Shown: positions 1 to 64,000 of the stretch, piece after piece
Layout of the letters: every line of letters starts with the position of its first letter
How positions within the stretch are numbered: position 1 is the stretch's first letter
Source: Actinomyces provencensis
GTDB lineage: Bacteria; Actinomycetota; Actinomycetes; Actinomycetales; Actinomycetaceae
Assembly: GCF_900155435.1 (NCBI RefSeq)
Contig: NZ_LT700212.1
Span: 659,786 to 723,785 of the forward strand
Length of the DNA stretch: 64,000 nt
Reading direction: 5' to 3'
The notes under the pieces: model-generated
Databases searched by the model: none
The model's input: only the letters and a program-made list of their open reading frames with translations
Told to the model about the DNA's origin: nothing
Program-made: the position numbers and the translations under genes

Positions 1-35
1 CCTCACCACCCGCGGCGGGTCCGCGGGTGGTGAGG
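1..35. repeat. Perfect 15-bp inverted repeat, 5-nt loop
   Basis: Bases 1-15 and 21-35 are exact reverse complements around the loop CGGGT. It lies inside the 3' end of ispE, so it would form a very stable hairpin in that mRNA. A T-tract, if any, would lie outside the window. It could be a terminator overlapping the coding end, or chance in GC-rich sequence. Confidence 0.6.
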
Positions 36-964
36 ACGTCGGCGACCCCCGGTGTCCCGCGCCACGCCTCCGCCAGGGCGCGGGCGTGTCCGGCGTCGCG
101 CGCGAGGGCGGCCACGGTCGGCCCCGAGCCGCTGAGCACGACGTCGAGAGCTCCGGCGTCGCGTGCCGCGTCCATGGTCCGTGCGAGCCCGGGACGGACC
201 TGCAGTGCCGCTTCCGTCAGGTCATTGACGAGGGCGCCCGCGAGGTCGTCGGCGGGACCGGTGAGCTGGGCGACCAGGTCCACCTCGACATCGGGCAGCG
301 GCCGCCAACCACCCGGGGGGCCGCCGACCGCGTCGAGACCGGCGAAGACCTCAGGGGTGGACAGGCCGTGCGCGGCGAGTGCGAGCACCCAGTGGTGGGC
401 CGCCGGGTCCGGGTCCTCCCCCGCTCGCAGCAGCGTCATGTGGTCCCCGTGGCCGGTGCCCAGTGCGATGCCACCGACGAGGCAGGCGGGGACATCGGCC
501 CCGAGGGTGCGCCCGAGTGCCTGGAGGTGTGCGTCGTCCAGGCCCAGGCCCCACAGATCGTTGCAGGCGACGAGTGTCGCGGCGGCGTCGGCGGAGCCTC
601 CGGCCATGCCCCCGGCGATCGGTACGCGCTTGTCGACCTCGATGGAGATCCCTGAAGCGGTCTGTGCCCAGGGGCCGGTGGCTGCGAGGCGCTGCAGGAG
701 ACGGGCGGCACGGGCCGCCAGGTGGCGTTCGACGGGGAGGTCCCCGAGGGCTGCGGTGGCCTGCCGGTCGGTGCTGCCGTCGGGCCGGCGCACGGTGGTG
801 TCCACCCGGATCCCGGGGGTGCGGCTGGTGCGGACGCTGACGGTCTCCCGGAGGTCCAGGCACTCGAAGACGGTGACCAACGGGTGGTAGCCGTCGGGAT
901 CGGGGCGCCCGGCGCGCAGGAGCAGGTTGACCTTGCCCGGTGCCGAGGCGGTCGCCTCACGCAT
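1..964 (-). CDS. ispE: 4-diphosphocytidyl-2-C-methyl-D-erythritol kinase, 3' end beyond window
   Basis: GHMP-family kinase of the MEP isoprenoid pathway; it phosphorylates CDP-methylerythritol in the cytosol. The N-terminus reads [19 protein letters not shown], the usual IspE opening. The GHMP ATP-binding loop [15 protein letters not shown] lies near residue 115 and the C-terminal [10 protein letters not shown] motif is present. The reading frame is open to the window edge (about 321 codons), so the last residues are missing. The ATG at 964 overlaps the end of rsmA by 8 bases, so the two are probably co-transcribed. A perfect 15-bp inverted repeat sits in the last visible codons. Confidence 0.93.
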
Positions 965-1967
965 GGGCGTCCCCCGCGGGGTCGGTGGGGGCAACGGCCC
1001 CTGACGCGGCGTCCTGTGCCCGGCTCTCCAGGAGGGCTCCGCCCAGTCGGACGAACTCCTCGATCCCCAGGGTCTCCCCACGCACCGAGGGGTCGATGCC
1101 CGCCGAGCGCAGCAGGTGTTCCGCGGCGTCCGCGGAACCCGCCCAGGACCTCATGGCCGCACGCAGCGTCTTGCGCCGCTGCCCGAAGGCGACGTCGACG
1201 ACCTCGAAGGTGGCCAGGCGCAGTGCCTCGTCACCACGTGGACGAGGGCCGCGGGTCAGGCGCACGAGGGCTGAGTCGACATTGGGTGCCGGCCAGAAGA
1301 CACTGCGACCGATGGTCCCCACCCGCTCCGCGGTGCCGTACCAGGCAGCCTTGACGGAGGGGACCCCGTAGGTGCGCGACCCGGGCCCGGCCGCCAGGCG
1401 GTCCGCCACCTCCGCCTGGACCATGACCAGGACGTCCGTGAGTGAGGGGAGACGCTCCATCATGGTCAGCAGCACGGGCACGGCGACGTTGTAGGGCAGG
1501 TTGGCGACCAGGCGTGTGGGGGCCGGCCAGTCGGGGCCGAGGTCACCCTCGCCCCGGATCTCCAGGGCGTCCGCCCGCACCACGTGGAGACGTCCGCCCG
1601 CCTCGGGCATCCGGGCGCGCACCGTCTCGGGCAGTGCGTGGGCCAGGACGGGGTCGATCTCGACGGCGCGCACCCGGGCACCCGCCTCCAGGAGGGCGAG
1701 GGTGAGCGAGCCGAGTCCGGGACCGACCTCCACCACCTCGTCACCGGGACCCACGTCTCCTGCGCGCACGATGCGACGCACCGTGCCGGCGTCGTGGACG
1801 AAGTTCTGGCCCAGTACCTTGGTGGGGCGGATGCCGAGGGCGGCAGCGATGGCGCGCACCTCGACGGGACCGAGCAGTCCGGACTCCGAGGGTGCGGGAG
1901 GCTCCGGCTCCGTCTGCTCCCCACCGCGATGGGGGCGTCTACGGGCAGGCGGATTGGATCGGGTCAC
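957..1967 (-). CDS. rsmA: 16S rRNA dimethyladenosine transferase RsmA
   Basis: SAM-dependent enzyme that dimethylates two adjacent adenosines in the 3' hairpin of 16S rRNA (ksgA). Visible are the family opening GQNFVHD near residue 55, the SAM loop [20 protein letters not shown], and the catalytic [11 protein letters not shown]. The length of 336 aa exceeds the usual 270-290 because of a Pro/Arg-rich N-terminal extension of about 45 residues. The start is GTG at 1967. A TAGACT box (1979-1974 on this strand) lies six bases upstream, so this gene probably has its own leaderless promoter although it stands in the rpfB-ksgA-ispE order. It overlaps ispE. Confidence 0.95.
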
Positions 1968-1973
1968 GGGGTG

Positions 1974-1979
1974 AGTCTA
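1974..1979 (-). promoter_or_regulatory. -10 box of rsmA, leaderless type
   Basis: TAGACT on the minus strand, followed by CACCCC and then the GTG of rsmA. With the usual 6-8 base distance from the -10 box to the transcription start, the mRNA would begin at the start codon. No ribosome binding site precedes the gene. Confidence 0.5.
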
Positions 1980-2079
1980 GTTGAGCGAGGGAGGCGCGGC
2001 TCCGACAGGTGTCGGGGTGGTGGAGAGGGCCGCCGCAGTGTGCCGTGGGCGACGGGGGCATGCCCCCGCAGGGGACGTG

Positions 2080-3468
2080 TCAGTACCAGCCGACGGAGTT
2101 CGAGTGGGCCCAGGCCCCGCACGGTGTGCCGTAGCGTCCCGCGATGTAGCCCAGTCCCCAGGTGATCTGCGTGGCCGGATTGGTCTGCCAGTCGGCACCT
2201 GCGGAGGCCATCTTCGATCCGGGCAGGGCCTGCGGGATCCCATAGGCGCCCGAGGACGGGTTCGCGGCGTAGGGGTTCCACCCGGACTCCCGGTCCCACA
2301 GGCTCACGAGGCACTGGAACTCCGTGTCCGACCAGCCGCGTGCCGCGACCATCGACTGGGCGATCGCGCGGGGGTCCTCACCGGAGTAGACGGAGAGCGG
2401 GGCGAGACCCGTCGAGGCGGATGCGGATCCCGATCCGGAGGCCGACGTCGTGGTCTCGCCACGGATGGCGGCGATCTCCGCCTGGGTCGAGATCGACCCC
2501 AGGGCCGCCCGGAAACGCACGGATCGCGCACCGTTGGCATCCACCTGCGCCTCAGGGGTCGCCTTGGGATCGATGCCCGCTGCCACGAGGGCCTCCGGGG
2601 TGACCTTCTTCGTGCCGATGCGCACCACCTGGGTCACGGGCTCGGAGGTGACCTGTTGGCCCAGGGCGGAGGAATGGACGACCTTCCCGTCGTGCTTCTC
2701 CGTCCAGGCGGTGGAGACCTCGGTTCCGGCGGCTCCGACGGTCTCGACCTCGGACTCGCCCTCGAAGAGGTCGTCCGTCCTCTGTTCCTCGGTGGTGTAG
2801 GCGACCTCGGTCGACTGCGCCACGACGCCGCGCTGGACCTTCGTGACGGAGACCTCGAGGCTGCCACCCTCGGAGCGGACCCTGACCTGGTCGATGGGTG
2901 AGACGTCGATGCCGGCATGGGCGAGCACGGCGCGCACGTCCTCACCCGGAAGGGCGGTGACCTGCTTCTCCGTGCCGGCCACGGACACCGTGACGGTGCG
3001 GGCACGCGAGACCAGCGGGGTCAACGCCACGCGCGAGGTGGAGCGGTCCGCTGCCATCACCGCAGTCCCACCGATCGCGTCCGCCACTGCGAGGATGCCG
3101 TCCGCCGAGGTCGAGGTGGACCACACGGTGGTCCTCTCGCCGTCGATCTCGAGGTCCACGGGCCGCGCGGTGCGCACGACGACGGTGGAGCCGTCAGCGA
3201 GGGCCTCGTCCACGCCCGGGGACACCAGGTCATGGGGGCCCAACTCGACTCCCAGTTGCTCCAGGGCAGCTCCCACCGTCGGCTGCCAGGTCGAGACCGG
3301 GCGCGAGACACCGTCGACTTCGAGGGTCAGCTCCGAGTGCGCACCCGCCACGCCGAGTCCTGCGGTGGCGAGGAGGCCCACCGCGGCCACGGAGGCCGTC
3401 GCGTGGACGATCGTGCGGGAGGGGTGTCGGCTGCCTCGGGAGGGATGTGTGCCGTGGGCGGTGCTCAA
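2080..3468 (-). CDS. Secreted DUF348/G5-domain transglycosylase-like protein, RpfB paralogue
   Basis: Exported cell-wall protein of 462 aa. A Sec signal/anchor (about residues 20-43, ending GLGVAGAHS) is followed by three DUF348-type repeats, a G5 domain and a C-terminal lysozyme-like/SLT domain. The probable catalytic Glu is 394 in DRESGW, followed by GAYGIPQALPGSKM and the closing motif WAHSNSVGWY. It shares its N-terminal architecture with the neighbouring RpfB but has a different hydrolase head, so a duplication with head swapping is inferred. The start is a TTG at 3468 with AGGAG ten bases upstream. The upstream region shares two sequence blocks with that of rpfB. Confidence 0.85.
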   Translation of the reverse strand: MSTAHGTHPSRGSRHPSRTIVHATASVAAVGLLATAGLGVAGAHSELTLEVDGVSRPVSTWQPTVGAALEQLGVELGPHDLVSPGVDEALADGSTVVVRTARPVDLEIDGERTTVWSTSTSADGILAVADAIGGTAVMAADRSTSRVALTPLVSRARTVTVSVAGTEKQVTALPGEDVRAVLAHAGIDVSPIDQVRVRSEGGSLEVSVTKVQRGVVAQSTEVAYTTEEQRTDDLFEGESEVETVGAAGTEVSTAWTEKHDGKVVHSSALGQQVTSEPVTQVVRIGTKKVTPEALVAAGIDPKATPEAQVDANGARSVRFRAALGSISTQAEIAAIRGETTTSASGSGSASASTGLAPLSVYSGEDPRAIAQSMVAARGWSDTEFQCLVSLWDRESGWNPYAANPSSGAYGIPQALPGSKMASAGADWQTNPATQITWGLGYIAGRYGTPCGAWAHSNSVGWY

Positions 3469-3515
3469 CTCGACGGGACTCCTCGGATCGGTTGTCTCAA
3501 CAGGCTACCCCCGAC

Positions 3516-3562
3516 CGTAACCGTTCCGTGACCTTCAGGGAAGGGACCCACGTCACAACCTG
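3516..3562 (-). promoter_or_regulatory. Upstream control region of the G5/SLT gene: hexamer direct repeat and 13-bp block
   Basis: On the minus strand GTCACG-GAACG-GTTACG (3532-3516) forms a direct repeat of GTnACG with 11-base period, about 50 bases before the start codon. Further upstream lies TGTGACGTGGGTC (3557-3545). Both elements recur upstream of rpfB. The direct repeat resembles sites of OmpR-type regulators such as MtrA, which controls wall hydrolases in actinobacteria; that identity is inference. Confidence 0.5.
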
Positions 3563-3650
3563 CAGGATCGTGAGCGGACCCACCACACAGCGAGGGACCC
3601 GGTGGACGATCAGCTCGTCGCACCGGGTCCCTCGGGCTCAGCTCCGGGAG

Positions 3651-4844
3651 TCAGCGGAGGCCGAGACGAGATGAGCAACCGGGCCACTGTCCCCACCCGG
3701 ACTGGGCCTGCAGGGCCTGGGCACGGGCAGTCTGCTCGGCGGCGCTGGCATCGGAGGGCAGCCCGCTGCCACCCATCGCCTGCCAGGTCGGGAGGCTGAA
3801 CTGGTAGAGGCCGTAGAAGCCGTTGCCCGTGTTCGTGGCCGGGTTCCCGCCCGACTCGCACTGGGCGAGCGCGGCCCAGACACCCGCCGGAGCGGATCCG
3901 GTGGCCGTCCCCGCGGACGAGGATGCCGCTGCAGAGGAGGATGAGGACGAGGAGGACGAGGGGGCGGTCGTCGTCGCGGCCTGCACGACCGGCTCCTTGG
4001 TGCCCACCGCCACGATCTCGGTGACCGGATCGGTTCGCTTCTCGGCGACCTTCACCGACACGGCGGCCTTCCCGTCGCGCGTCTCCTCGTAGTAGGTGGT
4101 CCTCACGGAGCCGTCCTTGCCCTCCTGGAGGACCTTGGTCGTGCCCTTCTCCAACGAGGCGTCATCACGCTTCTCGCTGGTGTGGGCGACGGCTTCCTCG
4201 ACGGTGCGCTCCCCGCGGGTCACACGGGTGACGCGCAGCGTGACACCGGAGTCATCGCTCTCGAGGGCGACCCGGTCGATGGGTGACACCTCGACGCCCG
4301 CCGCCTTGAGGATCTCCTCGGCGTCGTCGTCGGCACCGGCCTCGACCTCGGACTTCTCCCCGTCCGCGAGGACGGACACCGTACCGCCGGCCCCGAGGAC
4401 CGGCAGCGGTTCACGGGAGAAGGAGCGGTCCGCGGCGAGCACCACCTTGCCGGAGTCGGCAGAGTCCGCCAGCACGTCCTGGGCGGAGTCGCCCGTGGAC
4501 CAGGCCTGGACGAGCTTGCCGTCGACGGTGAGGGTGTAGGGCTTGGCGGTGCGCACCACGATCGTCTGACCGTCCGACACTGCCTGGTCCGTGGCCGGAG
4601 CGACCAGGTCGTGGGCGGCCAGCTCGACTCCCGCTGAGCCGAGGACGTCGGAGACCGTCGAGTTGAAGCCCGAGACAGGCATGGCCACGCCGTCGACCTC
4701 AAGGGTGACGTCATGATGGGCCAGGGCGACACCGGTGCCTGCCACGGCGAGCACCGCGGCGGAGAGGCCGGAAGCGACGGAGACGACGGTTCGACGACTG
4801 GGGTGGAGCGTGATCACAGGGGTCCTTGCGACGATCTGATCCAT
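3651..4844 (-). CDS. rpfB: Resuscitation-promoting factor RpfB
   Basis: Secreted or membrane-anchored muralytic enzyme that promotes growth resumption. The 397 residues comprise a membrane segment (20-42), three DUF348 repeats (about 45-200), a G5 domain (about 205-285), a poly-Ser/Ala linker (295-312) and the RPF domain (320-397). The catalytic Glu is 330 in AQCESGG, followed by GLYQFSLPTW. I chose ATG 4844 because the membrane segment follows at once. The frame stays open to 5003, but that stretch covers the regulatory repeats. The gene lies between tatD and the paralogous hydrolase, as is usual for rpfB next to ksgA. Confidence 0.93.
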   Translation of the reverse strand: MDQIVARTPVITLHPSRRTVVSVASGLSAAVLAVAGTGVALAHHDVTLEVDGVAMPVSGFNSTVSDVLGSAGVELAAHDLVAPATDQAVSDGQTIVVRTAKPYTLTVDGKLVQAWSTGDSAQDVLADSADSGKVVLAADRSFSREPLPVLGAGGTVSVLADGEKSEVEAGADDDAEEILKAAGVEVSPIDRVALESDDSGVTLRVTRVTRGERTVEEAVAHTSEKRDDASLEKGTTKVLQEGKDGSVRTTYYEETRDGKAAVSVKVAEKRTDPVTEIVAVGTKEPVVQAATTTAPSSSSSSSSSAAASSSAGTATGSAPAGVWAALAQCESGGNPATNTGNGFYGLYQFSLPTWQAMGGSGLPSDASAAEQTARAQALQAQSGWGQWPGCSSRLGLR

Positions 4845-4913
4845 CGGTGACGGCCCCGGTTCGCGCTCAACTGCTCGCGGTGGAGGCGGCCCCCGTCGGA
4901 ATGACCTCGCCAC

Positions 4914-4965
4914 CGTAACCGAACCGTGATCCGTCACGCGAGCGATGATGACCCACGTCACACCT
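4914..4965 (-). promoter_or_regulatory. Upstream control region of rpfB: same two elements as the paralogue
   Basis: On the minus strand ATCACG-GTTCG-GTTACG (4930-4914) repeats the 11-base-period hexamer pair seen at 3532-3516. TGTGACGTGGGTC (4962-4950) is identical to the block at 3557-3545. The spacing between the two elements differs by seven bases between the two promoters. Shared regulation of the two hydrolases is inferred. Confidence 0.5.
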
Positions 4966-4983
4966 GGCCCGTGCCTCCCCCTG

Positions 4984-5895
4984 TCACCACTCCCCGTAGA
5001 CACGGCGCGAGTTCTCGGCCAGCTGTCGACAGGCCTCGTCCTCGCTGACCTGCCACGACCCCGCGATCGCCCGCACCGTGTGTGCCATCACGTAGGAGGC
5101 ATTCGGGTTGCCGCGCTCCGGCACGGGTGTGAGGTACGGAGCATCCGTCTCCACGAGCACGAGCTCGCGGGGAAGCTCCTCCAGGGCCTCCCTCAACGCA
5201 CCGTTGGAGGGATAGGTGACGTTGCCGGCGAAGGAGGCGTACCACCTGTTGTCGGCGAGGACGTGGGCCATGGCCCGGTCCCCGGAGTAGCAGTGGAAGA
5301 CGATGCGCTGGCCGTGTGTCGCCGACTGGGCGAGCACGCCCAGGGTGTCGTCGTGGGCATCGCGGTCGTGGACCTGGAGGGGCAGGTCGTGGAGACGGGC
5401 CATCTCCAGGTGGGCGCGGAAGGACTCCTCCTGGGCGTCCCATCCGTCGGGTGCCGTGCGGAAGTGGTCCAGGCCCGTCTCCCCCACCGCCACCACCATG
5501 GGGTCGGCCAACCTGCAGGCCACCATCTCCAGGGCCTCGACGAGGGGCACGTGGTGGTCGCGCAGCTCGGGTTCGAGGCCGTCCGGCGAGGGTGTCGTGA
5601 TGCCGGCGTGCAGCGCCGCCTCATTGGGGTGGACGGCCAGTGCCACTCGGACTCCGGAGTGGGCGCGCGCCAGCTCGAGGGCAGGGTCGAAGTCGGGCAC
5701 CTCGCAGGCGGAGGTGATGATCCGGTCCACCCCCACCTCGGTGGCACGGGTCAGCTGCTCGGTGAGCGACATGCGCACCCCGTCCGCGCGCGGGATCTCC
5801 TCCTCGCGCAGGGGGAGGTGGGTGTGGTTGTCCGTCACCCCGCCCGCCAGGCGCTGTGGCAGTGCGGGCCAGGTGCGGGGCCTGTGCCGACTCAC
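4984..5895 (-). CDS. tatD: TatD family metal-dependent hydrolase/DNase
   Basis: TIM-barrel hydrolase related to TatD/YcfH 3'-5' DNases, presumably cytosolic. Metal-ligand motifs appear in the expected order: NHTHL, GETGLD, VHDRDAHDD, FHCYSG and ETDAPYL. The length of 303 aa is slightly above the family norm of about 260-280 because of an N-terminal extension. The start is a GTG at 5895, seven bases after the guaA stop, so it may be read from the guaA promoter. Adjacency to rpfB and ksgA is a conserved actinobacterial order. Confidence 0.92.
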   Translation of the reverse strand: MSRHRPRTWPALPQRLAGGVTDNHTHLPLREEEIPRADGVRMSLTEQLTRATEVGVDRIITSACEVPDFDPALELARAHSGVRVALAVHPNEAALHAGITTPSPDGLEPELRDHHVPLVEALEMVACRLADPMVVAVGETGLDHFRTAPDGWDAQEESFRAHLEMARLHDLPLQVHDRDAHDDTLGVLAQSATHGQRIVFHCYSGDRAMAHVLADNRWYASFAGNVTYPSNGALREALEELPRELVLVETDAPYLTPVPERGNPNASYVMAHTVRAIAGSWQVSEDEACRQLAENSRRVYGEW

Positions 5896-5902
5896 CGGCG
5901 GG

Positions 5903-7480
5903 TCACTCCCATTCGATGGTGGCCGGCGGCTTGGAGGTCACGTCGAGCACGACGCGTGTGACCTCGGGGACGGCATTCGTGATCCTCGTCGAGATGCGCG
6001 CCAAGACGTCGAAGGGGACGCGTGACCAGTCCGCCGTCATCGCGTCCTCGGAGGAGACGGGACGCAGGACCACGGGCATCCCGTAGGTCCGCCCGTCCCC
6101 CTGGACGCCCACGGAGTGCACGTCGGCCAGCAGGACCACCGGGCACTGCCAGATCTCGCGGTCCAGTCCCGCCGCGGTCAGTTCCTCGCGCGCGATGAGG
6201 TCGGCGGCGCGCAGGATGTCGAGGCGCTCACGTGTGACCTCGCCGATGATGCGGATGCCCAGTCCCGGGCCCGGGAAGGGCTGGCGCCACACGATCTTCT
6301 CGGGCACGCCCAACTCCAGGCCGATGGCACGGACCTCGTCCTTGAACAGGGCACGCAGGGGCTCCACGAGTTCGAAGTCGAGGTCCTCCGGCAGTCCACC
6401 CACGTTGTGGTGGCTCTTGATGTTGGCCGCGCCCTCGCCGCCACCGGACTCGACGACGTCGGGGTAGAGAGTTCCCTGGACGAGGAAACGGACCTCCGCG
6501 CCCTCACTGCCCGCCTCCGCGACGAGGGCGCGCTGGGCGTCCTCGAAGGAGCGGATGAACTCGCGGCCGATGATCTTGCGCTTGCCCTCGGGATCGGAGA
6601 CTCCCGCCAGGGCCGTGAGGAAGCGCTCGGACTCGTCGACGGTGACGACCCTGATGCCCATGGTCGTGGCGTAGTCCTGCTCGACCTGCTCGCGCTCGCC
6701 GGAGCGCAGCAGCCCGTGGTCGACGAACACACAGGTCAGCTGGTCCCCGACGGCCCGGTGGACGAGGGCGGCGGCGACGGAGGAGTCGACCCCGCCGGAC
6801 AGCCCGCAGATGACCCGGGCGTCGCCCACCTGGGCGCGGATGCGGGCGACCTGGTCATCGATGATGGAGCCGGGCGTCCAGTCCGTCCCGATGCCGGCGC
6901 ACCGGTGGAGGAAGGTCTCCAGCAGCAGCTGCCCGAACTCGGAGTGGTGGACCTCCGGGTGCCACTGCACCCCGTAGAGGCTCCGGGAGGGGTCCTCGAA
7001 GGCGGCGACGGGGGTCTGGTCGGTGGAGGCGGTGACCGTGAAGCCCTCGGGGGCCTGCTCCACCGCATCACCGTGGCTCATCCACACCGTCTGGGCCGCG
7101 GGCCCTCCGGAGAGCAGGCGGGAGTGGGCGCCCTCGTCGATGCGGACCTCGGTGTGCCCGTACTCGCGGGTCCCCGTGCGCCCCACCCGGCCCCCCAGCG
7201 CCTGGGCCATGACCTGGAAGCCGTAGCAGATGCCGAGGACCGGCACCCCTGCGGAGAAGATCGCCGGGTCCATGCCGGGGGCACCCTCGGCGTAGACGGA
7301 GGAGGGGCCACCGGAGAGGATGACGGCGGCCGGATCCTTGGCCAGGATCTCCTCGACGGGCATCGTGTGCGGGACGATCTCGGAGTAGACGGAGGCTTCG
7401 CGCACGCGACGAGCAATGAGCTGCGCGTACTGGGCTCCGAAGTCGACGACCAGGACAGGGCGGGGGGCAGGGGTGCTCAC
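5903..7480 (-). CDS. guaA: GMP synthase (glutamine-hydrolysing)
   Basis: Converts XMP to GMP with glutamine and ATP; last step of GMP synthesis. The class I amidotransferase domain has its nucleophile in [13 protein letters not shown] and [12 protein letters not shown] downstream. The ATP-pyrophosphatase P-loop [15 protein letters not shown] and the dimerisation-domain signature [16 protein letters not shown] follow. The length of 525 aa is typical. The GTG start at 7480 follows a TAGCAT box (7492-7487) by six bases, so the transcript is probably leaderless. tatD lies immediately downstream. Confidence 0.98.
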
Positions 7481-7687
7481 GCGCCCATGCTACCCGCGCT
7501 CCCGGGGGGAACCGGGAGTGCTCCGTGCCACCTTCCCTGCCCCACGCTCCCGGGGCGCCGCCGTCGATGCCGGCGGGATGGATGGACCACCACGGGACGG
7601 GCGGGCCCAAGCGGCCAGGCGCGGGCGGACGTGGCGGCACGCCACAATGGTGTGCCGACCGCGATGCCGATGGACCACAATGACGTC

Positions 7688-9043
7688 ATGGGTGCGAAAG
7701 ACCGACGACGCGCGACTCGACGTGCTGCGTTGGCCGACCTCGCCCTGCGTGGGAAGGACCGACGGGCTCCCGATGGGCGCAAGCTCACCCGAGCTGAGCT
7801 CGAGGGCATCCCTGTCATGGCCGGCATCAACCAGCAGGCCCTCCTCGACGCGCGCGCGGTGGGCGATGCCGCCCGCTCCCCCGATGTCGCGTGGCTGATC
7901 GGCCAGTTCCTCAGTCCTCTCGACCTCGTACGGCGCAGGAGCCCGAAACTCCCCGAGCGTGACCTCCTCCACCGTGCGGTCGCCTTCCTGGAGTCCCGGT
8001 ACGAGGGGCGTCCGCGATCCGCTCCGCGCCGGAAGCTCGCCGCCGCGCTGGACACCTGGTACGACACGATGCGGGAGCGGCGCCGCCACAGGGACTGGCG
8101 CCGAATCGAGGGGGAGCCCGTCTCGCTGGCGCAGTTCCGCGACTGGCGTGACGAGCTCTCCGCCATGGATCTGGGCGTCATCCCCCAGCTGCGCATCCCC
8201 GCCGAGTTCCAGCGTGCACTGGACATGGTCGAGGACTGGGAGGAACTGCTCGAACGCCGCGGGCACGTGGGCGAGCGCTTCTCGCTGCGTGAGGAGGTGG
8301 TGCGCCTGCACAACTGGCCCGGGGACCAGTGGGACTCCGGGGACGACTACGCCTCGGCCCAGAAGCGGTTCCACCGTCGCCTGCGCGCCGCACGCCGGGC
8401 GGGCGCCGACCCGGTGCGGGACCGGATCATGCACCGAGCCCTCTACCTGCGCGAGGGGCTCCTGCTCAATCCCGTGGAGGACCTGGAGTGGTTCCTCGCC
8501 GTGTGCCAGTTCCGCTGGGAGGTCCCCGAAGCCCTCGACGTCCGCCCGGAGCTGGCCTCCTGGAGGCTCCTGGACCGCGTCGGCCACCTCGGGCACGCCT
8601 ACCGGACCCGCGCCTATGACGACCCCCCTTCCTGGGTCGACGCCCCGGACCCACGCGGCGTGCCCACGGAGCTGCTCACTGCGGTGGGTGGGCCCGGTGT
8701 CATGATCGACCTCGACGAGGACGTCGTCACTGCACTTCCCCCGGGGTGCCGGGTGCGACGCATGGTCGTCAGTGCGCGGGGGCCCCTCGGTCCGGACTGG
8801 AGCGTGTACTGGGTGGAGTCGGAGTGGGACGACGCCCGCCCGATCCTGGACCTCGTGGAGTCAGCGAAGCTGCACCCCTCCGTCGTGTTCGTCTCCGACG
8901 GGGAGCCCTCGGACCTGGCGGACCTGGTGCGCCCCTTCCTGGGGGACGCCTTCGAGATCCCGACGAACCCGCTCACGGCCCACAGCCACATCCCCGGTGT
9001 CGTGCCGCGGATCCCCGAGCACCCGGATGCGGGCCTGTCCTGA
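7688..9043 (+). CDS. Conserved-looking hypothetical protein, 451 aa
   Basis: I do not recognise the family. The protein is soluble-looking and rich in Arg, Asp, Glu and Trp, with no signal peptide or membrane segment. It begins MGAKDRRRATRRAALADLAL and has a basic helical N-terminal half. An alpha/beta-looking C-terminal part contains MIDLDEDVVTALPPG and PSVVFVSDGEPSDLADLV. I chose ATG 7688: CACAAT (7676-7681) lies six bases before it, which fits the leaderless pattern here. An in-frame ATG at 7664 is the alternative. The frame is open far upstream, but that part is the antisense of guaA. It is divergent from guaA and convergent with bioY. Confidence 0.8.
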   Translation: MGAKDRRRATRRAALADLALRGKDRRAPDGRKLTRAELEGIPVMAGINQQALLDARAVGDAARSPDVAWLIGQFLSPLDLVRRRSPKLPERDLLHRAVAFLESRYEGRPRSAPRRKLAAALDTWYDTMRERRRHRDWRRIEGEPVSLAQFRDWRDELSAMDLGVIPQLRIPAEFQRALDMVEDWEELLERRGHVGERFSLREEVVRLHNWPGDQWDSGDDYASAQKRFHRRLRAARRAGADPVRDRIMHRALYLREGLLLNPVEDLEWFLAVCQFRWEVPEALDVRPELASWRLLDRVGHLGHAYRTRAYDDPPSWVDAPDPRGVPTELLTAVGGPGVMIDLDEDVVTALPPGCRVRRMVVSARGPLGPDWSVYWVESEWDDARPILDLVESAKLHPSVVFVSDGEPSDLADLVRPFLGDAFEIPTNPLTAHSHIPGVVPRIPEHPDAGLS

Positions 9044-9170
9044 CCCCACCACCCATCCCCGCCGAGGCACGCCTCCCAGGACCACTGAAGCACGCCTCCG
9101 CGCCTTGGGACTCGGTGCAGCGCTGGAGCCGTGACTCACGGAAGTTGCGGACACGGCCGAACCGACCACG

Positions 9171-9776
9171 TCAGCCGCGCTGCACCATCTTCCACGCCAG
9201 GGGCAGGCATGTCGCAGCGACGAGGGTCTTGAGCGCGTCACCGATGAGGAAGGGGACGACGCCCAGGGCCAGGCCCTGGCGCAGACCCACCCCGAGGAAG
9301 GGCACCAACCAGGCCAGGCCCGCCGCGTAGACCACAGCGGTGCCGAGCACCGTGGCCAGCGCCATGCGCCACACGGACCGGTCCCACCCACGCGAGGCGA
9401 GCCACCCGACCAGGGCGGCGGCGAGCACGTACCCGATGATGTAGCCGAAGGACGCGAATGCCCAGCCCGCCCCGCCGTCGGCGAAGACGGGGGCACCGAG
9501 CACGCCGAGCACCAGGTAGAGACCACTGGAGACCAGGGCGCGCACGGGGCCCAGCACGGCACCGGTCAGCACCACGCCGAGCGTGGCCAGGGAGATCGGC
9601 ACGGGTGTGAAGGGCAGGGGGATGGCGATGCGCCCGGCGATGACGAGCAGCACGGTCGCCGCGAGGACGAGGACGAGGTCACGGGTGCGGGTTCCGGGGA
9701 CCAGGTCAGCGAGGACGCGGACGTGGCGGGTGGCGCGCGGTCCCGCGGACCCGGTGGTGGCGGTGGTGGCGGACAT
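9171..9776 (-). CDS. bioY: Biotin transporter BioY
   Basis: Integral membrane S-component of a biotin ECF transporter, 201 aa with five or six hydrophobic segments. Family signatures are visible: VPISLATLGVVLTGAVLGP and GAPVFADGGAGWAFASFGYI, followed by GDALKTLVAA near the C-terminus. ATG 9776 has a strong AGGAG ribosome site six bases upstream, so I reject the longer open frame. No bioM/bioN ATPase or T-component lies beside it, so it works alone or with a shared ECF module. It is divergent from a TetR regulator, with three palindromic operators between them. Confidence 0.95.
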   Translation of the reverse strand: MSATTATTGSAGPRATRHVRVLADLVPGTRTRDLVLVLAATVLLVIAGRIAIPLPFTPVPISLATLGVVLTGAVLGPVRALVSSGLYLVLGVLGAPVFADGGAGWAFASFGYIIGYVLAAALVGWLASRGWDRSVWRMALATVLGTAVVYAAGLAWLVPFLGVGLRQGLALGVVPFLIGDALKTLVAATCLPLAWKMVQRG

Positions 9777-9828
9777 GGGGATCTCCTCAGTCGACTGTCG
9801 GTCCGATGGCGGACGTGCCACAGGACCC

Positions 9829-9871
9829 TGAACACCGTTCACCTGAACGGCGTTCAGGTGAACGGTGTTCA
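9829..9871. promoter_or_regulatory. Three tandem TetR-type operators between bioY and bioQ
   Basis: Three 13-bp palindromes of the form TGAAC-N3-GTTCA start at 9829, 9844 and 9859, an exact 15-bp period. The central triplets are ACC, GGC and GGT. The array ends just before the TATAGT box of the TetR gene (9873-9878). A regulator bound here could cover both divergent promoters. A weaker fourth copy (TGAAT-GCC-GTCCA, 9886-9898) overlaps the first codons of the TetR gene. Confidence 0.85.
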
Positions 9872-9884
9872 CTATAGTGGCGGT

Positions 9885-10667
9885 GTGAATGCCGTCCACC
9901 CCCGTCCGGAGCACGGACACACCACCGGCGGGCCACGCGCCCAGGCGACCAGCGCCCCCACCGGGGACGGGAACGCCCCTGTGGCCGGGGTCAGGCAGGC
10001 ACTCCCTGCCCCGGACGGGGGCGGACATGGGCAGACGGCCCCGTCCCGGGGTCGACGCTCGGCCTCCGATGTCGTGGACACGGCACTGGACCTGCTGGAC
10101 CGGGCGGGGCTCCCCTCCCTGTCCATGCGCCGCATCGCCCAGGAACTCGGCCTCCAACCCTCCGCCCTCTACTGGCACTTCGCCGACAAGCAGAGCCTCC
10201 TCGCCGCCCTCTCCCGCCGCATCCTCCTGCCCGCCGCCGAGGCCTCCCCCGGACACGACGGTCCTCGGGACGAGGCGGGGCCGCCCTCGTCAATCCGCTG
10301 GGAGGACGCGGTACGGACGGCGGCCACCCACCTGCGGGACGCCCTGGTGGCGCACCGTGACGGCGCGGAGTTGGTCTCCAGCTCCCTGGCCCTGGGACTC
10401 GTCGAGCTCCCCCTGGCCGACTCGCTGCACGCGCCACTGGGCGACGCGGGTGCCTCGGCGCGCACGGTGGCGGTCGTCGCGCAGACACTGGGACACTTCG
10501 TCATCGGGCACACATTCCACGAGCAGCAACGCGTCACGGCCCGCGAGGTCGGGATCGAGAGTGCTCCGGCGGTCGACGACGAGGGCGCTCCCGGTGACTC
10601 CTTCGCGGCCGGCGTCGATCTGCTGGTGGCCGGTACCGCGGTCCTCATCGGGATGGACCGGGGATGA
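9885..10667 (+). CDS. bioQ: TetR family regulator, BioQ-like biotin repressor
   Basis: 260-aa regulator. A low-complexity N-terminus of about 55 residues precedes a TetR helix-turn-helix containing LSMRRIAQELGLQPSALYWH, and a C-terminal ligand/dimer domain follows. BioQ controls biotin genes in other actinobacteria; that assignment rests here on divergence from bioY and on the palindromic operators. The start is inferred as GTG 9885, six bases after TATAGT (9873-9878), which makes the mRNA leaderless and self-regulation very likely. Its stop overlaps the ATG of the next gene (ATGA). Confidence 0.8.
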   Translation: MNAVHPRPEHGHTTGGPRAQATSAPTGDGNAPVAGVRQALPAPDGGGHGQTAPSRGRRSASDVVDTALDLLDRAGLPSLSMRRIAQELGLQPSALYWHFADKQSLLAALSRRILLPAAEASPGHDGPRDEAGPPSSIRWEDAVRTAATHLRDALVAHRDGAELVSSSLALGLVELPLADSLHAPLGDAGASARTVAVVAQTLGHFVIGHTFHEQQRVTAREVGIESAPAVDDEGAPGDSFAAGVDLLVAGTAVLIGMDRG

Positions 10668-11065
10668 GCCTGGGTGGAGGGGTCGGGACCCCAGACACCG
10701 ACGGGGACGACAAGGCGTCCGCGGGCGCAGACGTGACCGGTGCCGCGTCCCGGGATGCGAGGTCGGGGGGCTCCGGCAGGAGGTCCGTCCTGGCAGACGT
10801 CGGGTACTGGAGCTTCCGCACGAAGGCCCTGCTCTGGGGCGCGGCAGTGTTCCTGGGCCTCATCGGGGTGGTGTTCGTCGGCGGCATTGCGAGCTCCCCG
10901 TCGTACGCACTTGCTGCGGGCGCGCTCATCGGGATCGCAGGCGGGCTCGCGCTGCTGGCGGCGAGGATGACCTTTCGCTCGGCACGGTCCTGGTCGCCGT
11001 GGTGGGCCGTGGTCTGGTTGGTGGTGTCGGTGGGCATCGGCGGCGGGGTCGCCCTCGTGACATGA
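10664..11065 (+). CDS. Small membrane protein, unknown function
   Basis: 133-aa protein, family not recognised. A disordered Gly/Asp/Ser-rich N-terminus of about 45 residues is followed by three hydrophobic segments: ALLWGAAVFLGLIGVVFVGG, YALAAGALIGIAGGLALLAA and WWAVVWLVVSVGIGGGVALV. The ATG overlaps the stop of the TetR gene by four bases, so it is translationally coupled to the biotin regulator. Whether it has any part in biotin uptake is unknown. Confidence 0.75.
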   Translation: MSLGGGVGTPDTDGDDKASAGADVTGAASRDARSGGSGRRSVLADVGYWSFRTKALLWGAAVFLGLIGVVFVGGIASSPSYALAAGALIGIAGGLALLAARMTFRSARSWSPWWAVVWLVVSVGIGGGVALVT

Positions 11066-11134
11066 GGGTCGGGAGGAGGGGGCAGGGCGAGGGATCCGGG
11101 ACGGGCGAGGACGACCGAGGGGAGCGGAGGCACC

Positions 11135-11683
11135 GTGGATGACCTCGACCGTGCCTGTGTGGCCCTGCTGGTCGCCTGGACCGTGCACGACCTGGAGGAG
11201 CTGGCGACGATGCCGCGCAAGTCCCGGCGGGTCATGGACCGGATGCCGCAGTGGGTGCCCCTGCCGGAGGGGTTCCGGGACCGGGGGTTGTCGCAACGCG
11301 AGGTCGCCCTCGCCATCGCTTCCGTGGGAGCCGTCATGACTGGCGCCTCGCTGGCGGGGTTGCGCACACGAGGGCGCTCCCCTCTCTTCCGGGGCGCCGT
11401 CCTGGCCTTCGGCCTGCACGGCGTGGGTCACCTGGCCGCCTCGATCGGCACGCGCGGGTACACCACCGGGGTCGCCACTGCGCCGCTGGTCGTGCTCCCC
11501 TACTGGCTGCACGCCCGCCGGGTTCTGGGCAGGCATGGGCTGACTGAGTGTGACGGCCCGGCGGTCGGGGTCGCCCTCGCGGGCGTGCCCCTGACGGTCG
11601 CCGCCCACCTGCTCAGCTGCTCGGTGCTGGGACACCGGGCACTGGGGCCCCTGCCGACGTCCGGCGCCGAGCCGGGAGTCTGA
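11135..11683 (+). CDS. HXXEE domain membrane protein
   Basis: 182-aa protein with the family-defining HDLEEL near the N-terminus and a second conserved-looking His motif HGVGHLAAS. Hydrophobic segments include the stretches around VALAIASVGAVMTGASLAGL and VALAGVPLTVAAHLLSCSVL. The function of HXXEE proteins is not established. The GTG start at 11135 has GGAGG eight bases upstream. It is the last gene of the bioQ-strand group and is convergent with the ABC exporter. A 23-bp repeat array occupies the gap. Confidence 0.75.
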   Translation: MDDLDRACVALLVAWTVHDLEELATMPRKSRRVMDRMPQWVPLPEGFRDRGLSQREVALAIASVGAVMTGASLAGLRTRGRSPLFRGAVLAFGLHGVGHLAASIGTRGYTTGVATAPLVVLPYWLHARRVLGRHGLTECDGPAVGVALAGVPLTVAAHLLSCSVLGHRALGPLPTSGAEPGV

Positions 11684-11735
11684 CCCGGCGCCGGATGCGG
11701 CTCGGGGCCACGGTCCCGGACGGTCCCCCGCCCCG

Positions 11736-11822
11736 TTCCGGAGCGGACCTCGACCCCAGAACTGAGCGGACTTCGCGCCTGGAACAGAGCGGACTTCGCG
11801 CCTGGAACAGAGCGGACTTCGG
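11736..11822 (+). repeat. Tandem array of four 23-bp units, core GAGCGGAC
   Basis: GAGCGGAC occurs at 11741, 11764, 11787 and 11810, an exact 23-bp period. The wider unit is GAAC(A/T)GAGCGGAC(T/C)TC plus a seven-base variable spacer. The array lies between the convergent ends of the HXXEE gene and the ABC exporter. The same unit with the same period occurs on the opposite strand at 40.46-40.60 kb. Confidence 0.9.
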
Positions 11823-11850
11823 CGAGGGGGTGGGTGGTGGTACTCCTGGG

Positions 11851-13584
11851 TCAGTCCTTCTGCCAGGACTCCCACAGGGAGGCGTACTCCCCGCCCGCTG
11901 CGACCAGCTGCTCGTGCGGTCCCAGCTCCACGATGTTGCCGTCCATCATGACCGCCACGCGGTCCGCGTCGTGGGCCGTGTAGAGGCGGTGCGCGATGGC
12001 GACCACCGTGCGTCCCTGGAGGACCTTGGACAACGAGCGCTCCAGGGAACGCGCCGCGGTCGGGTCCATCAGTGACGTCGCCTCGTCCAGGACCAGCGTG
12101 TGCGGGTCCATGAGGACGATGCGGGCCAGCGCCAGCTGCTGGGCCTGGGCGGGGCTCAGGGTCAGGCCACCCGCACCCACCCGCGTGTCCATCCCCTCCC
12201 CCAGGCGGTCCACCCACTCATCGGCCTCGACGGCCGCGAGCGCGGAGTGGACCTGCGCATCGGTGGCGTCCGAGCGGGCCAGGCGCAGGTTGTCGGCGAT
12301 GGTGCCCACGAAGACGTGGTGCTCCTGGGTGACCAGGACGACCTGACCCTGCAGGACGTCCTCCTCCAGGTCGACCAGCTCGACGCCCCCCACGGCCACC
12401 GACCCGGAGGTCGGGGGGTGGATGCCGGCGAGCATGCGCCCGAAGGTGGACTTGCCGGCGCCCGAGGGCCCCACCATGGCCAGGGTCTCCCCGGGACGCA
12501 GGTCCAGGTCGACACCGTGGAGGACGTCCTCCCCGGCCCGGTAGGCGTAGTGGACGTCGTGGGCGCTGATGTGGCGGTCGTGGGGCAGCTCGCCGCTGGC
12601 CTCACGGTCCGGCTCCACCAGGTCGACGCCGAAGATGCGCGACAGGGAGGCCTGGGTGTACTGGATCTGGTCGATCCAGAACGTCGCCTCCCACACGGGT
12701 CCGCGCAGCTGGTAGGCGTACAGCGCGGCAGTGGTGACCTGCCCCAGCGTCACGGCCCCTGCGGGCACGGCCCATGCACCGACCAGGACCATCCCGAGCA
12801 CGGGCATCAGTGAGACGAAGCCCAGGCCCGCGATGAGGAAGACACGCATCCACGCGGCGTAACGCTCCAGGCGCCACACCTCACCCACGGCCGTGTCCAG
12901 GCGCGTGATGCGCTGGGGGACCAGGCGGGCGGCATCCACGGTCTCCGCCTGTTCGATCGTCTCGTTGACGGTGCCGGACAGGCCCGCCCAGGACGCGGCA
13001 CTCGCCCGGTAGGCGGGGATCGTGCGCGGCAGGTACCACTTCATGAGCACCCACACCGCGGGCACCTCCAGCAGGAGCACCAGGGAGAGCAGGGGCGAGG
13101 TCGCCACAGCGGCCACGACGGTGACGACGATGGTGGTGGCCAGGACCAGCATGGAGGAGATCCCCTGGCGCACGGTGAACTGCACGCGATCGATGTCGTG
13201 GGTGGTGCGCCCCACCAGGTCACCGGTCCCCGCACTCTCCACGGTGGACAGCGGCAGGTGGGTGACGGTGCGGACCAGGTCCTCGCGCAGCTGCGCGAAG
13301 ACCTTCTCCCCCAGCACGCGGGCCCGGTACTCGGCGAAGTAGCTGAGCACGGCCCCCACCACCACGGCCCCGATGGCCGCGAGCATCACGGTGCGCACCC
13401 AGTCGAGGCTGGTGCCCTGCTGGATGCGGTCCACCGCGTGCCCCATGGCCCAGGGCAGGGCGATCGCGGCGAGCGCGGACCCCAGTTGGAGGACCAGGAC
13501 GACGGCGATCTCGCTGCGGTGGGCAGCCAGCAGCCCACCCACGCGGTGGCGCACCACGGCGCCGTTGGCGATCGGCAGCTTCAT
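11851..13584 (-). CDS. ABC exporter half-transporter, catalytic Walker-A subunit
   Basis: 577-aa fusion of a six-helix exporter membrane domain (about 1-320) and a nucleotide-binding domain. The NBD has an intact Walker A (GPSGAGKST), Walker B (TLVLDEATSLMD) and switch His (VAIAHRL). Its signature is LSPAQ instead of LSGGQ. It overlaps the upstream partner gene by four bases (ATGA), which marks an obligate heterodimer. The defects of the partner complement it, so the pair should have one working ATP site. The substrate is unknown; drug, peptide or lipid export is typical of the family. Confidence 0.9.
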   Translation of the reverse strand: MKLPIANGAVVRHRVGGLLAAHRSEIAVVLVLQLGSALAAIALPWAMGHAVDRIQQGTSLDWVRTVMLAAIGAVVVGAVLSYFAEYRARVLGEKVFAQLREDLVRTVTHLPLSTVESAGTGDLVGRTTHDIDRVQFTVRQGISSMLVLATTIVVTVVAAVATSPLLSLVLLLEVPAVWVLMKWYLPRTIPAYRASAASWAGLSGTVNETIEQAETVDAARLVPQRITRLDTAVGEVWRLERYAAWMRVFLIAGLGFVSLMPVLGMVLVGAWAVPAGAVTLGQVTTAALYAYQLRGPVWEATFWIDQIQYTQASLSRIFGVDLVEPDREASGELPHDRHISAHDVHYAYRAGEDVLHGVDLDLRPGETLAMVGPSGAGKSTFGRMLAGIHPPTSGSVAVGGVELVDLEEDVLQGQVVLVTQEHHVFVGTIADNLRLARSDATDAQVHSALAAVEADEWVDRLGEGMDTRVGAGGLTLSPAQAQQLALARIVLMDPHTLVLDEATSLMDPTAARSLERSLSKVLQGRTVVAIAHRLYTAHDADRVAVMMDGNIVELGPHEQLVAAGGEYASLWESWQKD

Positions 13585-15650
13585 TCCTGCTCACCTGCTT
13601 CCCTGTTGACCACGGCCCGGTACTCCAGTGCCGGACCATCACCCTGCTCCGCTGCGCGGCGCAGCGAGTCGTGCGTGCCCCGGGTGATCTCCGTCCCCTC
13701 GGGGGAGACGAGGACGACCTCGTCGCAGTGCTCCAGGACCAGCGTCGAGGCGGAGACGACCACGGTCGTGCGTCCCCGACGCTCGCTCGCCAGGCGCTGG
13801 GCGATGCGTGCCTCCGTGTGGGAGTCCACCGCGGAGGTGGGCTCCACGAGCACCAGTACGGGTGCCTCGGAGTGTACGGCGCGTGCCAGTGCCACGCGCT
13901 GGCGCTGGCCCCCGGAGAGGTTGCGTCCCTTCTCCGCCAGTTCCCCGTCGAGTCCCCCCTGCAGGGAGGAGACGACGTCGTGGGCGTCGGCCACGTGCAG
14001 GGCCCGGCGTACCTGCGGGTCGTCCGCGCCGTGCTCGGGCCGGAAGAGGACGCCCTCGCGACGTGTGGAGGCCTCGATGACCTCGCGGTGGATCAGCTCG
14101 GTGACACCGCGGGCACGCCGTGGCTCGGCATCGGGTCCGTCGACCTCCTCGCGCAGCGAGCCCGCGAAGAGCTGGGCCTCCGCCTCGGAGAGGAAGACGG
14201 CGCGACGGACCTCGTCCACGGGTACCTCACGCAGGTCGGTACCGTCGGCGTCGACCTCCAGGGTGGGGTCCTCCGTGTCCTCGACCCGTCCCAGACGCCG
14301 CGCGATGGCCGCCGTCACGTCCGGGTCCTGGCTGACCAGGGCCGTCATGCGGTGGGGGTGGATGGCGACACCGCTGCGGTGGTCGAACAGGGTCGCGTCG
14401 GACCAGTCGACCCCGTCGCCGGGCCGCCCCGTCGGACGGGCCACCGCGCCGCCCTCGTCGCCGGAGGTGTCCACGGGGGTGCCTGCGGAGGCCCCCGGGA
14501 CGTGGGAGTCGTCGACCAGCGGGTCGATCCCGAGGACGCGGGTCATCTTCTTCACGCCCACCCAGGCGCGCGTGTACTGCTGGATCGAGTTCGACGCCAC
14601 GGAGATCGGGTTGCGCAGGAAGGACGTGTACCCGAAGAAGGCGACCAACTGGCCCACCGTGATGCGCCCGTCGAAGGTGAGCAGCGCGCCGTAGCCGACC
14701 ACCAGCGCCGTGAATACCAGGGGCGCGGAGGAGCGCAGCATGGACAGCATCGCGGAGCTCGAGGCCACGCGGATCCCGGCGTCGCGCACCCGCGCGGACT
14801 GGGTGACGTAGTTCGCGTTGTAGACGTCCTCCCCGCCGATGCCACGCAGGACCCGCAGGCCCGCCACCGCGTCGGTGGAGATGGTGGTGAGCTTGCCCTG
14901 TTCCTCGCGCGCCACCGCCTGCTTGGCCTGGAGGGGCTTGATGAGCAGCGTCATCAGGGCGATGACGATCGGCAGCCCGATGAGGACCAGCAGCCCCAGC
15001 GGCACCGAGACGCGCAGCATGATGACCGCGACGACCGCCGTGGAGACGATGGCGGCGACGATCTCGGGGAACCACGCGAACGCGCCCCCGACGTAGTCCG
15101 CGTCGGTCATCAGGACGGTGACGACGTCACCGGCGGGCATCTCCTTCTTCACCGCGCGTCCCGAGCGGGCCACGCGGTGGCCGACATTGCGCGCCGCACC
15201 CATGGCGGAACCCATCCACAGGCCGATCTCGGTCATCTGGTTGATGCCGTTGGTGATCGCCATGAGCGCCACCATCGCGACGAAGACCAGTGAGGGAACC
15301 AGCAGATGCCTCCCGAAGCCGAGGTCGAGGCCGGCATCGAGCAGGCTGCCCATGGCCCAGGGGATCAGGGCGGAGGTCACGTAGTTGACGGTGGTGAGGA
15401 CCACCGCGAGCAGCAGCACCGGCCACACGCCGCGCACCAGTGCCCACAGGAAGGGCCCGTTGGCGGCCGGGAGGGGCGCTGCGGGACCCTGGGGGGCGCG
15501 CCAGGGGCCCCACCAGTGACGGGGGGTGAGCCCGAGGTCGGGCAGGTCGGTCCCGACCTCGTCCGCACGCTGGCGGAGGAAGTCGCGGACCTCGGGATCA
15601 GGGACGGCGGTGGACGCGGACGCGCCGGCGCGTCGACGCAGGAAGGACAT
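13581..15650 (-). CDS. ABC exporter half-transporter with degenerate NBD
   Basis: 689-aa exporter partner. It has a cytosolic N-terminal extension of about 70 residues, six membrane helices, and an NBD enlarged by acidic and Pro-rich inserts. The Walker A loop is gone: the P-loop position reads ALVSQDPDVTAA. Walker B is LVLVEPTSAVD, with Val where Asp is expected, and the switch His region reads VVVSASTL. The signature KGRNLSGGQRQRVALARA is intact. It therefore probably cannot bind ATP in its own P-loop but supplies a good signature to the partner. It is the first gene of the two-gene operon. Confidence 0.9.
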   Translation of the reverse strand: MSFLRRRAGASASTAVPDPEVRDFLRQRADEVGTDLPDLGLTPRHWWGPWRAPQGPAAPLPAANGPFLWALVRGVWPVLLLAVVLTTVNYVTSALIPWAMGSLLDAGLDLGFGRHLLVPSLVFVAMVALMAITNGINQMTEIGLWMGSAMGAARNVGHRVARSGRAVKKEMPAGDVVTVLMTDADYVGGAFAWFPEIVAAIVSTAVVAVIMLRVSVPLGLLVLIGLPIVIALMTLLIKPLQAKQAVAREEQGKLTTISTDAVAGLRVLRGIGGEDVYNANYVTQSARVRDAGIRVASSSAMLSMLRSSAPLVFTALVVGYGALLTFDGRITVGQLVAFFGYTSFLRNPISVASNSIQQYTRAWVGVKKMTRVLGIDPLVDDSHVPGASAGTPVDTSGDEGGAVARPTGRPGDGVDWSDATLFDHRSGVAIHPHRMTALVSQDPDVTAAIARRLGRVEDTEDPTLEVDADGTDLREVPVDEVRRAVFLSEAEAQLFAGSLREEVDGPDAEPRRARGVTELIHREVIEASTRREGVLFRPEHGADDPQVRRALHVADAHDVVSSLQGGLDGELAEKGRNLSGGQRQRVALARAVHSEAPVLVLVEPTSAVDSHTEARIAQRLASERRGRTTVVVSASTLVLEHCDEVVLVSPEGTEITRGTHDSLRRAAEQGDGPALEYRAVVNREAGEQE

Positions 15651-15895
15651 GGAACCTCACTGGATGAAGGACAGACAGGATGGTGTGGGGGTGGTCTCGA
15701 CCCGGATGCGGGGAGACGCTCACCTGGCGGGGTGCACGACAGTGATCCCCGTAGGTCGGGAATACTCAGCACTCACGATCTGGAACATGTCGGCACCCCC
15801 TTCATCAGTGCAGTCCGAACATGGTCGTGACCCTACCAGTGTGCGCGCAGAGGACTCAAGTCGGCGCACGGGATCCTGGCGCATAGGATCCTGCC
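15651..15895. other. Divergent intergenic region
   Basis: 245 bases between the exporter operon and a divergent kinase-like gene. The right end holds TAGGAT (15884-15889), the -10 box of the kinase-like gene. I see no repeat, RNA gene or convincing small reading frame. Confidence 0.5.
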
Positions 15896-16333
15896 ATGGC
15901 GCGAATCCTCGTGACCGGCATGTCGGGGGCCGGCAAGTCGACGCTCCTGGCGGAGCTCGCCCGCCGCGGGCGCTGCACCGTCGACACGGACCATGACGAC
16001 TGGACGCTGCCCGACGGCCTCTGGGACGAGGCGCGGATGGGTGAGCTCCTCACTCACCACGACGATCTCGTCGTCTCGGGGACGGTCGAGAACCAGGGCC
16101 GCTTCTACCCGCGGTTCGACCATGTGGTGCTGCTGAGTGCACCCCTCGACGTCCTGCTGGAGCGCGTCGCGACACGCACGGGCAATCCCTACGGACGCGC
16201 GCCGCATGAACGCGCGGAGATCCGCCGCCACACCGCGGAGGTCGAGCCCCTGCTGCGTCGGGGCGCGGACGTCGAGCTGGACGGGTGCCGTCCCGTCACC
16301 GAGTTGGCCGACAGCATCGAGGGGCTGGACTGA
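15896..16333 (+). CDS. Small P-loop kinase-like ATPase
   Basis: 145-aa single-domain P-loop protein. Walker A is GMSGAGKST at residues 8-16, followed by VDTDHDDW where shikimate or nucleoside kinases carry substrate-binding acids. A Walker B-like VVLLSAPLDVLLERV and Arg-rich lid residues (GRAPHERAEIRRH) follow. The substrate is unknown. TAGGAT (15884-15889) lies six bases before the ATG, so the mRNA is probably leaderless. It stands alone between divergent and convergent neighbours. Confidence 0.8.
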   Translation: MARILVTGMSGAGKSTLLAELARRGRCTVDTDHDDWTLPDGLWDEARMGELLTHHDDLVVSGTVENQGRFYPRFDHVVLLSAPLDVLLERVATRTGNPYGRAPHERAEIRRHTAEVEPLLRRGADVELDGCRPVTELADSIEGLD

Positions 16334-16452
16334 GTCGGGAGTGGAGTCAGCGGGGACGCGCAGAACATGGCCCCGACCCCAGCCGGGAGCCACCCAGGAT
16401 CAGAGAACCTGTCCTGCAGGGGAACACACAGGAGATCTGCCCGGCCGCACAG

Positions 16453-16890
16453 TCAGTCGGTGGGCCGACGTCTCATCCGCTTGACGTCGGCGCGGCGCTT
16501 CTTCGCTCCGAGCCGACGTTCCTTCGATCCTCGTGTCGGTCTGGTCGCACGCCTCTTGCGGGGAGGTGGAGCCAAGGCCTGGGCGAGGAGGTCTGCGAGC
16601 CTGGCGCGCGCGGCCTCCCGGTTGTGGAGGTGGGCGCGGTGCTCGGAGGCCACCACGGTGACCACCCCGTTCACCAGGCGGGCATCGAGGCGCTCCAGGA
16701 GGCGTGAGCGCTGCGACTCGCTGAGGACATGGGAGGACGCGATGTCCCAGATGAGTTCCACGCGGGAGTCGGTGGTGTTGACTCCCTGGCCTCCGGGACC
16801 CGAGGACCGCGAGAACCGCCACGACAGCTCCGCCGCGGGCACGGTCAGTGCAGCGGTGACCCGCAGGTCTGCGGTGGGGGCGTCGGACAT
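16453..16890 (-). CDS. arfB: Peptidyl-tRNA hydrolase ArfB (ribosome rescue)
   Basis: Releases peptides from stalled non-stop ribosomes (YaeJ/ICT1 family). The catalytic GGQ lies in SSGPGGQGVNTTDSRVEL near residue 30. The required basic tail is present as a long run of Lys and Arg (PPPRKRRATRPTRGSKERR onward), which enters the empty mRNA channel. The length of 145 aa fits the family. ATG 16890 is preceded at six bases by CATGAT (16902-16897), so it may be leaderless. The longer open frame upstream lacks family similarity and was not used. Confidence 0.95.
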   Translation of the reverse strand: MSDAPTADLRVTAALTVPAAELSWRFSRSSGPGGQGVNTTDSRVELIWDIASSHVLSESQRSRLLERLDARLVNGVVTVVASEHRAHLHNREAARARLADLLAQALAPPPRKRRATRPTRGSKERRLGAKKRRADVKRMRRRPTD

Positions 16891-16945
16891 GGGTCCATCA
16901 TGCCCGAGTGGTGCTGGCGGTTCCCGGAGCCGGATGCTCCTGGCG

Positions 16946-17530
16946 CTACGCGTCACCCCCGTGAGCACGCACGTGCTGCGACACGTGCGAGAGTGCGAGG
17001 GCGAGACACAGGGCCCCGACCAGCAGGGTCGCGCCGATCGAGTGCGCTCCCGCCAGGGGGAACTGCCACCAGCTCTCCGGCCCTCCCGCCGCGAGACTGA
17101 TGAAGAGGTGGAGGACGGGCGCAACGGCACCCACCCGGCGCCCGGCGAGGCGGGAGGCGAGGACCCCCAGGGCTCCGAGTCCGACCAGGGTCCTGGCCGT
17201 CTCCAGACCCACGCCCCCGACCAGAGGGATCATCAGGGCGCCTGCCGCGGCCGAGATCGCCGCGATGAGTGCGAACGCCGTGAGGTCGTAGCGCCACATG
17301 CGACGCACGGCCGTCACCTCCTGGTGCGCGGTCGCCCCCATGCGGGTGGCCATCACCTCGACCAGGGGCAGTGGCCCGAGTGCGGCGATCGGCAGGTTCG
17401 CCCCGATGGGAGACAGTCCCGGTACCTGCACGCGCGCGGAGCGGACGACGAGTACCAGGAGGAAGCAACCGGTCAGCAGGACCAGCTGCAGCCACATTCC
17501 TCGGGTGCGCCACCACCACAAATGGGTCAC
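16946..17530 (-). CDS. Membrane protein, last gene of the ABC operon
   Basis: 194-aa polytopic membrane protein with about five hydrophobic segments, including WLQLVLLTGCFLLVLVVRSA, FALIAAISAAAGALMIPLVG and GATLLVGALCLALALS. I do not recognise the family. The chosen start is GTG 17530, whose GTGA overlaps the stop of the preceding permease; an ATG at 17563 is the alternative. Its position after an ABC ATPase and a permease suggests a second membrane subunit or an accessory protein of that transporter. Confidence 0.7.
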   Translation of the reverse strand: MTHLWWWRTRGMWLQLVLLTGCFLLVLVVRSARVQVPGLSPIGANLPIAALGPLPLVEVMATRMGATAHQEVTAVRRMWRYDLTAFALIAAISAAAGALMIPLVGGVGLETARTLVGLGALGVLASRLAGRRVGAVAPVLHLFISLAAGGPESWWQFPLAGAHSIGATLLVGALCLALALSHVSQHVRAHGGDA

Positions 17531-18849
17531 GGCGCGCCGGACACCGTGGCCGAAGCAGAGCATGCCGCCTGCATGCGTGTGATCGCAGTGGCGACCCACG
17601 TGGCCTGCTGGTCGGTCGGGAGGCCAGCCAGGGCGCGGGCAGCGGCCGACACGGTGGGGTCCTCTCCCGTCGGCTCGGTGGGGAGCCCGACTGCGGTCGC
17701 CAGCCAGTCGGCGGCCACGAAGTGGTCCGGCCACGCATCCTGGACCTCGGGGCTGTCGCAGTCCTGGAGCAGACCCTCCCCCACCCAGGTGTTCGCCAGA
17801 CCGGACACGGCCGAGTTGAGGGCGAGGTCCCTGTCCTCCGTCGCCCCGGCGGATGCGACGATCCTCCAGAGGGTCCCGTCACGGGAGGACTCGGAGGCCG
17901 TGTCCGGAACCCGGTAGCCCACCGCAGCGAGCCGGTTCCTGGCGGTCAGAACCGCCTCCTGCATGGCGGGGAGGTCTTGTGCGTGCTCCGGCCACACGCA
18001 CACCCTGACCTCGCTGTCCGTCGAGCACACAGTTGCGCCCGTCCGGGCGACCACCGGGTAGTTCCCGTAGTCCTGGACCATCGCGACAGCAACTCCCAGA
18101 CCCACCCCCGCACACAGCACCCCTGTGACGAGGGCGCCCACCGCCACCACGGTCGGGGCCCGATGCCACAGGGCGATCCGGGACGCGGCGAGGGTGACGG
18201 CCCAAGCTCCCAGACCCACAGCGACCAGGCCCGGAGCCAGCGCCGCTGGCAGGGTGACCTGTGAACCTGCGTCGCAGCACCCGCCCTCGTACCCGTTGAG
18301 GTGTCGCAGCCAGAAGGGCTGGAAGGACTGGGGCATCGCGAACCAGCACCACGTGCCGATCATGACCACCGGCGGTGCGAGTCGGGCCGGAAGGACCAGC
18401 GACAGAGCACCCCCGACCAGGACGGAGGCGGCGACGATGAGCGGTGCCACTGCCAGGATCACGAGGTCGACCCCGGTGGGTCCCCCGACTGCCCGGGGAA
18501 GGACGAGGACCCAGGACAGGGCCAGACCGAGCAGACCACTGACCAACGCCGACACGAGGCTGCGGCCCATGATCGCGGTGGCAGGGCGCGTGGAGGGATG
18601 TCGGAGCACACCTGCCACCCGCAGCGTCGCGATGTCCCATGCGGCGACCGCCGCAGCCAGCGGGCACACCAGCCAGATCGTCGAGTTGGCGGTCTCGGCA
18701 ACCGAGTTCCAGTAGCCCTCAGCGGCGGCGCGCAGCGTCTGGGGCTGGACCAGGACATCCAGGATGACCATGAGGAGGATGAGAGGGCCACCCACCAGGG
18801 CCATGCTCCTGCGCTCCGGCCCCCACCACCTCGCCCTGATCCTGCTCAC
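17527..18849 (-). CDS. ABC permease-like protein with C-terminal extracytoplasmic domain
   Basis: 440-aa membrane protein. It has six or more hydrophobic segments in residues 15-270 (for example GGPLILLMVILDVLV, ALVSGLLGLALSWVLVLP and VVAVGALVTGVLCAGVGLGV). A soluble C-terminal part of about 170 residues has a possible disulfide pair in ATVCSTDSEVRVCVW. It resembles actinobacterial permease-like proteins paired with a lone ABC ATPase. It overlaps the ATPase gene upstream and the small membrane gene downstream by four bases each, so the three form one operon. A role in peptide export or self-protection is inferred from the neighbouring peptide and two-component genes. Confidence 0.75.
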   Translation of the reverse strand: MSRIRARWWGPERRSMALVGGPLILLMVILDVLVQPQTLRAAAEGYWNSVAETANSTIWLVCPLAAAVAAWDIATLRVAGVLRHPSTRPATAIMGRSLVSALVSGLLGLALSWVLVLPRAVGGPTGVDLVILAVAPLIVAASVLVGGALSLVLPARLAPPVVMIGTWCWFAMPQSFQPFWLRHLNGYEGGCCDAGSQVTLPAALAPGLVAVGLGAWAVTLAASRIALWHRAPTVVAVGALVTGVLCAGVGLGVAVAMVQDYGNYPVVARTGATVCSTDSEVRVCVWPEHAQDLPAMQEAVLTARNRLAAVGYRVPDTASESSRDGTLWRIVASAGATEDRDLALNSAVSGLANTWVGEGLLQDCDSPEVQDAWPDHFVAADWLATAVGLPTEPTGEDPTVSAAARALAGLPTDQQATWVATAITRMQAACSASATVSGAP

Positions 18850-19640
18850 GATCCCTCCAGGAGACGCGTGAAGGCCACGTCACCGCGCTCGCCCTGTCCT
18901 CCTGTAGGCGGAGCCAGGTCGACGAACGCCTCCGTACTGCCCTGCCACAGCACCGCGCCCCGGTGCAGCACGACCACATGGTCGAAGGCCCCTCCGATCA
19001 CGTCCGCAGTGACGTGGGTGGACACCACCAGATTGACCTCATCGCGCAGTTCCCGGAAGAGGTCGCGGACCGAGGACCTCTGGAGCGGGTCGAGACCCGC
19101 CGCAGGCTCGTCGAGCAGCAGCCAGTCGGAGCCGTGGATGAGGGCCTGGGCAATCCCGAGTCTGCGCAGTTGCCCACCGGACAGCTCGGACGCCCTGGTC
19201 CCCTCCTGCTCCTGGAGGGACACCCTGCCCAGGGCGCGCGGGGCATCCTCCCACGCCTGCGTCCTGTCCATCCCTGCCAGCCATCCGGCATAGGCCACCG
19301 ACTCACGCGCACTGAACCGCCCGATCGGGCGGATCACCTGCGGCATCCAACCGAGCCGACGTCGGTACGCTGCCATCGTGTGACCGTGGGCACGATCGCC
19401 ACCCACGGACACCACGCCCGACTGTGGTACCAGCAGGGTCGCAGCGACACCCATGAGCGTCGACTTCCCCGCGCCGTTCACGCCGAGCAGCGCCGTGGAC
19501 CCGCACGGGAACCCGACAGACAGATCCGCCAGGACACGGAGCCCGCGGCGTCGGTAGGAGAACGAGACCTTTGACAGCACCAGGTCATCGCCGACGCTGC
19601 GTCCTGTCCCGGCTGCCCCGGTGGTCGGGGCGCTCACCAC
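18846..19640 (-). CDS. ABC transporter ATP-binding protein
   Basis: 264-aa stand-alone ATPase with Walker A GVNGAGKST, signature ELSGGQLRRLGIAQAL, Walker B WLLLDEPAAGLD and switch His in VVSTHVTAD. This is the fold of ATPases of drug or lantibiotic self-protection (type ABC-2) transporters. The start is a GTG at 19640; the next codon is also GTG. It is the first gene of the three-gene ABC operon and lies downstream of the response regulator on the same strand, a layout typical of sensing/detoxification modules. Confidence 0.9.
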   Translation of the reverse strand: MVSAPTTGAAGTGRSVGDDLVLSKVSFSYRRRGLRVLADLSVGFPCGSTALLGVNGAGKSTLMGVAATLLVPQSGVVSVGGDRAHGHTMAAYRRRLGWMPQVIRPIGRFSARESVAYAGWLAGMDRTQAWEDAPRALGRVSLQEQEGTRASELSGGQLRRLGIAQALIHGSDWLLLDEPAAGLDPLQRSSVRDLFRELRDEVNLVVSTHVTADVIGGAFDHVVVLHRGAVLWQGSTEAFVDLAPPTGGQGERGDVAFTRLLEGS

Positions 19641-19712
19641 GTCATCCTCACAGTGCCGACACCCATCTGCTGTGACCCTTCGGAGCCTCTGGTGCCTTCG
19701 TGGATACGAACC

Positions 19713-19817
19713 TCACTCCCCGAGGAGAAGCTGGATGTTTCTCCAGTACAGAGGACCGATCCAACGGCTCACGGCAACGTCCACGCGAGTGCGCAGGTCC
19801 AACACGTGTCTCGACAT
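19713..19817 (-). CDS. Possible 34-residue peptide
   Basis: ATG-initiated frame encoding MSRHVLDLRTRVDVAV followed by a Trp-rich amphipathic end (SRWIGPLYWRNIQLLLGE). It lies in the 263-base gap between the response regulator and the ABC ATPase, on the same strand. There is no clear ribosome site and no signal peptide. Without comparative data I treat it only as a candidate; the gap otherwise holds the presumed promoter of the ABC operon. Confidence 0.2.
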   Translation of the reverse strand: MSRHVLDLRTRVDVAVSRWIGPLYWRNIQLLLGE

Positions 19818-19903
19818 CCACTGACGGAACTGTGACGCGCGCAGTGCCCGCTCTCTGCACGACCCTCATGGGGACGCTCCCACGAGGCTCCCGCCGAGCG
19901 GCG

Positions 19904-20581
19904 TCAACCCGTGTGCCGCACCGGGCCCGCTCCGATGGCCAGCGCCCGGACGGCCACCTCCGCGCGGGACTGGCAGCCGGTGCGCCGGAGGATGTCCGAG
20001 ACGTAGGCTTGGGCGGTCTTCTCGCGCAGGCCCAGGGTCTTCGCGATGGTGCGATTGGACGCCGCGCGGGTGAGCAGACCCAGCACCTCCCGGAGTTGCG
20101 TGGGCAGTGCGTCGATGGCGGCGACGAACTCCGGGTCCTCCTCGCGTTGGATGACCCGTGAACGGTAGGACTCCGCGAGCATGGCCGTGGGGCGAGGACC
20201 CATGACGGTCTCACCGGCCACTGCCGCGTGCAGCAGGCGGGCGAGGCTGGCGATGGGGAGGTCCTTGGTGAGGAACCCGTTCGCCCCTGCCGCCAACGCC
20301 CGATCCAGGAAGTCGTCCTGGGCGAAGGAGGTGAGCATGACGACCGTGACGTCGGGGTGGCGTGCCACGATCCTGCGTGTGGTGTCGATGCCGTCGAGGA
20401 CGGGCATGTCGACGTCGAGCAGCGCGACGTCCACGCAGCGCTCCTCCAGCACACCCAGTGCCGCGGCGCCATCCGGGACGGAGTCGACCAGGTCGATGTC
20501 CTCCCGGCTCCCCAGCAGCGAGGCGAGCGACTCCCGCAGCGCCGGATCGTCATCTGCCAGCAGCAACCTCAGCGGGTCCAT
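19904..20581 (-). CDS. LuxR/NarL-type response regulator
   Basis: 225-aa two-component regulator. The receiver domain has acidic pocket LADDDP, phospho-acceptor Asp in LLDVDMPVLDG and Lys in FLTKDLP. The C-terminal GerE-type helix-turn-helix spans ASNRTIAKTLGLREKTAQAY. ATG 20581 overlaps the end of the kinase gene by 32 bases. It probably controls the ABC operon just downstream and perhaps the peptide gene upstream. The kinase reading frame is broken, so signalling may be lost unless those frameshifts are sequencing errors. Confidence 0.93.
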   Translation of the reverse strand: MDPLRLLLADDDPALRESLASLLGSREDIDLVDSVPDGAAALGVLEERCVDVALLDVDMPVLDGIDTTRRIVARHPDVTVVMLTSFAQDDFLDRALAAGANGFLTKDLPIASLARLLHAAVAGETVMGPRPTAMLAESYRSRVIQREEDPEFVAAIDALPTQLREVLGLLTRAASNRTIAKTLGLREKTAQAYVSDILRRTGCQSRAEVAVRALAIGAGPVRHTG

Positions 20582-21767
20582 GCGCGACGACACCTCCCTC
20601 CGCCTCAGAGGTCTCTCGCCCGGTGGGCTCCTGCACCATCGGACGTCCGGGCAGCTCCACCGTGAGCAGCCACGTGCCACCGGCGCAGCCGTAGCGTGCG
20701 GTCCCACCCTCCCGGGCAGCCCTCTCCGCCAGGGAGACCAGGCCGAAGCCACCGGACAGTGCCCCGTCCGCATCGCATGCTGCCGGGTCGACGTCATTGG
20801 CCATCGCCAGGGAGATCCCACCTCCGGGCAGTGTCTCCACCGTGAGGTTCACCGTCGATCCGGAGGGCGCGTACTTGAGGACGTTGGTGGCCCCCCTTCA
20901 CGCAGGGCGAGGGCGAGGACGGAGCGCTGTCCGGACGTGCACGCGACATCGACGCCATCGGCCACGTCGGCATTCACCGTGATGTGGCGACCCGCGAGCA
21001 TGGTCCGGCACTTCCCGAGGACCTCGGCCAGGGGATCCTGGGGATCGTTGCGCGTGACTCCGGCCTCATCCATGAGCACGCGCAGGTGCCACATGGCCTC
21101 CCGGCGCCGTGTCGCCCAGGGCTTCCAGCTCCGCGGCGGTATCGGGCTCCTGCGTGTGTTGGGCGATGGACTGGCTGGCGACGATGACCCTGACCAGGTC
21201 CGAGGCCACCGTGTCGTGGAGGGTGGCAGCGAGCTTGTGACGCACCGAGGTCTCGGCCTCCGACGCAGCCCGCTGCCTCTGCTCCTCCAACGCCTCGACG
21301 CGCACGTGGTTCCACCGCAACCCGGCGCCCGCAAGGATTGCGAAGCCCACGCCGAGGATCAGGCCGAGGAAGTCACCTGTCGGGGCATCGGACTGGAAGA
21401 TCTCTGCGCCTTCAAGGGCGACGAGCATGATCGCTGCGGCGATGTACCAACGACGGGAGATCCAATCGGCGGCAACCACATAGATGCCGATGAACGGAAC
21501 CGAGACGACGACGATCTCTGGGGGGAGCAAGATGCCTGTGAAGATGATGAGTGCGAAGATCGCCCCACCCACCGCAGGGAACCACCCGACCAAGGCGAGC
21601 GCCACGCAGCTGAGGACTGTCCAGACCCAGTTCCCGACCACGCCCGAGGAGAGTGCGCCGGAGAGAACTTGCAGGACAAGAACGACACCGGCACACACGA
21701 CGATCGCCGTTCGCCGCGCGAGTCCCACGTCTACAGGACGTTGGTGGAACGCATCCGCATGCTTCAT
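20550..21767 (-). pseudogene. Sensor histidine kinase (HisKA_3 type), two compensating frameshifts
   Basis: Reading in three segments restores a NarX/DesK-like kinase. It has about five membrane segments, then a dimerisation helix with phospho-acceptor His in AATLHDTVASDL, then REAMWHLRVLMDEAG, an N-box resembling ALREG.TNVLKYAPSG and the G-box GFGLVSLAERAAREGG. The frame shifts near 21104-21107, where two bases appear missing in a GCGC context. It shifts back at a run of six C (20891-20896). The first and last segments are in the same frame, so the net change is zero, but the gene as written stops at 21066. The cause is mutation, phase variation or sequencing error. Confidence 0.85.
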
Positions 21768-21768
21768 C

Positions 21769-21969
21769 TCACTTGCATCCCGGCCAAGAGGGGAAGGCCT
21801 TGCAGTACCAAGGCTCTCCGGAGGCCACTTCGACTGCTACAGCTCCCGAAGTCGCCAGACCGGATCTGTCGGAAGAAGCAAGTGAGTCCGCATGTGCAAC
21901 CAGAGGAGCCGAGACGCAGAGAACCATGACCAGCGAGTACACCAATGACGACTGCCATCCAACCCGCAT
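21769..21969 (-). CDS. Small secreted cysteine peptide upstream of the sensor kinase
   Basis: 66-aa precursor. The signal peptide MRVGWQSSLVYSLVMVLCVS continues to an AHA cleavage motif at residues 25-27, giving a mature chain of about 39 residues. The chain ends GEPWYCKAFPSWPGCK, with two Cys separated by eight residues that could close a disulfide loop rich in aromatic residues and Pro. The stop lies one base before the ATG of the sensor kinase, so they are co-translated. An alternative ATG is at 22002. I do not recognise the family. A role as extracellular signal, bacteriocin or kinase co-sensor is inferred from position. Confidence 0.65.
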   Translation of the reverse strand: MRVGWQSSLVYSLVMVLCVSAPLVAHADSLASSDRSGLATSGAVAVEVASGEPWYCKAFPSWPGCK

Positions 21970-22243
21970 CTTGACGTCCCCTGCCTGAATTGTTCTGCGC
22001 ATAGCTCGACTCCCAATAACCCCCCGGTCCCCACCGAGGCCAGCCCTGAGATGAAGTATCTCATCGAAGACCGTCCCGAAGACATGGACAAACATCAGTG
22101 TTCACCTTGAACGCAAGTGAGCTGCATCCTCGAGGTGCCCGGTGACGAGGCGTGAATCCCGGAAGTGCACTCGTAAGGACGGGCGGGTCCCAGTCATCCC
22201 GACGGGGCCGAGTGATTGTCTCGAATGAGAGGGATTGATCGAC

Positions 22244-22327
22244 ATGAACACGAAGAGGACACTTGCCACACTCGCAACCGTTGGAGTGTTGGCACTCCGG
22301 AACCTGTCAACCTGGGTGGGTCAGTGA
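22244..22327 (+). pseudogene. Signal-peptide start of a secreted protein, cut by an IS remnant
   Basis: ATG 22244 has GAGAGGG ten bases upstream and encodes MNTKRTLATLATVGVLAL, a typical Sec signal peptide core. The frame then runs into insertion-sequence end DNA (RNLSTWVGQ, stop). The natural downstream part is not found beyond the IS remnant. It is divergent from the small cysteine peptide gene, 274 bases away, and may have been a second exported peptide of the same locus. Confidence 0.55.
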
Positions 22328-22461
22328 CTGTGCTGGATCGTTGAGTTGGTCGTCTCCTTGGGGGGTTGGTTGATCCACGCCGTCTCTGGCAGTGTCAGCG
22401 GGACGGGCGGGTGGTGGACGAAGCGCTCGGGGTGGGCGCCGTATGCGCGGGTCAGTGCCTA
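22305..22461 (-). mobile_element. IS3-family remnant: transposase C-terminus and one end
   Basis: On the minus strand bases 22458-22321 encode the tail AYGAHPERFVHHPPVPLTLP followed by ETAWINQPPKETTNSTIQHS and a stop. HPERF...P.LP...WIN.P is the usual C-terminus of IS3-type integrase-like transposases of actinobacteria. An in-frame stop at 22461 and lost similarity show that the rest is gone. TGTCAACCTGGGTGGGTCA (22305 onward) is probably the element's terminal repeat. The element interrupts the signal-peptide gene at 22244. Confidence 0.75.
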
Positions 22462-22855
22462 CAGCCTGCCCCGCCCCAGCGGGCGCCGTCATCGTCGTAC
22501 TCATCCTGGGGAACTCCTCCCCGCCCTCTACGACACCGATCCGGACTGTCCGGGTGTCTTACTCAAGGTTGGCACAGAGGGCCCCCGTCCCCGACCTGCC
22601 CCCCACAGACACACACCCACACAAGCAAGCATCCAGAAGCCAGTGCCCACCAGCTGCGCCTGCCGCCCAGACGCGAACACACGGACGCAGCCCACACCAC
22701 ACCTCACGGGTGCGGCGACGGCGCCGGGCTATCATGGTCCGGACAAGACAACATCGGTAGAGCGTGTGTGTCCCAGGCAGGGTGCGCAGCGTGATGTACC
22801 ACCGGGCCTTTCCGGTGGGGTGGATGCGCGGTAGGCGCGGGAATTGGAGCACACC
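22462..22855 (+). promoter_or_regulatory. 394-base gap: decayed DNA, then promoter and 5' leader of the next operon
   Basis: The left two thirds hold no convincing gene and look like decayed or CA-rich DNA. A TATCAT box (22730-22735) is a plausible -10 element, which gives a leader of about 114 bases. In it CCACCGG (22799-22805) pairs with CCGGTGG (22812-22818) around a six-base loop. An unusually long leader on the first gene of the operon, where other genes here are leaderless, suggests post-transcriptional control. Confidence 0.4.
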
Positions 22856-25759
22856 ATGGCAGATGACAGGGATTCTCGGGGCGGGCACGGGGACTCGGGT
22901 TCAGGTCATCAGTGGCGGGAGTCGGGGGACAGGTCCTGGCGGGGACGTGACTCCGGCTCCCAGGGGCGTGATCGTGGAGGCGAGCGAGGTTCGCACGGTG
23001 GCCGCGACGACCGCCGTGGGAGTGAGCGTGGCTCGTACGGCAAGCGCGACGACACCCGCGGTGGGCATCGCTCCCACGCGGACCGTGACGACCGCCGGGG
23101 CGGGTACAGCAAGGACGACCGTGGTGAGCGTCGTTCCTACGGTGATCGGGATGACCGGCGCGGTGGTTACCGCAGGGACGACCGTGGCGAGCGCGGTTCC
23201 TATGGGGACCGTGACGACAATCGTGGTGAGCGTCGTTCCTACGGCGACCGTGACGACCGGCGCGGTGGGTACCGCAGGGACGACCGTGGTGAACGGCGCT
23301 CCTACGGGGACCGTGACGACCGTCGCTCCTACGGCAAGCGTGACGACAACCGTGGTGAGCGTCGTTCCTACGGGGACCGTGACGACCGCCGGGGCGGGTA
23401 CAGCAGGGACGACCGTGGTGAGCGTCGTTCCTACGGGGACCGTGACGACCGCCGCTCCTACGGCAAGCGTGACGACAACCGTGGTGAGCGTCGTTCCTAC
23501 GGGGATCGCGATGGCCGTCGCGGCGGCGAGCGGGGTTCCTACGGCAAGCGTGACGACAACCGCGGTGAGCGCCGTTCCTACGGGGACCGCGACGACCGTC
23601 GCGGCGGGTACCGCAGGGACGACCGTGGTGATCGGCGTTCCTCCGGCAACCGTGAGGACCGCCGGGGAGGACCCCGGCGGGACGAGCGCGGGGGCCAGCG
23701 GGGAGGGGCACGCCGGGACGACCGTCAGGAGCGGTACTCCAGCACGGATGAGTACGTGTCCCCGAATGCGGACGAGCCGACGATTCCTGCCGGCGTGTCG
23801 GCGGATGAACTCGACAAGGACGTCCTGCGTGCGCTCAACACCCTCTCCGGCCCGAACAGGGACATCGTCGCACGTCACCTCGTCATGGCCGGCCAGCTCA
23901 TCGATCTCGACCCTGAGCGTGCCTACCAGCATGCCCAGGCTGCGTCCAACCGCGCAGGTCGCGTCGACATGGTGCGGGAGGCTGCCGCGCTGACGGCCTA
24001 CGCCTCCGGACGGTACGAGGAGGCGCTGCGTGAGGTCCGGGCTGTGCGGCGGATGCGGGGGGACGACTCCCTGCGCGCCGTTGAGGCGGACTCGGAGCGC
24101 GGCCTCGGTCGCCCGGAGAAGGCCGTGGAGATCATCGACGCCACTGACACCAAGGGCATGGATCTGGCCGACCAGGTGGAGTTGGTCCTCGTCTCCTCCG
24201 GCGCACGCGCGGACCTCGGGCAGAACGAGGTCGGCCTCGTCCTCGTCGACGACGCACTGGCCGCGCTGCCGGAGGACGTGGACCCGGAGCTCGTCAGGCG
24301 CCTCATGAGCGTGAAGGCCGACCGCCTGCGCGAGCTGGGTCGGGACGACGAGGCAGACGAGGTCGTGGCGTCCATGCCCGAGGAGGTCGAGGACCCCGAG
24401 ATCCTCGATGTCGAACTGATCGCGGACGCCGATGTCGACCGCAGGCCCACACCCCTGCGCGGTACGGACGCGCCGCTGGACCAGACCTTCGACGGGGTCC
24501 TCATGGACCTCGACGGTGTCGCCTACCACGGGGCGGACCCCGTGGAGCATGCCGCTGACTCGGTCGTCGCTGCGCGCGCGGCCGGGATGAGGACCGCATT
24601 CCTGACCAACAATGCCTCCCGCTCGCCGCGCAGTGTGGCGGAGCAGCTCAACGAGCTCGGGTTCCAGGTCGATCCGGGGATGATCATGACCTCCGCGATG
24701 GACGTCGTCGCCTACATGAAGGAGAACATCGAGGACGGGGCCCCGGTCCTGGTGGTGGGCGGCGAAGGGCTGCGCGACGCGGTCACCGCGGGCGGCTACA
24801 CCGTCGTCGACTCCGCGGAGGAGTCCCCGGCGGCCGTGGTCCAGGGGTTCGACCCCGGCGTCGGTTGGGCCCAGCTGAGCGAGGCCGTGTACGCGATCCA
24901 CGCGGGAGCGATGTTCTTCGCGACGAACCTGGACGCGACCCTGCCGACGGAACGTGGGTTCGCTCTCGGGAACGGCTCCCTCGTGCGCGCCGTGCAGAAC
25001 GCGACCGACCGTCGTCCCATCGCCGCCGGCAAGCCGGAACCGGGTATCTACACCCGTGCTGCGGCGCTCGTGGGGGCGACGAACCCGGTCGCCGTCGGCG
25101 ACCGGCTCGAGACGGACGTGGCCGGGGCGGTCATCGCAGGCATGCCCGCCATGCACGTGCTCACCGGCGTCCACCAGGCGCGGGACGTGATCACCGCCCG
25201 TCGCGGTCAACGCCCGGCCTTCCTCGCCCGCGACCTGCGTGGCCTCGTCGAGGAGCACCCGCGGCCGAAGCACCACCTGGACAACTCCTGGACCTGCGGG
25301 GTCTCCCAGGTGGCCCGGGTCCTGCGCAGCGGGACGCTGAGCCTCGACGATGTCGAGCTCTCGGGTCCCACCACCGTCACCCTGGACTCCTACCGGGCGC
25401 TGGCCGCCGCCGCGTGGGACGCAGCCGACGAAGGAACCCAGGTCGCCTGCCCGGAGATCGCCGTTGTCGACAATGACGATCCCGCGGGGATCGTCGAGGC
25501 TCCTGACCCCGGACCTGTCGAGGAATCGACTGACGTGCCGGACACCGGGGCGGCGGAGGGAGGCTCGGCGTTCACCGATGCGGACCTGGCGCTCGGCGCG
25601 GATGCCGAGGAGCTCGCCGATGCCGAGGACACGCCCGCATTCCTGCCGGGTGAGGAGGAGTTGGAGGCTCTCCTCGCCGACACGGACGGGGAAGCGACTA
25701 CCGATGCCTCAGGATCCGAGGAAGTGGCCGGGCCGGGTGAGGACGGGGAGGAACGGTGA
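22856..25759 (+). CDS. Fusion protein: RG/RDD-rich repeat domain, TPR-like region, HAD-IIA phosphatase
   Basis: 967-aa protein. Residues 1-295 are a low-complexity domain built from repeats such as RSYGDRDDRRGGY and RRDDRGE, disordered and Arg/Gly/Asp-rich like RGG RNA-binding tails. Residues 300-540 form an alpha-helical TPR-like region (AAALTAYASGRYEEALREVR). Residues 545-770 are a NagD-like HAD domain with MDLDGVAYHG, LTNNASRS, AGKPEPGIYTRA and VGDRLETDVAGA. An acidic tail ends the protein. In mycobacteria the TPR and HAD proteins are separate neighbouring genes before tlyA. ATG 22856 has a GGAG site. The next gene overlaps (GTGA). Confidence 0.88.
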   Translation: MADDRDSRGGHGDSGSGHQWRESGDRSWRGRDSGSQGRDRGGERGSHGGRDDRRGSERGSYGKRDDTRGGHRSHADRDDRRGGYSKDDRGERRSYGDRDDRRGGYRRDDRGERGSYGDRDDNRGERRSYGDRDDRRGGYRRDDRGERRSYGDRDDRRSYGKRDDNRGERRSYGDRDDRRGGYSRDDRGERRSYGDRDDRRSYGKRDDNRGERRSYGDRDGRRGGERGSYGKRDDNRGERRSYGDRDDRRGGYRRDDRGDRRSSGNREDRRGGPRRDERGGQRGGARRDDRQERYSSTDEYVSPNADEPTIPAGVSADELDKDVLRALNTLSGPNRDIVARHLVMAGQLIDLDPERAYQHAQAASNRAGRVDMVREAAALTAYASGRYEEALREVRAVRRMRGDDSLRAVEADSERGLGRPEKAVEIIDATDTKGMDLADQVELVLVSSGARADLGQNEVGLVLVDDALAALPEDVDPELVRRLMSVKADRLRELGRDDEADEVVASMPEEVEDPEILDVELIADADVDRRPTPLRGTDAPLDQTFDGVLMDLDGVAYHGADPVEHAADSVVAARAAGMRTAFLTNNASRSPRSVAEQLNELGFQVDPGMIMTSAMDVVAYMKENIEDGAPVLVVGGEGLRDAVTAGGYTVVDSAEESPAAVVQGFDPGVGWAQLSEAVYAIHAGAMFFATNLDATLPTERGFALGNGSLVRAVQNATDRRPIAAGKPEPGIYTRAAALVGATNPVAVGDRLETDVAGAVIAGMPAMHVLTGVHQARDVITARRGQRPAFLARDLRGLVEEHPRPKHHLDNSWTCGVSQVARVLRSGTLSLDDVELSGPTTVTLDSYRALAAAAWDAADEGTQVACPEIAVVDNDDPAGIVEAPDPGPVEESTDVPDTGAAEGGSAFTDADLALGADAEELADAEDTPAFLPGEEELEALLADTDGEATTDASGSEEVAGPGEDGEER
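22930..23740 (+). repeat. In-gene degenerate tandem repeats encoding the RG-rich domain
   Basis: Units of 39-48 bases repeat throughout the 5' third of the fusion gene. A block of about 53 bases at 23324 recurs exactly at 23453, a 129-base step (43 codons). Such repeats can expand or contract in frame by slippage or recombination. Confidence 0.8.
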
Positions 25760-25929
25760 CACCTGGAGCTCCCCTTCCCGTTCCGGACTCCTCGGCCCTC
25801 GCGTCCCAGCTCCAGGCCGTGGATGCGCGACTGGAGGGTTTCGAGGAACTGCCCCTCGACCTCCAGGTGCGCACGCTCGCCGCAGTCGAGGCCGACCTGC
25901 GCTCCGCCCTCGAGACCGCGAGGAGTTGA
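25756..25929 (+). CDS. Small conserved-position protein (Rv1693-like)
   Basis: 57-aa protein starting VTPGAPLPVPDSSALASQLQ with a single predicted helix pair (AVDARLEGFEELPLDLQVRT). The GTG overlaps the stop of the fusion gene by four bases, and tlyA begins one base after its stop. A short protein also sits between the HAD gene and tlyA in mycobacteria, so it is probably real. Its function is unknown; it may be a small partner of the HAD or TlyA protein. Confidence 0.75.
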   Translation: MTPGAPLPVPDSSALASQLQAVDARLEGFEELPLDLQVRTLAAVEADLRSALETARS

Positions 25930-25930
25930 G

Positions 25931-26770
25931 GTGAGGCTGCGGCGCATCGACTCCGAGCTTGTCCGTCGCGGCCTCACCCGTTCCCGCACGCAGGCCAGGG
26001 AGCTCATCGAGGCCGGGCGGGTCCGACTGGACGGGGAAGTCGTCACGAAGCCTGCCCGTCAGATGGACCCCGCCCAGGCGATCGTCCTGGAGGAGCAGCC
26101 CGAGGACGAGTACGTCTCCCGCGGTGCGCGGAAGCTCGCCGGCGCACTGGACGCACTGGGCGACTCCGCACCCCTCATCCGGGGAAGGCGCTGTCTGGAT
26201 GCCGGCGCCTCCACGGGCGGTTTCACGGACGTGCTCCTGCGGCGAGGTGCGGCCACCGTGGTGGCCGTTGACGTCGGCTACGGGCAGCTCGCGTGGAGCC
26301 TGCGTTCCGATCCACGCGTCGAGGTGCACGACCGCACCAATGTGCGCACCCTGGAACCACAGGACGTCGCCCCCGCCCCCGAGCTGGTCGTCGGGGACCT
26401 GTCCTTCATCTCGCTGTCACTGGTGCTGCCGCCCCTGGTACGCGTGGCCCGCCCGGAGGCGGACTTCCTGCTGATGGTCAAGCCGCAGTTCGAGATCGGG
26501 CGTGATCGTCTCGGCCACGGAGGCGTCGTGCGCGACCCCGCCCAGCACGTCGAGACCGTCGAGACGGTGGCGCGCACCGCCCTCGACCTCGGATTGGACA
26601 TCCATGCCGTGGAGGCCTCCCCCCTGCCCGGACCGGCAGGCAACGTAGAGTACTTCCTGGCGATGAGGGCGGGCCATCCGGACCGCATCGCCCCCGGGGA
26701 CCTGCACGGGAGGATCGTCGACGCGGTGCGCAGGGGCCCGGCACCGGACACCAGGAAGGCCACACCATGA
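25931..26770 (+). CDS. tlyA: TlyA family rRNA 2'-O-methyltransferase
   Basis: SAM-dependent rRNA cytidine 2'-O-methyltransferase acting on 16S and/or 23S rRNA; its loss gives capreomycin resistance in mycobacteria. 279 aa: an N-terminal S4 RNA-binding domain (RGLTRSRTQARELIEAGRVR), then an FtsJ-like methyltransferase domain with SAM loop LDAGASTGGFTDVLLRRGA, followed by VGDLSFISLSLVLP and MVKPQFEIGR. Start GTG 25931, which the S4 domain supports; the open frame upstream belongs to another gene. The stop overlaps nadK (ATGA). Confidence 0.96.
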   Translation: MRLRRIDSELVRRGLTRSRTQARELIEAGRVRLDGEVVTKPARQMDPAQAIVLEEQPEDEYVSRGARKLAGALDALGDSAPLIRGRRCLDAGASTGGFTDVLLRRGAATVVAVDVGYGQLAWSLRSDPRVEVHDRTNVRTLEPQDVAPAPELVVGDLSFISLSLVLPPLVRVARPEADFLLMVKPQFEIGRDRLGHGGVVRDPAQHVETVETVARTALDLGLDIHAVEASPLPGPAGNVEYFLAMRAGHPDRIAPGDLHGRIVDAVRRGPAPDTRKATP

Positions 26771-27624
26771 GCGAACGCATCATGCTCGTGCGTCACGTCA
26801 ACCGACCCGCGGCGATCGCCGCTGCAGAGGTCGCCCGACGCGAGATCGAGGCACGTGGCCTGGAAGTCGTCCTCGACGAGGCCGACGCCGGTCGCATCGA
26901 CCTGGTGCTCGCCCTGGGCGGGGATGGCACCATCCTCGCCGCCGCGGAGCACGCGCGCCGCCATGACGTGCCCCTCCTCGGCGTCAACATGGGACACATG
27001 GGCTTCCTCGCCGAGGTCTCCGCCGACGGCATCCCCGCCGTCGTCGAGCGCATCGCCCGCCACGACTTCCACGTCGAGAGCCGCATGACCCTGGACGTCA
27101 CCATGCGCTTCCCGGACGGGACCGAGGTCAGCGACTGGGCACTCAACGAGGCCGTCATCATGCACACCAACGTCGCCCACCCCGTCCACCTCGCACTCGT
27201 CGTCGACGGCCAGGACGTCTCGACCTACGGCGCCGACGGGATCATCCTCGCCACCCCCACCGGCTCGACGGCCTACTCCTTCTCCGCCGGTGGACCTGTG
27301 GTCTGGCCCGACACCGAGGCCATCGTCATGGCGCCACTGGCAGCCCACGGACTCTTCACCCGCCCACTGGTGGTGGGCCCCTCCTCGGTGCTGGAGGTCG
27401 TGGTCCTGGACAACCTCTGGACGGCGCCCGAGGTCTGGTGCGACGGCCTGCGTCGGACCACCGCACCGAACGGCACCTCCGTCGTCGCCCGGGTGGGACG
27501 TCACCCGCTCAGGCTCGCGCGTCTCGACGACACACCCTTCGCGACACGCCTCGTCCGCAAGTTCGACCTCCCCGTACGTGGATGGCGCAGCCGCTCCGCC
27601 GGCACCGCGGGGTCCCCGGAATGA
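26767..27624 (+). CDS. nadK: NAD kinase
   Basis: Makes NADP from NAD with ATP or polyphosphate. 285 aa, with diagnostic LALGGDGTILAAA, NMGHMGFLAEVSADG, NEAVIMHTN and the TPTGSTAYSFSAGGPV loop. The ATG overlaps tlyA and the TGA overlaps recN, so it is translationally coupled within the tlyA-nadK-recN operon. Confidence 0.98.
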   Translation: MSERIMLVRHVNRPAAIAAAEVARREIEARGLEVVLDEADAGRIDLVLALGGDGTILAAAEHARRHDVPLLGVNMGHMGFLAEVSADGIPAVVERIARHDFHVESRMTLDVTMRFPDGTEVSDWALNEAVIMHTNVAHPVHLALVVDGQDVSTYGADGIILATPTGSTAYSFSAGGPVVWPDTEAIVMAPLAAHGLFTRPLVVGPSSVLEVVVLDNLWTAPEVWCDGLRRTTAPNGTSVVARVGRHPLRLARLDDTPFATRLVRKFDLPVRGWRSRSAGTAGSPE

Positions 27625-29294
27625 TCGAGACGCTGCGCATCCGCTCGCTGGGGGTGATCGCGGCGGCGGACCTGGAGTTCGGCCACGGCCTCACCGTCCT
27701 CACCGGGGAGACCGGCGCCGGCAAGACCATGGTGCTCACCTCTCTCCAACTCCTCCTCGGTGGCCGGGCGGACCCTGCCGTGGTGCGCACGGGCGCCGAG
27801 CGCGCCGAGGTCGACGGCGTGTTCGAGGTCGGAGGTGCGGCGGCCTCCACTGCGGAGGAACTCGGCATCGAAGTCGAGGACGGGGAGCTCATCGTCTCGC
27901 GCACCGTGGCCCAGCGCGGGCGGTCCCGGGCCCGTCTCGGCGGCAGGCCCGTCCCGGTCTCCACCCTGGCGGAGCTGGGCGAGGAGCTCGTCACGATCCA
28001 CGGACAGTCCGACCAGATGCGCCTGCGCCGTTCCTCCGCCCAGCGTGAGGTCCTCGACGCCTTCGGGGGGCCCGACCACACCGCCCTCGTGGACTCCTAC
28101 TCGAGTGCCTGGGACGCCGCCGTGGAGGCCAGGCGGCGGCGGGACGTCGCCAGGGAGTCCGCACAGGTCCGCGAGGCGGAGATCCGTTCCCTGGAGGAGG
28201 CCACGCAGGCGATCGCTGCCCTCGACGTCCACGAGGGCGAGGACGACGAACTGCGCGCCGAGACGGAACGCCTGACCAATGTGGAGGACCTGCGCCTCGC
28301 GGTGGGACGCGCCCGCTCAGCACTGCTCGGTGCGGAGGACGCCCCCGGTGCCCTCGATCTCGTGCGTGGCGCCCAGGACGCCCTGCGTGACGGGAGCAGC
28401 TTCGACCAGGACCTCGGGGGACCAGCGGCCCGTCTCGGCAGCTGCCTGCTGGAGCTGGACTCCCTCTGTGACGACCTGGGGGCCTACGAGGGCGGGCTCG
28501 CCACGGATCCGGAACGTCTGGCCGCTGCGCACGAACGCCGTGCCGCGCTCAAGGAGCTCCTGGTCGGACGTGCGGTCGACGCCACGGGGCTGCTCGCCTG
28601 GCAGGCTGCTGCCCGGGACCGGCTCCAGGAACTGACGGCACCGGCTGCGGACCCCGAGGCCCTGGAACAGCAGCTCCACGAGGCCCAGGAACGGGTGCTC
28701 GCCGCAGGTGCGCAGCTCACGGCCTCCCGGGATGCACTCGCCCGCGAGCTCTCCCGTGCCGTCGACGTCGAACTGCGCGGCCTGGCCATGAGGGGCGCAC
28801 ACCTGGGGATCCGCCTCGCTGCGCACAAACCCGGACCCCACGGGCGTGAGGACGTCGAGTTCCTGCTGCGTCCGCATCCCGATGCTCCTGAACGGCCACT
28901 CGGCCAGGGAGCCTCGGGCGGGGAGCTCTCCCGCGTCATGCTCGCGCTGGAGGTCGTCACCGGGGCCCGGGCGGACTCGCGCACCTTCGTCTTCGACGAG
29001 GTCGACGCGGGCATCGGTGGGAGGACCGCGACCGAGGTCGGGTCGAGGCTGGCTCGTCTGGCACGCTCCCACCAGGTGGTCGTCGTCACCCACCTGCCGC
29101 AGGTGGCCGCCTTCGCGGATGTCCACCTGGTGGTGGACAAGGAGGGGGCCACCACCACGGTGCGTCCCGTCCGGGACGCGTCCCGGGTCCTCGAACTCGC
29201 GCGCATGATGGGCGGTGACCCCGGTTCCGAAGCGGCGCGCCGCCACGCCCTCGAGCTCCTCGACGGTGCGGGCGTGCAACAATCGGAATCGTGA
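27621..29294 (+). CDS. recN: DNA repair protein RecN
   Basis: SMC-like ATPase of double-strand break repair, 557 aa. Walker A GETGAGKTMVL lies near residue 30. A long central helical region (about 150-380) forms the coiled coil. The C-terminal half carries the signature QGASGGELSRVMLAL and Walker B TFVFDEVDAGIGG. ATG 27621 overlaps nadK by four bases. The gene ends in a GTGA overlap with steA. Confidence 0.97.
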   Translation: MIETLRIRSLGVIAAADLEFGHGLTVLTGETGAGKTMVLTSLQLLLGGRADPAVVRTGAERAEVDGVFEVGGAAASTAEELGIEVEDGELIVSRTVAQRGRSRARLGGRPVPVSTLAELGEELVTIHGQSDQMRLRRSSAQREVLDAFGGPDHTALVDSYSSAWDAAVEARRRRDVARESAQVREAEIRSLEEATQAIAALDVHEGEDDELRAETERLTNVEDLRLAVGRARSALLGAEDAPGALDLVRGAQDALRDGSSFDQDLGGPAARLGSCLLELDSLCDDLGAYEGGLATDPERLAAAHERRAALKELLVGRAVDATGLLAWQAAARDRLQELTAPAADPEALEQQLHEAQERVLAAGAQLTASRDALARELSRAVDVELRGLAMRGAHLGIRLAAHKPGPHGREDVEFLLRPHPDAPERPLGQGASGGELSRVMLALEVVTGARADSRTFVFDEVDAGIGGRTATEVGSRLARLARSHQVVVVTHLPQVAAFADVHLVVDKEGATTTVRPVRDASRVLELARMMGGDPGSEAARRHALELLDGAGVQQSES

Positions 29295-30484
29295 CCTCCT
29301 CCGACCGACCCACCCAGGCTCCACCCCCACCGGAACCGGACGTCAGCGCCCGCGTGCGCGTCGACGAACGCGCGAGGAAGCTCGCCACGCGGTTGGAGGC
29401 CGGCGAGGTCGCAGTCATCGACCAGCCCGACCTGGACCGCGTGACGGCCCAGCAGCTGGTGGCCGCGCGCCCCTCAGCCGTCCTGAACGCCGCTCCCTCG
29501 ACCACCGGGCGCTATCCCAACCTGGGACCCGGCGTCCTGCTCGACGCCGGGATCATCCTGGTGGACGATCTCGGTGCGGATGTCATGGCCCTGCGGGAGG
29601 GCGACACCGTGGAGGTGTCCGGTGGCACGGTGTTCCGGAAGGGCGAGTTGGTCGCCACGGGCCGACGTCGTACTGCCGAGGACGACCACCGTGCAGTGGA
29701 GGAGGCCCGCACGGGCGTCTCCGCCCAGGTCGAGGCGTTCGCCGTGGCGGTGGGGGAGTACCTGGAGCGGGACTCCGGCACGCTCGTCGAGGGCGAAGGA
29801 CTTCCCGACCTGCGCACACGGATCGCGGGGCGCCCCGTCGTGGTGGTGATGGCGGATCCCGACACCCCCCGCCAACTGCGTGCCCTGCGGTCCTGGATGC
29901 GCGACGTCGACCCCGTGGTCATCGGTGTCGATGCCGGGGCGGACGTGGCCACGGAGAACCGCACCAGGCCCGACCTGGTCGTCGGTGACCTGGACACCGT
30001 CTCGGAGGCGGCCCTCACGGGAGGCGCGGAGCTCGTCCTCCACGAGGCCCATGACGGCACGGCGGGGGGGCGCGACCGTCTCGACCGCAAGGGTCTGGCC
30101 CATGTCTCCTTCATGACCTCCGGCAGTTCGGAGGACGCCGCAGTCCTCCTCGCCCATCTCGCCGGTGCCTCGGTGATCGTCACCGTCGGGTCCCACGGGG
30201 GGCTGGACGACTTCCTGGACCGGGGCCGCGCAGGAATGGCCGCCGGGTTCCTCACCCGGCTGCGCGCGGAGGACCGCCTGGTCTCCGCCGACGCGGTGGC
30301 CGCCATCCATCGTCCCCGCGTGCGCACCGGCTTGCTGGTGCTGTTGGCGCTCGTGCTGCTCGCGGCACTGGGGGCTGCCCTCTGGTCCACGCCCTGGGGT
30401 CACGACCTGCTCACTCCGGTCACCACCCTGTTCACCGACTTCGTCAATTGGATCCGCTCCTCGTCGGGCGGGAACGCAGGCTGA
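29291..30484 (+). CDS. steA: SteA-like septation/cell-separation protein
   Basis: 397-aa protein of the Rv1697 family. A soluble part with a thiamine-pyrophosphokinase-like fold contains VIGVDAGADVATENRTRPDLVVGDLD, split here only as a description: the acidic VGDLDTVSE motif follows GADVATENRTRPD. A single C-terminal membrane helix (LLVLLALVLLAALGAALW, about 350-368) precedes a short tail. In Corynebacterium SteA works with SteB in the RipC-FtsEX cell-separation pathway. Its steB partner follows ten bases downstream. Confidence 0.88.
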   Translation: MTSSDRPTQAPPPPEPDVSARVRVDERARKLATRLEAGEVAVIDQPDLDRVTAQQLVAARPSAVLNAAPSTTGRYPNLGPGVLLDAGIILVDDLGADVMALREGDTVEVSGGTVFRKGELVATGRRRTAEDDHRAVEEARTGVSAQVEAFAVAVGEYLERDSGTLVEGEGLPDLRTRIAGRPVVVVMADPDTPRQLRALRSWMRDVDPVVIGVDAGADVATENRTRPDLVVGDLDTVSEAALTGGAELVLHEAHDGTAGGRDRLDRKGLAHVSFMTSGSSEDAAVLLAHLAGASVIVTVGSHGGLDDFLDRGRAGMAAGFLTRLRAEDRLVSADAVAAIHRPRVRTGLLVLLALVLLAALGAALWSTPWGHDLLTPVTTLFTDFVNWIRSSSGGNAG

Positions 30485-30493
30485 GAGGTACCC

Positions 30494-31429
30494 ATGGTCA
30501 ACTTCCGTTACCACCTGGTGTCATTGATCGCGGTCTTCGCCGCCCTGGCCATCGGTGTCGTCCTGGGTGCCGGCCCACTCCAGGCACGTCTGGGTGACGC
30601 GTTCTCGTCCTCCGACTCCGGGGGAGGGACCCAGGACCAGTCGGAGCAGCTCGCGAGCGCCAAGCGTGATCTCGCTGCACAGGACGACATGGTCCAGGCG
30701 GTGGCTGACCGGGTGCTCCCCTCCACCCTGGAGGGTGTGGCGACCGTGACCGTGGCGCTTCCCGGCGCTGACACCGCCGACGTCAAGTCCGTGGGGGAGG
30801 ACCTCGCAGCCGCGGGCGCCGACCTGGTCGGCGCCGTGTCCCTGACCGAGAACTGGCAGTCCCAGGACATGTCCCAGTACCGGGACACGCTGGCCACACC
30901 GATCGCCTCCCACCTGAGTTCACCACCGCCGACGGATGCCACCTCGGATGCCGTCATCGGCTACGCCCTCGTCGACGTCCTGACGTCCACGGGCTCGGAA
31001 CAGGACCTGCTCTCCGACATGCTCACCGACGCCACCACGCCGATCCTCAGCGTCGACCAGGATCCCCAGGGCAAGGCTCAGGCCATCGTCGTGGTCGGTC
31101 CGCGGGACGCGGGGACCAGCACCGACGGGGACACCACCCAGAGCGGTGCCGCGAACCCTTCCGTCTCCGCATGGGCCGGACTGGCACGTGCAGTGGCCAG
31201 CGCGCCCGCAGGGGGAGTGGTCCTCGGCGACGCCTCCCGACCTGACTCGATGCTCTCCCAGGTGCGCACCCAGGGGGTGTCCGTGACCACCGTGGATCCC
31301 GTCGGGACCCGGATGGGCAGCCTCTCCGCGGTCCTGGCGCTGCGCGACGCGGGGTCCGGGCAGCGCTCCTTCGGCGTGGGTGAAGGAGCCGAGGACGTGC
31401 TTCCCCCCTTCCCCGACAGCGACGAATGA
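30494..31429 (+). CDS. steB: SteB/MctB family membrane-anchored envelope protein
   Basis: 311-aa protein with an N-terminal membrane anchor (YHLVSLIAVFAALAIGVVLG), then a coiled coil (SEQLASAKRDLAAQDDMVQA) and an extracytoplasmic domain. The family is named copper transporter MctB in Mycobacterium (Rv1698) and SteB in Corynebacterium. The neighbouring steA favours the cell-separation role. ATG 30494 follows GAGAGG. A hairpin follows the gene, before the separate pyrG promoter. Confidence 0.88.
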   Translation: MVNFRYHLVSLIAVFAALAIGVVLGAGPLQARLGDAFSSSDSGGGTQDQSEQLASAKRDLAAQDDMVQAVADRVLPSTLEGVATVTVALPGADTADVKSVGEDLAAAGADLVGAVSLTENWQSQDMSQYRDTLATPIASHLSSPPPTDATSDAVIGYALVDVLTSTGSEQDLLSDMLTDATTPILSVDQDPQGKAQAIVVVGPRDAGTSTDGDTTQSGAANPSVSAWAGLARAVASAPAGGVVLGDASRPDSMLSQVRTQGVSVTTVDPVGTRMGSLSAVLALRDAGSGQRSFGVGEGAEDVLPPFPDSDE

Positions 31430-31458
31430 CCGGTCGCCCCGCTCCGGTGGGGCGCGCG

Positions 31459-31489
31459 CCCCGCGTGCGTGCAGCGCCCGGACGCGGGG
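31459..31489 (+). terminator. 8-bp perfect stem after steB
   Basis: CCCCGCGT (31459-31466) pairs with ACGCGGGG (31482-31489) around a 15-base loop, and a smaller GC stem lies just before it. There is no T-tract. Its position between steB and the pyrG promoter suits a terminator or attenuating structure. Confidence 0.4.
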
Positions 31490-31519
31490 CGGGGGCGGGG
31501 TCCCGGGCTGATAGGGTGA

Positions 31520-33930
<2,411 letters not shown>

Positions 33931-34018
33931 GCCAGCTGTCCGGCGATATCCCCACACCTGCGGGAGTGCGAGGTGGGACACCTCTGCATTTCGGAAAGCC
34001 CGCTGTTGCCAAAAGGTC

Positions 34019-34039
34019 GTAGACTGTTGGCTGACAACG
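34019..34039 (+). promoter_or_regulatory. sufR promoter with GTTG-N5-CAAC operator
   Basis: TAGACT (34020-34025) is a plausible -10 box. It abuts the inverted repeat GTTG-GCTGA-CAAC (34026-34038), placed where the transcript would start. Cyanobacterial SufR binds an inverted pair of CAAC/GTTG half-sites. Autorepression of the suf operon is therefore likely but inferred. Confidence 0.5.
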
Positions 34040-34065
34040 AGTCGGACGAGACCGGAGGGGGTGCC

Positions 34066-34761
34066 ATGGGGGAGAACGTCGATGTCGGCACCCGTACCCA
34101 GGTGCTCGACCTCATCGTGGAGAAGGGGCCGGTGACTGCCAGCGTCATCGCCCGGCAGCTCGGGTTGACGACTGCGGCAGTGCGTCGCCACATCACCTCC
34201 CTGGAGGAGTCCGGGGAGATCATCGAGCACGAGCCGGGACTGATCGGCAAACGCGGTCGCGGGCGTCCCGCCCGCCACTACGTCGCGGGGCAGGGAGCCC
34301 ACCAGCTGCTGCCGGAGGGGTACTCCGAACTCGCCATCAAGGCGCTGGGCTACCTCGGTCAGGTCGGTGGAGGCGCAGCCGTGGAGTCCTTCGCGGCCGC
34401 GCGCTCCCGTGAGATCGAACGCCGCTATGCTCCTGTCGTGCGCGAGGCGGGGACGGACCTGCGGGTCCGCGCCCAGGCCCTGGCAGATGCCCTCACCCAG
34501 GACGGGTACTCCGCCACGGTGCGCGACATCGGGGGAGGGAAGATCGCGATCCAGCTGTGCCAGGGACACTGTCCCGTGCAGCAGGTCGCGGAGGACTTCC
34601 CCCAGTTGTGCGATGCGGAGACCCAGGCCTTCTCCAGACTCCTCGGAGTCCACGTCCAGAGGCTCGCCACCCTCGCGGGTGGGGAGCACGTGTGCACGAC
34701 CCACATCCCTGTGGGCGCGCCCGTCATCCGTCCGGCTGCGCGGGCCGCGCTGCGCAAGTAG
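34066..34761 (+). CDS. sufR: SufR-type Fe-S responsive transcriptional repressor
   Basis: 231-aa DeoR/MarR-like winged-helix regulator and first gene of the suf operon. The recognition region is IARQLGLTTAAVRRHITSLE with wing residues GKRGRGRPARHY. Four cysteines in the C-terminal half (IQLCQGHCPVQQ, FPQLCDAE and HVCTTHI) are placed to bind an Fe-S cluster that senses cluster supply. ATG 34066 has GGAGGGGG upstream. The frame is open further upstream but without family similarity. sufB follows 40 bases later. Confidence 0.94.
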   Translation: MGENVDVGTRTQVLDLIVEKGPVTASVIARQLGLTTAAVRRHITSLEESGEIIEHEPGLIGKRGRGRPARHYVAGQGAHQLLPEGYSELAIKALGYLGQVGGGAAVESFAAARSREIERRYAPVVREAGTDLRVRAQALADALTQDGYSATVRDIGGGKIAIQLCQGHCPVQQVAEDFPQLCDAETQAFSRLLGVHVQRLATLAGGEHVCTTHIPVGAPVIRPAARAALRK

Positions 34762-34801
34762 TGTCCCGCGCCGAGCGCCCGAGTTCGGAGGAAAGGAAAC
34801 C

Positions 34802-36250
34802 ATGACCCAGTCACCGCCGGTGCCCACCACGGAGGACCGTCGACGAGCCGATGACGAGATCATCGAGTCGATCGGCGCCTACGAGTTCGGGTGGCACGAC
34901 AACGACGACTACTCGCGGGACATCCCCACGGGGATCAACGAGGACGTCGTCCGCCAGATCTCCGCGCGCAAGCACGAGCCGGAGTGGATGCTGGCCCGTC
35001 GCCTGAAGGCGCTCGAGATCTTCGAGCGCAAGCCCATGCCGACCTGGGGTCCTGATCTCTCCGGCATCGACTTCGACGCCTTCAAGTACTACGTCAGCCC
35101 CACCGACCACCAGGTCAAGGACTGGCAGGACCTGCCCTCCGACATCCGTGAGACCTACGACCGCCTGGGGATCCCGGAGGCCGAGAAGAACCGCCTCGTG
35201 GCCGGCGTGGCCGCGCAGTACGAGTCCGAGGTCGTCTACCAGCAGATCCAGGAGGACCTGGAGCGCCAGGGTGTCGTCTTCCTCGACACCGACACCGGCC
35301 TCAAGGAGTACCCGGAGATCTTCGAGGAGTACTTCGGCAAGTCCGTGCCCGCCGGGGACAACAAGTTCGCCGCGCTGAACACCGCGGCCTGGTCGGGTGG
35401 CTCCTTCGTCTACGTCCCCAAGGGCGTCCACGTCGAGATCCCCCTGCAGGCGTACTTCCGGATCAACACCGAGGCCATGGGCCAGTTCGAGCGCACGCTG
35501 ATCGTCGCCGACGAGGGTTCCTACGTCCACTACGTCGAGGGCTGCACCGCCCCGATCTACGACACGAACTCGCTGCACGCGGCGGTCGTGGAGATCTTCG
35601 TGCGCAAGGACGCCCGCGTGCGCTACACGACGATCCAGAACTGGTCGACCAACGTCCTCAACCTGGTGACCCAGCGCTCCATCGTGGAGGAGGGGGGCAC
35701 CATGGAGTGGATCGACGGCAACATGGGCTCCGCCATCACCATGAAGTACCCCGCCTGCTACCTCATGGGTGACCACGCCCGCGGGGAGACCCTGTCCATC
35801 GGTTTCGCCGGCCCCGGCCAGCACCAGGACACGGGCGCCAAGATGGTGCACATGGCTCCGCACACCTCGTCCTCGATCGTCTCGAAGTCCGTGTCGCGCG
35901 GTGGTGGGCGCACCTCCTACCGAGGCCTGGTCCAGGTGAACACCCGTGCCCGCCACTCCAAGTCCAACGTGCTCTGCGACGCACTGCTCGTGGACCGGAT
36001 GTCGCGCACGGACACCTATCCCTATGTCGACGTGCGCACCGACGACGTCGAGATGGGGCACGAGGCCACCGTCTCCAAGGTGTCCGAGGACCAGTTGTTC
36101 TACCTGATGAGCCGTGGTCTCGACGAGAACGAGGCCATGGCGACCATCGTGCGCGGTTTCGTCGAGCCGATCGCGAAGGAACTCCCCATGGAGTACGCCC
36201 TCGAGCTCAACCGCCTCATCGAACTCCAGATGGAAGGATCTGTCGGCTGA
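34802..36250 (+). CDS. sufB: Fe-S cluster assembly scaffold SufB
   Basis: Scaffold subunit of the SufBCD complex, on which Fe-S clusters are built in the cytosol. 482 aa of beta-helix protein. Recognisable blocks are KYYVSPTDHQVKDWQDLP, YVPKGVHVEIPLQAYFRIN, SYVHYVEGCTAPIYDTNSLH and the C-terminal EDQLFYLMSRGLDENEA. Start ATG 34802 follows AGGAAAGGAAACC. One base separates its stop from sufD. Confidence 0.98.
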   Translation: MTQSPPVPTTEDRRRADDEIIESIGAYEFGWHDNDDYSRDIPTGINEDVVRQISARKHEPEWMLARRLKALEIFERKPMPTWGPDLSGIDFDAFKYYVSPTDHQVKDWQDLPSDIRETYDRLGIPEAEKNRLVAGVAAQYESEVVYQQIQEDLERQGVVFLDTDTGLKEYPEIFEEYFGKSVPAGDNKFAALNTAAWSGGSFVYVPKGVHVEIPLQAYFRINTEAMGQFERTLIVADEGSYVHYVEGCTAPIYDTNSLHAAVVEIFVRKDARVRYTTIQNWSTNVLNLVTQRSIVEEGGTMEWIDGNMGSAITMKYPACYLMGDHARGETLSIGFAGPGQHQDTGAKMVHMAPHTSSSIVSKSVSRGGGRTSYRGLVQVNTRARHSKSNVLCDALLVDRMSRTDTYPYVDVRTDDVEMGHEATVSKVSEDQLFYLMSRGLDENEAMATIVRGFVEPIAKELPMEYALELNRLIELQMEGSVG

Positions 36251-36251
36251 C

Positions 36252-37448
36252 ATGAGCATCGCCGAATCCATGGCAAGCCCCCATTCCCACGGTGCGGTCG
36301 AGACGACCTCGCACTCCTCCCGCGCGGACCGACCCACCTCCTTCGACCCCGAGGACATCCCCGTCCCCCGTGGGCGCGAGGAGGACTGGCGCTTCACGCC
36401 CATCCGTCGCATCGAGCGTCTCTTCGACCCCGCCGACTACGACGAGGGCGACGCACCCGTGCGTGTGGACGCCCCCGAGGGCGTCACCGTCGAGCAGGTG
36501 GGGCGTGACGACGTCCGGCTCGGCACGGTCCTCGAGCCCGGGGACCGCACGGCGGTCGTGGCGTGGGACCGCTTCCGGACCTCCACGGTCGTCTCCGTCC
36601 CCGACCGGGCAGTCCTGGAGCGCCCCGTCTTCCTCACCGTCGACGAGGTGGAGGGCGTGCGCGCCCAGCACCTGCTGATCACTGCGGGGGAGCTCTCCGA
36701 GGCCACCGTGATCCTCAGTCACCGCGGCGGTGGAGCCCTCAACCAGACGGTCGAGATCTCCGCCGGGGACGGCGCCCACCTCACCGTGGTCTCCCTGCAG
36801 GAATGGGACGACGACGCGCTCCACGCCTCCAACCAGCGCATGTCGCTGGGTCGCGACGCCGTGCTGCGCCACATCGTCGTCTCCCTGGGTGGTGACCTCG
36901 TGCGTCTCTCGGCCGACACCGACTTCCGGGCACCCGGCGGACAGCTGACCATGCTGGGCCTCTACTTCGTCGACGCCGGGCAGCACCTGGAGCACCGTGT
37001 CTTCGTCGACCACTCGAAGCCCGACTGCTACTCACGCGTGACCTACAAGGGTGCGCTCGAGGGGAAGAACGCCCACTCGGTGTGGATCGGGGACTGCCTG
37101 ATCGGGCAGGACGCCGACAACACCGACACCTATGAGCTGAACAGGAACCTGGTCCTCAGCGAGGGTGCCAAGGCCGACTCCGTCCCCAACCTGGAGATCG
37201 AGAACGGGGAGATCAAGGGCGCCGGGCACGCCTCGGCCACCGGTCGTTTCGACGACGAGCAGCTCTTCTACCTCATGAGCCGCGGGATCTCCGAGGCGGA
37301 TGCGCGTCGACTCGTCGTGCGCGGCTTCTTCGCTGAGCTCATCGAGCAGATCGGTGTCCCCGAGGTCGAGTCGCACCTCATGGAGGCCATCGAGACCGAG
37401 CTCGCCGCGCAGTCCCGCCGTGACCACGAGGCCGCAGCAGTCCGCTGA
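36252..37448 (+). CDS. sufD: Fe-S cluster assembly protein SufD
   Basis: Partner of SufB in the SufBC2D complex. 398 aa, with the N-terminal RGREEDWRFTPIRRI typical of SufD, a beta-helix core, FVDHSKPDCYSRVTYKGALE carrying the conserved Cys and Ser region, and a C-terminal DDEQLFYLMSRGISEADARR repeating the SufB ending. The His/Ser-rich first 25 residues are not conserved-looking. Confidence 0.97.
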   Translation: MSIAESMASPHSHGAVETTSHSSRADRPTSFDPEDIPVPRGREEDWRFTPIRRIERLFDPADYDEGDAPVRVDAPEGVTVEQVGRDDVRLGTVLEPGDRTAVVAWDRFRTSTVVSVPDRAVLERPVFLTVDEVEGVRAQHLLITAGELSEATVILSHRGGGALNQTVEISAGDGAHLTVVSLQEWDDDALHASNQRMSLGRDAVLRHIVVSLGGDLVRLSADTDFRAPGGQLTMLGLYFVDAGQHLEHRVFVDHSKPDCYSRVTYKGALEGKNAHSVWIGDCLIGQDADNTDTYELNRNLVLSEGAKADSVPNLEIENGEIKGAGHASATGRFDDEQLFYLMSRGISEADARRLVVRGFFAELIEQIGVPEVESHLMEAIETELAAQSRRDHEAAAVR

Positions 37449-37519
37449 ACCCCGGCGCCCCGCGCGCCATCCCTGAACGACCAGTCCGGCTCTACGCCGG
37501 TGTGGAGAGAAAGAGCACA

Positions 37520-38268
<749 letters not shown>

Positions 38269-38272
<4 letters not shown>

Positions 38273-39576
38273 GCACGGCGATGACGGCACACGGGTCGGC
38301 AGGGGACTTCACCGCTGCGGAGCTGGACGCCATCAGACGGGACTTCCCGATCCTGGGACGCACCGGACGTGGAGGTGGGCCCATCGCCTACCTCGACTCC
38401 TCCGCCACCTCGCAGAAGCCCGAGGTCGTCATCGCCGCGGAGCTCGAGTTCTACCAACGGCACAACGCCGCGGTCCACAGGGGCACCCACCTGCTCGGGG
38501 ACGAGGCCACCGCCGTGTACGAGGACGCCCGTGCACGCCTGGCCTCCTTCGTCGGCGCGGCTCCCGACGAGATCGTGTGGACGAAGAACGCGACCGAGGG
38601 GATCAACCTGGTGGCCTACGCCATCGGCAACGCCTCCGCGGGACGCGGGGGGGCCGGTGCGGAGCGCCTGCGCATCGGTGCGGGTGACCGCATCGTCGTC
38701 ACCCGCGCGGAGCACCACGCGAACCTGGTGCCCTGGCAGGAGCTGTGCGCCCGCACGGGCGCGGAGCTGGCCTGGCTGGACCTGACCCCTGACGGGCGGA
38801 TCGACCTCGACACCCTGTCGGTGATCACGCCGAACACGAAGGTGGTGGCCTTCACCCACGTGTCCAACGTGACCGGCGCGATCTCACCGGTCGGGCCGAT
38901 CGTCGCGGCGGCGCGCAACGTGGGTGCCCTGGTCCTGCTCGACACCTGCCAGTCCAGTGCCCACCTCCCCATCGACGTGGGCCGACTCGGTGTGGACTTC
39001 GCCGTGTTCTCCTCCCACAAGATGCTCGGCCCGACGGGCGTGGGGGCGCTGTGGGGCAGGCGGGAGCTGTTGGAGGCGATGCCCCCGGTGCTCACCGGTG
39101 GGTCCATGATCGCCACGGTCTCCATGGAGGGCGCGGAGTACATGCCGCCACCGGAGCGCTTCGAGGCGGGCTCCCAGCCCATTGCCCAGATCGCCGGGTG
39201 GTCGGTGGCCCTCGACTACCTCTCCGAGCTCGGGATGGACCGCCTCGCCGCCCATGAGGACGTCATCACGCACGCCATGCTCGAGGGGATCTCCTCCGTA
39301 CCCGGGGTGCGGGTGCTGGGGCCCTCCGAGGCCGTCGAGCGCATCGGCGTCGTCGCCTTCGCGGTCGAGGGCGTCCACCCCCACGACGTCGGCCAGGTGC
39401 TGGACGCGGAGGACGTGGCCGTGCGCGTCGGCCACCACTGCGCCATCCCACTGCACACGTTCTTCGGTGTGCGTGCCTCGGCACGCGCCTCCGCCGCGCC
39501 GACGACTACGCTGGAGGAGGTCGACCGGTTGGTCGACGCGCTCTCGCACGTGCGTTCCTACTTCGGAGGGAATTGA
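38269..39576 (+). CDS. sufS: Cysteine desulfurase SufS
   Basis: PLP enzyme that draws sulfur from cysteine for Fe-S assembly. 435 aa. The PLP Lys lies in FSSHKMLGPTGVGALWG. The persulfide Cys lies in VRVGHHCAIPLHTFFGV, the group II arrangement that hands sulfur to SufU. The DSSATSQKP opening is typical. Start GTG 38269 overlaps sufC; the first 12 residues before the conserved AELDAIRRDFPIL are probably dispensable. Confidence 0.97.
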
Positions 39577-40046
39577 TGTCCAGCCTCGAGCAGCTCTACC
39601 AGCAGGTGATCCTCGACCACTCGCGCGAACGCCACGGTGCGGGAGTGCTGGTCGAGGGCGTCGGCGCGACCTCCCACCAGGTCAACCCCACCTGCGGTGA
39701 CGAGGTCACCCTGGGGGTCTGCCTGGACGGGGAGGGCCGGATCTCCTCCCTCGTCTGGGACGGGGACGGCTGCTCCATCTCCCAGGCGTCACTGTCGATG
39801 CTCACCGACCTCGTCCAGGGGCAGCCGACCTCGGAGGTCGCCCAGCAGTACGCGGCGATGGAGCAGATGATGCACTCTCGCGGGCACGGGGTGCCCGAGG
39901 AGACCCTGGACCTGCTCGGGGACGCCGCCGCACTGGAGGGCACCTCGCAGTTCCCCAACCGCATCAAGTGCGCACTCCTGGGGTGGTACGCCCTGCGTGA
40001 CGCGCTGGCCAAGCTCGGAACCGACATCGCAGGAGGCACCCGATGA
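39576..40046 (+). CDS. sufU: SufU Fe-S assembly / sulfur-transfer protein
   Basis: Zinc-containing sulfur acceptor for SufS, IscU-like fold. 156 aa. Metal/sulfur ligands appear in NPTCGDEV, WDGDGCSISQAS and IKCALLGWYAL, with the SufU-specific insertion between the second and third. ATG 39576 shares its A with the sufS stop (TGATG). Confidence 0.96.
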   Translation: MSSLEQLYQQVILDHSRERHGAGVLVEGVGATSHQVNPTCGDEVTLGVCLDGEGRISSLVWDGDGCSISQASLSMLTDLVQGQPTSEVAQQYAAMEQMMHSRGHGVPEETLDLLGDAAALEGTSQFPNRIKCALLGWYALRDALAKLGTDIAGGTR

Positions 40047-40450
40047 GCAACCCCATGGCACAGTCGGAACCCGTGGAGCAGCGTTTCGCGCCCGCCGCAC
40101 CACCTGAGCCCTCCGACGGGCCCGACCTCGTCGAGAACGGGTCCCTGGCCGGTGCGGACGTGGCCGAGGCACTCAAGGACGTCATCGATCCCGAGCTGGG
40201 GATCAACATCGTGGACCTCGGGCTGCTCTACGGCATCACCATCGACGCCGAGGACAACGTCCAGTTGGACATGACGCTGACCTCAGCGGCCTGCCCGCTC
40301 ACCGACGTCATCGAGCGCCAGACGGACATGGTCCTGGAGGGTCTCGCGAACTCCGTGACGGTGAACTGGGTGTGGATGCCCGCCTGGGGTCCGGACCGCA
40401 TCACCCCCGACGGCCGCGAGCAGCTGCGTGCCATCGGCTTCAACGTCTGA
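40043..40450 (+). CDS. sufT: SufT/DUF59 metal-sulfur cluster assembly factor
   Basis: 135-aa MIP18/PaaD-like protein, last gene of the suf operon, used in maturing Fe-S proteins. The family core is VIDPELGINIVDLGLLYGI, then TLTSAACPLTDVIERQ with the conserved Cys and a closing LTW-like VNWVWMPAWGPDRIT. A Pro-rich N-terminal extension of about 30 residues precedes it. It overlaps sufU by four bases. A 23-bp repeat array follows directly. Confidence 0.94.
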   Translation: MSNPMAQSEPVEQRFAPAAPPEPSDGPDLVENGSLAGADVAEALKDVIDPELGINIVDLGLLYGITIDAEDNVQLDMTLTSAACPLTDVIERQTDMVLEGLANSVTVNWVWMPAWGPDRITPDGREQLRAIGFNV

Positions 40451-40458
40451 CCCCTCGC

Positions 40459-40597
40459 CCCACGCCGAAGTCCGCTCTGTTCGGGGCTCGAAGTCCGCTC
40501 TGTTCGGGCACTGAGGTCCGCTCAGTTTCGGCCATGAGGTCCGCTCAGTTCGGGCACTGAGGTCCGCTCTGTTCGGGGCTCGAAGTCCGCTCTGGCG
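40459..40597 (-). repeat. Tandem array of six 23-bp units, core GAGCGGAC
   Basis: GTCCGCTC, the reverse of GAGCGGAC, occurs on the plus strand at 40470, 40493, 40516, 40539, 40562 and 40585, an exact 23-bp period. The extended unit matches the array at 11.74 kb, with seven-base variable spacers. It lies between the convergent ends of sufT and the acyl-CoA ligase. The rest of the gap to 40710 holds nothing I can name. Confidence 0.92.
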
Positions 40598-40710
40598 TGC
40601 AGCGCCTGTGCCGGGACGCCCCGCGTGGGAGAGCGGGGGACCTCCCCGCCGGCGTGGCTGTGTGTCCCTGCTGGGAACATCCACAGCCCGACGGTGCCGG
40701 ACGGCGCCCG

Positions 40711-42774
40711 TCAGGACTCGTCCGTGGCCGACCCGTCCGGACGGGCAGGCTCCTCCGTCCCCGCGTCCTGTGCGGTGGGGTCCTCGATGGCCGCCGGCTC
40801 CACGTGTCCGGCAGCGGCCTCGTGTCCGGAGGCGTCCTGCGCGCCGGTCGCGCCCTCGTGAGGGGACGTCGACGAGGACGGACCTGACACCCGGTCCCGC
40901 ACGGCCTCCGATGCGGAGGCCACGGCCTCCCCGACCGCCCCGGAGGCACTCACGACGGCCCCGGAGGCACTCGCGACCGCCTCGCCGACTCCCTGTCCGA
41001 TGGTCTGGGCGAGGGGGCCGACGCGGTCGATCACCGGTGCGATCGCGCCGCCGACGGCGTGGGAGGTCTGGTCCCACAGTCGTGAGGCGGGGTCGAGCAG
41101 CTGTGCCTTCACCGCGCGTCGCATGACCTTGCCGAGCTGGTTGCGCGGGATCTCGGGGATGATCGCCAGGCGGCGGGGGAGCGCGTAGTGGGCCAGCGAC
41201 TTCTCCGCCCAGGCCCGGACGTCCTCCAGGGTGATCCCGGTGACGCCCTCGTCGAGGATGAGCGCTGCCGTCACCTCCTCCCGGTCCTCCCCGGAGGGCA
41301 GACCGACCACGGCGACGTCGCGCACGCCCGGCATCGAGCGGATGGCGTCCTCGACCTGGCTGGGGTAGACGTTGAAGCCGCCGGAGAGGATCAGTTCCTT
41401 CTTCCGGTCCGCCATGGTGATGTAGCCCTCGTGGTTGACCCCGATGTCCCCGGTCCGGAACCACCCGTCCTCGGTGAAGACGCGCTCCGTCTCCTCGGGC
41501 ATCCCGAGGTAACCGGAGAACACCTGGGGCCCCTTGACGATGATCTCCCCGGGCTGGCCGTCCTCGACATCGTGGCTGGGGTCCTCCAGGTCGACCAGGC
41601 GCAGCTGGGTCGAGGGGAAGGGAAGACCGAGGACGCCGTGGCGCCGGGCGGGGGACAGGGGCGCCCCCGAGATGACCGGGGAGGTCTCGGAGAGTCCGTA
41701 GCCCTCCACGATGATGCCCCCGGTCGCCTGCTCCCAACGACGGGCGAGCTCACCCGACAGGGGCATGGCACCCGCCACGCCGTAGCGGATGGACGTGAGG
41801 TCGGTGTCCTCCTCCAGCGCCCGGTCCAGGATGCGCTCGAACATGGGCGGGACGCCGACGAAGAAGGTGACGGGGCGACGTCGGTGGGCCTCCAGGGCCA
41901 TCCCGGCATCGAACTTGGGGAGCAGCACCTGCGTGGCCGCGAGCTTGGTGGCGGCGCACAGGAAGAAGGTCAGGCCGAAGGCGTGGAAGTAGGGGAGGAG
42001 ACTGTAGAACGTCTCACCCGCCTCGTGCAGCATCCACACCCAGAAGAGGCACTGGTCGACATTGGTGGCGATGTTGCGGTGGGTCAGGGGCACCGACTTC
42101 GGCACGCCGTTGGTGCCGCCGGTGTGCAGGATCACGGCGGTGTCCCCAACCCCAGGCAGGGGGACGGTGTCCGCGACGCGGGTCGCGCGGGCCACCGAAC
42201 GGTCCCACGAGCGCGTCCCCTCGGGGGCGGTGGCGCGCATCTCGCGTCGCTTCTCACGGGCGGGGGCAATGGGCAGGGACAGCAGCAGGCGCTGGGTGCG
42301 GGGCAGACCCGCGGAGATGTCCACGGTGAGGACCCGACGCAGCTCGGTGGACCCGTCCGTGGGATAGGCCCCGGCACTCTTCTCCCACACCACCGCGACC
42401 CGGGCACGGTTGCGGGCGAGCTGCCGGGCGATCTCGGTGGCCGGGGCCAGGGGGTTGTGCTCGGAGGCCACCGCCCCGATGCGCTGGCAGGCGTAGAAGG
42501 CGACGAAGGCCTGGGGGCAGTTGGGCAGGGCGATGGCCACAGTGTCGCCGCGGCGCACACCGGCGTCGAGGAGCACCTGCGCGCCGCGCTCGGCCTGGTA
42601 GAGGACCTCCGCGTAGGTGGTGGTCGCCCCCAGGTAGTCCAGGGCGATGCGCTCGGGGTGGAGGCGGGCGGAGGTGGCGAGCAACTCGAAGAGCGGGGTG
42701 TCGGCCACGGGGACCTCGAAGGGCACTCCGAGGGCGTACTGGGCGTGGGCCTGCTCGACGATGCTGGTGGACAT
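40711..42774 (-). CDS. fadD: Long-chain fatty acid-CoA ligase (AMP-binding)
   Basis: Adenylate-forming acyl-CoA synthetase, 687 aa. The AMP-binding P-loop is ILHTGGTNGVPKSVPLTH (family usually GTTG, here GGTNG). YGLSETSPVISGAPL and GWFRTGDIGVNHEGYITM follow, with the C-terminal catalytic Lys region QLGKVMRRAV near 545. Residues about 555-687 are an unusual extension: a helical Ala/Val stretch (GEAVASASGAVVSASGAV) and an acidic Ala/Pro/Glu tail, perhaps a membrane-lying or partner segment. An 18-bp palindrome covers its promoter. Confidence 0.9.
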   Translation of the reverse strand: MSTSIVEQAHAQYALGVPFEVPVADTPLFELLATSARLHPERIALDYLGATTTYAEVLYQAERGAQVLLDAGVRRGDTVAIALPNCPQAFVAFYACQRIGAVASEHNPLAPATEIARQLARNRARVAVVWEKSAGAYPTDGSTELRRVLTVDISAGLPRTQRLLLSLPIAPAREKRREMRATAPEGTRSWDRSVARATRVADTVPLPGVGDTAVILHTGGTNGVPKSVPLTHRNIATNVDQCLFWVWMLHEAGETFYSLLPYFHAFGLTFFLCAATKLAATQVLLPKFDAGMALEAHRRRPVTFFVGVPPMFERILDRALEEDTDLTSIRYGVAGAMPLSGELARRWEQATGGIIVEGYGLSETSPVISGAPLSPARRHGVLGLPFPSTQLRLVDLEDPSHDVEDGQPGEIIVKGPQVFSGYLGMPEETERVFTEDGWFRTGDIGVNHEGYITMADRKKELILSGGFNVYPSQVEDAIRSMPGVRDVAVVGLPSGEDREEVTAALILDEGVTGITLEDVRAWAEKSLAHYALPRRLAIIPEIPRNQLGKVMRRAVKAQLLDPASRLWDQTSHAVGGAIAPVIDRVGPLAQTIGQGVGEAVASASGAVVSASGAVGEAVASASEAVRDRVSGPSSSTSPHEGATGAQDASGHEAAAGHVEPAAIEDPTAQDAGTEEPARPDGSATDES

Positions 42775-42810
42775 GCTGCTCGCTCTCTCGGGTTCCGGGC
42801 CGGTCCTTCC

Positions 42811-42835
42811 AGCCTACACCTACGCAAGCGTAGGT
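42811..42835 (-). promoter_or_regulatory. fadD promoter with 18-bp TetR-type palindrome
   Basis: ACCTACGC-AA-GCGTAGGT (42818-42835) is a perfect 8-bp inverted repeat. It lies immediately upstream of TAGGCT (42816-42811 on the minus strand), a plausible -10 box 37 bases before the fadD start. The position between -35 and -10 suits repression, probably by a TetR-family acyl-CoA sensor encoded elsewhere. Confidence 0.55.
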
Positions 42836-42851
42836 AGAGGGGTGGTCGCGC

Positions 42852-43748
42852 TCAGACGCGGTCGGCGGAGAAGGTGTCGCACTGGGTGATCGAGCCGGAC
42901 TCCAGGCCGGTCGTCAGCCAGTGCTGGCGCTGCTCGGCGGAGCCGTGAGTCCACGTGTCGGAGTCCGACCGGCCCTGGTAGCGCTCCTGGATGCGGTCGT
43001 CACCGATGGCAGCCGCCGTCTGCAGGGCCTGGGCGATCTCGTCCTGGTCCGGTCTCTGCAGGAACACCTCCCCGGAGTCGGGGTCCGCGGTGCTCGACGC
43101 CCGGTTCATCCAGATGCCGGCGTAGCAGTCGGCCTGCAGTTCCATGCGCACGCCCGCGCCCTGGTCACCCTGCTCCTGGGAGTCGTGCGCGGAGAAGGTC
43201 CCCATGAGGTTCTGGATGTGGTGTCCCCACTCGTGCGCGACCACGTACTCCTGGGCCAGCGGGGCGTCGGAGGCCCCGAAGGCGGACTCCATCTGCTGGA
43301 AGAACCCGAGGTCGAGGTAGACCGTGGAGTCAGCGGGGCAGTAGAAGGGACCGGTCGCGGAGGTCGCCGACCCGCACCCGGTGGACACGGAGTCCTGGAA
43401 GACGACGAAGTCCGGGGGCTCGTAGGTGACCCCGGAGTCCTGGGCCGCCAGTTCCGCCGTCCAGACGACGTCCAGGGAGTCGGCGGTGGTCACCATCCGG
43501 CACTCGGTGTGGGCGTTCGCGTCCGCCCCCGTGCGGCAGTGGGAGAGGTCGACACCCCCTGTCGTCGTCCCGTCCGCGGAGGAGTCCTGGTCACCGAGCA
43601 GGCCCGAGACGTCGACGCCGGTGAACTGCGCGATGAGGAAGACCGCGAGCAGCGCCACCACGGAGCCGCCACCCACTCCCGCAGCGCGACGCCCGCCCCT
43701 CGAACGGACCCGGCCCGGATCGGACTGCACACCCTCGTTGAAGCTCAT
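42852..43748 (-). CDS. Neutral zinc metallopeptidase, YpfJ family
   Basis: 298-aa membrane-anchored protein with its catalytic domain outside the cell. A basic N-terminus precedes one membrane segment (GGSVVALLAVFLIAQFTGV). The zinc motif VVAHEWGHHIQNLMG and the third-ligand region MELQADCYAGIW are intact, and LSLGDYDID-like AAAIGDDRIQERYQG follows. Several Cys may pair. TACGCT (43760-43755) lies six bases before the ATG, so it is probably leaderless. fadD lies downstream with its own promoter. Confidence 0.93.
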   Translation of the reverse strand: MSFNEGVQSDPGRVRSRGGRRAAGVGGGSVVALLAVFLIAQFTGVDVSGLLGDQDSSADGTTTGGVDLSHCRTGADANAHTECRMVTTADSLDVVWTAELAAQDSGVTYEPPDFVVFQDSVSTGCGSATSATGPFYCPADSTVYLDLGFFQQMESAFGASDAPLAQEYVVAHEWGHHIQNLMGTFSAHDSQEQGDQGAGVRMELQADCYAGIWMNRASSTADPDSGEVFLQRPDQDEIAQALQTAAAIGDDRIQERYQGRSDSDTWTHGSAEQRQHWLTTGLESGSITQCDTFSADRV

Positions 43749-43787
43749 GGTCCGAGCGTATCCGAGGGGGCACGACCTGCGCGGGTG

Positions 43788-44324
43788 TCAGTGCACGGTG
43801 AGGAAGAGTGTGCGCAGGGTCCCGTTGGGGTGGTACTCCAGGTCCGCGCTGACCTCTGGGGAGTCCAGGTGGTCGGGTCGCGCCGACCCTCCCTGTGCCA
43901 CCTCCGCGACGGGGGAGACCGTCGCGCGGGGATCGGTGGCGAAGGCGAGTCGGGTCACCGGGCCCTCCTCGAGGACGCGGACGAGGTCGGCCCCGGCGCC
44001 CGTCACGGCACGGCGGCAGAAGTCGTCTCCGAGCAGCTGGTGGCACCCGATCACCTCGACGACGCCGATGCGGCCGCCCACCAGGTGGACGAGCAGCCCG
44101 AGGAGCTCGGCGTGGTACTCCGTCCAGTCGACGGTGGAGACCGGCAGCTCCTCGACGGGGAACTGGGCGGTGACGTTGATGAAGGTGGCGTCGGTGCCCG
44201 GGTCGTAGGTGACGCGTTCGCGTGGGGCGTGCTCGGGCAGTGACTGGCCGGGACCCAGGGGCGCGCGGGGCTGCCGGGCCGCGTCGATCGGTCCGGGCGT
44301 GGAATGGGAGTGCGTGTCCGGCAT
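43788..44324 (-). CDS. Hypothetical protein, 178 aa
   Basis: Family not recognised. No signal peptide or membrane helix. The N-terminus (about 45 residues) is Pro/His-rich. The remainder looks like an alpha/beta domain with VTYDPGTDATFINVTAQFPV, VVEVIGCHQLLGDDFCRRAV and a strand-rich end YHPNGTLRTLFLTVH. ATG 44324 has GAGGAG 12 bases upstream; an in-frame ATG at 44357 would overlap tgt. Possibly co-transcribed with tgt. Confidence 0.65.
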   Translation of the reverse strand: MPDTHSHSTPGPIDAARQPRAPLGPGQSLPEHAPRERVTYDPGTDATFINVTAQFPVEELPVSTVDWTEYHAELLGLLVHLVGGRIGVVEVIGCHQLLGDDFCRRAVTGAGADLVRVLEEGPVTRLAFATDPRATVSPVAEVAQGGSARPDHLDSPEVSADLEYHPNGTLRTLFLTVH

Positions 44325-44349
44325 GGGTGTCGATGCTCCTCGGATGGTG

Positions 44350-45684
44350 TCAGGCATAGAAGCGTCCGAGGACGTCAGCCTTGAAGGACGGGTAGGTTCC
44401 CTGCTCGATGGAGGCGCGGATGCCGTCCACCAGGTGCACGGTGAACCACTCGTTGTGGATGGTGGCCAGGGTGGCGGCGAGGATCTCCTTGGCCTTGAAG
44501 AGGTGGCGCACGTAGGCGCGGGAGTAGTGGGTGCAGGTGTAGCAGCCACATCCCTCCACCAAGGGCGTCAGGTCGCGCCTGAACCGCGCGTTGGTGATGT
44601 TGAAGCGGCCGTCGGGGCCGTAGATCGCGGCGTTGCGGGCGACCCGGGAGGGCGTCACGCAGTCGAAGGTGTCAGCCCCTGCCTCCACGGCCGCGAAGAA
44701 GTCGTCGGGCTCCGAGATCCCCAGGAGGTGACGGGGGCGGTCCTCGGGGAGCTCCTCGCAGACCCAGGAGACGATGCGCCCGAGGTTCTCCTTCTCCAGG
44801 GCACCTCCCACCCCGAAGCCGTCGAAGCGCTGTCCCCCGACCTCCATGTCGGCCAGGGTACGTGCCGCCTCGCGGCGCAGGTCCTCGTACTGGGCGCCCT
44901 GGACCACGCCCCAGAGCTGCTGGCCGGGACGGGAGGCACGTGCCTCGGTGAGGCGGCGGTGCTCGGCCAGGCAGCGTGCCGCCCAGGCGTGGGTCCGCGC
45001 CAGGGACTCCTCCTGGTAGTCGCGGGGGTGCAGCAGGGAGGTGAGCTCGTCGAAGGCGAACATGATGTCGGAGCCCAGCTGGTGTTGGATGCCCATCGAC
45101 ACCTCGGGAGTGAAGCGGTGCACCGTGCCGTCGATGTGGCTGTGGAAGTCGACACCGTCCTCGTCGACGACGGCGCGCGAGGCCTTGACGGCCTGCATGC
45201 GCAGCTGCGGGTCCGTGGTGTCCCCCGACCCGGAGAACTCCTCGGAGAGCACCTTCTTGAAACCGGCCCCCAGGGAGAGGACCTGGAAGCCGCCGGAGTC
45301 GGTGTAGGTGGGGCCGGGCCAGTTCATGAAGCGCCCGAGACCCCCGGCCTCGTCGACCAGGTCAGCACCCGGCTGGAGGTAGAGGTGGTAGGCATTGGCG
45401 AGGACGGCCTGTGCCCCCAGGTCGCGCAGCATCTCCGGGACCAGGCCCTTGACGTCGGCCTTGGTGCCCACCGGGATGAAGGCGGGGGTGCGGATGTCAC
45501 CGTGGGGGGTGTGGATGGTGCCGGTGCGTCCCAGCCCGGCACCGTGGTCCAGGCGGGTATCGACGGCGAAGCCGGCAGCTTCGGGACCCGGTCCGGGAAG
45601 GGCGGGTCCGCCCTCGTGCGCGGGCAGCGCGGCAGGGGACGAGGGCGACGCGGCTCCCGCCAGCCACGTGGCGTCGGTACTCAT
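44350..45684 (-). CDS. tgt: Queuine/preQ1 tRNA-ribosyltransferase
   Basis: Exchanges guanine-34 in GUN-anticodon tRNAs for a queuosine precursor. 444 aa. The active-site blocks TDSGGFQVLSLG and FDELTS are present, with DCVTPSRVARN and the zinc site CGCYTCTHYSRAYVRHLFKA. The N-terminal 40 residues are a non-conserved extension. ATG 45684 overlaps the upstream transporter stop (ATGA). No queC/D/E/F lies in the window, so with the transporter this looks like a salvage module. Confidence 0.96.
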   Translation of the reverse strand: MSTDATWLAGAASPSSPAALPAHEGGPALPGPGPEAAGFAVDTRLDHGAGLGRTGTIHTPHGDIRTPAFIPVGTKADVKGLVPEMLRDLGAQAVLANAYHLYLQPGADLVDEAGGLGRFMNWPGPTYTDSGGFQVLSLGAGFKKVLSEEFSGSGDTTDPQLRMQAVKASRAVVDEDGVDFHSHIDGTVHRFTPEVSMGIQHQLGSDIMFAFDELTSLLHPRDYQEESLARTHAWAARCLAEHRRLTEARASRPGQQLWGVVQGAQYEDLRREAARTLADMEVGGQRFDGFGVGGALEKENLGRIVSWVCEELPEDRPRHLLGISEPDDFFAAVEAGADTFDCVTPSRVARNAAIYGPDGRFNITNARFRRDLTPLVEGCGCYTCTHYSRAYVRHLFKAKEILAATLATIHNEWFTVHLVDGIRASIEQGTYPSFKADVLGRFYA

Positions 45685-46376
45685 GCGACGCCCTCGGACT
45701 CGCGGACCCCGTCGTGGTGCTGGCCCTCGATCCGTTTGACCCACCCGATCACCGGGTAGGTGACGGGCAGCATGAGGACCTCGACGGAGACCTTGTACAC
45801 GTAGCCGACGAGGACGTAGTTGAGGAAGTCGGCCCCGGTGATCACCCCGTAGAAGGCGATCGTGCAGAAGACGAGGGTGTCCACCGCCTCGCCGACCAGG
45901 GTGGAGCCGATCAGTCGCACCCAGAGACGTTCCTCACCCCAGGTCCGCTTGATCCACACCAACACCCAGGAGTTGAGCAGTTGCCCCACGAGGTAGCCCG
46001 CCAGGGAGGCCGCCACGATGCGGGGGACGAATCCCAGCACGGCCTCGAACGCCGCCTGGTTCCCGTAGCCGGGACCGGGAGGAGCGATCTGGACGAGCCA
46101 GAAGATCAGGGACGCCAGGATCGAGACCGCGAAGCCCAGGACGATGACGCGACGCGCCCTGCGGAAGCCGTAGACCTCCGAGAGCACATCACCGAGGACG
46201 TAGGTGAGGGGGAACAGGACCGCGCCCCCGTCGAAGATCAGGGGCGTGGGGAGCACACCGAAGTCCAGGGCGATGAGCTTCGTCGCAGCGATGTTCGAGA
46301 TGAGCAGGAACGCGACGAAGAGCACGGCGATGACGTCGAAGGCCCGCAACGGGCGGGTGACGTCGTGTTCGGGCAC
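45681..46376 (-). CDS. yhhQ: Queuosine precursor transporter (YhhQ/QPTR family)
   Basis: 231-aa membrane protein with about six helices. Family blocks are FLLISNIAATKLI, FPLTYVLGDVLSEVYGFRRA and STLVGEAVDTLVFCTIAFYG. It imports a queuosine precursor base for the adjacent tgt. GTG 46376 has a perfect AGGAGG five bases upstream. I found no recognisable preQ1 riboswitch in the short leader. Confidence 0.94.
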   Translation of the reverse strand: MPEHDVTRPLRAFDVIAVLFVAFLLISNIAATKLIALDFGVLPTPLIFDGGAVLFPLTYVLGDVLSEVYGFRRARRVIVLGFAVSILASLIFWLVQIAPPGPGYGNQAAFEAVLGFVPRIVAASLAGYLVGQLLNSWVLVWIKRTWGEERLWVRLIGSTLVGEAVDTLVFCTIAFYGVITGADFLNYVLVGYVYKVSVEVLMLPVTYPVIGWVKRIEGQHHDGVRESEGVA

Positions 46377-46498
46377 GTTTCCTCCTGGGGATGGGTCCGG
46401 GGTGCCTCCCATTGTGCACCGTCGGGGGCGCGCACTGCTCCTGGCTGGTGGAACCCGGGCGGGACAGGGCGTGGGGGGCACCGACTAGACTGCCGCGG

Positions 46499-48109
<1,611 letters not shown>

Positions 48110-48127
48110 GCCCGCCGCTGTGACCCG

Positions 48128-48166
48128 GGCCCCGGGCCGCAGCGAACGTCGCGTCGGCCCGGGGCC
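48128..48166 (+). terminator. 11-bp perfect GC stem after the ABC-F gene
   Basis: GGCCCCGGGCC (48128-48138) and GGCCCGGGGCC (48156-48166) are exact reverse complements around a 17-base loop. It ends 15 bases before the TAGGCT box of the next gene. No T-run follows, as is common in GC-rich actinobacteria. Confidence 0.55.
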
Positions 48167-48193
48167 GCCGCCGCGCGGCCTAGGCTGGGGCGC

Positions 48194-48844
48194 ATGCCCG
48201 TCCTGACCACCGAGAGGTTGGAGCTGCGTCCCCTCGTGGAGGAGGACGCCCCGGCCCTCCATTCCCTCTACACCGACCCGGCCACATGGGGGCACTTCCC
48301 CATGGGGAGATGGTCGGACCCCCGGCAGTCGCGGTCCTTCGTCACGTCCTCCCGGGCGTCGTTCCGACGACTCGGGATCGGGCAGTTCGCCGTGCGCCGG
48401 CGGGGGAAAGGCCGGGTCATCGGGAGCACGGGGGCATTCGTCCTCGCCCACGAGGGCGACACCCCCATGCGGATCGTCACCGACACCACGGCGCCACAGG
48501 ACCTGGTGCCCACGGGCGCACTGGTGAACATCGGGTGGCGCCTGCGCCCCGACGTCTGGGGCCGCGGCTACGCCACCGAGGCCGCACGGGCGGTGCTGGA
48601 CCTGCTGGCCGAGCGGGTGCCCGACCTGGCGGTCACCGCCGCGGTCCTCTCCACCAACCCCGCCTCCGAGCGGGTCTGCCGACGCCTCGGCCTGGACCTG
48701 GTCTGGCAGGGCGTGACGGGGGAGGCACTGCGGGTACGGATGCACCGGCCACCGGTGCCGGGCGGGGAGGCCTGCACGCGTCTCGTCTTCGCCGACAGGC
48801 CCCTGGACCCCGACCTGCTGGCGGCGCGCAACCGGACCCTGTGA
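48194..48844 (+). CDS. GNAT acetyltransferase, RimJ/RimL-like
   Basis: 216 aa. The opening TTERLELRPLVEEDAPALH and the acetyl-CoA site GWRLRPDVWGRGYATEAARA are typical, and ASERVCRRLGL follows. The substrate is not predictable; RimJ-like enzymes acetylate protein N-termini or small molecules. TAGGCT (48181-48186) lies seven bases before the ATG, so it is probably leaderless. Confidence 0.9.
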   Translation: MPVLTTERLELRPLVEEDAPALHSLYTDPATWGHFPMGRWSDPRQSRSFVTSSRASFRRLGIGQFAVRRRGKGRVIGSTGAFVLAHEGDTPMRIVTDTTAPQDLVPTGALVNIGWRLRPDVWGRGYATEAARAVLDLLAERVPDLAVTAAVLSTNPASERVCRRLGLDLVWQGVTGEALRVRMHRPPVPGGEACTRLVFADRPLDPDLLAARNRTL

Positions 48845-48847
48845 GGG

Positions 48848-49075
48848 TCACTCCCCCTCGCGGGCGGCGAGCTCCTCCAAGGTGACGACCTCGACCGGGA
48901 AGTCCCGGCGACCCACGTAGTCGACGAGGAACTGCCGGTGCGCCTCGCAGGACAGCCACGTCTTGTGGCGACCCGTGTGGATCCTCGGGTTGGACCACAG
49001 GACGGCGACGGTGGCGGGTTCCTCGCACTCCCGGGCCGAGCAGACCAGGTCCTCGGGCCCGTGTGCCAGTGCCAT
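48848..49075 (-). CDS. Small conserved actinobacterial protein with Cys pairs
   Basis: 75-aa protein often labelled, without support, acetone carboxylase. Three Cys/His groups (VCSARECEEPATVAV, HTGRHKTWLSCEAHRQF) suggest a small zinc-binding fold. Start ATG 49075 with GAGGAGG seven bases upstream. Its -10 box TAGGGT (49109-49104) overlaps the -10 box of the divergent phosphatase gene. Convergent with the acetyltransferase, four bases apart. Confidence 0.8.
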   Translation of the reverse strand: MALAHGPEDLVCSARECEEPATVAVLWSNPRIHTGRHKTWLSCEAHRQFLVDYVGRRDFPVEVVTLEELAAREGE

Positions 49076-49102
49076 CGTGCCTCCTCATGTGCGGTGCCCC
49101 AC

Positions 49103-49110
49103 TACCCTAG
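49103..49110. promoter_or_regulatory. Bidirectional promoter with overlapping -10 boxes
   Basis: TACCCT (49103-49108, plus strand) and TAGGGT (49109-49104, minus strand) share five base pairs in CTACCCTAG. The plus transcript starts at the ATG of the histidine phosphatase, seven bases on. The minus transcript would have a leader with a ribosome site for the small Cys protein. Confidence 0.5.
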
Positions 49111-49115
49111 GCGAC

Positions 49116-49619
49116 ATGACCACGCGCACGCTCGTCCTCGTCCGCCACGCCAAGGCCCAGGGTTCATCCACGTCGGGGGACCGGGGCCGCCACCTCACCC
49201 CGGAGGGCCGCGACCAGGCGCGGCGTCTCGGACTCGAACTGGCGGAGGTACTGCCGCGGATCGACACGGCCGTGGTGTCCCCCGCGGAGCGGGCCCGGGA
49301 GACCCTCGAGCAGATCGCGGACGCGGTGGACCTGCGGCGGCAGTGGGTGGACGACTCGCTCTACCTGGCCGGGGTCGAGGCGGTCGTGGAGATCGCGCGG
49401 TCCCTCACAGGTGACACGGCCGTCCTGGTGGGCCACGAGCCCACGATCTCCAGTGCCGCGACCGTGCTGGCCGCCACACGGGAGGACCGCGACGAGGTCG
49501 GGCTGGGCGTGCCGACTGCGACGGCCGTCATCCTCGGATTCGAGGGGGAGTGGGCGGACCTGGACGAGGGGGCCTGCACGCTGCGGCTGCTGCACGCGCC
49601 GTTGCATCCCTCCCGGTGA
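49116..49619 (+). CDS. Histidine phosphatase, SixA-like
   Basis: 167-aa compact phosphohistidine/phosphoglycerate-mutase-fold enzyme. The catalytic His lies in LVLVRHAKAQGSS and the second His in VLVGHEPTISSAA, with the SPAERARETLEQI motif between. SixA proteins remove phosphate from histidine of phosphotransfer proteins; the actual target is unknown. Leaderless promoter TACCCT (49103-49108). Confidence 0.88.
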   Translation: MTTRTLVLVRHAKAQGSSTSGDRGRHLTPEGRDQARRLGLELAEVLPRIDTAVVSPAERARETLEQIADAVDLRRQWVDDSLYLAGVEAVVEIARSLTGDTAVLVGHEPTISSAATVLAATREDRDEVGLGVPTATAVILGFEGEWADLDEGACTLRLLHAPLHPSR

Positions 49620-49644
49620 CGGGGCTCCCCGGACGGGTCGGGGC

Positions 49645-50562
49645 TCAGTGCGCGGACCGGCCCGGCGTGCCGGGCAGCGCAAGGATCCCGGCCAGGGCGT
49701 CCAGGCGCTGCACGGAGATGGTGTCGGGGACCGCGGCACGCACGGTGGGCTTCGCGCAGAACGCGACGCCGAGACCCGCCGTGTGCATCATGGGCACGTC
49801 ATTGGCGCCGTCGCCCATGGCCACGGTCAGCTCCAGGGGCACGTCGTGCTCCGCCGCCCACTCCCGCAGCTTCCACACCTTGGTGGCGGAGGTGACGATC
49901 TCCCCGCTCACGCGCCCCGTGAGGTACCCGTCGCGGACCTCCAGGTGGTTGGCGACCCAGTGGTCGATCCCCATGCCTCGGCACAGGGGGGCCACGACCT
50001 CCTCGAACCCTCCCGAGACGACCCCGAATGCCCCACCGCTGGCGTGCACCGTCTCCACCAGGTCACCGGCGCCGGGCGTCGGGACGATGGCGGCGAGGAC
50101 CTCACCGAAGACCGTGGCGGGCACACCGGCGAGCGTCGCGACGCGCAGGCGCAGGGACTCCGCGAAGTCGAGCTCTCCGTCCATGGCCCGGGCGGTGACC
50201 TCCGCGACCTGCTCCCGGGTCCCGGCGTGGCCGGCGAGCTCCTCGATGACCTCCTGGGTGATGAGCGTCGAGTCCACGTCGGTGACCACCAGTCCGGGAG
50301 CGGCTGCGACCAAGGGCCCCGGGACCACCACCACGTCGGTACCGAGGGGTCGCAGCACCTCGCGGGCGCGTGCGCCATCGAAGGTGCTCCCGGCGGTGCC
50401 GCTGATGTGCAGCACGTGCCAGGCCGGGCCGCCCCCACGCGCGGGCGAGCGCACGAGCGACACCTGACCACCGGGGATCCCGAGGCGCGCGGGGAGGTCG
50501 GGGGGGCACACGATCGGGGCCGGCGCCAGCACGGCGACGGCGACCGGGCGCGCCTGCGTCAC
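49645..50562 (-). CDS. serB: Phosphoserine phosphatase SerB
   Basis: Last step of serine synthesis. 305 aa: an N-terminal domain of about 85 residues in the ACT-like position, then a HAD domain with nucleophile [24 protein letters not shown] and [23 protein letters not shown] 50562 overlaps the glgC stop by four bases (GTGA), an uncommon pairing of serine and glycogen genes. Confidence 0.95.
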
Positions 50563-51797
50563 TTGGAGACGACCATTCCCTTGGGGACGACGGTGATGCC
50601 GGACTCCGTGACGGTGAAGCCGCGTTCGCGGTCGTGCTCGAGGTCGACGCCCACGACGGCACCCTCCTCCACCACCACGGACTTGTCGAGGATCGACTTC
50701 GAGACGATGGCGTGACGCCCGATGCGCGTGTCGTCCATGACGACCGAGTCCGTGACCAGGGCCCAGGAGTGCACGTAGGTGCCCGGGGACATGATCGAGT
50801 GGTAGACCTCGCCCCCGGAGATGATGGCCCCGGGCGAGACGAAGGAGTCCACCGCGTGGCCCATGCGGGAGTGCTCGTCCCCGTAGACGAACTTCGCGGG
50901 CGGGAGGGAGCCGTCCAGCAGCGTCATGGTCGGCCAGTCCCTGTTGTAGAGGTTGAAGACGGGGTGGACGCTGATGAGGTCCATGTTGGCCTCGTAGTAG
51001 GCGTCCAGGGTGCCGACGTCACGCCAGTAGTTGCGGTCACGCTCCGTGGACCCGGGGACCTCGTTGTCCTTGAAGTCGTAGACCCCGCAGCCACCCCGCT
51101 TGACGAACCAGGGGATGATGTCGCCCCCCATGTCGTGGCGGGAGTCGTCATCGGAGGCGTCCTCGCGCAGTGCGGCGATGAGGTCCTTCGTGGTGAACAC
51201 GTAGTTGCCCATGGAGGCCAGCACCTTGGTCGGGTCGTCGGGCAGACCCTGGGCGTGCTTGGGCTTCTCCAGGAAGTCCTGGACCACCCCGTCCTTGCCG
51301 TCGATGATGCCCAGTGCCGGGGCGAGCTCCACTGGCTGGCGGATGCCCGCCACCGTGGCCGGGAGTCCCGAGGCGATGTGGTGGGCCACCATCTGGGAGA
51401 AGTCCATGCGGTAGATGTTGTCCGCGCCGATGATGACGATGTAGTCGGGCTTCTCGTCGTCGACGATGTTGAGGGACTGGTAGATGGCGTCCGCACTGCC
51501 CAGGTACCAGTGGGGTCCCCGGCGTTGCTGGGCGGGCACCGGGGCGATGAAGTTGCCCAGGAGGGGGGACATGTACCAGGTCTTGGTGACGTGGCGGTCC
51601 AGGGAGTGGGACTTGTACTGGGTGAGCACCACGACCTTCATGTAGCCGGAGTTCACCATGTTCGACAGGGCGAAGTCGATGAGTCGGTAGTGTCCCCCGA
51701 AGGGCACTGCGGGCTTGGCCCGGTCCGCGGTCAGGGGCATGAGCCGCTTCCCCTCACCACCGGCCAGGACGATTGCAAGGACATGATTGTGCGCCAT
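50559..51797 (-). CDS. glgC: Glucose-1-phosphate adenylyltransferase
   Basis: Makes ADP-glucose for glycogen or maltosyl-phosphate synthesis. 412 aa. The nucleotide loop [20 protein letters not shown] and substrate motif [20 protein letters not shown] are classic, with a C-terminal left-handed beta-helix. TAGTCT (51809-51804) lies six bases before the ATG, giving a leaderless transcript divergent from glgA. Confidence 0.98.
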
Positions 51798-51974
51798 GGC
51801 TCCAGACTAGGCATGCGCCGCGCGTGCGCGGGCGCGTTCGGTCGGGGAGTCCTCCTGCGGGGACGTGGCGGTTGACACCCCGCCACCTCCACAACACCGG
51901 CCAAGCGGACGTGGCCCGTGCGGCCAGCCGCTAGGCTCGGTGGTGCGCCCGATCACGTCAGCCAGGAGGACCAC
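51798..51974. promoter_or_regulatory. Divergent glgC/glgA promoter region
   Basis: 177 bases. The glgC side has TAGTCT six bases from the start codon. The glgA side has TAGGCT (51932-51937), about 31 bases of leader and AGGAGG (51964-51969) six bases before the ATG. So one transcript is leaderless and the other is not. I saw no clear palindrome between them. Confidence 0.5.
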
Positions 51975-53204
51975 ATGCGCGTCGATCTGCTCACCCGTGA
52001 GTACCCGCCCCACGTCTACGGCGGTGCCGGGGTCCATGTCACAGAGCTTGCACGCGTCCTGCGCGGACTGGTCGCGGACCTGAGGGTCCACGCCTTCGAC
52101 GGTCCCCGGGACGCGGGCTCGGCGGGTGCCGGTCCGGGTGTGACCGGCTACTCCGAACTCTCCGAGCTGGAGGGTGCGAATGCCGCGTTGCGGACCCTGG
52201 GTGTCGACCTGGAGATGGTCGTGGGGACCGAGGGCGCCGACCTCGTCCATTCCCACACCTGGTACGCGAACTTCGCCGGACACGTCTCCTCCCTGCTCCA
52301 GGACGTCCCCCACGTCGTCACCGCGCACTCCCTGGAACCACTGCGCCCCTGGAAGGCCGAGCAGCTGGGGGGCGGGTACCGACTCTCCTCCTTCGTGGAG
52401 AGGACCGCGTACGAGGGCGCCGCCGCCGTCGTCGCGGTCTCACGCGGCATGCGCGACGACATCCTGCGGTGCTACCCCTCGGTGGACCCCGATCGGGTCC
52501 ACGTCATCCACAACGGCATCGACCTCGACGAGTGGCACGTGCCCTCCACCCCGGAGGAGAAGTCCTTCCAGCAGGCGACCCTGGAGAAGTTCGGGATCGA
52601 CGCCTCCCGTCCCACCGTCGTCTTCGTCGGCCGTATCACCCGTCAGAAGGGGCTGCCCTACTTCCTGCGCGCCGTGCGCGGGCTCTCGCCGGACGTCCAG
52701 GTGGTCCTCTGCGCCGGTGCGCCCGACACGAAGGAGATCGCCGTCGAGGTCGACGGACTGGTCCGCACCCTCCAGGAGACCCGCACCGGCGTGGTCCTCA
52801 TCCAGGAGATGCTCCCGCACGAGGAGATCACCTCGATCCTGGCCGCGGCGGACGTGTTCATCACCCCATCCGTCTACGAGCCCCTGGGCATCGTCAACCT
52901 GGAGGCCATGGCCATGGGCCTGCCGGTGGTGGGCACCGCCACCGGAGGGATCCCCGACGTCATCGTGGACGGGGAGACGGGATACCTCGTCCCCGTCGAG
53001 CAGAAGCAGGACGGCACCGGCACCCCCATCCACCCCCGCCAGTTCGAGGCCGACATGGCCGAGAGGATCATGAAGGTCATCGACGACCCCGACGGCGCCC
53101 GCCGGATGGGCCAACTCGGGCTGGAGCGTGCGCGCACGGACTTCTCCTGGGAGACGATCGGACGCCAGACCGTCGAACTCTACGAGTCACTGCTCTCCTC
53201 CTGA
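51975..53204 (+). CDS. glgA: Glycogen synthase, actinobacterial GT4 type (GlgA/GlgM)
   Basis: 409-aa GT4 glycosyltransferase. It opens MRVDLLTREYPPHVYGGAGV, close to mycobacterial Rv1212c, which makes maltose-1-phosphate from ADP-glucose and glucose-1-phosphate (GlgM). The nucleotide-sugar site is in FVGRITRQKGLPYF and the E-x7-E region in TPSVYEPLGIVNLEAMAMGL. It is therefore more likely GlgM than a classic GT5 starch synthase. It is divergent from glgC, as in mycobacteria. Confidence 0.93.
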   Translation: MRVDLLTREYPPHVYGGAGVHVTELARVLRGLVADLRVHAFDGPRDAGSAGAGPGVTGYSELSELEGANAALRTLGVDLEMVVGTEGADLVHSHTWYANFAGHVSSLLQDVPHVVTAHSLEPLRPWKAEQLGGGYRLSSFVERTAYEGAAAVVAVSRGMRDDILRCYPSVDPDRVHVIHNGIDLDEWHVPSTPEEKSFQQATLEKFGIDASRPTVVFVGRITRQKGLPYFLRAVRGLSPDVQVVLCAGAPDTKEIAVEVDGLVRTLQETRTGVVLIQEMLPHEEITSILAAADVFITPSVYEPLGIVNLEAMAMGLPVVGTATGGIPDVIVDGETGYLVPVEQKQDGTGTPIHPRQFEADMAERIMKVIDDPDGARRMGQLGLERARTDFSWETIGRQTVELYESLLSS

Positions 53205-53286
53205 CGGGCGGGAGGAGGCGGGGCGCGTGCTCGGACCGCGCTCGTGTCGGCAGGTGGGGGCCCACCGGGGCGGATAGGCTGTGAAC

Positions 53287-54114
53287 ATGGAGACCGTCGT
53301 CGACCTCTCGGAGGTCACACTCGTGCGCGGAGGGACGCGCATCCTCAACTCCGTCTCGTGGACCACCCGGGTGGGGGAGCACTGGGTGGTGCTCGGACCC
53401 AACGGCGCGGGGAAGACCTCCCTCGTGCGGGTCGTCGCCGGGCGGGAGACCCCCACCACCGGGACGGCCACCGTCCTGGGGGAACGCATCGGGGCGACGG
53501 ACCCCCGCGAGCTCGCCACCCGCGTCGGTCTCTCCTCCCAGAGCGTGGCCCAGAGGATTCCCGGGTCCGAACACGTGCGCAGTGTGGTCCTCACGGCTTC
53601 CTGGGGTCAGTCGGTGAGCTTCCGCGAGTCCTACGACGAGGTCGACACGGACCGCGCAGGGGACCTCATGGCCGTCTTCGGCATCGGGGCCCTGGCCGAT
53701 CGGCGTTTCGGGACACTGTCGGAGGGGGAGCGCCAGCGCGTCCTCCTGGCCCGCGCACTCATGGCCGACCCCGAGGTGCTGATCCTCGACGAGCCCACCG
53801 CCGGTCTCGACCTGGGGGCACGTGAGCTGCTCGTGGGGGCCCTGCAGGAGCTGACCTCGGACCCGGCCTCCCCACAGCTCATCCTCGTCACGCACCAGAT
53901 CGAGGAGATCGCCGAGGGCTTCACCCACGCCGCCGTCATGACGGAGGGGCGCATTCTCGCGGCCGGTCCTGTGGAGGACACGATCACGGGGGTCACCCTC
54001 TCGCGGGCCTTCCACCTCCCGCTCAGCGCAGGACGCACGGACGGGCGGTGGTGGGCCCATGCCCCGAGCCGCGAGAACAGGGGTTCGGGGACCCGTGGGG
54101 GTGCTGCGGGCTGA
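53287..54114 (+). CDS. Stand-alone ABC ATPase
   Basis: 275 aa with Walker A GPNGAGKTSLVRVV, signature TLSEGERQRVLLARAL, Walker B VLILDEPTAGLD and switch His VTHQIEEI. No permease is adjacent; the family resembles ModF/YlmA-type ATPases of unknown partner. TAGGCT (53275-53280) lies six bases before ATG 53287, so I prefer that start over the in-frame GTG at 53281. It lies upstream of nfeD and the SPFH gene on the same strand. Confidence 0.88.
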   Translation: METVVDLSEVTLVRGGTRILNSVSWTTRVGEHWVVLGPNGAGKTSLVRVVAGRETPTTGTATVLGERIGATDPRELATRVGLSSQSVAQRIPGSEHVRSVVLTASWGQSVSFRESYDEVDTDRAGDLMAVFGIGALADRRFGTLSEGERQRVLLARALMADPEVLILDEPTAGLDLGARELLVGALQELTSDPASPQLILVTHQIEEIAEGFTHAAVMTEGRILAAGPVEDTITGVTLSRAFHLPLSAGRTDGRWWAHAPSRENRGSGTRGGAAG

Positions 54115-54169
54115 TGACCACCCGACCGGGTGGGCACCGAGAGGGCGCAGTGCGCCCGGGGAGTGAGGA

Positions 54170-54631
54170 ATGATGGTTTTCGTCTGGTGGCTCGCCGCCG
54201 GTCTGGTCCTCGGCATCGTCGAGGTCGTCACCGTGGACCTGATCTTCCTCATGCTCGCCATCTCGGCCGTCCTGGCCGCCGGTGCCGCAGCCCTCGGGGT
54301 TCCCCTGGTCGGACAGGTGGCCGTCTTCACGGTGTCCGCCGTGGTCCTGTTGCTGCTCGTGCGTCCCTGGGCGCGGCGTCACCTGGCGCGCGCCACCCCC
54401 GACATCCGCACCAACGCCCAGAGCCTCATCGGTCGCGAGGCCGTGGCACTCACCCGCCTCACCGGCGTGGAGGGGCGCGTGCGCCTGGCGGGGGAGACCT
54501 GGAGTGCCCGCACCGAGGACCGCGCAGAGGTGCCAGCGGGCACCCATGTGCGGGTGGTGCGCATCGACGGGGCCACCGCCGTGGTCGGCCCGCTGCAGAC
54601 GATCGTGGAGCCGCCCCCCGACCAGACCTGA
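54170..54631 (+). CDS. NfeD family membrane protein
   Basis: 153 aa. Two or three membrane helices (FVWWLAAGLVLGIVEVVTVD, AVLAAGAAALGVPLVGQVAV, VFTVSAVVLLLLVRPWA) precede a C-terminal OB-fold domain with GREAVALTRLTGVEGRVRLAG. NfeD proteins pair with stomatin-type SPFH proteins and organise membrane microdomains. The SPFH partner follows 53 bases later. Confidence 0.92.
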   Translation: MMVFVWWLAAGLVLGIVEVVTVDLIFLMLAISAVLAAGAAALGVPLVGQVAVFTVSAVVLLLLVRPWARRHLARATPDIRTNAQSLIGREAVALTRLTGVEGRVRLAGETWSARTEDRAEVPAGTHVRVVRIDGATAVVGPLQTIVEPPPDQT

Positions 54632-54684
54632 CCTGAGCAGAACCTGCCCCCGCCGTTCCCAGACACTCCCGGAAGGAGTCCCGC

Positions 54685-55584
54685 ATGGAGCAGTCCATCG
54701 TCGGCACCGTCATCCTGGCGCTCGTCGTCCTCTTCGTCATCGTCGTCATCGCCCGTGCCATCCAGGTCGTCCCACAGTCCCGAGCCCTCGTCGTCGAGCG
54801 CCTCGGGAAGTTCCACTCCGTCATGTTCGCCGGGCTGCACCTGGTGATCCCCTTCGTCGACCGCATCGCCTCCCGTGTGGACCTGCGCGAGCAGGTCACC
54901 AGCTTCCCGCCCCAGCCCGTCATCACCGCTGACAACGTCGTGGTGTCCATCGACTCGGTGATCTACTACCAGGTCAACGACCCCATGCACGCGACCTACG
55001 AGATCGCCAACTTCATCCAGGCCATCGAGCAGCTCACGGTGACCACACTGAGGAACGTCATCGGCTCCATGGACCTGGAGCAGACCCTCACCAGCCGTGA
55101 CCAGATCAACGGTCAGCTGCGCGGGGTCCTCGACGAGGCCACGGGGCGCTGGGGCATCCGCGTCAACCGCGTCGAGCTCAAGGCCATCGACCCGCCGCCC
55201 ACCATCCAGCAGGCCATGGAGCAGCAGCTGCGCGCCGAGCGCGACAAGCGTGCCACGATCCTCACGGCCGAAGGCGTGCGCCAGTCCCAGATCCTCCAGG
55301 CGGAGGGCGAGAAGCAGTCCCAGATCCTGCGCGCCGAGGGCGCTGCCCAGGCGGCGGTCACCCGCGCCAAGGGCGACGCCGAGGCCATCGAGACCGTCTT
55401 CACCGCCATCCACGAGGGCGACCCCACCCCCGACCTGCTCAGCTACCAGTACCTGCAGACACTGCCCCAGATCGCCCAGGGCAATGCGTCCAAGATCTGG
55501 GTCGTCCCCACCGAGCTCACCGCCGCACTCAACTCGATCTCGAAGGGATTCGGTGTCGGGGACGACGGCGGAACGAAGGCCTGA
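54685..55584 (+). CDS. SPFH/band 7 (stomatin-like) membrane protein
   Basis: 299 aa. One N-terminal membrane segment (IVGTVILALVVLFVIVVIAR) is followed by the SPFH domain (VPQSRALVVERLGKFHS) and an Ala/Glu/Gln-rich coiled coil (about 185-235) with repeats like QILQAEGEKQSQ that drive oligomers. QmcA/stomatin type. GGAAGGAG precedes the ATG. It acts with NfeD. Confidence 0.94.
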   Translation: MEQSIVGTVILALVVLFVIVVIARAIQVVPQSRALVVERLGKFHSVMFAGLHLVIPFVDRIASRVDLREQVTSFPPQPVITADNVVVSIDSVIYYQVNDPMHATYEIANFIQAIEQLTVTTLRNVIGSMDLEQTLTSRDQINGQLRGVLDEATGRWGIRVNRVELKAIDPPPTIQQAMEQQLRAERDKRATILTAEGVRQSQILQAEGEKQSQILRAEGAAQAAVTRAKGDAEAIETVFTAIHEGDPTPDLLSYQYLQTLPQIAQGNASKIWVVPTELTAALNSISKGFGVGDDGGTKA

Positions 55585-55593
55585 CACACCGGT

Positions 55594-55628
55594 GGCGCCC
55601 GGGGAAGGGTCGGACTCCCCGGGGCGCC
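55594..55628 (+). terminator. 12-bp stem with one bulge after the SPFH gene
   Basis: GGCGCCCGGGGA (55594-55605) pairs with TCCCCGGGGCGCC (55616-55628), one G bulged, around a 10-base loop. It lies between the SPFH stop and the glnA2 ribosome site, so it may terminate the upstream transcript or attenuate glnA2. No T-tract. Confidence 0.5.
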
Positions 55629-55657
55629 GCCCTCGTACGCACACAGGAGGCAAGGGC

Positions 55658-56992
55658 ATGGACCGTCAGCAGGAGCGTGTGCTCCAGGAGATCGCCGAGC
55701 GGGGGATCCGCTTCATCAGACTCTGGTTCACGGACGTGGCGGGGGTGTTGAAGTCCGTCGCCATCGATCCGGGCGAGCTGGAGGACGCCTTCAGTGAGGG
55801 CATCGGCTTCGACGGTTCGGCCATCGAGGGACTCACACGCGTGCACGAGTCCGACATGCTCCTGCTGCCCGACGCCTCCACCTTCCAGGTGCTCCCCTGG
55901 CGGGGGGCGGACGACCAGGTGGCGAGGATGTTCTGCGACGTGCTCACCCCCGACGGGAACCAGGCCCGCTCGGACCCGCGCGGGGCACTCGAGCGCACGG
56001 TCGAACGTGCCCGGGACATGGGCTTCACCGTCATGGTCCATCCCGAGATCGAGTTCTACCTGCTCCGCAAGCCCGTCACGGTCGACCACCTGGTCCCCAT
56101 CGACAACGCCGGCTACTTCGACCACGTGGCGCGTGGGGACTCCAACGACTTCCGGCGCCGCGCGGTGCGGATGCTGGAGGACATGGGCATCTCCGTGGAG
56201 TTCTCCCACCACGAGGGCGGGCCGGGCCAGAACGAGATCGACCTGCGCGCCGTGGACGCGGTGGCTGCGGCCGACAACATCATGACGGCACGCACGGTGA
56301 TCGAGGAGGTCGCACTGCGGGAGGACATGGTCGCCTCCTTCATGCCCAAGCCCTTCATCGACCAGCCCGGCTCCGGGATGCACACCCACATCTCCCTCTT
56401 CGAGGGCGAGCTCAACGCCTTCTACGACCCGTCGGGCGAGTACCAGCTCTCCGCCACCGGCCGCCACTTCATCGCGGGTCTGCTCGCCCACGCCCGCGAG
56501 GTGTGCGCGGTGACGAACCAGTACGTGAACTCCTACAAGCGCCTGTGGGGAGGTGGCGAGGCCCCCAGCTTCGTGTGCTGGGGTCACAACAACCGCTCGG
56601 CCCTGGTCCGCGTCCCGCTCTACAAACCCGCCAAGAAGCAGTCGGCGCGCATCGAGTACCGCGGCATCGACCCGGCGGCGAACCCCTACCTGGGTCTCGC
56701 GGTGCTCATCGCCGCGGGCCTGGACGGCATCGAGCAGCGCACCGAATTGGTCCCGGAGGCGGAGGACAACGTCTGGGACCTGTCCGAACGCGAACGCCAG
56801 GTGCTCGGCATCGAGTCCCTGCCGACGTCACTGAAATCGGCCGTGGGACTCATGCGGGGGTCCGACCTGGTGGCGCGCACGCTGGGCGAGGAGGTCTTCG
56901 ACTACGTGCTGCGCAACAAGGAGAACGAGTGGCGGGAGTACCGCAACCAGATCACCCCGCAGGAGATCCGACAGTTCATCAAGGTCAACTGA
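55658..56992 (+). CDS. glnA: Glutamine synthetase type I, GlnA2-like
   Basis: 444 aa GSI enzyme making glutamine from glutamate and ammonia. FIRLWFTDVAGVLKSVAI, GSAIEGLTRVHESDM, EIEFYLLRKP, HHEGGPGQNEIDLR and GVGMHTH-like GSGMHTHISLF are present, with KPAKKQSARIEYRGIDPAANPY. The adenylylation loop reads DNVWDLSERE, with Trp where regulated GlnA has Tyr, so this isoform should escape GlnE. AGGAGG lies seven bases before ATG 55658. glnE overlaps its stop (TGATG). Confidence 0.95.
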   Translation: MDRQQERVLQEIAERGIRFIRLWFTDVAGVLKSVAIDPGELEDAFSEGIGFDGSAIEGLTRVHESDMLLLPDASTFQVLPWRGADDQVARMFCDVLTPDGNQARSDPRGALERTVERARDMGFTVMVHPEIEFYLLRKPVTVDHLVPIDNAGYFDHVARGDSNDFRRRAVRMLEDMGISVEFSHHEGGPGQNEIDLRAVDAVAAADNIMTARTVIEEVALREDMVASFMPKPFIDQPGSGMHTHISLFEGELNAFYDPSGEYQLSATGRHFIAGLLAHAREVCAVTNQYVNSYKRLWGGGEAPSFVCWGHNNRSALVRVPLYKPAKKQSARIEYRGIDPAANPYLGLAVLIAAGLDGIEQRTELVPEAEDNVWDLSERERQVLGIESLPTSLKSAVGLMRGSDLVARTLGEEVFDYVLRNKENEWREYRNQITPQEIRQFIKVN

Positions 56993-59952
56993 TGTCCGAC
57001 GGGTCCCGTCCCACCGCCAGTGGCCTCCGTTCGGGAGGATTCGTCGAGCCCGAGCGGGCCATCGGCCTGCTGCGCGACCTGCCCGGTGACCCGCGTCGTT
57101 GGCTGGGGGTGCTCACGCGCTGCGCGGACCCCGACCTGGCACTCCTCCAGGCGGTCCGCCTCCACGAGTCCGCACCGGAGCTGGTGGCGGGACTCCTGGA
57201 CGGGGGCGGTGAGCGTCTGGACCGTCTGCTGGGGGTCATGGGGGTGAGCCGCGCCCTGGGGGACCTGCTCGTCACCCACCCCGAGCGGGTCCCCGCCGTG
57301 TGGGAGGACCACGGGCCCGTCCACGAGCTGCTCATGGGTGCCGTCGGCGCGGATCCCGGGGCTCCCGCCCCCGTCGCGGCTCCCGACGCCGACGCGGATG
57401 CGGTGCGTCGCGCCTATCGTCAGGTCCTGCTCCGGCTGGTCGCCGACGACGCGACGTCGGTGGATCCGGTCGCCCTGATGCCCGAGGTGGGGCGGCGCCT
57501 CTCGGACCTGGCGGACGCGGCCCTCGATGCCTCCCTGGCACTGGCCCGTCGAGACATCGACCCCGGGGGCCGGGTGCGCCTGGCGGTCATCGCCATGGGG
57601 AAGACCGGGGCCCGGGAGCTCAACTACATCTCCGACGTCGACGTCGTCCACGTCGCGGAGGCCGCCCCCGGTTCGGGGGCGGACGAACGCGAGGTCGTCG
57701 AGATCGGGACCCGTCTGGCGGCACTGGCCGCCCAGGGGTGCTCCGGTGCCGGTGCCGAACAGCCCCTGTGGAGCGTGGACACGGCGCTGCGCCCCGAGGG
57801 GCGCGACGGTGCCCTGGTGCGTACGGTGGACTCCTACGTCGCCTACTACACGAAGTGGGCCCAGACCTGGGAGTTCCAGGCACTCCTCAAGGCGCGGGCC
57901 GCCGCCGGGGACGCGGCGCTCGGGCACGCCTTCGAGGAGGCCGTGGCGCCCTTCGTGTGGAGCGCCGCGGGTCGCGACGGGTTCGTCGAGAACGCCCGGG
58001 CGATGCGCACCCGCGTCGAGGACAACATCCCGCGCCGTGAGGCTGCCCGTGAGCTCAAGCTCGGACTCGGGGGCCTGCGCGACGTGGAGTTCACCGTGCA
58101 GCTGCTGCAGCTCGTCCACGGCCGCACCGACGGGTCCCTGCGGGTGCGTGACACCGTCTCCGCCATCGCAGCCCTCACGGCCGGGGGCTACATCGGGCGC
58201 GCCCAGGGCGCGGAGCTCACCACCTGCTACTGCTTCCTGCGTGCCGTGGAGCACCGCACCCAACTCCTGCGCATGCGCCGCACCCACCTGGTGCCCTCCG
58301 ACCCCCATGAGCTGCGCACCATCGGACGTTCCCTGGACGCCACGCGCTTCCCCTCCGCAGAGGCCCTGACCGCGGAGCTGGACCGTGTGCGCCACCGTGT
58401 GCGCACCCTGCACGAGGACGTCTACTACCAGCCCATCGTCGCGGCGACGGCACGCCTGAGCCCCGACGAGGCCGCGCTCGACCAGGACGCCGCCCGGGCC
58501 CGTCTGGCTGCCATCGGCTACCTCGACCCGCGCGGGGCCCTGGCCCACATCTCCGCCCTCACCGCAGGGACGTCCCGGCGCGGGACCATCCAGCGCCACC
58601 TCCTGCCCGTCATCATCTCCTGGCTCGCCGACGGTGCCGACCCCGACATGGGGCTGGCCAGCTTCCGGACCCTCTCGGAACAGATCGGCGACTCCCACTG
58701 GTACCTGTCCCTGCTGCGGGACTCCGGGGTGGCGGCGGCGCGCCTGTGCCGCATGCTGCCCAACTCGAGGTGGATCGCCGACGCACTGTCCAACAGACCC
58801 GAGGCGATCTCCTGGCTGGATGACGACGACCTGCTGGAACCCATGGATCCCCAGCGTCTCCGCTCCGAGGTGGCCGCCCTCGTGGGTCGCCATCCCGACG
58901 CCCGCACGGCGGCCCTGCGGGTGCGGGCCGTGCGGTCCCGGGAGGTGACGCGCGCGGGCCTCGCGGACGCGCTGTGCGGCATCGCCCCGACCCGACCCGG
59001 TATCGCACAGTCCTCCGACGCCGCCCTCTCCGGGGCCCTGACCATCGCCCAGCGTGAATGGGCCGAGGAGCACGGCACCACGGAGACGGACATCGCCCTG
59101 GTGGCGATGGGACGCTACGGGGGTGAGGAGTCCTCCTACGCCTCGGACGCCGACATCCTGGTGGTCCACCGTGGCCTCGAGGGCGTCCCGGAGGCGCGGG
59201 CGGCGGAGGCCGCCACCCACGTCGCCAACCGGGTGCGGGCCCTCCTGGGGACCACGACCGCCCAGATGAGCCTGGGCGTGGACATGGACCTGCGCCCGGA
59301 GGGCCGCTCGGGCCCCATGTCGCGCACGGTGGCCTCCTACCGAGAGTACTACGGACGGTGGGCCTCGACGTGGGAGCGCCAGGCGCTGCTGCGTGCGCGC
59401 CCTGCCGCCGGGCCCGAGGACCTCCTGGAGGAGTTCTTCCGGGTGGTGGACCCCATCCGCTACGGCGCGGAACCCACTGCGGGGGAGCTGCGCGACATCC
59501 GCCTCCTCAAGGCGCGCATGGAGACCGAACGGCTCCCGCGCGGCATCGAACCGAACCGCCACGTCAAGCTCGGCCCCGGAGGGCTCTCCGACGTCGAGTG
59601 GGTCGTCCAGCTCCTCCAACTGCGTCACGCGGGAGCGGTCGAGGGACTGCGCACGACGCACACCCTGGCGGCGCTGGAGGCGGAGGTCGCCGCCGGTCTC
59701 GTCCAGGAGGACGACGCCGCCATCCTGCGGGAGGCATGGTCCCTGGCATCCCGGATCCGCGCGGGCAACGTCCTCGCCACGGGACGGACCTCGGGCGTCA
59801 AGCTGGACGTCCTGCCCCGCGTCCACCGGGAGCTCGTGCTGCTGGCGCGATTGCTCGGGTACCGGGCGGGTGAGGAGTCGGCGTTGGAGGAGGACTGGTT
59901 GCGCGCGGCGCGCCGGTCCCGCGAGGTCATGGACAGGCTCTTCTGGGAGTGA
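56992..59952 (+). CDS. glnE: Glutamine synthetase adenylyltransferase GlnE
   Basis: Bifunctional enzyme that adds or removes AMP on glutamine synthetase according to nitrogen status. 986 aa. The two nucleotidyltransferase domains are visible: N-terminal MGKTGARELNYISDVDVVHV near residue 203 and C-terminal MGRYGGEESSYASDADILVV near 705, each followed by a DUF294/GlnD_UR-like helical part (LGLGGLRDVEFTVQLLQL and LGPGGLSDVEWVVQLLQL). Its target is presumably a GlnA1 elsewhere. Confidence 0.97.
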   Translation: MSDGSRPTASGLRSGGFVEPERAIGLLRDLPGDPRRWLGVLTRCADPDLALLQAVRLHESAPELVAGLLDGGGERLDRLLGVMGVSRALGDLLVTHPERVPAVWEDHGPVHELLMGAVGADPGAPAPVAAPDADADAVRRAYRQVLLRLVADDATSVDPVALMPEVGRRLSDLADAALDASLALARRDIDPGGRVRLAVIAMGKTGARELNYISDVDVVHVAEAAPGSGADEREVVEIGTRLAALAAQGCSGAGAEQPLWSVDTALRPEGRDGALVRTVDSYVAYYTKWAQTWEFQALLKARAAAGDAALGHAFEEAVAPFVWSAAGRDGFVENARAMRTRVEDNIPRREAARELKLGLGGLRDVEFTVQLLQLVHGRTDGSLRVRDTVSAIAALTAGGYIGRAQGAELTTCYCFLRAVEHRTQLLRMRRTHLVPSDPHELRTIGRSLDATRFPSAEALTAELDRVRHRVRTLHEDVYYQPIVAATARLSPDEAALDQDAARARLAAIGYLDPRGALAHISALTAGTSRRGTIQRHLLPVIISWLADGADPDMGLASFRTLSEQIGDSHWYLSLLRDSGVAAARLCRMLPNSRWIADALSNRPEAISWLDDDDLLEPMDPQRLRSEVAALVGRHPDARTAALRVRAVRSREVTRAGLADALCGIAPTRPGIAQSSDAALSGALTIAQREWAEEHGTTETDIALVAMGRYGGEESSYASDADILVVHRGLEGVPEARAAEAATHVANRVRALLGTTTAQMSLGVDMDLRPEGRSGPMSRTVASYREYYGRWASTWERQALLRARPAAGPEDLLEEFFRVVDPIRYGAEPTAGELRDIRLLKARMETERLPRGIEPNRHVKLGPGGLSDVEWVVQLLQLRHAGAVEGLRTTHTLAALEAEVAAGLVQEDDAAILREAWSLASRIRAGNVLATGRTSGVKLDVLPRVHRELVLLARLLGYRAGEESALEEDWLRAARRSREVMDRLFWE

Positions 59953-59987
59953 CGTGCCCCGGGGTCACCCGGGCAGGAAGGGAACAC

Positions 59988-60695
59988 ATGCGGTTGGTAC
60001 TGGTCAGGCACGGTCAGACGTCGTCCAACAGGAGTGGCGCGCTGGACACCTCACGCCCGGGGGCCTCCCTGGACCCGGCGGGGGTGGCGCAGGCACAGGC
60101 GCTCGCCAGGCGTTGGGAGGACGAGGTCGCCCCCGCCCCCTGCGTGGTCGCCGTCTCACCCCTGCTGCGCACCCGCCAGACGGCACGTCCCCTGCTGGAG
60201 CGCTACGGGCTGAGCCCCCTGGTGCGCCCGGGCGTCCGGGAGATCCGCGCCGGTGACCTCGAGATGAATGCCGACCCCGCCTCGGTGGTGCGCTACCTGC
60301 GCACCATGTCGCGATGGGCGTCGGGAGACCTCGACGTGCGTATGCCCGGCGCGGAGGACGGGCACCTCCTGTTGCGCCGCGCCCTGCCCGTCGTCGAGGA
60401 GGTGCGCGCGCGTGTGCTCCACGTGTCCGGCGCGGAGGAGGACGGGGACGCGACCGGCGTCATCGTGGCGCACGGCGCGATCATCCGCGCCCTCACCCCG
60501 AACCTCACGGACAATGTGCCCGCGCAGCTCGTGGAGGCCCATCCGATGGGCAACACCCACACCACCGTCCTGGAGTGGAGGGGCGACCACTTCCACGCCC
60601 TGACCTGGAACGATCGACCCGTGGGGGAGTGGGACGTGCCCGCCGGGGTCGACCTGGCCGAGCCCTCGGTCCTGGAGCCCGCCCGCCGGGTGTGA
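59988..60695 (+). CDS. Histidine phosphatase (phosphoglycerate mutase-like)
   Basis: 235 aa. The catalytic His lies in MRLVLVRHGQTSSNRSGAL, a phosphate pocket Arg in SPLLRTRQTARPLLE, and the second His in GVIVAHGAIIRALTP. The substrate is unknown; members dephosphorylate small phosphoesters or proteins. ATG 59988 has AGGAAGGG upstream; the in-frame GTG at 59949 overlaps glnE and is less likely. Convergent with the amino acid ABC operon, 13 bases apart. Confidence 0.9.
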   Translation: MRLVLVRHGQTSSNRSGALDTSRPGASLDPAGVAQAQALARRWEDEVAPAPCVVAVSPLLRTRQTARPLLERYGLSPLVRPGVREIRAGDLEMNADPASVVRYLRTMSRWASGDLDVRMPGAEDGHLLLRRALPVVEEVRARVLHVSGAEEDGDATGVIVAHGAIIRALTPNLTDNVPAQLVEAHPMGNTHTTVLEWRGDHFHALTWNDRPVGEWDVPAGVDLAEPSVLEPARRV

Positions 60696-60708
60696 GGGCC
60701 TCCCCGCC

Positions 60709-61515
60709 TCAGAGGACCTTGGAGAAGAAGGACCGCGTGCGTGCCTCGTGGGGGGCATCGATGACCTGCTGGGGCGGGCCCATCTCGACGATCACGCCCT
60801 CGTCCATGAAGACGACGTTGTCGCCGACCTCGCGGGCGAAACCGACCTCGTGGGTGACCACGACCATGGTCATGCCCGAGGCGGCGAGGTCCTTCATCAC
60901 CTGGAGGACCTCGCCGACCAGCTCGGGATCGAGGGCGGAGGTCGGCTCGTCGAAGAGCATGATCTCGGGGTCCATGGCCAGGGCGCGGGCGATGGCGACG
61001 CGCTGCTGCTGCCCACCGGAGAGCTCCGAGGGGTAGTGGTCGGCACGGTCCGCCAGTCCGACACGTGCCAGCAGCTCCAGGGCGCGCGTGCGGGCCTGTG
61101 ACCGCTTCCTCCCCAGCACGTGGACGGGGGCCTCCATGACGTTCTCCAGGGCGGTCATGTGGGGGAAGAGGTTGAAGCGCTGGAACACCATCCCGATGCG
61201 GGCCCGCTGGCGGGCGACCTCCTTGTCGGGGAGCTCGTGCAGCACGCTCTGGTCGCCCTTGACGACCTCGCGGTAGCCGAGCAGCTCACCCTCGACGTAG
61301 AGACGCCCCGCACTGATCGTCTCCAACTGGTTGATGCAGCGCAGCAGCGTCGACTTGCCGGAACCGGAGGGTCCCAGCACGACGCAGACCTGTCCCGGCA
61401 TGACCGTCAGGTCGATGCCACGCAGGACGTGGAGATCGTCGAAGAACTTGTGGATCCCGGTCGCCTGCACCATGGCGGTCGTCGTGCTCGTGGTCGTGGT
61501 CGTGGGGGTGCTCAC
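60709..61515 (-). CDS. Polar amino acid ABC transporter ATPase
   Basis: 268-aa GlnQ-type ATPase: Walker [14 protein letters not shown], signature [16 protein letters not shown], Walker [15 protein letters not shown], switch His [13 protein letters not shown] Thr-rich 14-residue N-terminus precedes [11 protein letters not shown], a possible alternative start at 61473. GTG 61515 overlaps the permease stop (GTGA). With the permease and two binding proteins it forms an importer, probably for glutamate, glutamine or another polar amino acid. Confidence 0.95.
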
Positions 61516-62450
61516 GGGGTCACCTCCAGGTCGAGGTCGGGGACAGGATTGTCGTCGTCAGGAGAGTCGGGGTCGGACCTGCGTGCCTGGGTGGACCTCG
61601 CGTCGAAGCCACGACCGAAGTGGCGCTCGATGCGGCTCTGGATGACCATGAGGATCGAGGTGATGACCAGGTACCAGATGGCGGCGTCGATGAGCAGGGG
61701 GATCGGGGCGAAGAGGCTCTGTCCCTTCGTCGATGCCGCGAAGGTCAGCTCCAGGGTGAAGGGGATCGCGGAGACCAGGGACGTGGTCTTGAGCATGGAG
61801 ATGGTCTCGTTGCCCAACGGGGGCACGATGACCCTCATGGCCTGGGGGAGCACGATGCGACGCATGATGAGCCCCCGCCGCATGCCCAGGGCGGTGGCCG
61901 CCTCCCACTGGCCGCGGTCGACGGCATTGAGACCTGCACGGATGATCTCGGCGAGGTAGGCGCCCTCGTTCATGCCCAGACCCAGGATGGCCATCCACAG
62001 GGTCGTGAGGACCCGGTTCGTCTCGAAGACGACGAACTCCGGGCCGAAGGGGATGCCGAGGCTGAGCTGGGGGTAGAGGGAGGGCAGCAGGGACCAGAAG
62101 ATCAGCTGCGTGTAGATGGGTGTCCCGCGGAAGAACCAGATGTAGAACCAGGAGACGCCACGCAGCACGGGGTTCGGGGACTGCCGCATCACGGCGGCCA
62201 GCAGTGCCAGGACGGTGCCCAGCACCATGGCGGCGGCCGTGAGGAGCAGCGTGTAGAGGACGCCGATGAGGATCGTGCGCGAGAACAGCCACTCCCACAC
62301 CACCGGCCACTGGTAGTTCGGGTTGGTGACCAGTCCGTGGACCGCCATGGCGACCAGCAGGGCGACGAGGGCAGCCGAGGCGAGACGCCCCGGGCGGGGG
62401 ACGGGTCGGGCCCGGATCAGGTCGACGCCGTCGAGGGTGTGCTGTGCCAT
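61512..62450 (-). CDS. Polar amino acid ABC transporter permease
   Basis: 312-aa HisMQ-type permease with about six helices. The N-terminal pair ([18 protein letters not shown]) precedes [20 protein letters not shown] and the coupling loop [20 protein letters not shown] (EAA motif). The C-terminal acidic tail is cytosolic. There is only one permease gene, so it probably works as a homodimer. Nine bases separate it from the upstream binding protein stop. Confidence 0.95.
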
Positions 62451-62459
62451 GCCGTCACC

Positions 62460-63413
62460 TCACTCGCTGGCCGCAGGGTTGAGCTCGGCCGTCGTCAGGG
62501 CGACGTCCGCGACACCGTAGGGTTCGAGGATGTCCGCGAGGTAGCCGTTGTCCATGAGGTACTGGAGCCCCGCCTGGACCGCGCCCGCGAGCTCCGTGTC
62601 GTCCTTGGCCACCGCGATGCCCTGGGGAGCGGCACCGAAGTCCTCCCCGATCTGCTCCAGCTTGCCGCCGGACTGCTTGACCGTCCAGCCGATGACCGTG
62701 GTGTCGGCCAGGGTGGCGTCGTACTGTCCACCGATCACCTTCGTGGAGACGTCCGTCTGGAGGTCCAGCGGCATCACGGTCAGCGCGTCCTTGCCGTCCG
62801 CCTTGCACTTCTCGGCGAGGTCGTTGGCGTAGTCGAACTGGGTGGTGCCGTTCTGCACGCCGAGTGTCGAGCCGCAGGGATCCGCGGGATCGAAGCCCTT
62901 GGGATTGCCCTCCGCCACGGCGTAGGACGAACCCACGGTGATGTAGGAGACCATGTTGACCTGCTGAAGGCGCTCATCGGTGATCGTGTAGGAGGAGGCG
63001 CCCACGTCGTACTTGGTCCCCAGGGCCGGGATGATCGCAGGGAACTCGGCGGTCTGGGACTTCGCCCCGGAGAGACCCATGAGGCGGGCGAGGGCGTCGA
63101 CGATGTCGACGTCGTAGCCGATGGGTGTCTGACCGTCGTCGGCGAGGAACTCCGCGGGTGCGTAGGAGGTGTCGGTGCCGTTGCGCAGCTCGTCGCGGTC
63201 CTTGACGGCATCGGGCACCAGGGCGACGATCTCGGGGACGGCTTCCAGGGTGGAGGCGTCGAAGGTCCCCGGGACGGCTCCCGAGCCCTGGTCCGTGCCC
63301 GAGGACGCGGAGTCACCCGAGGCGCTCTGGCTGCTGCCGGAGGGATCCGAGCAGCCGCTGATGAGCAGCGCCACTGCGGCCGTGGCGGCAAGTCCTGCAA
63401 ATGTCCTGCGCAT
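62460..63413 (-). CDS. Amino acid ABC transporter substrate-binding lipoprotein
   Basis: 317 aa. Lipoprotein signal with lipobox LLISGCSD (Cys 20), a Ser/Gly-rich linker, then an SBP_bac_3 domain (PIGYDVDIVDALARLMG, VIGGQYDATLADTTVIG). ATG 63413 has AGGAG nine bases upstream; the longer frame to 63506 was rejected because the signal peptide starts here. Its C-terminal half is very similar to the next gene upstream, pointing to tandem duplication. Confidence 0.94.
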   Translation of the reverse strand: MRRTFAGLAATAAVALLISGCSDPSGSSQSASGDSASSGTDQGSGAVPGTFDASTLEAVPEIVALVPDAVKDRDELRNGTDTSYAPAEFLADDGQTPIGYDVDIVDALARLMGLSGAKSQTAEFPAIIPALGTKYDVGASSYTITDERLQQVNMVSYITVGSSYAVAEGNPKGFDPADPCGSTLGVQNGTTQFDYANDLAEKCKADGKDALTVMPLDLQTDVSTKVIGGQYDATLADTTVIGWTVKQSGGKLEQIGEDFGAAPQGIAVAKDDTELAGAVQAGLQYLMDNGYLADILEPYGVADVALTTAELNPAASE

Positions 63414-63527
63414 GGTCAACAACTCCTGGTCGAGGCTGATTCGACGTAAAGGTTTGGTCATGGAAGAGCCTACGTCCGTGATGGAGTGGGTCGTGGGGGT
63501 GCCCACTGACCGGGCACCCCCACGGGC

Positions 63528-64000
63528 TCACTCGCTGACGGAGGGGTTGAGCTCCGCAGTGGACAGTGCTGCGTCCTCGGCGCCGTAGGCCCCCAGGATC
63601 TCCTTGAGCTGGCCGTTGTCCATGAGGTACTGGAGCGCGGCCTGGACCGCGTCCGCGAGCTCCGTGTCGTCCTTGGCCACCGCGATGCCCTGGGGTGCGG
63701 ACTCGATGACGTCACCGACCTGCTCGAGCTGGCCCTTGGCGAGCTCGATGGTGTAGCCGATGACGGTGGAGTCGGCGAAGGTGGCGTCGTACTGTCCGCC
63801 GATCACCTTGGTGGAGACATCGGTCTGGAGGTCCAGGGGCATGACCGTGATCGCGTCCTTGCCGTCGCTGGTGCACTGCTCGGACAGGGTCTGGACGTAG
63901 TCCTGCTGGAAGGTGCCGTTCTGGACACCGATGATCGCGCCGCAGGGATCGGTGGGATCGAAGTCCTTGGGGTTGCCCTCCGCCACCGCGTAGGAGGAAC
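63528..64000 (-). CDS. Second amino acid substrate-binding protein, 5' part beyond window
   Basis: Only the C-terminal 156 codons are visible (SSYAVAEGNPKDFD to TAELNPSVSE). The frame is open to the window edge, so the N-terminus and any lipobox lie outside. It matches its neighbour over the full visible length, including PLDLQTDVSTKVIGGQYDAT and QGIAVAKDDTEL. It differs around the hinge (ELAKGQLEQVGDVIES), which may alter ligand choice. A gap of 114 bases separates the two. Confidence 0.92.
   Translation of the reverse strand, partial: SSYAVAEGNPKDFDPTDPCGAIIGVQNGTFQQDYVQTLSEQCTSDGKDAITVMPLDLQTDVSTKVIGGQYDATFADSTVIGYTIELAKGQLEQVGDVIESAPQGIAVAKDDTELADAVQAALQYLMDNGQLKEILGAYGAEDAALSTAELNPSVSE

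Follow-up and report, generated by a model that had tools for sequence, protein, structure and literature searches.

A short gene for a secreted-type peptide, a HisKA_3 sensor kinase, and a LuxR-type response regulator follow one another in Actinomyces provencensis and recur together in related genomes. From the sequences compared, we consider it likely that they form an undescribed family of peptide-pheromone/receptor-kinase two-component systems. The peptide and the sensor domain vary as a bacterial signal varies with its receptor, a pattern suggestive of a chemical language not described so far in these bacteria. Searches of open-licence papers brought up no description of the peptide family, nor of a peptide pheromone for Actinomyces and relatives. 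The features discussed lie in a window of 64,000 nucleotides, the whole stretch of A. provencensis DNA that was analysed (Table 1).

Table 1. Positions, in the window, of the module and of the genes around it
Feature	Position	Strand	Remarks
Peptide precursor of putative pheromone	21769..21969	-	66 aa, stop 21769-21771; open frame
Signal-peptide-like N-terminus, ~residues 1-28	21886..21969	-	Hydrophobic segment residues 9-27
Cys-X8-Cys loop CKAFPSWPGC, presumed disulphide loop of mature peptide	21775..21804	-	Family core
Sensor kinase gene, interrupted	20553..21767	-	~80 codons (about 20880-21120) out of frame
Response regulator, receiver and LuxR-type (GerE) DNA-binding domain	19904..20581	-	Response_reg E 2e-25, GerE E 2e-7
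ABC ATPase, exchangeable neighbour	18846..19640	-	ABC_tran E 5e-23
Membrane protein with C-terminal DUF7224 domain, exchangeable neighbour	17527..18849	-
Second membrane protein	16946..17734	-	Four predicted segments; no family matched
Divergent gene, apparently truncated	22244..22327	+	Signal-peptide-like start MNTKRTLATLATVGVLAL, then short unrelated end

The Module in A. provencensis and Its Neighbours

The secreted Cys-X8-Cys peptide of the original prediction corresponds to a real precursor gene, of which A. polynesiensis (Actinomyces polynesiensis) has an identical copy. Its signal-like start contains the only hydrophobic segment, the part downstream of which is ...GEPWYCKAFPSWPGCK; cleavage would fall at about residue 28, and the two cysteines may be joined by a disulphide. 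VKOR, a disulphide-formation enzyme, is present in the window's genome. The precursors tested had no match in Pfam, NCBIfam, or PDB sequences, in agreement with the earlier view that this precursor end matches no known family.

The kinase starts, as predicted, one base past the precursor stop, but the single open frame did not stand. The start and the end of the gene share one frame, a stretch between them is off-frame, and a stop follows at 21066, whereas the copy of A. polynesiensis is open across 404 codons. The interruption is either real decay or a pair of sequencing errors, and because of it the module of this strain may be silent. HisKA_3 matches the first piece of the interrupted kinase below the cut-off (E 0.021) and the open kinase of A. 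polynesiensis with E 0.00018 (22.4 bits vs. a cut-off of 24). All six open kinases tested match this family at E <= 0.01, three above the Pfam cut-off and three just below, and no other Pfam family was matched by them. The Foldseek matches were to cytoplasmic parts of kinases, with DesK entries prominent among them (target-normalised TM-scores about 0.5); for the membrane part, none of the 50 matches listed was informative.

The LuxR-type regulator was found, by tblastn, at 29 of 32 loci (a set in which some places are represented twice), and the contigs of the other three end in or at the kinase. The ABC ATPase and the two membrane proteins are present in the same direction, as had been described, with the true start of the second membrane protein probably downstream of 17734. 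In the one to which a 170-residue outside domain had been ascribed, about 180 residues follow seven predicted segments, and residues 283-427 among them match DUF7224 (E 3e-13). The 32 loci do not show these genes to be kept with the module, and they were rejected as part of its core. A relative of the DUF7224 protein occurs at one locus (L178, a weak match with 36% identity over 80 residues); no locus has a relative of the second membrane protein, and roughly half have an ABC ATPase of one kind or another. In A. polynesiensis the regulator is 99.6% identical, but another ABC ATPase, with 37% identity, comes after it. Hence, the recurring unit is precursor, kinase, and regulator, the ABC genes are exchangeable neighbours, and the suggestion that the peptide is handled by the ABC system is not borne out. 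On the other side of the precursor, the place of the apparently truncated divergent gene is taken in A. polynesiensis (L012) by the 3' part of a different small ORF, with ABC and FtsX-like genes after it; the two may be parts of one gene.

Precursors Upstream of Related Kinases

The peptides share the core PWxCxxFPxLPxC, with proline at Cys+4 in 40 of 43 precursors, and their genes immediately precede those of related HisKA_3 kinases in dozens of genomes of the window's family (probably Actinomycetaceae). In a test that started from the kinases, 62 of 99 had a signal-like ORF with a pair of cysteines at its end, spaced 6, 7, 8, or 10 apart; the corresponding figure for each of six shifted anchors was 1-4 of 95-98. 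The criteria (an interval of -170 to +25, these four spacings, and a hydrophobic run of 9) were chosen after the data had been seen, and the shifted controls were run under identical ones. Without the hydrophobic run the counts are 63 of 99 and 3-5, respectively. Among spacings, 8 is by far the most frequent (47 cases), followed by 6 (11), 7 (3), and 10 (3); 9 has none and the others 0-3 each. On the opposite strand, X8 was found at 2 of 99 kinases and X6/8/10 at 6 of 99; for random anchors the shares were 1.9% and 4.0%, some of them having fallen on true peptides. Since shifted anchors, the opposite strand, and other spacings yield background only, chance ORFs were rejected as an explanation. 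The peptide profiles had been built with at most 22 of the 62 positives, so that 40 peptides were new to them, and the kinase profile with 12 of the kinases tested. In the named genomes all seven kinase loci have the ORF, including that of A. minihominis, which was absent from the peptide profiles. The Cys-X8-Cys-type ending expected upstream of related kinases thus recurs, and the outcome that would have spoken against the locus, no relative with the small ORF or a frame that is not conserved, proved false.

The other 37 kinases lack such an ORF under these criteria; by reading, L143, L182, and L183 appear to carry decayed remnants of a peptide. A wider spread of the family was considered and rejected. 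At E <= 0.01 it occurs in 10 of 396 genomes of the order, seven of them outside the family and of these only one (G414) with a kinase behind; in the class it occurs in 3 of 296 genomes, two outside the family, of which one (G814) has a kinase. Four kinases from outside the family (L226, L228, L230, and L231) have no convincing C-X8-C ORF, L228 having a similar one with spacing 9.

Joint Variation of Peptide and Sensor

At a locus common to seven genomes of one genus (g17), the mature peptide and the sensor block of the kinase are mostly 45-70% identical between types, and the catalytic part and downstream DNA mostly 80-98%. For these seven, the similarity of the peptides follows that of the sensors (Spearman 0.73, reached in 25 of 5040 permutations) and not that of the catalytic parts (0.04, reached in 2036 of 5040); adding the broken locus L205 changes the values to 0.75 and 0.06 (n=8). 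The same variable block between conserved parts separates genomes G100 and G103, whose DNA is 92-98% identical over the promoter and precursor start, 51-77% over the mature peptide and sensor, and 87-100% over the catalytic part and regulator; counting against this comparison, the DNA beyond the module is unrelated. Two pairs of loci with identical peptide cores have sensors 99% and 93% identical and catalytic parts 90% and 90%. A pair that counts against the trend is L201/L129, where the peptide core is 93% alike, yet the sensor (67%) is less conserved than the catalytic part (79%). Over 43 loci, the partial correlation of peptide and sensor given the catalytic part is 0.234 (0 of 999 permutations); the partial correlation of peptide and catalytic part is also positive (0.164, 14 of 999), which again counts against. 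Sensors for which no peptide was found also diverge fast (L200/L212: catalytic part 93%, sensor 61%), and rapid change of the sensor does not by itself prove a peptide partner. Kinases without a peptide were withdrawn as a control for sensor divergence, because eight g17 kinases have an ORF further upstream; six of these sat in the compared pairs. For L200/L212 and others no peptide was found, and they still diverge. Taken with the conserved pairing, the co-variation supports the proposal that the peptide would be sensed by the adjacent kinase.

The mechanism we propose is as follows. A precursor of ~50-80 residues (starts being uncertain) would leave the cell by means of its N-terminal signal peptide and then be trimmed, releasing a C-terminal part of ~12-25 residues with a disulphide between cysteines usually eight apart. 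The kinase encoded next to it, for which the model has six membrane helices and lacks an outside domain, would bind the loop via its membrane domain and phosphorylate the regulator, which would turn on the module and other genes. Joint change of peptide and sensor domain between species would then give rise to pherotypes.

One alternative, which we judge unlikely, is that the small protein is not released and that, anchored by its N-terminal helix, it exposes the Cys loop outside and thereby assists or dampens sensing by the kinase, much as MgrB acts on PhoQ. The single hydrophobic segment, the short outside part, and a gene tight before the kinase would fit such a protein, and direct contact would likewise give co-variation. 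However, type-specific signals would be expected to show several distinct peptide and sensor types at one locus, as well as exchange between modules that are nearly identical otherwise, and for a house-keeping co-sensor neither has an obvious cause. Several precursors also have, by reading, AxA-like ends of the hydrophobic start. An antimicrobial peptide sensed by its producer via the kinase, with the ABC genes for self-protection, as the original prediction also suggested, has a still lower probability. ABC genes and small secreted proteins do adjoin several modules, but those of L117, L119, L120, and L125 lie, by reading, amid house-keeping genes without such neighbours, the ABC and membrane genes of the window are not conserved alongside the module, and the loop is short and variable. 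That the ORF is a mere translated leader, coupling or attenuating kinase expression, we find hardly credible: the ORFs indeed either end a few tens of bases from the kinase start or run into it, but the signal-like start, the cysteine spacing of 8, and the proline at +4 are kept in diverged sequences, and the encoded peptide co-varies with the sensor domain.

Relation to Known Signalling Systems

The pheromone reading can be set against several known systems. By definition, agr has an HPK10-type kinase without HisKA_3 and a regulator with a LytTR DNA-binding domain. Neither is found here, where the kinase is of the HisKA_3 type and the regulators of the window and of A. polynesiensis carry GerE; the signal of agr is a thiolactone made by AgrB, unlike two conserved cysteines behind a signal-like leader. 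AgrB (PF04647) had no match in the window's genome in a search of low power (its control was found in 1 of 14 genomes, none over the cut-off). With none of these three features found, membership in agr was rejected. The likeness is in the pattern: PMC12312760 describes for agr (AgrBDCA; staphylococci, other Firmicutes) a single locus for precursor, receptor kinase, and regulator, a hypervariable region within the peptide and receptor genes, and interrupted kinase alleles. Likewise, precursor, receptor kinase, and regulator share one locus here, the hypervariable region covers peptide and receptor sensor (G100/G103, the g17 locus), and the kinase of the window is interrupted. This is an agr-like pherotype signature made from non-agr parts.

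ComCDE, Blp, and Pln also have a small exported peptide gene beside a receptor kinase and a regulator, and pherotypes; in this they resemble the module. They use double-glycine leaders, C39-peptidase ABC exporters, HPK10 kinases, and LytTR regulators, whereas the proteins here are of the HisKA_3 and GerE types. By reading, the leaders here resemble signal peptides; one precursor, L137, has GG shortly before the loop. DesK-DesR is similar in its catalytic part and in a membrane sensor without outside domain, but DesK senses the membrane state and is not known to have a peptide gene. MgrB, which acts on the PhoQ kinase, is likewise small, spans the membrane with one part, and has cysteines on the outside; regulators of this type are not known to be encoded directly before the kinase or to occur as allelic types, unlike the peptides described here. 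The module agrees with receptor-kinase peptide pheromone systems in the wide sense, having a peptide gene that is linked to kinase and regulator and co-varies with the sensor.

A wider reading, towards which we lean, is that pherotype-based quorum sensing arose independently in Actinomycetota. It would use Sec-exported disulphide-looped peptides and six-helix HisKA_3 kinases, with four copies in the genome of the window, peptide and sensor forming one cassette that varies between species and that, at certain loci, would be linked with the production and export of small secreted, bacteriocin-like proteins. This would be a second, unrelated case of the evolutionary pattern of agr. Actinomyces and relatives are common on teeth and mucosa, and about 60 concrete peptide/receptor pairs make cell-to-cell signalling in this group directly testable, the natural set of types at the g17 locus predicting which peptide should talk to which receptor.

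Peptide genes upstream of the kinases

A search with the precursor of the window returned, in addition to an identical copy, weak matches that end in its motif, both from the genome of the window and from A. polynesiensis; these three lie directly upstream of a kinase. Peptide profiles, built stepwise from 4, 10, and 22 cores, were run over 35 genomes of the genus, 213 of the family (Actinomycetaceae, to judge from the named members), 396 of the order, and 296 of the class. At the lax thresholds used, weak matches are mostly due to chance, and membership in the family of peptides required a downstream kinase frame, judged by script or by reading. The window's genome carries four copies (contig C1, at 681557, 2157161, 3021188, and 3185510). 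Among 43 loci with eight residues between the cysteines (X8), the first cysteine is preceded by Pro at −3 (23 loci), Trp at −2 (14), and Ile or Leu at −1 (26); it is followed by Leu, Phe, or Val at +2 (33), Phe or Leu at +3 (33), Pro at +4 (40), Leu at +6 (24), Pro at +7 (27), and the second cysteine at +9.

The association was also approached from the kinase. A profile of 12 kinase sensor regions, all from peptide-bearing loci, matches about 140 places in 81 of the 213 family genomes (E ≤ 1e-6). Most of the stronger and some of the weaker places were analysed and gave 100 different kinase frames, all but one of which have 300 or more bases on their upstream side. Under a narrow rule, a C-X8-C peptide precedes 25 of the 27 kinases with E < 1e-40, and 8, 8, and 5 of the 24 in each weaker bin; with spacings of six, eight, or ten the counts become 25, 12, 12, and 8, and at shifted anchors X8 peptides number 0–2 in 96–99. 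A wider rule that includes a hydrophobic run finds a peptide ORF upstream of 62 of 99 kinases, versus 1, 1, 4, 2, 2, and 1 of 95–98 at six shifted anchors. Its spacings are concentrated at eight residues (47 cases), with 11 at six, three at seven, none at nine, three at ten, and 0–3 at each remaining spacing. Upstream of the open kinases of loci L143, L182, and L183 lie apparent remnants of decayed peptide genes.

Named GTDB genomes scanned with six sensor regions yielded seven loci, all with a peptide: two in A. polynesiensis, one in A. minihominis, two in the MAG Actinomyces sp. UW_MP_ACT2_2, and those of two other MAGs. All coincide with profile members except that of A. minihominis. The sole kinase relative found in the viral collection (IMGVR_UViG_2919380674_000001) is preceded, by our reading, by a C-X8-C ORF ending in LLCTLLPKLPGCKKN; its contig is possibly a prophage or a chromosomal edge.

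Co-variation of peptide and sensor

Between genomes G100 and G103, DNA identity is 92%–98% between position −195 and roughly position +34, counted from the start of the precursor, falls to 51%–77% over the mature peptide and sensor domain, and returns to 93%–100% over the catalytic part and regulator (87% in the final piece); beyond the module the DNA is unrelated (36%–52%). Within one genus (g17), eight precursors have a mean identity of 79% in the signal-like start (28 residues) and 45% in the mature part. Seven pairs among seven of its loci were compared. Catalytic part and downstream DNA are for the most part 80%–98% identical, and upstream DNA is conserved in five pairs (mostly 90%–98%) and unrelated in L198/L204 and L203/L204. 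The variable block between these parts spans about 600–1000 bases, with identities mostly of 45%–70% between types and 70%–87% within a type.

In these seven loci, the more similar the peptides, the more similar the sensors (correlation 0.73, a value reached by 25 of 5040 permutations), and there is no such relation to the catalytic part (0.04; 2036 of 5040). Adding L205, whose catalytic part is broken, gives 0.75 (255 of 40320) and 0.06. Over 43 loci, the partial correlation of peptide and sensor given the catalytic part is 0.234 (0 of 999 permutations), and that of peptide and catalytic part given the sensor is 0.164 (14 of 999). Pairs sharing the same peptide core, L139/L140 and L184/L185, have sensors 99% and 93% identical versus 90% and 90% in the catalytic part; L201/L129, with nearly the same core, show the opposite trend (67% versus 79%). 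Fast sensor divergence also occurs in kinases for which no peptide was found (L200/L212), which counts against the co-variation argument. In a small group with X6 peptides, also speaking against it, the contrast is present in L171/L172 and absent from pairs involving L178.

The window locus and the neighbours of the module

The window (C1:659786–723785 of a 3.35-Mb genome) has a close counterpart in A. polynesiensis MS2, with an identical precursor, a regulator 99.6% identical, and, on the adjoining contig, an open kinase of 404 codons. The interruption of the window's kinase may reflect decay or a sequencing error. DNA identity of 97%–99% runs from about 22198 down to about 19716. It stops there, just past the regulator, and the ABC genes that come next differ between the two: behind a constant signalling module, the neighbours are swapped. 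On the other side, a divergent gene for a small secreted protein was apparently damaged differently in the two strains. DEPTS-type motifs are usual in the Walker B region of ABC exporters; that of an exporter in the window reads LVLVEPTS.

Features of the window and of related loci
Locus	Position	Strand	Feature
Window	21969-21769	−	Precursor, 66 aa, open frame
Window	starts 21767	−	Kinase gene, two ends in one frame, interrupted between
Window	20880-21120		Kinase interruption, some 80 codons in a frame other than that of the two ends (reading of sequence)
Window	20581-19904	−	Response regulator (Response_reg + GerE)
Window	beyond regulator	−	ABC ATPase, membrane protein with DUF7224, further membrane protein
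Window	22244-22327		Divergent gene reduced to a signal-peptide-like start
Window	13581-15650		ABC exporter protein
Window	22844-25759		Long ORF, Arg/Asp/Gly/Tyr-rich repeat start fused to HAD-like hydrolase part (by reading)
L164 (A. polynesiensis)	1-1250		ABC ATPase after regulator, just 37% identical to the window's
L012 (A. polynesiensis)	431-1100		End of small ORF, then ABC and FtsX-like genes (same place as window 22244-22327)
L117 (L082 place)	7263-10000		One peptide gene, then two kinase genes in tandem
L130	10505-11945	divergent from module	I36-inhibitor-like secreted protein, lipoprotein-like and ABC export genes
L132	10343-14001	divergent from module	As L130
L131			Flanking small secreted-looking protein, peptidoglycan-binding

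The regulator is present at 29 of 32 loci, the contigs of the other three stopping in or at the kinase; the remaining genes vary. Small secreted-looking proteins are encoded beside several modules, those at L115, L118, L121, L123, and L128 having no family match. The cassettes of L130 and L132 are possible bacteriocin clusters. By our reading, modules L117, L119, L120, and L125 sit among house-keeping genes.

Putative receptor and proposed mechanism

HisKA_3 matches all six open kinases tested, three just under the Pfam cut-off; no HATPase match was reported in these six. An AlphaFold model of the L081 kinase (eight sequences; mean pLDDT 78, pTM 0.41) predicts six membrane helices without any outside domain; the last of them continues as the dimerisation helix. 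The count of six rests on the model, because a simple hydropathy scan shows just 3–4 strong segments. Foldseek matches to the model are cytoplasmic parts of kinases, DesK being prominent. VKOR was found in the window's genome, and AgrB was not detected there in a search with a weak control.

No description of this peptide–kinase family was found in the open-licence literature searched, including excerpts of the review PMC13220807. As proposed, the module would work much as agr does, yet three agr-defining features tested were not found in it. The comparison with agr draws on excerpts of PMC12312760, according to which defective isolates carry mutations, frameshifts among them, that fall mostly in agrC; the interrupted kinase of the window is a parallel.

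The comparisons establish gene linkage, cysteine spacing, and a variable block of peptide and sensor. From the anatomy of the module, the precursor would be exported, trimmed, and closed into a loop; the peptide would bind the kinase's membrane domain, and the kinase would phosphorylate the LuxR-type regulator, with autoinduction following. The modules may also control, as cargo, small secreted proteins of the kind encoded beside several of them.
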